Of a DNA stretch of 64,000 nucleotides, positions 1 through 64,000 are shown piece by piece. The stretch comes from Lampris incognitus. Its lineage: Eukaryota; Chordata; Actinopteri; Lampriformes; Lampridae. Positions within the stretch are counted from its first letter, which is position 1, and each line of letters opens with the position of its first letter. Location: the NCBI RefSeq assembly GCF_029633865.1, contig NC_079223.1, positions 39,231,706 to 39,295,705 on the forward strand, written 5' to 3'. A program made the position numbers and the translations under genes. The notes below the pieces were generated by a model. That model was not told the DNA's origin, searched no databases, and was given only the letters and a program-made list of their open reading frames with translations.

Positions 1-1
1 C

Positions 2-496
2 AAACCTGTTGAGGTTTTTGGAGAGCCAGAGTCAGCTGCTGTCCTACCACACAAATCCTGGGTGCCTCAGCAGACAAAGGGACCAGCAGACTCAGGAAAA
101 CAGCTGGACCCAGAACAGCAGCAGGAGCCCCAGGTCCCCAGGCCATCCCAGCTTGATGTTCAGTCCACTACCTCCGGCTCTAACCTCTTGATTGTCCAGA
201 AGCCTAGCTCAGCAGTCTCAGGAGGCTCTCAGAGGAGCTTCTGTTCTCAGATGGAGGGCAGCCTGGGCCCCTCGCCCGCTGACAGCAACGGTAGCCGAGT
301 GGTGTCTCCCTTTGCCAAGATAAAGAGCTCCATGGTGCAGGTTGCCAGCCTCACCCAGGCAGGACTCACCCAAGGCATCAACTTTGCTGTGGCAAAGGTA
401 CAGAAGAGTCCAGAGCCAGAGGGTGTTAATGAGTCCCAGGAGAGCGAACTGAGGGCAATGTTTACACAGTGCCAGACCCGGATCATTCAGATCTAG
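2..496 (+). CDS. inpp5f: INPP5F (SAC2) C-terminal tail, last coding exon, 5' truncated
   Basis: An open frame runs from base 2 to a TAG at 494-496 (164 residues). Its end, with AGLTQGINFAVAKVQKSPEP and then FTQCQTRIIQI, matches my memory of the C-terminus of vertebrate INPP5F/SAC2, a phosphoinositide phosphatase of endocytic membranes. The SAC catalytic domain and hSac2 domain lie upstream of the window; only the Ser/Gln-rich, probably disordered tail and the conserved last ~60 residues are visible. No splice acceptor is needed within the window, so this is the 3' part of a large terminal exon. The next gene, mcmbp, is on the opposite strand with its 3' end facing this one, the order expected from human 10q26. 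Identity rests on the terminal motif and the neighbours. Confidence 0.86.
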   Translation, partial: KPVEVFGEPESAAVLPHKSWVPQQTKGPADSGKQLDPEQQQEPQVPRPSQLDVQSTTSGSNLLIVQKPSSAVSGGSQRSFCSQMEGSLGPSPADSNGSRVVSPFAKIKSSMVQVASLTQAGLTQGINFAVAKVQKSPEPEGVNESQESELRAMFTQCQTRIIQI

Positions 497-3400
497 CATT
501 TTACTTGTAGACTGTTGCTGGATTTTGTAGTTGTACATGTAGAAACCTCCAATATGATAGCAGTAGCATAAGCTTGCACAAAGGGCCACTTCTCAAAGAA
601 CACTGCTCTTAAATTTCCTCCTTGGTTGAGCTAACCAATGTTTTTGATGACTCATGTACAAAAAGTACATTACCAAGGTCAACATGACGATGACTGCTTA
701 CATGCACACAACAATGCTACTTCTTGCCTGACTCTGAGGATACTTGGATAAAGGTCTGGACATATCTCCATTTCCATGCAATTTTGGGTGCCCTAGAAGT
801 TGAGGGTACGACAGTTACTGTGTACTGCAAGTCATCAGTCAAGTGTCAGATAACTCTTCATAACATCACAAATGTTGAAATTAACAGACGCAGTTAGAGT
901 TATAGTGTATACACATTTAAAAGAACATCAGAAAATGCTGCAAATGTTTCAATTCATATTGAACATTTTATGGGTTCAGTATGATTACTCTATTATGAGT
1001 AAATGAAGACACACAATTGGAGAAATAATTCCAGATTGACACATAAAAGGTGGTCATGAAGCGTCATTTCAACCCTTGTATTCGGAGAATGTCAGACATA
1101 TACGATTGGAGAATTAGTGTGCATGTAAACACATCACCGTCCTTAGCTTGTGTAACTCTTTTTTTCCAGTTGATTTCCTGCTATGGTTGCATGTGAGGCC
1201 AATTGTTAAAATCAGGTAAACCAGGCAGGTAAATTACAACTGCATGTTGAAAGTCCAACTGTAAATCTTTCATGTACTGTATGTGATTCCTGATGTGCTG
1301 GTCACCTATTGGCATTGATGCAGGCCCCATTATAGCTGCAGTTCTGAACACTGGTAATTGAACCTGACCAAATTTCTTGTGATCTCCAAAGGAAAGTTCT
1401 TTGTTAAATATTACCCTTAATATAGCCATCGGAAAACTAACAACTGACATGGTTAGGCCTATGTAATATCAGTGTTGTCAAGTGTAACCTATAGGAAATA
1501 TACCAATATATAAATTAATGATCACGTAAGTGTATACAGGTTGATATGTACAGTGAGTATTGTATGTATATCTGTTCCTTGAATAGAACCTTCCTATTTA
1601 CTAATACAAACACATATATACAATTATTTATGGCGGGTTATACAGGGGGTTTATCTCCATACATTTTGGCTTTTGTATTGAGGCTGGAGTAGTAACTTAA
1701 GATGTCTGTTGAGGTATGAGCATTTTATTTTGAAAAGGCTCCCCATTACGATTCCAAACTGCTGATAACCAGAAGGTACTGGTTAGAGATGTTTTTGATA
1801 GGTATGTGAATTGAATTTGTTATTATGCTATTGGTTGTAGTAATTACTTCTGAGGGTAGGCCTGATCCAAGCCCTCGGTCGGAGGACATTGACTTTGCAT
1901 GTTTGACAAAGACTTGAGAGCAGCATATAGGTATATGCAATTGGCGTCACCCAAACATTAGAAACACTGTTTGGCGTTTTATGCACTCCGTTAAATGAAA
2001 GCATACTTGCCTTAACAGGAAAATTGAAGTGGGGTTGTGTATATCAGGTATTCATGGCGAAATCTACCTTTTTTAACTCGTTTCCATTTCACTTAAATCT
2101 TACATTTGGGTGTACTGTATACAGTATTGGATCATGTTCAGGGTGTTTATGTCCGTTTCCTTTTATCTTGGGATATTTCGTCCATTGGTACAGCCATTCC
2201 ACATTGTGCAGGGAATGCCCTGAAAATGAGCATCCTTGAGACAAAGACTATTAGTTGTGTCTATATAGTATGTGTGGATTTGTGTATCAAGAGCCTCCCT
2301 GCTGCTGCTGGTATTTGTGTTCTTCAAATCCCGGAAAGATAGTATGTGCAAGTTGGCTGTCAAGGTTTGTTTATCATATACTTCCTTTTTTTTTTTTCTC
2401 TTAACTTCGATCAAGTGAAGCAATGCTTCACGTGTAAGGCTGTAATGCTTTCACTGGTATCCTACACAGGACCCGGTCACTGTACCCCGGTAGAAATTAA
2501 TATGAGCAGGTAGTTTAAGACACTCGAGTCTAGTGTTGTGAATATTGTCTGATTAAACTGTTGTCTGCTCGTAAGTCAGAATATCCCGAGATAAACGCTC
2601 TAGTCAACTTTTTTTGCGCTTTCATCTTGCTCATTCGCAGTTATACATGCAAACTGACCAGTCATGGTGCATGAGACGAGAGCGTCTCCTGTTTTGTGGG
2701 AGCAGCATGGTATTGTGGTTGGCTCATCGGTTAATGAACCTACTGATTAACGTTTGATGCTGCCAAAGCTTTAAGATGGCTGTATTGCAGTAGGAATGTA
2801 AGGCTGCGGTGCAAATAGTACGTTTTTATCTTCTGGATAACTCAATACAGAAATGTGGAGTAGTTCTCAAACACATGAAATGAGTTTTTCCTAAATCTGT
2901 ATTGAATTAAAAGGATCAAGTGTTTTAATTGACTTTCCTGCAAGAGAAGACCCCCCCATTGCTAGATATCGTTTTGTTGATATGCAAAAGCTGGTATAGT
3001 TTAACTTGACCCGACATTTGATAGGTGAAGATCTCTTATCCTTTATTTTTTTCTAACACCAAGTGCTTTTGAAACCATCTCTTTATTTGCTGTCTGTGGT
3101 TGACCATCCCCATAAGGATCCTTCCCATAGATAATCTACCATGACATTTGTGTTATCATGAGGTCGGAGCATATGATTGCACTGCACTTAAGCACATTTC
3201 CCGCATTAGCGCCATGTTGTCTGAATGTCTGTGGTTGTAGTTCACTTCTTACAATAACTGAGTTTTTTTTTTCATGGCGTATTCAGATTTTATTGTATAT
3301 TAAAATATCCTATTTATTCTTATCATTTTTCGGTGTGTTACTTCAGAACAGTGTGCGCTGTACACTTTGGTCCAGGAAGATATTCCATGGGAATAAAAGC

Positions 3401-3919
3401 ATTAGAGCAAACAAGTCTTGCATGAAGTTTATTGTCAAATCCCGCATGAACAAAGAACTTTATTAGCATGCCCAACACGGCTGCATCAAATGTTGACTTG
3501 GGTAAGAAAAGAAAAAAAAAGCACAAAAATGGGATATTTCATGCGGACCTCATTGCTTTATTTACATTTTGAGATCAACAGCACAATTATTTATAAAACT
3601 GAAAATTTGGTCTGCAGTAATGTTGGAAAGTACTGCCTTATTTTGTAAGAGTACGAATCCCAGAAATGCGGACCATTTTGAATTTAAGGCATGAGGCGAC
3701 ATATGGAAACTGAAGAACAACTATGTACAACTCGTGCCATTAGTCTCACTCATCTGTTATGTCGTCAAAATACAAATGGCACCTGACATAAGCTAAATTT
3801 AGACCCACGGCGAGCATCTTGGATAGAAAATGAACTGTTTTATACACAAAGAAATGTCTTAACTTTTGAGTATCAAAAAAAGTGTCACCATATTTTTATC
3901 ACTCGCAGACCGTTTCTGA
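497..3919. other. Convergent 3' region between inpp5f and mcmbp
   Basis: I find no coding exon in these 3.4 kb. The inpp5f 3'UTR must start at 497; the first clear AATAAA on the plus strand that I noticed is at 3392-3397, so either the 3'UTR is long or a variant signal is used earlier. On the minus strand a reverse AATAAA (TTTATT at 3557-3562) lies about 360 bases past the mcmbp stop and is a plausible mcmbp polyadenylation signal. The two predicted transcript ends would then overlap slightly or abut. The sequence is AT-rich and I recognise no mobile element in it. Confidence 0.5.
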
Positions 3920-6900
3920 TCATGGCTCATTGCCATTGACACACTTCTGCTGCTCAGTCCTGTTAGTCCGGAGCATTTCCATGTGCTTGGCCCTCATCCA
4001 GTTGTCTCTTGAGAGAGTGGTTTGTCCCAGGCTCAGAGACAGCAACCTGAGGAAGTATTAATAATCAGCCCATTCACTCCCACTCTCGTGAAATATTTTG
4101 CTCGACATAAGACTCCAAACAACTGGCTAACAATTAAGTCACCTGGCCTGAGCAGTCCTTCACAAGCTCAGCTATCTCACTTAATCCATCATCCATTTTT
4201 CAAGTTTCATTGCCTTTGGCTGTATAATCCAACATCTGACATTTTTAGTTTGCCATATTGTCTTCGTCTTGCTTAATGATTGTAAAACTCAAGTGCTATA
4301 GAGACACAAAGTATGCTGTTTTAACTTGATAAAAAGGGACAGTAATGTCCTGTAAGTGTACTAAAAATGGTAGAAATTAAAGCCCACCTTGCCACCACCA
4401 GCAGCCTGTGGAGGTCCTCAGCAGAGATGCTCTGGGGATCATCCTTGCGCATTTCTACAAAGTCATCTTCAACAGCCTGAGCACACAGAAAACAGGGAGG
4501 CAGTGTAAGTGCAGCACAGTCCACAACATCTACAGTATATAGGTTTCCATAACACAGGCTTTCCTGGCATTTCACTTCAATTAAACTCGCCACTTAGGCA
4601 GCCAGTTTCTAAGATGCTTATTTTTTTGTATTAGTCTCAAGAACGAGGAGAACTAAATATGAAAATTAAAGAAGGTAACAATATTTTTGCAGAGTCCATG
4701 GCTTAGAGTTAGGGGATCTACAAATACACAAATCACTGAGGGTTAGTCCAAAGTAATGGGCAACGGGCAATGTTCCTCCCAGGACTGTTTTCAAGTCACT
4801 GAAGCAGGCACATTCAAGACTCAAGGTATGAGGTCATCTCACCTTTGTGACCTCATCAGTGATACTGTAGTCCAGAGTTCGGGCCACGCTGAGGTAGATT
4901 CTGAACTTGTTCAGCTGCGGCGATGCCTGCATGGTTTGAATGGCACCAAGATACTCCTCCATACTGGGCATGGCAATCTGAGGCTGCAGGGGTATCCAAC
5001 AGTCCGACTGTGTGTGTGGGGGGGGGGAAGAGCAATATTCAAGCAATGGATAATGGATTTTATTTGTTTAGACCAAAATAGCATGTGCATATCCATTTTT
5101 CATGCTAAAATTATTGAAAAAATTTTTTTTTAAATTGATAATGGGATTTTATTTGTTTAGACCAAAATAGCATGTGCATATCCACTATTCATGCTAAAAT
5201 TATTTAAAAAAACAACAACAACCACAACAACAATAAAAAAATAAAAATAAAAACACAAAAACAAAACAAAAGCCCCTGTCTGTCTCTAGTATGACTAACC
5301 GGCACGGTGATGAGGATTTTTTTTAAATGTGGGTGATCGGTTTAGGTCGTCGTCTGCTTGTTGGCCACTACTTTTTCCAATGTAAACACGGCTGTGTATT
5401 TCTGCCATGGGAGCTGTTTATAACACATCGCTCTTGACTGCAGTCTAAAGAGGTGGACTAGTCTGACGCCTCTCCCTGGATTGTTCCTATGGCACACAGC
5501 TACCTCCATGGCAACACATTAGACCAAGGCACAGGAATAGTACACAGCACATTCCTCTGGCCGTTTGCAACACAGTGAGGCCAAGTCTAAAGCCAGAAGT
5601 GGGGGAGGGGGGGTTGCTGGTTGGGACCAATGACAGTTGAGATGCCAGCACGACACGGCCTTAGAAACAACCCATAGCGTCTGACTTGTACTGGTCTCAT
5701 GAGAGGCTGGTGGAAACCTCCTCCCCCCCACCCCTCCCGTCCAGTGCTCAACCCCTGTTATCCTCACCGGCAGCAGTGAGCGCCCCTCTGACACGATGAG
5801 CATGTTAATATTGCAGGGGAATTCCATCTGGTGGTAGTTGAAGTCATAATCAACCTTCTGCCATGAGATCAGGTTCCCAAGGGCAGTGATGTTCCGCACA
5901 CCTACAGCACAAAACAAACACAGCAAATAAACTTTAACCTACTGACCAAGATCAATCATATGGAAAACACTGAACTGACTGTGTCGAACCTGCAGAATTC
6001 ATTACCAGTTCTCAATGTACAACAAATATAGTTTTCCCCTCTATGAGAATTCAGCCTCAGGTCTGACAGTCAGCCACTTGTGTACGTCTCAGTGTCCTCC
6101 CCTAGTGGTTTCTAAAAGCCTCACCTGTTGCATCCAGCTGTCCCTGCTCCAGCTGGGTTTCGTCCAGGAAGAGGGAAGTGTTACTGGCCAGCTGCAGGGC
6201 TCCACTTACTAGCCGGTTGGCCACATAGTCCTTCTTGGGCACCAGCTGCAACTGATTCATGTTCTGAAGGCTCATACTCAGACGGTATGACTGCAAGGCG
6301 GGAAAATCATTTGATTAAAAATAATAATAATAATAATAACAAAAATTTTAAAAATATACCTGCGACAAGCTAAGAAAGAATTTCAAACAGGCAGCGCTGA
6401 CGTTAGGCCATACTGACGTTAGGCCATACTGACCACTTTTATTCTAAATATAATGCACTTTTGGCTTTCCCAGGCTACATGGACTTACAAGAAAATACAC
6501 CTAAGCATTCCTAAACAAACTCTGGTTATGTTTTTTTCTTTAATTAGGCTTTAAAGATAAAAATGTTCCATATGAAAGGCAACATGCTCAAGAAATATCT
6601 AAAGTGTTTCTTGATCATCTAGCCAAAAGAATATAAGAACTGGGAGTCTATTTAGATGACACTTTTCATTCACTCACACAAGGCACAAGCTGTTGAATGA
6701 CTTGGTAGAGCTGTTCAGTGTACGAGGAACCTGTGGGACATCCGCTCAGGTTCAAGGTGAATTTGCCCAGTGGGAGAACATCTCGCCTAGCATACCTATG
6801 AGTGGCAAAGAAACTCAGTGTGAAATGCCTCAGGATAAAAAGGGATGGGCCTGATTAGAGGTTACAGGTGAGACTATCAAACACGTACACGTTGGAGATG

Positions 6901-9173
6901 AGATGTAGAATGAGGTACTCAGCTGCCAGGGCATCACCCAGGAGAACGTGAGTGAGGTACGTCAGCAACTCAGTCCTGATGGAGGCCATCTCACTCAGGG
7001 TGGATGATAAAACTATGGAGGACAGGCCAAGAGTAACATAACAAGTCATTCTTATAGCAAACTAAACATCTCAGCAGTTTGGCAGATTGTGCAGTATAGT
7101 CGCCACAGCCTTCTCAGAGATGCAGACAGACAGCCGTAAACTCTTCCCTACATTCTTACAGGCACTGTTGTTCTCCAAGGCAGCATAGGGGAGCAGGGGA
7201 TTGTTGAGAGGCAGAGGTTTGGCACAGAGCATATGGAGGCGAGGTACGAGTGAGGCAGGCGGACTGTGGACTCTCTGCTCTTCTGCAGTCTCCATAGATT
7301 CTGCGGGGTCCAGCAGTGACGATGAGACATCTCTGTGCCGATAAATACACAAGCAATAAGCAACACGGATGCAGAGCACTACCAGAATGAAATCAGGCTT
7401 AAGGCAAATAGGAAAAACAATGTCTTACTTCTCTTCTGTCAAGGCGCTGAGGGCAGGGCTGACGGAGAGGATCCCATAAACCTCTAGTGTGTCATTCAGT
7501 TTGAACTGGTCCCATTCCTCGTACACCTATCAAAAGAGGTGTTGCTTAGTAGAAACAAGTTGAACACTTAGAAAGGTTTTTGCTGTACTTATAGTCTTTT
7601 TTTTAGTTTTTTTTTACAGCTTTTGGGCATATATAGAGGGTTTGCAAAAAGAAAAAATTTTTTGCTATGGATTTTTTTTTTTGCTTTCCAACAATGACCT
7701 GGTTTCAAACACTTTTACTCATATATAGTCACATTTGGGAGATAATGGGAGCAGCTGAAAGTAGTAGTAGTCACATTTGGGAGATACAACTACAACTACA
7801 ATCTTTTGATAGAAGCCACTCAGCAGCTTCGCTGACATAATGTGGTTTATGGGCACATCAAGAGTAGTTATTAAGGAAGGGGGGAATGTAATTAAATCAC
7901 TGCTCCACCTCAAATTTAGAGCTGAATTTCAGCCCTAGGACAATTTGTTTTGTACTAACGAGAGCATTACTTTGTGTCTCTCTCAGCCACATAGGAGAGA
8001 TGTTTAGTTCATCATCTCCTTGATCAGTGTGATCCAACTGCAAAGAATGAAAAGCAGAGTATGGACACAGTGGCTGTTACTGTTAAAAAAATTACACTTG
8101 GGATGTTTAGACTATTTTCTGATTCAGAGCTGATCACATGATTCTATATAAAGCTCTTCTGGATGTTGGAGTTTGAATTCCCAGAGAATCTGGGTAAATA
8201 TAGAGACCCCCTCCTCACCTGTTTTTAGATTAGGGTGCTGGGTATTTAATTTAACAGGAAATACACATGTAGTTTGAACATAGGTGGCGGGAGCACAGGT
8301 GTCCTTGCTGTAGCATAACTTTCCTGGATTGGACAGCAAACATATATCTACAGGATTTAAAATTCTGTGCTCCAAATAAAACCCGTAGTTTCAACTAATT
8401 TCCCCAAGATAAACCATTAAACTGTGAATATTATATTCATGTCAACAAAGGGGTACATACCACCCCAAAATCTCTGTATGGATGTTGAATTATTGAAAAG
8501 CCCACACTTTCTACCTATGTAAGTGACAAATACTGGACTGTTTTAATTTGGGTAGCCACTCCAGTCAGTTCTCTATACACAACCCTGATAGCATGATCAT
8601 ATGCAAAATCCTGACAGGCCATTGGCAGACCTTAAAATTAGATGGTAATAGTTTTATTTAAACAGCACAGCAGAACTGAGGCAGAAGGAATAAATGGAGG
8701 ATGGGGGAAAAAAATACCACCAGTCGTAGGTTAATGTACCTTGACTAGGCAAGATGGACCCTTCTCTCCTGGCAGGGGGAAGTTTAAATCCAGATGAGAG
8801 GCAGAGGTCGTCTGTTTGGACCGAGCTTCTGTCTCCTGCCGTTTACAGTCCCCATTGCCATGCAGCACTGTCATATTTTGATGACCTGGGGAGGGAGGAG
8901 AGGACAGTTGGCATTTACAAATACTGTCTTCCCCACAGGACTGACCTTTATATTCAGTGAGAATAGGAATAGTTTTATGTGCATCTGGAATTTCCTCACA
9001 ACAGTGAGACAAAATTACATATCACAATAAATATAAAGGAATACTGACAAACTATTTTGTTGATTGAAAGACTTTTTAAATTTATGGACTAATTTGGCAC
9101 CGTTCAATTTCATCTTGGGAGCGGCACAATTTTGAGAAGACCCCCCCCCCCCGGCACTTTTCTCTCTCTCTCT

Positions 9174-9220
<47 letters not shown>

Positions 9221-12105
9221 TATATAGATATATATACATATGTATATATATTTCAGGAACATCTGAGGTCTCTGTCCAGAAGCATGTGGTCCTAGGAACA
9301 GCTAAGATACAGCACAGAACCCTCAAACTCCCAGGCCTCTGGTAGAGGAACCGAGCTTGAGGAAGACATATACCACCTGAAAAAGGGTGAAAATAGGGTG
9401 GGCAATCTTATCCAGAAAGGGCCAGTGTGGGTGAAGATTTTTGTTCCAACCAAGCAGTTACCCACCTGATCCCACTAATCAACCAGCAGAGCAGGGACAG
9501 GCAACATGGTCCAGAAAGGTCCGGTGTGGGTGCAGGTCTTTGTTCCAACCAAGGAGTTACACACCTGAGTCTACAAATCAAGGTCTTTAGCAAAGACTAT
9601 TGGTTGACTAATAGAATCAGGTGTGTAACTGCTTGGTTGGAACAAAGACCTGCACCCACACCGGACCTTTCTGGACCATGTTGCCTATCCCTGCACTAGA
9701 GTCTTTGCTGAGGAACCTGATTGGGAAACACAGGTGTGTAATCGCTTGGTTGGAACAAAAACCTTCACCCACACTGGCCCTTTCTGGATAAGATTGCCCA
9801 CCCCGAGATATTCTCTACTTTGCAAACAGTTCAGACCAGGATGCGTTTCCCTCTGCTTCTGCGGTGGTACTTCCATGTCGTCATCTTCCTCATAACTGCG
9901 TTTCTGTCTGCTTGGGACATAGGAGGTGGAGGGCATCACTCTTGCTTGGCCAGAGCAGGCATAGCTGTGTGACAGAATTATGGAAAACTATGGACCAATT
10001 TACCAGGCATCCTACTTAAGTCTTTCCATGAGTATGGTACAAAAGTAATGCTAAATAAATCCACATTCAGACTTTAATTGGCAAAGGGACATATCCATCG
10101 CCAGTCAATCGCCATGTATAGCTTTTATTAAAGTTCACAATTTTGACCAGAGAAGGATATTTCTTTGACCCAGGGGCTTTCACCAGGGATAGGAACACAG
10201 TAGAATGTCTGTCTCTCTGAGGTTACTGTGTTACTGAAATTGAACTCCACCTGGAGATGAAAAGTGCGATACATGATGGCATGTCAACACAGTTACAAAC
10301 AATGCTGGTAAAATTAAGAGTTTGTGGGATGCCTTAATGGTTTCTAAACTTACCCCAGATTCTGTGACGTCCTTGTATTTCCCGCACCTCTGAATCTGGG
10401 GAGTGAAACAAGGATTGTTAATTGAGTCCCAGAAATTACGACGTGAATTTGCTTTCAGTAGACACCGGAGGCCTGTAAAAAAGCTCCTCATGTGTCATTT
10501 TCAATGGAAAAGCTGCACTTTTCATGCTGATGCAGGGATCTGACCTGTTTTCAGAGCACGGTGCCTAAAGTTGAAAGAATTTCAACTTCAGCTGAAGTGC
10601 ACAGCTCATTAATGTCACTGCTAGCTGCACCAAGCAATAAGGATGAAGAAAGGGATGGACCAGAAAGGAAACAAAAAGCTAGATCTACTATGTCAAAGCC
10701 TAGCAGAAAAACAAAAACAAGTGAAAATTAATCAGTGTTTTATTCTACATTTTTACATGCAAATTATCACGATATTAAAGAAGAGGAATCAGGTGGAATA
10801 TTTCTTTTGAAGCGCAACATCTCATTACATAGCCACTACCAATGATCCACTTGCGGGGGTCTCACAGGGGGCTGAACTCCGAGTTGTTAAGTTTTACGTC
10901 GTACTTGGTATTATTTTATATCAGGGCATCCCCGCGACCCTGACAGCAGGATAAGTGGGTTGGATAATGGATTGGAATGATATTATTATTATGCTGGATA
11001 CAAGACTTTATCAAGCAATCTACCGCAAACGAGAGAATAAGGAAATGCTTACTTTGGCACTGGTTGACGGATCAACAGTCTCATACACTCCCATGTAAAA
11101 CTCGGGATCAAACATGTCTTGGATCAAACAACGGAATTTGACCAGGCTGTTGGGCTTCAGGTAGTGCAGGGGAACATCGTTTAACGAGGGAACCTATGTG
11201 GATAACATATGTTCAAAATGATGGCGAATCAAGAAGGCAGCCGGCTAAACGGCGCGGTTATATACTGAAAAAGAAAACTGAAACATACACTTGACGGGTA
11301 ACAGCAACAAGTATTTCTCTTTCCACTGAGGAGGATTCTGCAACATCTCTAAACTACATTACCGATGCGCGAGCCTCCTTGTCTCTCAGTTGCTCTTTGA
11401 AGAATCCCGTTACTTCAGCCTCCCATCCAGATTTCGGATTGCCTTGGGACGAAGCTGTAATATCAAGAAGCGTGTAAATGGTCTGACGTGTTGTGAAGAC
11501 ACAGGCGACACAGTTTAACCATCATAAAGGTGGGCAACATGAACAGGGTCACGACCCCCCCCCCAGTCCATATCCCTGGGGTCCTGGGATGAGCAAATCC
11601 TGGGATATCACGCCTTCATATGGGGAATTTGTGCCAAGAAGCGTGTAAATGGTCTGACGTGTTGTGAAGATACAGGTGACACAGTTTAACCATCATAAAG
11701 GTGGCCGACATCAACAAGCAAAAATGACAACACTTAACCATTCATCAGGTAAGCACTTGGGTACAACTTTCTAATGACTGCACCAGTTCTCGGGTCAGAC
11801 GAGCCAGAATATGGGCACTGCTGGCTGAATGGTACGCTCTGAACACTGGGCGTGTGTATGAAGGTGCAAGTGGGGCAAAGCTTACGATAGCGATTGTCGG
11901 CAGTTCAGCTGGAGGACAGAAACGTTTAAAACCACGGGTTACGGGTTTACAGCTATGACAGTACGGCGGAGCGTGGCAGCTAGCGACCTAGCTAAAGCGC
12001 TAGGTTAACGTAAACGCATTAATCTAGCCGCCGTGCATGCGTCTTACCAAACATCCCTTCAACGACGCCCAAAGGGTTGTTAATCCAGTCACGCGTGGCA
12101 GGCAT
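3920..12105 (-). CDS. mcmbp: Minichromosome maintenance complex-binding protein, 16 coding exons
   Basis: MCMBP binds MCM3-7 in place of MCM2; it promotes MCM unloading and assembly and supports sister-chromatid cohesion in the nucleus. Exons on the minus strand: 12105-12048 ([16 protein letters not shown]), 11454-11363, 11193-11053, 10395-10354, 10250-10161, 9966-9837, 8885-8740, 7526-7429, 7332-7160, 7012-6889, 6795-6678, 6290-6125, 5901-5768, 5007-4843, 4476-4388, 4046-3920 (stop TGA). They join in frame to 630 residues; human is about 642. Diagnostic stretches are [85 protein letters not shown] and KCVNGNEP at the end. All introns look GT-AG except the fifth, which has U12 AT-AC ends (separate entry). 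The region around residues 190-230 is less conserved. Start chosen because it matches the family N-terminus. Divergent from sec23ip. Confidence 0.96.
5047..5212. repeat. ~90-bp tandem duplication in mcmbp intron 13
   Basis: Two head-to-tail copies of an AT-rich unit, about 5047-5130 and 5137-5212. They share GATTTTATTTGTTTAGACC and GCATGTGCATATCCA with few differences. They lie just upstream (in gene direction) of the exon at 5007-4843 and are followed by an A-rich stretch to about 5270. Probably a recent local duplication with no coding role. Confidence 0.8.
9121..9252. repeat. Compound low-complexity tract (poly-C, TC, TA, CA, TA)
   Basis: A run of about 14 C is followed by (TC)n, (TA)n, (CA)n and further TATA-rich sequence in mcmbp intron 6. 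It is simple-sequence DNA; reading frames across it are not genes. Confidence 0.9.
9396..9803. mobile_element. Nested foldback (hAT-like MITE) insertions
   Basis: The outer pair of inverted ends reads GGTGGGCAATCTTATCCAGA on the left and its complement at about 9785-9803 on the right. Inside, about 9494-9692, a second pair starts CAGGGACAGGCAACATGGTC and ends with the complement GACCATGTTGCC...CCCTG. The two layers also resemble each other (AAAGGnCCnGTGTGGGTG, TTGTTCCAACCAAG). CAG...CTG-like ends and a possible imperfect 8-bp flanking repeat around the inner unit (CAGCAGAG / CACTAGAG) suggest hAT-type MITEs, one inserted in another. No transposase is encoded; all open frames here are shadows. 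The outer end is only ~33 bases past the donor of the mcmbp exon at 9966-9837. Confidence 0.75.
9967..10160 (-). other. mcmbp: U12-type AT-AC intron (mcmbp intron 5)
   Basis: Read on the minus strand, exon 5 ends ...GTCAAAGAA and is followed by ATATCCTTC, nearly the whole U12 5' splice consensus ATATCCTTT. The intron is 194 bases. Its end reads TTTTCCATAATTCTGTCACAC and the next exon starts AGCTATGCC. TTTTCCATAA resembles the U12 branch site TTTTCCTTAAC and sits 12-21 bases from the 3' end, the usual spacing. Joining at AT...AC gives ...[14 protein letters not shown]..., which keeps frame with the MCMBP family (human WVKEAYVNANQARV). No GT-AG pairing of these exons that I tried preserves the frame. 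Confidence 0.85.
10915..10980 (+). repeat. 3' tail fragment of a fish SINE (family B)
   Basis: GCATCCCCGCGACCCTGA, then GCAGGATAAGTGGGTTGGAT and ATGGATTGGA, match the 3' end of the complete copy at 20224-20598. Only about 60 bases remain, in mcmbp intron 3. Confidence 0.75.
11462..11712. repeat. Direct repeat pair of ~75 bp in mcmbp intron 1
   Basis: The unit beginning AAGAAGCGTGTAAATGGTC and including ACAGTTTAACCATCATAAAG occurs at about 11463-11538 and again at about 11636-11711 with a few substitutions. About 95 bases of unrelated sequence lie between. The first copy adjoins the 3' splice site of exon 2 on the minus strand, but the acceptor itself is not duplicated. Confidence 0.8.
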
Positions 12106-12758
12106 CGTTAAGCAATACCTCTGGGGGGGGGGACTCAAAAGAAAAACAAAATCCAAAGAGAAACGACGGGAAAATACAGTTTTGTTGAGATCTTGTGGAC
12201 TGCTGCTCCGTACTTCCTCCAACACGGGAGAGGAGACCCACTGCTGTAGCGGCGGGAAAATTGCGTCACTGGGCACAGGAAAGTAGTTCGCTTGTTTTCG
12301 ATGCCAGAAGTCGCCTCGGATATCACACTGACGAGAACGCGCTTATTTTGATCCGTCGTTCCAGATGGGGGAACTGCTTGAAAACTTTTTTTTGTTTTTT
12401 TTTTGTTTGTTTTTAACGTGAGGCGTACGTCAACTCGGAAAAGTAACCTTTTATTTAAACGTTTAAAGACGCGAGTAAATCGGACGGTACACGCGCTCTT
12501 CCAAGCCTCTAGGTGGCAGTATTGGAAAACAAGCTCTCGTTTCCCGCGACCTTCAACGGGCCTTTAAAAAAAATCGACTGCGCCCTGTAGCTGATCTACA
12601 AACAATCGGTTCGGTTGATTTCAGGAATTGTATCCGTATGTACGCTTACAAATCAGTGAAAATCGAGTATCGCGGAAAGCACTTTGACGTCCGGGTGTGG
12701 AGTAGTAGGCTGTTGACTGCCTGTCCCGGTGTTGGCTACGTGTAATTTTTGAGGGAAG
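12106..12758. promoter_or_regulatory. Divergent promoter region, mcmbp (-) / sec23ip (+)
   Basis: The two start codons are 653 bases apart and point away from each other, the same head-to-head arrangement I recall in human. The interval is richer in CG dinucleotides than the flanking introns and shows no TATA box at an obvious position. Two exact E2F-type motifs are present: GGCGGGAAA at 12251-12259 and TTTCCCGC at 12540-12547. E2F control would suit mcmbp, a replication-linked gene. The 5'UTRs of both genes must lie at the edges, but transcription starts cannot be fixed from sequence alone. Confidence 0.6.
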
Positions 12759-15700
12759 ATGGCTGATAGAAAGAATAATAATGCGTCCAGCTCTAGTGCA
12801 AATTTACTGTTCAGCGCGGCTCCGGAGTTTAACTTCAATCTGCCCTTCATACCCGTCAGCCAGGCCACTGGGCCGGCGGTGCTATCAGGAGGTGAGATGA
12901 GACGATACTGGGGGAAATGTCAAAACTTTGGCGTTAGACGTTGACATCATCACTAGCCGGATCGTTAGCTTGTTACCCTGTCAGCACCAGCCCTTATTAT
13001 CAGCTGTTAATCATTGGCTTTATGCTGAAACGCTGTCACTGTCCCGCCCGCAAGTTTAGCCTCATCGTCAGTGATGGAGTTCGGTTTTGAAGGGATTTCA
13101 CTATCAGAAAACATATACACCTATACATCTCTTATATACTGCGATCAAGAGGCGTGAAATGAGTTTTTCTTGGTGTCAGTGTTTCCGTCGAATAACAAAC
13201 ATTGTACAACGTACACGCAACTTAGTCGCAAACACACGGCTCACATGTACATGGTACGAGGACCTTACACGTTTCTTTAACTCTTCATACCGTGCTCGAC
13301 CGAAGAGAAAAGTGTTAATCAGTCACATCAGTGTTTCATGAGACCTACAAAATACGTGACTGACGAATTATGAATGAAAAAGTGAGTTGCCCATTTGTGA
13401 CGGTCGGTGACAGTGTTCAAATTAAATTGATGAATTGTTCCCTATTGTAATGTCCCTTAGATGATTCAACTGACGTTGGAGAAGAAGACAGCTTTCTGGG
13501 TCAGACCTCTGGGACTGTTCCAGCCCCCTCTACCTTCAACTACTTCTCCAGTCCTGTGACCAGTAGTGACCCATTTGCATCCATAGGTCACCAGCCATGC
13601 CCACCACCAGCACATTCAGTCGCCCCGGCAGTAATGGGTCCAACCTCTGTCCCGAGCAGTGTCAGCGTGGCCCCCCCGCCCCCTGGCCCACAAACGAACC
13701 CTGCTCCTGCCTTCGGAGGTGCAATGTACCAGAGCCCAGTGGGACGACACACTCCTCCCCCCAGCACAGTTCCCCCGCCCCCTTCCCAGACACCCCAGTC
13801 AAGTCATAATCCATACCGTCACACCCCTCTCAGCAGCAAGGCCAGCCCTTATATTCCAGCTCCAGAGCTCCAGCCACCAACCCACTCAGCACTGCAGAAC
13901 CCCTACTCTCTTGGCTCTCCAACACAAACATTCCATACAGCAGGACCCACATTCACAAAGGTAGATTGATACATATTAATCGTTCATCTTTCTTAGATTA
14001 TCGTAATATGCATTATTAGCCCAGTGAGTCAGTGTTTCCCGGATACTTTTTTCAGGTGGGGTGGTATTCTCCCCAAAGCCGCAGGTGCTATGGCGAGTGA
14101 CTTGGCTATTACCATTTTCATTTTTTTTCCATTTCCCTTGGTGGGTTGGTAGTTCACCTAAGCACCTACCCCACAAAGACAATGGTAGTTGTAACACTGG
14201 GGGGTACTATCGCTCTTGCACCCCTTGGCAGTGGCTGCTTTTTATATTGGTGATGAAGGAATTAAATCTTATTCCATTGTTCCAGTGCTGTCATTGTCTT
14301 CAAATTGCATAAGACTATTAGCAAATGAAGGATAAATAATTAGAATTAGACTGTACTGCCGACGAGATTATGGCGTATAGATTATAACTAATTGATGACT
14401 TAATTGATTATGACTAATGACTATTGCCAACTGTTCTCTTCTCTCACATGTCTTTTCTCTCTCTCTGAATGATGTCTTCTCCTTTCTCTTTTTCTGTGTG
14501 AATGGTGTCATGTGAGTCTCCCTTGTGTGCATGTGTACACAAGGGAGATTCCTCCCAGGTCTCCTCCCAGGTTTCTGTGGTGATGGTGGTCGCCACTTGG
14601 ACATTGCCTGGCATTCCCCTCATCACATTTTCTTTTTATATATCTTATAAATTCATATTTTTTTTACATGATGATGCTGGTCACGTGGCTTGGGTCCTGG
14701 ACTGTTCCAGTGGCGTCAGGACACTGCTTGACATCCTGCACATCATATTCTTCATAAATTTTATAAGTCCATTATAATTCTGTTTATCCTCTGTCAATGT
14801 TGTATTGTGTAAATTGTGAAAACACAACATCTATTGCACGTTGTCTATCTTGGGAGAGAGATCCCTCCTCTGTTGCTCTCCCTGAGGTTTCTTCCTATTT
14901 TTTCTCCCTGTTAAAGGTTTTTTTAGGGAGTTGTTCCTTATCTGATGCGAGGGTCTAAGGACAGGATGTTATGTTGCTGTTAAGCCCACTGAGGCAAATT
15001 TGTAATTTGTGATATTGGGCTATACAAATAAAATTGACTTGACTCAAAGATGTATCTATGTGCCCCCCCCCATTGAAGCCCCCTCCCACACAGATGCAGG
15101 CACCTCTGCCTCCTGCCTCTACTGCTGGAGCATTAGTCCCCGCCAATCCCATGATGCCATACAACTACAATGTTTATGAGCCTGTTCAGCCACATTGGTT
15201 TTTCTGCAAGCAAGTGGAATCAAAAAGTGTCTGGCTACCTTTCAGCATCATTGACTCCATTCAGCTAGAGGAGACATACAACTCAGGTAAAAGGAGCAGC
15301 ATGTTGTGATGCTCTGTTGGATGCGTGGACTAAAGTGCCTCATCGTGGGTTGTGTGTGAATACATTTTCAGCATATTTTGCCTAATCAGGGCAGTGCTAG
15401 TCCCATGTTTTTCCTAGTTGGGCTGCGAATTACCATTAATTGTCCATGCTGTGCTTAAATGACAAAACAAGGATTATTTCATGTCGACATTACAACACAT
15501 CAGAAATGGAATGGATGTTTTGAAACAGCCAGCCCCTTGTAAATTCTCTATACCATTTGCTTTTTTTTTTTTTAGTTCAGCCAGACCCAGAGAATGTGAT
15601 GGTGCGCACTGATGGAGGGCGCTATGATGTGCAGCTGTACGACCGCATGCGAACCGCAGTCTACTGGGAGGAGGAGCCTACAGAAGTCCGGCGCTGCACC

Positions 15701-18700
15701 TGGTTCTACAAAGGAGACACGGATAGCAGATTCATTCCTTACTCAGAGGACTTCAGTGACAAGCTAGAGGTTTGTTCCATCGCTGCCAGTGACCAGAAAC
15801 AGATGTTGGCTGATGTTTTTGGGCCTTGGACTGTTCAGAGCAGTGTACAGCCGAGCAGTGCGCTGTGTTTAGCTTTTGTCCTACAGTAGAGAAGTCAGTG
15901 TAGTTGTGGTAGAAATACTTTATCTGTAAAGTTGAGGCATGTAGCAGAAATATGATATTTATTTTTATTACATAATGTGTGTAGTTGTTCTTGCACTGTG
16001 ATGTGACATGTTGGAAGGAAATTGCTATACCTTAGCATCACTGTTTCCTGTTATCATCCAACTCCTATGATAATTTCTCAAAATATTGCTGCAATGTACA
16101 TTTACATAAGCGTTGTATTATAAATATGCTGCTGGAATCAACTCATTTACTTCTACTAATTATGGTTCATATACCCACCTTAATTAGCTCTGTAAAGGAT
16201 ATGCATGTCTCCACTTTTAGGCAGAATATAAGAAAGCAGTGTCTACCAACCAGTGGCACCGCAGGCTGGAGTTCCCATCTGGGGAGACCATTGTAATGCA
16301 TAACCCAAAGGTAAACCCTTGTTGGATAAAAATGTTGTTTTGCGTTGGTCTTGTGGCATTTTAGCCCCAGCAACTGAACTTTATTATTTGTACAGAATCA
16401 GTTCTGTTTTAGCACATGGTGAGTCTTGTTCTCTCTGTTTCAGGTGATAGTCCAGTTCCAGCCCTCAGCCATGCCAGATGAGTGGGGGACAACTCAGGAC
16501 GGACAGACCAGACCCAGGGTGGTCAAGAGAGGCATTGATGATGACCATGACGAAGTTCCTGATGGTACCTGAACTCCTCCTTTTCCAAACATATGCTCAT
16601 GAAGGCATACATAAAGTTCCAATAAGCTTAGTCTGTTATACTCCTAATATGAAGTTTACAGACCATTAAATATGGTAAGAGCCAATAAATTTCACCTATT
16701 TCAGGAGAGCTGTCTAAGGTGGATCATCTAGTTTTCATGGTACATGGAATCGGTCCCGTCTGTGATCTGAGGTTTCGAAGCATGGTGGAATGTGGTGGGT
16801 ACCGTAGTCATGCATTCCTCTTTTTTAAATTTCTGTCTCTCTTTGATAATAATGGTTTGAGAGATGACACGATAACACATTTACTGGCATGAACTTGTAT
16901 TGCTTTGTCATTTGCTGGTAATGTCTGATTTCAATGGTTACGGCACCTCATAAGATCTGTACAAAACTCTGCTTTTTTTTCAGTGGACGACTTCCGTAAT
17001 GTATCGCTGAAGTTGCTAAAGAGCCACTTTAAGAAACATCAGGATGAGAATGCCATCAGCAGGGTGGAATTCCTCCCTGTCCAGTGGCACACAGCTCTAC
17101 ATGGAGATGCCACAGGGGTCGACAGGTGAGGAGGCCCGGGCAGTGTTTCAAGCAGCCATTGCAGTTTAAAAACTATATGCCAGGAGTAAACACAAGGAAT
17201 ATCTTGAGATCTCTGGTAAAACAATTGAATATCAAGGAATTTTAGAAATGGGTTACTTCATGTATATGGAAAATGAGCCTACTTGGGGGTTGAAGAACTC
17301 CTTGGAAATTCAGTAATGCATTTTGTTTATGCCCAAATTATTGTATGCAAGCTTTCCGTTGCAATAACTGACATGCATTCAAATGTTGATAATGTTCATT
17401 TTCACCCTCATATACTCTTGATTTTTTTTCCTTTTCTTTGTATAGGAGGATAAAGAAGATCACCTTGCCCAGCACTGGTCGTCTGCGTCACTTTACCAAT
17501 GAGACCTTGCTAGATGTGTTGTTCTACAACAGTCCCACTTACTGTCAGACCATTATGAACGCAGTTGCCCTGGAGATTAACAGACTTTATGCCCTGTTCA
17601 TGAAGAGGAACCCAGACTATAAAGGAGACATATCAGTGGCCGGGCACAGTTTAGGTAATAAGCCACAGTGAAGTTATTTGCACACACCTGGATTACAATC
17701 TGATTTGTGGTAACTAAAGGACTCCTGGTTTCACACAGATCTGGTCTCATATCTTTACACTTGCAGGTTCTTTGATTCTTTTTGATCTGCTGTCAAATCA
17801 GAAGACTAGCTCCCTTGCACAGGGAGTTCCAATCGTGCAAACTGCCAATGGAGGCGTCCAGGGAGACAATAAACAGGTAATACACCATAAGCCACCATGC
17901 TTATCAACTGAAAATACCGGAAAAGAAACACTGAGAAAGTGGTATAATCGTTCCTGTGGAGCGTGCGCGTGTGTGAGATCTGACCTAGAACAGTAATTGA
18001 TTATAGCATTTTATAGTCACTTTTCGTTCTGTGTTGTACTAACACAAAACACAGATGAACTCAAACCAATGATCTAAGGAAAGGCTGTTTGGACATCAAC
18101 TTTGGGAATATTGCCTAACCCCCTGCTCATCCAATATGGTGCCTCCACCCACCACACAGGTAGACAATGCAGTCACCCCACCTGTTGTGGACGAAGAGCC
18201 AAAAGGGGAAGGGGAGGAGTTTGAAGATCTTTCTGCTATGCTGGAGCACCTGGGCCTTATTGAGTATAAGAGTACCTTTGATGAAGAGAAGATTGACATT
18301 GAGTCCTTTGTAAGAATAATAAAAAAAACACCTGTTTTTTTTTTTGGTTTTTTTTTTAAGATGTGATTTGCAGACCAACACCTAACAGGATCATCCTTGT
18401 GATATATGATGTCCAATTTTTCTCTCTTCCTCACATTAGCTCATGTGCACAATTGAGGACCTGAAAGAAATGGAAATTCCGCTGGGGCCAAGGAAAAAGA
18501 TTGCCAAATTCGTTAAAGAAAGAGTGAATAAGCAGGTGGGTGCAATTCCCCACTGTATATTCAAGGCCCATAGTCCTGGCAAGCCGATGGTACCAATTCA
18601 CTTGTCTTCTTTGCCCTTGCTCCCAGGCTTCACAGCAGGTAGATCAAGATAAGAAAGTGGAGGTCAAGGAGGTGGTACCCACACAAGCATCTGAACCGCT

Positions 18701-21700
18701 CCCCAATCCTACCACCAAGAAGCTTCCTGTCGGCAAAACGGTTTCCTCCATCCACGTCGACTACAATTGCTTTGATGTTGGCACTGGACAGGTAAAGCCC
18801 ATCTGACGCAGGGGTTACGAGGGATTATTTGCCGAAGTGGCTTACAAATGTGTATCCTCTATATGATTAATCAAGAAAAATCATTTCATGGGCAAGTATG
18901 CACATCTTGACAATGGCTATTTACTTGCTAACAAAAGGAATATCAGATTTTGTATTGCAATGTAATATCTTAATTTTCAGTTTTTGTGTTACATCTAAGA
19001 AGGTAAGGATTATTTATTAAATTAATTAGACTATGTAATGTTTTTCAGGTGTCGGTGATCTACCATGGCCTGGACTTTGAGCCGGTGAATTTCTTTGCAC
19101 TGGGTTCTCCAATTGGCATGTTCCTTACAGTCCGTGGGGTGGAGAAGATTGAGGAGACTTATCAGTTGCCTACCTGCAAGGGGTTCTTCAACATTTACCA
19201 CCCGGTATACTATTTACTTAACATTTACCATCCGGTATACTATTTACTTAACATGTACCCTGAGGGAATTGACCAGGATGGCAATACTACAGATTAAGCT
19301 TCAGTTTCTCGAGAAAGTGTTCTCTCCTGCAACTTGGTACACAGTTTTTGTGTGTGCAAAGCATTTGATCTAATTCTTGGAAATTTATGAGAAGAAATTT
19401 GATACGAGCTAGATTTTTTTATTGTTGTTTTGGGGGATGCAGACATTCTTATAAGTTGTGTATCATATATCAAATTAATGAAAATTTCCCTAAGGCGATT
19501 CACTAATTAAAGATGGGGATGAAAACCTTATACCTAAGGTGGTTGCTTTACATTTACTGACATTCTTGTATACAGAATTCTCATTTAACTTTGAATGTTT
19601 TGTTCACATCTTAAAAAATATTGAATGAATGCATTTTTAAAATATTTCACAACGCCACAAAATGTTGAAAATGTCAGTGACAGGATAACATGGTTAGAAA
19701 GACCATCTTGTAGTTAGAAAGTGACAGATTAGCTCCCTGCAACAGCCATCTGTTATGTTCCAAGTTTTCCTGAGCAAAATGGTAATTCCCAACCTGCAGA
19801 CTCACATCAAATGTGATTAAAGGCGCTTTTGTGAGTCACTGCGTGGAATGCAGGATCTGATGACTAGTTTGACCTGTCGTTTCCAGCTGGATCCTGTTGC
19901 GTACAGAATTGAGCCCATGATAATGCCAGACCTGGATTTGAAGCCTGTTCTGATCCCACATCACAAAGGGAGAAAGAGGCTGCATCTTGGTATGGATCTC
20001 CAGATTTAGAGTTTTACTCATTGTTTTTCTCAAATCTCTGCTTATCCAAGGACTGCATTTTGGTGTGTATTCTATGAGACAGGAACTTCAGGGGGGGAAA
20101 AAAGGAAATGGGATTTTTTAATATCGATTTTTTTATTTATTTTTTTAAACAACAGGAATTGGTTCCATATGCTAATTGATAAGCCAAAGTGCAGTGCTGT
20201 TATCAGTGTTACATTTTTAGATGTGGGCGGCACGGTGGCGCAGTGGTTAACGCTGTTGTCTCACAGCAAGAAGGTCCTGGGTTCGAGCCCCGGGGTAGTC
20301 CACCCTTGGGGGTCGTCCCGGGTTGTCCTCTGTGTGGAGTTTGCATGTTCTCCCCGTGTCTGCGTGGGTTTCGTCCGGGGACTCCAGTTTTTTTCCACAG
20401 TCCAAAGACATGTAGGTCAGGTGAATCGGCCATACCAAATTGTCCTTAGGTATGAATGTGTGTGTGTTGGCCCTGTGATGGCCTGGCAGCCTGTCCAGGG
20501 TGTCTCCCCACCTGCCACCCAATGATTGCTGGAATAGGTTCCAGCATCCCCGCGACCCTGAGAGCAGGATAAGCAGTTCAGATAATGGATGGATGGATTT
20601 TTAGATGTAGGCTCTAGTGTCAGTAAGGAGTGAAAAGACTGCTTCTGATTTCAAGAAGTTTTTAATCATAAGGAGTGTAATAATGGATTCCCCTTCATTA
20701 CAGAGTTGAAAGAGAGTCTCTCCAGGATGGGCTCCGACCTGAAGCACGGTTTCATCAGCTCCTTAAAGACTGCTTGGCAGACACTCAATGAGTTTGCACG
20801 AGCTCACACCTCCTCCGCCCAGCTCCAGGCCGAGCTTGCCATTGTGGCCAGTCAGATCAAGGAGGAGGAGGAGAAGCATGTACATGGTGAGTTTGACTTA
20901 AAGAATGAGGGTCCGTGGTGGTGTAGCGGTCTAAGCATCGGCTTTGTGTCGATGCAGTTGCCCACTGGGGACTGGGGTTCGTGCCCCAGTCTCGTCAGAT
21001 CCGACTATGGCCGGACTCGATGAAGCAGCAATCATTGGCAATGCTGTCTTCGGGAGGGGGGGCGGAGGCGGCTTGTGTTTGTCACGTGAATGCGTCTCTG
21101 TGTGTGTCGGAAAAAGCAGTGGTTCGGCCTGGAGTCGCCTTGTCACGAAAGTGGGGAGGTGTCTCCTTCGAGACTGCCGGCCGGAGAGATGCAGTTGGCG
21201 AACGCATGCAGTACGAGGGTGGGTGTTTGAATTAAAATAGGGATCGACTGGCAACTAAATTGGGAGAAAAGAGGGAAAAATCAGAAATAAATTTAGAAAA
21301 AGAATGTTGTCTGCACACCATAAAATAGCTTTTTTTTTTATTATTATATACTGCCATTATATGTTTTGCCGTTAACTTGATTGGAAGTAAGCGCTCAAGT
21401 GAAAAACTGTTTCTGTACAGTTTGTTTGACCACATCCATTGGTTTGTCACAGAGCACAAGATTTCAGAAAGTCCTGAGCCACAAAGAGAGGAGGAGCCGC
21501 AGGTGAAGATAGGGATGCTGAATGAGGGGAAGCGCATCGACTATGTCCTACAAGAGAAGCCCATTGAGAGTTTCAACGAGTACCTTTTTGCACTTCAGAG
21601 TCATCTGTGCTACTGGTACCAAAGTCTTACAGATTTCAGCATTGAAAAAATGAGCTGTGGCAAAGATTTGCAGTTTTTGGCAAAAATGAATATCTTCTGA

Positions 21701-22158
21701 AACTGAGTAATTACAGTGTCTAACAGAAATCACAATTCACCATTTAGGTAACACAGTTAGCTCAAAGCACTTTTTAACAGTAACTACAGCTTTGTGTATT
21801 GATTCACATTTTTTGGGAAATGTACAGAAAAATCTGTTCTGCAATTGTTTAGAGACTCCACAACAAAGTCAAACACATTTTACCTGAAATGGGAGGAATG
21901 TCTTTTACAAGTGACAAGAAAATACTGTAGAGAAAAATATTGGTTTTCAGAAATGTAATAATTTAAATTCGGCGTTTTGCTGTATATAGCTCGACTTGTT
22001 TTGAACTCTTGGTGAGAGACAGGTACTGTTTGACTATATCCTATTTATATTTAATTTCTCTTTTTTTTTTTTTTAGGGAATCTGAAGACACAGCCCTGCT
22101 TATTCTCAAAGAGATCTACAACACCATGGGAATCCATCCTGAACAGCTGGTTCATTAA
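12759..22158 (+). CDS. sec23ip: SEC23-interacting protein (p125-type DDHD protein), 18 coding exons
   Basis: SEC23IP binds Sec23/Sec31 at ER exit sites, has a lipase-like DDHD fold and recognises phosphoinositides. Exons: 12759-12891, 13461-13960, 15079 (or 15094)-15286, 15576-15769, 16221-16310, 16444-16564, 16705-16794, 16984-17125, 17446-17654, 17767-17876, 18160-18309, 18440-18535, 18627-18791, 19049-19204, 19887-19989, 20704-20886, 21468-21615, 22077-22158 (TAA). Phases fit throughout and give 959 residues; human is about 1000. In order: a Pro/Ser/Gln-rich N-terminus, a WWE-type region ([16 protein letters not shown]), the lipase-like core ([18 protein letters not shown] nucleophile motif split by the exon 9/10 junction), a SAM domain ([13 protein letters not shown]...[14 protein letters not shown]), and the C-terminal DDHD part ([33 protein letters not shown]). 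Start chosen by match to the family N-terminus. The 3' end converges on csgalnact2. Confidence 0.96.
14027..14420. repeat. Probable decayed transposon remnant, sec23ip intron 2
   Basis: The stretch begins CAGTGTTTCCCGGATAC, which looks like a hAT-type terminus. I could not find the matching inverted end, so class and right boundary are uncertain. No coding sequence is seen. Confidence 0.3.
14500..15045 (+). repeat. Interspersed fish repeat ending next to sec23ip exon 3
   Basis: The 3' end GATATTGGGCTATACAAATA and AAATTGACTTGACTC is a tail I recognise from many teleost introns. Upstream lies a hairpin TCTCCCTTGTGT/ACACAAGGGAGA (14517-14528 and 14537-14548). The element ends about 34 bases before the first possible acceptor of exon 3. 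I am not sure of its class (SINE- or LINE-derived). Confidence 0.6.
19188..19254 (+). repeat. sec23ip: 30-bp tandem repeat spanning the 5' splice site of sec23ip exon 14
   Basis: The exon end ...AACATTTACCACCCG|GTATAC is followed by 30 bases (19205-19234) that recreate the same exon end and donor (...AACATTTACCATCCG|GTATAC). A third, more diverged unit follows. Both donors are in the same frame. The first gives the family sequence NIYHP|LDPVAYR; the second would insert [10 protein letters not shown]. The downstream acceptor is at 19886/19887. Confidence 0.85.
20224..20598 (+). repeat. tRNA-derived SINE (family B), near full length, sec23ip intron 15
   Basis: The head GGCACGGTGGCGCAGTGGTT (A-box-like) and GGGTTCGAGCCCC (B box) are followed by a core including GTTTGCATGTTCTCCCCGTG and GTCCAAAGACATGTAGGTC. 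The tail is GCATCCCCGCGACCCTGA and ends ATGGATGGATGG. The core and tail resemble DANA/V-SINE-type fish SINEs, though I cannot assign a formal name. It lies in the sense direction of the host gene. Confidence 0.8.
20912..21300 (+). repeat. tRNA-derived SINE (family C), sec23ip intron 16
   Basis: The head GTGGTGTAGCGGTCTAAGC and the B-box-like GGGGTTCGTGCCCC are followed by a body with CTGTGTGTGTCGGAAAAAG and CACGAAAGTGGGGAGGTG, ending in an A-rich stretch after ACTAAATTGGGAGAAAAG. It is distinct in sequence from families A and B. Sense to sec23ip. Confidence 0.7.
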
Positions 22159-23638
22159 TATATTCAGGTATCTTGGATAAAAACAGCCCTTCCTGAAAGG
22201 AGCCGTTAGGTTTATGTCATGTCTGGATTTTAATAGATGCTTTTTTTCCCCTCCCTTTTATTTTCTATTCTTGTAGTTTACTGTACTGTCTAAGAATGAA
22301 TACAATTGTATTATTCCGTTTGTCTTAAATTAAGAAAAAAAAATCAAGTTTGAGGATTCAAAGACGCATGACTAGTTTGAATTTACATTTTATGGGGTAA
22401 GTTAAAGAGCTAGTCATGTTGGCTTAGAGTTTACTGAAATGTATACCAAGAGACATTGCATAACAGCAGTAAATGCAACCTGCAAATTTTATTTCATGGC
22501 CAAAATTGTCATAAAATAAACAATTTCTTGACACAAGTCATTTCTTTCTGAAATGTGGTGTTACTGCCTTGGAGATCTGAAAAGGAAGACATGTCATCAT
22601 TCTTTACAGGGTGCATATAGAAGGTTTGCAAGGCCATCTACAAAAAGCTGTCATACTTGCAAAAATGTTGATTAAAAAGTGATTACAGCACTGGATGTTA
22701 AATGTCAGCTTAACCTATGTTTGAGAAAGAAAAATAAAGCACGTCTTTGCTTACTGTATTTAATATTTAAGACAGCTGTTCTCATATACATTGCGCCTCT
22801 GTAAGGTTTGAAACGGCATCTTTGCAGCCAAGCCATTTAGGTTTGACATGCTTTCTCATGAAGAGATGGAATAAAATTGAGGTCCACAGCTGTGAACACA
22901 CCTTTAATAATCATCTCCAGTGGACTTACAATGACTGATGTAATCTTTTTCAACAATTCAAATGACTTAAGACCAATGGGCACGTTACGAAATGTATGGG
23001 GGGGAAAAATCTATTAGAAAACTATTTACATGAGTGGCTGTAACATTCATCTTGACTCTAGTCTTGGGAATCATAGTGCTGTGAGTGTTTCTCACTGGGC
23101 ATAAATAAAGATTTTTTTATGATTGTTACTACTGGTCCATAGAACTCAATGCATTGCATGCTTTAAGCAGGTTCTTGCTCTGGGTTTGAGCAATTTAATG
23201 GACATCCTCTGCTAAATAGATGACCACCTGAACTGTCACCTTCCAAGCAAAGACGAACATTAACCGATTGTGCCTTTCAAACATAGACTGCTAACAAAAA
23301 GGTCCCTTTTTACCACATAACCAGTTTTTAACCAATGTATAAATACATGACAATATGGCTCAACAAACAACCAGTAACAAAAAAAACCCCATCAATTTTT
23401 AATTGTTTTGATCTCGACTCAGACAAGACGTTTTTTTGTGAGAATGGAAGGATCCTTCTTGAGGGATCAAGATATAGTTGTTGTTTTTTTTTTCATTTCT
23501 GAACCATTAGAAAAACCCAACTTTATTTTTTTTGTACAATTTGCATTAAGCAAGTATCTCTACAATCGGTTACCTCTCTGTGAAAGTTAATGCTATTGCT
23601 TTCAGAGAGAAAAAAAAAATCACATACTTAAAGCCCCC

Positions 23639-23671
<33 letters not shown>

Positions 23672-24294
23672 TATCCAAAACTTTGGATTTTTACCTTGTT
23701 CAAGATCTTTTCATACCTTGGAATCCGAGAATAATCTCACAATGGGAATATTTTGGTGTACCTCCCTACAGAATTCACAGTAGGTTGTGAAAGTTTTTAG
23801 TCTGTGAGAATAGATTGGAAATAGATGAAGAAATAGGGGCAGAGCGACCGAAGAGCTGCTTGGAATGCTGCGTTTTAAGCGTGTACATTGGCTGAAATGA
23901 GATGAACAATTATCCATCCACTGATGCTAATCACATGCTTATGGAATCAGCTTGAGATAGATCACGTTTTATATCACCCAATGCCACCCCCACCAAAAAA
24001 TAAATCCCAAATGGCAGGTCATGTAATTTCTCCCAACTTGAAGGTGTTCAATCATTCCTGATACTGCCTAATGGCATACTCTTCAATACAGCTTTAACTG
24101 TGTACCGGGATTTTCACATTGATCAATCCAGTTGTTCACTTCCGTACATTCATCCGTGTCTACAGCTGAGCGGTGAAATGCAACAGGTTCTGTGTAAATA
24201 GCTGTTTGCTATAGTGCATTAACAAGGTCATAAGGAGGTCGCACAGTCTTACTGCTCGTCTGCAACCCGGATAGCTATATAAAGCTCAGCTTAC
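22159..24294. other. Convergent 3'UTR region, sec23ip / csgalnact2
   Basis: No coding exon is seen. Plus-strand AATAAA signals that could end sec23ip are at 22515-22520, 22733-22738 and 23104-23109. Minus-strand signals (TTTATT on plus) for csgalnact2 include 23522-23527 and 22488-22493. If the distal csgalnact2 signal is used, the two transcripts overlap tail to tail. A CA microsatellite lies at about 23638-23669. Confidence 0.55.
23638..23669. repeat. (CA)n microsatellite
   Basis: A C-run followed by about 15 CA units, in the predicted csgalnact2 3'UTR or downstream region. Confidence 0.9.
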
Positions 24295-27139
24295 TTAGTC
24301 CTCTGATTTGCCCTGGGTCTTGAAGGCCTGCTTGCGGAGGTGCGCCTCGATCTCCTCGCGGAACACAAGCATCCCCAGGTGGGAGTGGGAGGCCTCATTC
24401 ATGGCTTTGGACTGGATGCACATGCGATACTGCTCTGGGGTCAGTTCGTCCGCACACTGCTTCTCGTGCCATAGATGGAATAGACCTGACACCGGTGTCC
24501 GGATTACAATCAAGTCGCTCCGAAGATATTTTCTGTATAAGTGGACGTCCTCCACACCCCAGCCTTTGACTTCCAGGTCAAAGCCTCCTGGAGAGACAAA
24601 AAGTCAAAGGCGGGTAAACGCAATGTTACTTTTTTTCTTTTTTTTTTAATAAAGCTATGTGTGACCAATGATGTATGTGGTATGTAAGACCTTGGGTAGT
24701 AAATATGTAATGATGTAAGACCTTGGGTAGTCTTATGTGAGTATATAAATCCATTATTAAAATAATAGCTGCTTACCAATATTTAGGAAATCTGAGCGAT
24801 ACTGACATGTCATTCCAAAGCCGAAATCTCTCCAGAATCCAGCGTCCTTCTTGTGAATCTGTTTAAAAGAAAGACAAGTGAATGAGATGTAAAAGCTCTC
24901 ATTTGAAAAGCAATCCAATCAATGGATTGACCACAAACAAATTAAAGTATCAATCTTGAAGATTCTGGTTGGGTTCTTTTTTTAGCATATGCTTTCTGGA
25001 AGTCATTTTGAAACTGCTAACCAGTTTGTCCACCACAATGCTGGGACACAGCATTTGTTCCGCCTATCCTCTGGTGGACCAACCACTGCTGGGTGACCCT
25101 TGGGATTTTTAGCGGGACTGTTTCTACAGATACACTTTTGTATTTCTCCATTTTATTGCAAATGCATGGGCTTTCATCAGGGACCAATAGGCTGATTCAT
25201 CGTGTCATCTTGTTTGGCAAAAAGACCGACCACAAATTGGTTAGGGAAGAATACACAAAAGAAACATACCACAAAAAAAAAGACATCTCAACAACTAAGA
25301 TCATGATGTTCCACACTCCTTACCAACTGAAGCTCAATGGGTGGAGCCAGCTCCAAATTTCCATAGACTATTGCGGGATTATAGAGACTGAAAACCACTG
25401 GATAGAAGACTTTCTTGTCTACGAAACACAAAAGAGCCTTTCAGTACTTTAAGCTACATTGATATGACATTAAATAAAAACTCAAAGGTGGTGGGAGAGC
25501 TACAAGTTGTAAAATCCAAGGAACCTACTCGGAGAAGAGTGAAGACGGCAGGTATTGAGGAACTCCAGCGTGAAGTGGATGTCTACATCACAAAAGAACA
25601 TCAAGACATCACCACTTTTCCAGGCATGGGCGCCGATATCCAGACCCCGTCCCCTGGAAAATTCTTCATCCACTGGGATGAGTGTGTAATTGGAGAAACT
25701 CTCCTCCCTGAGGAATAAGAAGGCCATTTCATTTGAAAATGCCCACTAACACAATAGCTCGAAATAAGGCAGCTAACAGTGTGAAGGTCAAATGGCCATT
25801 TTTAAGCAAAGGAACATACCTGGACATTTTTTCCAAAGAGGACTTCACATCTTGTAAACCCTCTTGGCCGAAGTAAACCACTGTCAGATGTACTCTCCTG
25901 TCCTGCTGTACGCACACCTCTCTAAAAAAACAAAACACTGCATACTTTTTAATTTGGTCAAACACTCTTTTTGTTCAAAAATCTCAAGAAATGCAAATTG
26001 CCACAAATAATGGAAGTGGGCAAGCTCTTGTTTTACAATATAAATTTGAAGAGAAAGTCCACCGAGAAAACAATCTTAGGTAGTGAATGCCTGCAAAGCA
26101 CCACAAACAACCTCAAATTAAACTACAAGAAGATGTATTATTATTTCTCACCTGAAGTTGTGTAAAAACTGTGTGAAAGTTTCTGCCCTGCCTGCCAGCG
26201 GCACAATGATGTTGATTATGATTGCTGATGTTTCTATGGACGTGCTCCTCACTTTCATTAAAGGACCAAAAGGACGGAAAAGAGTGACATGACGGAAGCT
26301 GGTGGAATCGTCTTTTGCGAAGAAGAGCTCATAAAGTGTACCTTTGTCCCGCTCTGTCCGGTGCAGCCCTGCCAGTAAGAGACATGAAAAAAGCAGCAAC
26401 TTCAAGTGATTTTTCAAGAGACCAGACTGCATCAGTGTATCTGAATCCTATAAATGCTGGTCAACACTTGGGTGGTGTAGTGCTTACCCTCAGTGAAGTG
26501 GCCCTCTGTATAGGTTTGTCTCTGCATTGGCATGTCGTCTTCTACCCCGTCTTCCTCATCAGGGTTGTTGATGATGTCCAGCGCTGCCTCGATGACCTCC
26601 ACCAGCTCGTCCCTGCGGTCTTTACGGACAGGCTTCTCCTCTGGGTGCCGCGTCAGCCCCATCTCTAGCTGGTAAACCTTGGATGAGGTGAAACTCTCGA
26701 AGGGGATCAATGCATATTCGCTGGGCAGGCGCGCCCCCGTGCTCACCTCAGCCTTGTCGATCTGGGAGTGGAGATATTCCAGCAGATCCCCGGGCTCGTG
26801 GTCTTTGGTCTCGGCAAGGCCCTGCACCCCTGGCAGCTCCTTCTTGTCCTGCAGGAGCTTCAGCTTCTCATTCATCTCCTGCAGCTCCTGCTTGAGCTGA
26901 GCAATCTGCCGCTTGAGGCTGGTGGCACGGCTGAGGTGGCGCTCCTCCTGCTCCTGCAACAGAGCCTGGTAATACTCTTTACCATACAACTCTCCGCTCA
27001 GACCGGGCAGCACCAGGCTAACGTCAGCTGGAGGGGTGCACTCCAGCAGGTAGGCGAACAGCAGCAGCACCAGCAGCAGGAAGAGGCCCAGGAACAGCCA
27101 GCGTACCCGGCCCTGCAGTGACAACCCTCGCCTGGGCAT
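24295..27139 (-). CDS. csgalnact2: Chondroitin sulfate N-acetylgalactosaminyltransferase 2
   Basis: This Golgi type II membrane enzyme transfers GalNAc from UDP-GalNAc to start and extend chondroitin sulfate on the proteoglycan linker. Exons (-): 27139-26488, 26368-26152, 25921-25820, 25707-25529, 25418-25324, 24858-24777, 24587-24295 (TAA). They join in frame to 539 residues; human is about 542. The product has a short cytosolic [11 protein letters not shown], one membrane span (about residues 13-32), a coiled-coil stem ([20 protein letters not shown]), [13 protein letters not shown], the metal-binding DVD in FFCDVDI, and the [14 protein letters not shown] region that holds the acidic residues of beta4GalT-like domains. 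MPRRGL and the stem fit CSGALNACT2 better than CSGALNACT1, and ret next door agrees. The frame is open further upstream, but MPRRGL matches the family start. Confidence 0.96.
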
Positions 27140-27474
27140 CACGCTCGCATACAAGTTATGGGCAGCAAGCCTGCATTCCCTTCTTCTCTCCGATCTCCAC
27201 TGAGACACACTCACTCACATCATCTATCATACATATCTGGACATCATCACAGCTTGGCACAGTTTGGAAGGTCCTATACAGTTCTTATATTAGACCACAT
27301 TCCTTGAAATGACAAAACCCACAGCGGGGATGTGTGGTGGTCAAAAACTTTGCCCTTTCATGTCATTGCACTGATTGCAGATAGCTCTTTTTATGTTGAT
27401 TCTTGACTGCTATGCATCTTCTACATTGCATGAATACATTTAAGCAATGGTTGATGTCTCCAATAGATATTCAC
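27140..27474 (-). other. csgalnact2: csgalnact2 5'UTR part of first coding exon
   Basis: On the minus strand a strong acceptor (CTTTCTTTTTTTAG|GTGAATAT) ends at 27475, so the first coding exon probably starts at 27474 and carries about 335 bases of 5'UTR before the ATG at 27139. This implies at least one non-coding exon upstream. Confidence 0.55.
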
Positions 27475-28641
27475 CTAAAAAAAGAAAGAAAAGAAAACAC
27501 AAGTCAACGAAGACCGACAATCCTCTGACTTTTATATTTGTTATTTAGAGGACTTTTAAGCCTCAGATGAAACCTTGTCTTTAGCTTTCAGGTTATCTAC
27601 TATGGTACAGGTGTGATCAGTTCATAGGCAGTCATCGCACACAGCAGTTTGCAGTTAACTGGGTGGGTCCCAGTCTGTCAATGGTACTTGAGCCATTATA
27701 TAACAGCAGAACCAGCCAGCCAACGCCTGCAGTCAGCCAAACAGACAACAATTATTTCATTCAGTCAGAAACCGGGATTTTTTTTTTTACACAAATGGGA
27801 GGTGACCCATGTGTTTGAGCTCCATTAACATCTTACATGTCAAGACCATGAGGGAGAAAAATAAATGGTAAAAAACTGAGGTTCTCATTCATCACACTCA
27901 CACTAGTTATAACCGAATAGTTTTTGATAGCTTACGTCGGCTAGCAACGAAACAACAGCTCGTCCACTGGAGGAAATTGGAGGACGCGCTCTTGCTTCAT
28001 CAAGTTTTGACAAATTTACAAGATTTTCATTTTCCGTTGAGGGATTCCCACTACAAAATAAAAGCGTATAACCCGAGGAACCCGCAACGTGCGCTACAGG
28101 CAGTCAGGCGTTTTACCCGTCAAAACGACAATTCGTTATTCTGGCCTTGACGTCGAAATAAGTACTAAATTAACAATTTAAAAGTTTATATTTCCGCTCA
28201 TCATAGTTTCATTTTTCGTATGATGAAGGCGTACCATTAGAAAAATCAAAACTGCAAATAGCAAAACCCACTTTCTCACATGTATCACGAATGAACAATT
28301 CTCCAATTAGTATAGTAGCAATTTTTTCCTTGTGATATTCATCACATTGGCAGCGCAATAATATCCTGTACACATTATACAGATCCTTACATGCGGTACA
28401 TCCTGAAAGTTTCTCTTTTGCAAAAACACACTACGTTAAAAGAAACGTCCAATACACCAGTTTTAGGTCGCATTAAGTTTTAGTGCGCGATGGTGCCTTT
28501 ATTTTGAAAAATACTCGAACCAGAAGTCTTCGTGATTTTGCTGCTAACTTTACAGGAATGTTGGCACCGCTTTACCGTTTTGCTACTTTTTCCCCACAGC
28601 TTGCGTTAACAATTTCTTACATATTTCAAGTAATTACTTAC

Positions 28642-28760
28642 CTAAATCAAGTCGTCCCCATGTCCCTTAGATACATAGCGGGAAAGCACTCACACGAAAC
28701 AAACAACGGTGGCTAACCAGAGTAACGACATGCCACGGAGCAAAGAGAGAGGTGGGTACA
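28642..28760 (-). promoter_or_regulatory. csgalnact2: Candidate non-coding first exon and promoter of csgalnact2
   Basis: A strong donor on the minus strand (GATTTAG|GTAAGTAAT) ends at 28642. Just upstream is CG-containing sequence and an ETS-like CTTCCGG near 28767. With the acceptor at 27475 this would make an untranslated first exon and a ~1.2-kb intron. This is inferred from splice motifs alone; the exon's 5' edge is a guess. Confidence 0.4.
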
Positions 28761-29267
28761 TCGACTACTTCCGGTGAAAAAGTGACCAATGGTTGTTTTG
28801 TTACTCACTAACGTCATCAAGCACGCTTGATTCTGTGTTAGGGTTATCGAGTACGCCAATTCAACGAATCTGTAAAACCAAAATAGACTATTTCTGAAAG
28901 TACAGTCCAGTTGACGAGGAGGCATTCGAGCTCATTGGCTGTGCAGAAAGTCACTCCTGTTTGATCTGTTGGTGGATTGGATGTAAGTGACCGGTAAATG
29001 TCACAAAAGCGACTGCACAATGGCAACGAAGTCACTTCCACGAGTACGTTTTATTTGCAGTGACTGGAGAAGGCTGTGGCATTTTGTAGAATAGTTATCC
29101 TTGCAACGCTCATTTATGTAAACACACGGATACTGTAAACCTATGCACCTTTTGCAACAAAGAGTCTGAGTCCGTAGTGCATCTTTATTTAATGCTTGCA
29201 TAGATACTTCAGAATTTTGAGATGTCTTAGAGTCGGTTCAACTTACAAAAGAGAAATATTCTCATGT

Positions 29268-29400
29268 ATTTTGGCAATAACAACAAACGCCCCAGGAGGA
29301 GCTGGAGGGCGTTGCTGGGGAAAGGGACGTTTGGAGTGACCTACTTAGCTCCCTGCCACCGAGAGATGAGATGACAGATTTTGGCAATAACAACAAACGC
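29268..29400 (+). mobile_element. Truncated LINE 3' end between 23-bp direct repeats
   Basis: ATTTTGGCAATAACAACAAACGC (23 bp) occurs perfectly at 29268-29290 and 29378-29400. Between them are 87 bases (GGGCGTTGCTGGGGAAAGGG, GACGTTTGGAGTGACCTAC, CTGCCACCGAGAGATGAGAT) like the 3' end of common fish non-LTR retrotransposons. This looks like a severely 5'-truncated insertion with intact target-site duplication. Confidence 0.75.
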
Positions 29401-29405
29401 ATGGA

Positions 29406-29407
<2 letters not shown>

Positions 29408-29456
<49 letters not shown>
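29408..29456. repeat. (AAT)n microsatellite
   Basis: About 16 AAT units, followed by AACTTATATAGCGCTTTTCT, a short sequence common at the edge of fish repeats. The minus-strand Leu-rich frame across it is an artefact. Confidence 0.9.
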
Positions 29457-29458
<2 letters not shown>

Positions 29459-29925
29459 TAAACTTATATAGCGCTTTTCTATTATGTTGATGCAATGATT
29501 TTAATGGTCAAGTTCTAAGTTCTTTTTACACAAATGTAGAGTACTTAATGCTGCTCCCAAGTACAATATGTATTTGTTGAAGTTTGAAAACTTTATGAAG
29601 TCAGTTAAATGGATAAAGAACAAGAAAAGCATACCCTTCGTGATACACTTTAGTTTGTCATCTCATATATTGTGATCTCTGTAATGCATGTTTTTTTTCT
29701 CTGTATGTTATGTGCTAGTCTGTTGTATTTATTTTTGATATATTAAAAAATATATATACAAACGCAAATGTGTATGCTAGTCTCAGTTAGCATGTGATAT
29801 CACATCTTACCGCAGAAACAAACATACATTGAAATATGAGTAAAAACTTTTACACGGGTTGCTACATTTTTCATTCACAAACATTTTTTTGTTTTGTAGC
29901 GTTATGCTGTAATTTTTTTCAATAG

Positions 29926-29965
29926 AAAATTATCTGTGCTCCCACATCGGTGCACAGATAATTTT
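29926..29965. repeat. Perfect 14-bp inverted repeat beside the Tc1 terminus
   Basis: AAAATTATCTGTGC (29926-29939) and GCACAGATAATTTT (29952-29965) are perfect complements around a 12-base loop. The right arm ends exactly where the Tc1 terminal repeat GGGTGACAAATGAAAGG begins. Confidence 0.85.
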
Positions 29966-30513
29966 GGGTGACAAATGAAAGGAAAAACCAACATAAAGTC
30001 ACTTAGTAAGGTGTTGGTCCACCACGATCCTCCAGAACAACTTCAGTGCTCCTTGTCATGCATAAATTCTACAAGTGTCTGAACCCTACTATAGGAATGA
30101 ACACCATTCTTACAAAAGATATTCCCTCATTTGATGTTTTGATGATGGTGGTGGAGAGAACTGTCTAACATGTCGGTCCAAAATCTCCCATAGGTGTTCA
30201 GCTGGGTCGAGATCTGGTGAATGTGAAGGCCATAGCGTAGGATTTACATCATTTTCATCCTCATCAAACCATTCAGTGACCCCCCCCTGTGCCCTGTGGA
30301 TGGTGGCATTGTCATCGTGGAAGAGACCACTCCCATCAGGATAGAAATGTCTCATCATAGGATAAAGGTGATCACTCACAGTAAAGTTAAATTGATTTGC
30401 AGTGACCCTTCCCAAACCATGCCAGGAAAATGTCCCCCACAGCATAACAGAGCCCCCGGACCCCCTCACGGTAGGGGTCAAGTATTCAGGTTTTTCCTTT
30501 TATTTGTCACCCA
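29966..30513 (-). mobile_element. Internally deleted Tc1-like DNA transposon
   Basis: Terminal inverted repeats GGGTGACAAATGAAAGG (29966) and its complement CCTTTTATTTGTCACCC (ends 30513) bound a minus-strand frame (30481-30110) for the C-terminal part of a Tc1/mariner transposase. It contains GGSVMLWGTFSWHG, the second catalytic Asp region ([11 protein letters not shown]) and the third acidic residue region ([14 protein letters not shown]). The N-terminal DNA-binding half and first catalytic Asp are missing. The frame runs to a stop without obvious decay, but the copy cannot be autonomous. Confidence 0.85.
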
Positions 30514-30599
30514 TCTGTATGTAAATGTGTGTGGAGGTGATCTTACATTTTGATATACAGGCTGTGGCAACACATCTTCTCAAGAAAGACAATAAAAAC

Positions 30600-30781
<182 letters not shown>

Positions 30782-31019
30782 TACCCCCCTTCTCTCTCTC
30801 TCTGTCTATCCATCTATTTATCTAAAAAAATTGTGTATATGGTTAGGTGTAAAGCTGACGCCGCTAGTTGCATGGGCAGCATCCTTACAGCGTGTCACTT
30901 TGTTTACTGAAGATCTATTTAAACACAGAGGTTCCATACATTATTTATTTGCTACTATATCTTAAATTAACATTTGTGAAAGAACTAGAAAGGCAAATCT
31001 CTTATTTGTAAAACACAGG

Positions 31020-31665
31020 GCTGCAAGGAGTAGAGGTGATGAAGGCGTATGAGTTTAAATGCTTGGGGTCAACTGTGCAAGGTAACAGGGAGTGCAGAAG
31101 AGAGGTGAAGAAGAAAGTGCAGGCAGGGTGGAGTGGGTGGAGAAGAGTGTCAGGAGTGATTTGCGACAGAAGGGTACCAGCAAGAGTTAAAGGGAAGGTT
31201 TACAAGATGGTTGTGAGACCAGCTATGGTATATGGTTGGAGACAGTGGCACTAATGAAAAGACAGGATGTGGAGCCGGAGGTGGCAGAGTTGAAGATGCT
31301 AAGATTTTCATTGGGAGTGACGAAGAAGGACAGGATTAGGAACGAGTACATTAGAGGGACAGCTCAGGTTGGACGGCTTGGAGACAAAGCAAGAGAGGCA
31401 AGACTGAGATGGTTTGGACATGTGTGGAGGAGAGATGCTGGGTATATTGGGGGAAGGCTACTGAATATGGAGCTGCCAGGGAAGAGGAAAAGAGGAAGGC
31501 CAAAGAGGAGGTTTGTGGATGTAGTGAGGGAGGACATGCAGGTGGCTGGTGTGACAGAGGAAGATGCAGAGGACAGGAAGAGATGGAAACGGATGATCTG
31601 CTGTGGCGACTCCTAACTGGAGCAGCCAAAAGTAGTAGTAGTAGTCGTAGTTGTAGTAGTAAAGC
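31020..31665 (+). mobile_element. RTE-like LINE, 3' part of reverse-transcriptase ORF
   Basis: Two overlapping plus-strand frames (31036-31254 and 31236-31616) carry the C-terminal end of a non-LTR reverse-transcriptase ORF: FKCLGSTVQGNRECRREVKK, VKGKVYKMVVRPAMVYG, LKMLRFSLGVTKKDRIRNEY, LRWFGHVWRRDAGY and PGKRKRGRPKRRFVDVVRED. The frame change near 31240 marks a disabled copy. It ends with GCGACTCCTAACTGGAGCAG and a degenerate (GTA)n tail, as RTE-type elements often do. Upstream domains are absent, so it is 5' truncated. Confidence 0.82.
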
Positions 31666-32264
31666 ACAGGGCTGGATTTCATTAGAAGAGCGAGGATGTA
31701 AAGCAAGATGTCTTGGAAGCTCCAACTATAATCAAAATGTCATTTCAGCCACAAAAATTCACAAAAGTTCAACAGAACGTATCGGCAATGATTTTCAACT
31801 TCCGGTTTTCAGCCGAAGTAAAAGTGCGACAGAGAACAGCACAACGGAGAAACCTGAAAGGCCAGATGTGACTACTGTTTTATGAATTGAAGAACGAAAA
31901 CTAGCTGAAACTAAAGTAGAATTACAATGCAGACATGTTATCATTAGACAACAGTGGAAAAAACGAGGTGGGCGAATATACTACTGCACATTTTAAACTT
32001 TTATTGATTGCACCGTAATCAAATTATACCAAACAAAACAATGATAACACATATCATATTTTCAGACAAAGACTGCCGTTACAAGGAATAATAATATAAA
32101 AAAACAAAAACGGCGACCCTCGGTTTGACACGGGGCATGACCAAAATCCATATTGGGTCAAGTCCTTAAACTGGAGTAGCACTCACTATTCGATATTTTC
32201 TGTGTAAAAATAAGAAAGAAAGAAAGAAAGAATGACAAGGAAATGTAAAAAGATTTCTCCTGAA

Positions 32265-32318
32265 CATGTGTGTGTGTGTGTGTGTGTTTGCATGTGTACA
32301 TGTGTATGTGTGTGTGTC
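32265..32318. repeat. (TG)n-rich tract
   Basis: Interrupted TG repeat inside the predicted ret 3'UTR. Confidence 0.85.
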
Positions 32319-32898
32319 ATCTTTCTTTGGCAAGTACTGTAGTTTGAAACTTTACACGGGGGGAACACAGGTGTTGGGGGGGGGTCTACATTTTGAAGAA
32401 CACGATCCCTCTCAAGTAGAAACTTTACATTTTCAGAGCAAGTTCGGCGTTCTCCATTAATTTTTGTGTCCACGCAATCCCAGAAGTCTACAACAGGTGA
32501 TGATAAAGACGTCCCCTTTAATTCCTGGACAGGAACAAGGTCTTCACAGTCACACATTAATTAGCTATCGTAGAAGCAGCACAGGCACTTGAAAAGACGT
32601 TAACACTGACAGACAACCTTGTACAATAGTCATGCAATGATACAATTTGGTCAACATGACCTGGAGGTAATGATTAATATACCAGTGAGCTGCATGAAGC
32701 GTGGTCTATGGTAATTCCTGTCATTTTGCAGCAAAAAAAAGAAAAAGAAAAGAACCCCAGTTTAAACTTTGAACACCTGTGCAACAGAAATAAAAGGGAA
32801 CCAACTTTAGCATCACGTCTTACTATATGTACAGTTTTTGTATAGAAATATACACATCTACCAATTAGTAGCATTTTCTACAGTGCTTTTTTTTGTCT

Positions 32899-57198
<24,300 letters not shown>

Positions 57199-57958
57199 TT
57201 TCGTGAACCATAGGTGAAAGTTTGTCGGACGAAGATGCAAAAAAAAAAGAAAAAAAAAGAAAAATCCTTTCAGTGGAAAAAAAAGAAAAAGAAAAAGAAA
57301 AGAAAGATAAAGCAGTAAAAATGTGAGGCGGTATCTCCCCCCAGTGAAAGTCCTCCTCCACTAGAAGAGTCCCACGGAGCGCCTGGCGGTCTGCGGCGCG
57401 GGCTGCAGGGCGGACTGTGTTGAGGAGGAGGAGGGGGGGGGGGTTCACGTCCGCTAATATGCTGCCATGTACTCTCCGCTGCTTCCGGACCACGAGCGCA
57501 TCTACAGGACATTCAAGATAATCATTTATCCGCGCGTCGGTCGTCCCATTCACTGCCGATTTATACTTTCGTTTCGAGAAAAAAAAAACAAAAAAAAAAC
57601 AAAACAAAAAAAAACGCTCCACCGGCTCGTTTTAAAGATGCAAACACTTATGGCGCGATTACAGTAAGTCGCATCGTTGGTTTGGGGTTCACCTGATGCG
57701 CCGCTCGCTGCGAGGAGCCTTGGGATTGCTGACGTAAGGCTTTAGTCAAGCCTCTCGTTTGATAACAGGGCAGGAACACTGTGGTAGTCCACGTGACGCG
57801 ACAGGTGAACTCTGCCAAGTAGTGGTGGGTGGCAACTGGCAAGTTTCCCCCCTGAATGATGTGTCATTTTCTTGCTGATTTGCTGACCAAGTGCGACACA
57901 ACGGGCATCTGCAATGCATCCACCCAAAACTGAAGTGCCAGACGGGAATCAACAAAAA

Positions 57959-57997
57959 CGCAGTGAGACAAACTTTACTACAGTTTGTCTCACTGCG
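57959..57997. repeat. Perfect 16-bp inverted repeat upstream of ret
   Basis: CGCAGTGAGACAAACT (57959-57974) and AGTTTGTCTCACTGCG (57982-57997) are exact complements around a 7-base loop, about 760 bases upstream of the ret start codon. Confidence 0.9.
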
Positions 57998-58259
57998 TGC
58001 ATGTCCTGCTCCACCTATGTGCATAGCATGGCCAACCTGACCATGTCATTACAGTATATAGCGCCTAAGAGTGTGAGACCCACCCTATTTTGTCGTTATA
58101 ACAGCTATTCTGGGGCTTGGTTGACCCATATGGCGTTGACCTGAACGCAACACATAATGGTGAGTAATACTACAGATCAGGCATCGTCCATGTGTCCTCT
58201 CGAAATTAAGGTGCCTGATGAAATCAGCAAAATGTGGTAGGAGCAGTTCTGCTACGTCA

Positions 58260-58260
58260 T

Positions 58261-58290
<30 letters not shown>
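58260..58290. repeat. (TA)n microsatellite
   Basis: About 13 TA units followed by TATG-rich sequence. Confidence 0.9.
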
Positions 58291-58291
<1 letters not shown>

Positions 58292-61215
58292 GTATATATA
58301 TGTACACTATGTCTATATCTACTGTGTCTCATACTTGTGAGAACAACCCTATAGGCTATAGCAGAGGTAGGGAACCATGTGCCATGGGGAGCCATGTGTA
58401 AGTAAGTTTTCATTCACACCGGACTCCACGGCAGGTGACTTCCCTGACACTTCCTGTTCGGTTAAAGGTGTGCTAATCAGTGAAATCCCCTGGTGCGGGG
58501 TCCAGTCGAAAGGGAAACCCGCGTACACATGGTGCATAGTCCACTACAAAGTGTAGTTTATAGGGCTGGTCTCAGTTATGGGATATAGTATGTGCAGTAT
58601 ATAACGTGAGACCAACCCAACTAACTATGTCATTACACACGACGCTGCAGTGTCTGAAGCCCACGGGGACCTACTTCTTTCAGACTGGGTGTGTGTCAGC
58701 GGTTGAAGGCTGTGTTAAAGTGTGGGTTCTCTCTCTGACCGAGCGATTATCTTGGTTTCTGTGGAGTGATGCATTACTCTGCCCTCAGGGCAGGGCACCA
58801 GTTACTCACACAGCAATCACTCTGCAATCAATGTCTGTATGTGCAGCAAAACACTGGGGGATACTGGTTTGTGGAGGGGATGTCAGGACCTCCAAAAATC
58901 ACCAACAGCACACGCTGAACGCAAGAAATACTGGGGATGAAATTAATGACATGTGAAACCTCAGCCTTTCCCGCACAATCTGTGCCCTGTTTGGACGAAG
59001 GTTTAAATATTATCCAGCACCACGTCTCTTTAACCCCGTCATATGCCTTCAGGGTCAAAGTGAGCTGAATTGGTGAGGGCAGTACCTGCTACTCCCAAGT
59101 GTTTTCAACAAATATAAACCTAACAACATACTTCTGACCACACACCGGACTGCTTTAGTGTTTTTAGTCCCTTTTTTTCTTTTTACATTTTTTTTCATAT
59201 GATGTGAAAGTGAAAATATATTCTAATTAGATATTAAACGGTATACAATGGGTTTTGTTCCAAAAGCACAATAAAGTTACTGCAATGCAACTCAGGGGTT
59301 GAATAGTATGTATATGCTCTTTTTATCAATGTGCATACCGCTGTTTTTATTTCTTTTTTCTTTTTTTTTGAGATAGATCTGATTTTGGTTTATAGATGCC
59401 TGGGGTTTAATCTGTTGTGAAAAAGACGTTATCACTTCATCAACATTACATTATAACATCTTTATTTCTGACTCCGTTACATTGCCAGTGCAGAAGGGGG
59501 AACTTTGTTGTATGAAGAGAGGACGTTGAGGACATTACATGAAACAATAAACCAGCCTCTCTGCATGGCAGCGTGCTATCCAAGCTAAAGTTACCATACG
59601 ACAGACTACAGGTATCCTGAGACGTATGGTGAACGAAAATCAATAAAGACAAGGAAATGTGGCGGCTTTAGTCACACGACATGAGGAACCACAATGCTAT
59701 CTTAAGGATCTGCAGAATATTCCATGATACTTATACTGGAAAATCAAGGTAAAAATATGCAAAAGAATAATACCTTCTTACACCCCTCCAGTTTGAGCAC
59801 CGTTAGTTTACTCTGGTAATCCTTCTTATTACTTGCTTACAATGTTCAATTATAATGTCATTGTTGCACCTGTTGTCAGTCAGGTTGGGTAAAAATGTCA
59901 GCTTCATGTCTGAAATACAAAACTCTTGTCATTGCTGTCACAAAACACAACAGATGTCTTTAGCCCCATGTGGTAAGTCCATGTTGATTTCATTTTAGAA
60001 GAAGAAGACACTTTTCTCATCATCGTACATGCATACAGTGAAATTCATTCTCTGCATTTAACCCCCCCCCCCCCCGTGTTAGGAGCAGGGGGCATTTTCC
60101 TTCTAGCAGAGCAGGCTTGCATGTTCTCTGCAGGCAGGGAAGTTGTAGAAGCAATTACAATCTTCAGACATGTTGAAGGAGGCAGGGTCCACCTTCAGGG
60201 GGATTTGAAAAACTTCTGTTCATAAAGGCAATTACCAAAACCCCTACACCATATTACACGATGTTATTCCCGCTGCTAAAGAGCCTGTAATATGATTTCC
60301 CGGGTAAGAACAGCACAATGTTATTGCGTTTCATAATTGGGCGGTCACTCACGATGCACACACCAGCTGACCTGATCCTGGAGGACGCACCGCTATTAAA
60401 GCATGTTGAGTTATAAACTCATTTTCAGTGTGCAAAAATGTATATCCCTTACGAGAGCTTCAATTAACCAACCAAATCAAGCCATAAAATCCTACGACCC
60501 TTGTTTCGGTTACAGTGCATCCCAACTATCACGGGTCTGTTTTCTTTGTCCTGCTGTGTAGCGCTGCCTACATTATATGAATAATGACGAAAATGGTAAA
60601 GGTGAAAGCTCTCCAGCTGATGTCTGAACACCGTGGGAGCTCATTGTTGCTGTCTCCCCGATGAATTGGATGCGAGCAATTTTCCCTGATTTTCCAGCAG
60701 CACGGTTGCAAGAGGTGGTGGTCCCATTAACAACACCCCTTTGTGAGCTGTGCATCTTGACCCCCATTAAAGTACTGTCACCCGCAGAGCAGATGGTACC
60801 AACACTGACAGAGACAGAGACAGAGACACACACACATGCACACGCTCACACACACACTCAAAAACAGTGAAGGAGGAGGGGTGGCCTTGGCAACAGACCC
60901 ATAATGACTAGCCTGGTGTGTAGTGGAATCACCCAGTCTAATTTGTTAAGTACCACGTTAGTGTATTGGATTTAATCACCCTCTTCAGTGCTTAAAACAA
61001 GTGACAACTAATAAAACGCCCCTGCCGTCTTGAGCTGACAGCAGGTCAGACATCTGGTGGTCTGAATACCGACACCATTTTAGGAATTAGATTTTTTCAC
61101 TTAAAAAGTTAAGGCTGAAATTCATGATCTTTCTCATCTTTATGCATGCTCAATAATCCAGGTAAGAAAATCAAAGAAGCTTGAATCAGTTTTCCTTTTA
61201 AAAAATAGTTATTTT

Positions 61216-61625
61216 GGGCGTCCAGGTGGCGTGGCGGTCTATTCCATTGCCTACCAACATGGGGATCACCGGTTCCAATCTCTGCGTTACCTCCGGCTTG
61301 GTTGGGCGTCCCTACAGACACTGTCTGTGGGTGGGAAACTGGATGTGGATGTGTCCTGGTCGCTGCACTAGTGCCTCCTCTGGTCGGTGTAGGCGCCTGT
61401 TCAGGGGGCAGGGGGAACTGGGGGGAATAGCGTAATCCTCCCACGCGCTATGTTCCCCTGGCAAAACTCCTCACTGTCAGGTGAAAAGAAGCGGCTGGCA
61501 TGTGGTAGTCTGCAGCCGTACCCGGATCGGCGGAGGGGGTGGAACAGCTACCGGGACGGCTCGAAAGAGTGTGGTAATTGGCCAGATAGAATTGGGGACA
61601 AAAAAGGGGGTGGGGGGGAAACAAA
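61216..61625 (+). repeat. tRNA-derived SINE (family A), plus strand
   Basis: It starts GGGCGTCCAGGTGGCGTGGC and shares the body TCCTGGTCGCTGCACTAG and ACTCCTCACTGTCAGGTG with the three copies inside ret. It ends in a G/A/C-rich low-complexity stretch. It is the only family-A copy in the window oriented opposite to ret. The B-box region is mutated (GGTTCCAATC). Confidence 0.82.
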
Positions 61626-62167
61626 AAAAAAAAACAACACCCCCCCCCCCAAAAAAAACAAACAAAAAAGAAACCATATATGGTTATTTCATCCATCTGG
61701 ACCATGGAGTCAGGTCACATAATACTAACTGCCATCTTTACGGTTGGAGACACTCTCCTTATACTGCTTGTTTACATTTTTGACCAGGTAGGACGAGCAA
61801 TGGTGCAGCGGCAAACACGTTCCTACTCAAACAGGAAAAAGGACTGAAATGTGTTGACGATGTGGTGATGCTTCTGCTGGGCAGCTAATATACCAATTCT
61901 ACAATCCATGTTACAATACAACAGTGTTCCCATATAGTTTGAATTAGCCTGTAATACATTAGATTGTCTGTGCTAGCTTTGGTCTGAAGATTGCATTTTT
62001 ATGAGGGTGGGAACTGTTTACTGCTGAGCTGATGGCACATGAGCCACAGTGGCTGCTGCACCTTGCTTGTAGTTCGGAAATCCCGGATTTCAGCTTTAAA
62101 TTAATGTTAGATAAAATGAAAATAATAACATGTAGAGAATGGGGGGGGGGCAGAAGACGACTAGGAA

Positions 62168-62349
62168 TTAGATTTTGAGGAAGAATTTCTTCCTGTACAG
62201 CAGGAAGGCAATAAGGACCCAGAGAGCGGTTCCCCACAGGCCCTGGAACAGCACCTCCCAATGGCTCTCATTGGAGCGTATCTCCCAGCTGAATGGAAAG
62301 TAGAAACCCAGGAGGGAATGGCCCACGTACACAAAGATAGAGTTCATCC
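62168..62349 (-). CDS. hgsnat: HGSNAT-type acetyltransferase, C-terminal exon (5' part outside window)
   Basis: After the acceptor CTCCTCAG (ends at 62350) the frame reads GMNSIFVYVGHSLLGFYFPF, continues through LWGTALWVLIAFLLYRKKF and ends FLKI, stop. This matches what I recall of the C-terminus of heparan-alpha-glucosaminide N-acetyltransferase (human [20 protein letters not shown] and LWVLIAYILYRKKIFWKI). HGSNAT is a multi-pass lysosomal membrane enzyme that acetylates the terminal glucosamine of heparan sulfate; this exon carries its last membrane span. Upstream exons were not found to the end of the window, so the gene continues past 64000. A paralogue of hgsnat cannot be excluded. Confidence 0.75.
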
Positions 62350-62858
62350 CTGAGGAGACCACCGGAAAGAAAATCACATAAAATTATTGTGAGGTTTCTC
62401 CTTGTCCAGCCCAGTCTCACAGACAAAACATTCGTGTACAACTTATTTGCATTTCCCAAAATACGTTGATTTCCTACAAGGACGTAGTCAAGGACATTTG
62501 CAGAGATCAACTTTTAACCCTGCGTGAATTCAGAGCTAATTTAGGTAAATGGCTAAAATGGCTATGGTTAAGATGGCTGTAAAGGACTGAAAAGACAAAT
62601 CTCCGAAGGTGGATATTGCTTGTCGTTAGCTACCAAACTATCAGTCCTTATCTGTATTTTTGCCTTGTTTATAGATTAACATTGTTGTAAAGTGTTACAA
62701 TATATATATATATATATATATATTTAATATTTATGATTGAAGTTAGTCAGAATGTGTAAATACTTAAAACAACTTTAGCTTGGTAGCTAGCATGGCCAAA
62801 ATTAGCATTATAAAAACAATTTTTAGCTATCCTTAGCTAACATAAAATTGTCCCTAGG

Positions 62859-62868
62859 TGTGTGTGTA

Positions 62869-62932
<64 letters not shown>

Positions 62933-63058
62933 CCCTGTGATGGCCTGATGGCCTGTCCAGGGTGTCTCGCTGCCTGCCGCCCAATGACTGCTGGGATAGG
63001 CTCCAGCATCCCCGCAGCCTGAGAGCAGGATAAAGCAGTTTGGATAATGGATGGATGA
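62859..63058 (+). repeat. (TG)n tract plus family-B SINE 3' end
   Basis: About 35 TG units run straight into GGCCCTGTGATGGCCTGATG and the family-B tail ending GGATAATGGATGGATG. In the full copy at 20224 the same place has a short GTGTGTGTG, so the microsatellite probably grew from inside the SINE. Confidence 0.8.
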
Positions 63059-63192
63059 ATATTCAACAGTTTATTATGCCAATTGACCGGACCCCCAGAT
63101 CCTTACCCTGACTTTAACCACTCCAAACCCATACCTAAACTTAACTATTTGTAACTTCCAGCTAAACTTACTTAACCATCTCTATCACGCAA

Positions 63193-63950
63193 AGTTGAAT
63201 CAGTTCATCTGGACACAACGTCTATTGCCAGATATGTTTCATCACTCATCTAAGGGACCTCTTCAGTCTCAACTGACTGCAGGTATTCCCACCCTTATAA
63301 ACAATACAGTGACATAACGACTGAAACGAATGATGGCATCCTTGATAGTGAGGAACGTTGGTTTGAACTGGGAGTCAAAGAGGCCATCTATGTGAAGAGG
63401 GAACGACCATCCCTGAACCGACGGGGGGGACTAATGCCCCTTTTCCACTACATGGTACCGGCTCAACTCAGCTCAATTCAACTCGCTTCTGTGTCGTTTT
63501 CCATTAGCTTAACAGTACCCCCTCAGTGTAGCTGGTCGTCCTTTTTTTCGAACCTCGACAAAGGTGGTACCAGAAAAGTGGTAACAGTTACCAAAATGCC
63601 GGTACTTTCCAGTAATGTAAAACGAAAAAAGGGCGAGTCGAGTCGCATTGTGCTGGTACCGTGTAGTGGAAAGTATATCTGTCACCATCTTACAATGCTG
63701 TGATTGCAACTATTCCCCAATCCTCTGTCAATAGTACACATAACTCTAGTTAATGGTCACGCCCATATTTGCCTATGAAACCGATCGCTGGTTTCGGTCG
63801 TTATGCCACTGTATTGTTTATAAGGGCGGGGATACCTGCAGTCAGTTGAGACCGAAGAGGTCACTTAGATAAGCGACGAAACGTTTCTCTCTATAAATGT
63901 TGTGTCCAGATGAACTGATTCAAATTTCTGTGATTTCCTTACCTGGTTCG
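63193..63950. mobile_element. Inverted-arm composite element with nested MITE
   Basis: The left arm (63193-63330, GAATCAGTTCATCTGGACAC; GTCTCAACTGACTGCAGGTA) recurs as its complement on the right (63750-63930). Between them is a retroelement ORF scrap, 63344-63433 (DSEERWFELGVKEAIYVKRE, then RPSLNRR). A nested ~230-bp MITE-like unit (63441-63673) follows, with inverted ends TTTCCACTACATGGTACCGG and CCGTGTAGTGGAAA. The ORF scrap resembles the C-terminal end of a common fish retroelement ORF (perhaps a GIY-YIG type domain); that class assignment is tentative. Confidence 0.6.
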
Positions 63951-64000
63951 TTGAGCATGCATAAAGACATTAACCATCTCCAATGTCTTCTCCTTCTTTT

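Follow-up and report, generated by a model that had tools for sequence, protein, structure and literature searches.

Introduction

The product of mcmbp takes part in building the DNA replication helicase. In human cells, the assembly of MCM2-7 is supported by MCMBP; when the protein is depleted, licensing is reduced and the cells stop proliferating (PMC9018068). The gene has already been tied to minor splicing in humans: retention of U12-type introns of MCMBP was raised in two RNPC3 patients (PMC7612377). This was the only publication found to join MCMBP with U12-type or minor introns, a search for C10orf119 together with U12 returned none, and PMC5538549 mentions MCMBP and the minor spliceosome in unrelated passages.

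A-type minor introns are described as having the 5′ splice site ATATCCTT, a close branch site and an AC end (PMC2831892, PMC3584512); PMC2831892 writes the U12-type branch site as TCCTTAAC. Among the U12-type introns of three fishes, the AT-AC share is 22% for zebrafish, and Tetraodon and Takifugu have 12% each (PMC7367187, Table 2); phase 0 is under-represented in U12-type introns (PMC7367187). CENATAC gives selective support to A-type minor introns, and its depletion in HeLa cells affected 92% of them (PMC8280824, the main text of which contains 0 occurrences of MCMBP). One study found that minor introns undergoing retention were shorter than non-retained ones (PMC6717393). Here we describe intron 5 of mcmbp from Lampris incognitus, which very probably (about 96%, judged from its sequence) is an A-type (AT-AC) minor intron that would be removed by the U12-dependent spliceosome.

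Gene Model of mcmbp

The genome analysed comprises 1.48 Gb, and the window, a stretch of 64,000 nucleotides, corresponds to C16:39231706-39295705. The coding region of mcmbp was built exon by exon and can be read as 630 amino acids without a stop (Table 1). The modelled protein was matched by the Pfam profile MCM_bind with 779.3 bits over profile positions 1-577 of 577, so that this domain covers most of the protein, as expected for MCMBP. The 15 introns of the model are 93-1213 nt long. All except intron 5 start with GT and end with AG, which is partly a result of construction, since the exon borders were chosen by eye with GT-AG in mind.

The gene looks single-copy. In a genome-wide protein search, in which 16 candidates were scored, all 14 matches to mcmbp with E ≤ 0.001 map to the mcmbp locus, and therefore no processed copy that could serve as a fossil of splicing was seen in this search (E up to 0.001). 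A search for a solved MCMBP structure for comparing the junction across species returned nothing at E ≤ 0.001.

Table 1. Positions of mcmbp features in the window and of minor-spliceosomal snRNA loci in the genome.
Feature	Position	Strand	Evidence
mcmbp coding region, 16 exons, 630 aa	3920..12105	-	gene model, Pfam, genome protein search
mcmbp exon 5, 90 nt	10161..10250	-	gene model
mcmbp intron 5, putative U12-type AT-AC, 194 nt, phase 0	9967..10160	-	gene model, pattern scan
5′ splice site ATATCCTTC	10152..10160	-	gene model, intron comparison, motif count
branch-site-like TTCCATAAT, 7/9 to TTCCTTAAC	9977..9985	-	comparison among 15 introns
3′ terminal AC of intron 5	9967..9968	-	sequence, gene model
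mcmbp exon 6, 130 nt with chosen 3′ boundary	9837..9966	-	gene model
U6atac-like loci	C2:96694255, C2:37333566, C3:71062293, C12:30800169
U4atac loci, two, 93 bits each	C14:23614988, C27:10419327

Splice Signals of Intron 5

Exon 5 ends with ...GTC AAA GAA at 10161 and exon 6 opens with AGC TAT at 9966, giving the junctions GAA/ATATCCTTC...TTTTCCATAATTCTGTCACAC/AGC (slashes mark the exon borders). The preliminary description had placed an intron with AT-AC ends here, and our minus-strand model reproduces both borders exactly. Positions +1 to +8 read ATATCCTT and agree in 8/8 positions with the U12-type AT-AC 5′ splice site. For the core ATCCTT at +3 to +8, intron 5 showed 6/6 matches, while the other 14 mcmbp introns reached 0-3/6.

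A branch-like motif had been placed 12-21 bases from the 3′ end, and TTTTCCATAA is found at exactly this position. Within it, TTCCATAAT contains both adenosines of a U12-type branch site, and its agreement with the consensus TTCCTTAAC is the best among the 15 mcmbp introns (others ≤6/9). The second adenosine of the AA pair is at 9978 and is followed by 11 nt of intron, and counting from the first leaves 12; both distances agree with the roughly 11-13 nt that separate branch adenosine and 3′ splice site in U12-type introns. The intron terminates with ...TGTCACAC at 9967, and this end (...GTTTTCCATAATTCTGTCACAC) combines AC with, as judged by eye, the lack of a distinct polypyrimidine tract. Thus, intron 5 carries the DNA-level sequence features of a U12-type AT-AC intron, and this reading, already proposed before, is supported by them and by the four minor-spliceosomal snRNA genes described below. 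A tandem AC closes the intron (9967-9970, minus strand), and splicing at the first of the two would put the frame out by 2 bases.

RTATCCTTY occurs twice in the window versus 2.09 expected copies, and its presence alone is therefore no evidence. By our arithmetic its frequency is about 1.6e-5 per position, and luck at one of 15 exon ends amounts to about 2.5e-4. With up to one mismatch, RTATCCTTT has 17 sites per window strand, mcmbp being the sole gene modelled exon by exon. The combination of 5′ splice site, branch site and AC was found at this site only in the window, with one 5′ site and two nested AC ends. It appeared in 0 of 100 shuffles, a comparison that is partly circular, as the pattern was written around the intron 5 site.

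Alternative Splice Junctions

Joining exons 5 and 6 at the AT-AC borders had been proposed to restore the MCMBP frame, and the uninterrupted protein with its full-length MCM_bind match confirms this. It had further been stated that only this junction needs borders other than GT-AG. Intron 5 is indeed the sole exception in our hand-built model with its full frame, but "needs" is too strong. A count over 16920 donor/acceptor combinations around the junction gave 1649 that preserve the frame of exon 6 and contain no stop; these include 10 GT-AG, 2 GC-AG and 5 AT-AC joins, with the proposed one among the last. Reading frame as the sole proof of the junction was consequently rejected, since ten GT-AG joins in the vicinity are in frame as well.

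Removal by the major spliceosome through one of these GT-AG joins, for example with an intron start at 10138 (GTGAACTTT) and an exon start at 9944, would make ATATCCTTC coincidental. To compare the joins, fragments of 202-224 residues were scored against MCM_bind for nine of the 16 AT-AC, GT-AG and GC-AG rivals (seven GT-AG, one GC-AG and one AT-AC). The AT-AC join was best of the 10 with 245.5 bits, and the nine rivals reached 206.1-242.4 bits, the upper value belonging to one of the seven GT-AG joins. Homology thus backs the AT-AC junction modestly, because the best of the scored rivals trails by only 3.1 bits, and the case rests on the splice signals. The six GT sites that serve the frame-keeping GT-AG joins all lack a G at +5, and the rival AG sites are located within the coding stretch (for exon starts at 9944 and 9938) or, for 9987, come after AATTGGTCCATAG. 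Moreover, if a GT-AG splice were used, the U12-type signals assembled at this border would be there by chance. We therefore consider this explanation very unlikely. The human protein, which reads VKEAYVNANQARV in this region, aligns gap-free with the product of the AT-AC join.

AT-AC ends could also be processed by the major (U2-type) spliceosome. U2-type AT-AC introns do exist, and in sodium channel genes they are said to carry a G at +5 (PMC2831892). Intron 5 has a C at this position within ATATCCTT, and a U12-type branch site 11 nt from the intron end likewise speaks against U2-type handling, leaving this route a next to negligible probability.

Minor-Spliceosomal snRNAs

The genome of the fish encodes U6atac (131.3 bits), U12 (133 bits), U11 (117 bits) and U4atac (93.4 bits), all above the Rfam cut-off, so that the minor spliceosome is represented at the snRNA level; the same four RNAs gave no match in any of 14 control genomes. 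The U12 gene has the branch-pairing stretch GAGTAAGGAAAA and the U6atac gene has AAAGGAGAG. For pairing of the 5′ splice site with the fish's own U6atac, −5.1 kcal/mol was predicted for intron 5, versus −1.4 to +1.2 for the other 14 introns. Predicted pairing with U11 (−6.2) was computed for intron 5 alone and hence stands without a control. For U12 and the 3′ region, the value for intron 5 (−7.7) lies within the range of the other 14 introns (−3.9 to −9.2); this energy fails to separate the 15 introns, and its use as a classifier was rejected. The four U6atac-like loci had scores of 131, 121, 88 and 52 bits.

Based on the known biochemistry of minor splicing, U11 and then U6atac would pair with AUAUCCUU at the 5′ splice site, while U12 would pair with UUUUCCAUAA and leave one adenosine bulged as branch point. 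The AC closing 11 nt past the second adenosine would then serve as 3′ splice site.

Comparison to Known Minor Introns and Consequences for MCMBP

By its sequence, intron 5 is a real, conventional, textbook A-type minor intron, sharing 5′ splice site, close branch site and AC end with the described ones (PMC2831892, PMC3584512). It departs from the typical case by the branch site with 7/9 agreement and by the less favoured phase 0, a minor oddity, and is otherwise unremarkable. With 194 nt it is the 6th shortest of the 15 mcmbp introns, and the earlier remark that it is short does not hold, as this length is ordinary for the gene. It belongs to the same subtype as the CENATAC-dependent AT-AN introns (PMC8280824). 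The human MCMBP introns retained in patients are from the same gene family, and the passages on them (PMC7612377) give neither intron number nor end dinucleotides, so the likeness is at the gene level. U12-type introns in MCMBP are thus already known from humans, with a reservation regarding orthology of the individual intron in position and subtype. Our data add a fish case to a gene that is tied to minor splicing in people and leave the current view of splicing unchanged.

Translation into a retained intron 5 would end after 10 codons, and its 194 nt are not divisible by three (remainder 2); retention would therefore truncate MCMBP, and poor minor splicing should lower the amount of the protein. 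Minor splicing of this intron may in this way be linked to the control of proliferation. This regulatory idea, put forward in the preliminary description, appears reasonable in the light of the literature on MCMBP depletion, on CENATAC and on the length of retained minor introns, yet it is not new. We regard as unlikely a further reading, in which slow removal of the A-type intron limits the rate of fish mcmbp expression and the activity of the minor spliceosome (or CENATAC) thereby sets MCMBP supply and with it MCM2-7 assembly and replication licensing. The junction 10161/9966 provides a concrete handle on a possible MCMBP loss in fish minor-spliceosome mutants.

Neighbouring Sequences

The 3′ boundary of exon 6 is ambiguous (9818-9837, minus strand) and can be set as CCTG/GTCTGAAC or as CAAA/GTAGAG in identical phase, the latter being an alternative GT 5′ splice site 18 nt downstream. 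Intron 6 contains nested inverted repeats (9396-9804), with inner arms at 9488-9581/9604-9697 (93% complementary) and outer arms at 9396-9468/9731-9803 (95% complementary). This arrangement looks like a small inverted-repeat transposon within a related copy, and its outer edge is about 33 nt past exon 6 as modelled.

Neighbouring genes span 26432-46246 (minus strand), 12758-22200 (plus strand) and 1-497 (plus strand) of the window. On the minus strand these are a csgalnact2-like gene, with a CHGN match of 18.4 bits that is under the cut-off of 23, and ret, with RET_CLD1 at 109 bits and the start of the kinase domain. On the plus strand, a gene with a WWE domain is presumably sec23ip, and the gene end probably belongs to inpp5f. 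Further copies of ATATCCTT in the window are located at 16202 (minus strand) and 38939 (plus strand), and by position they run antisense to sec23ip (plus) and ret (minus), respectively.
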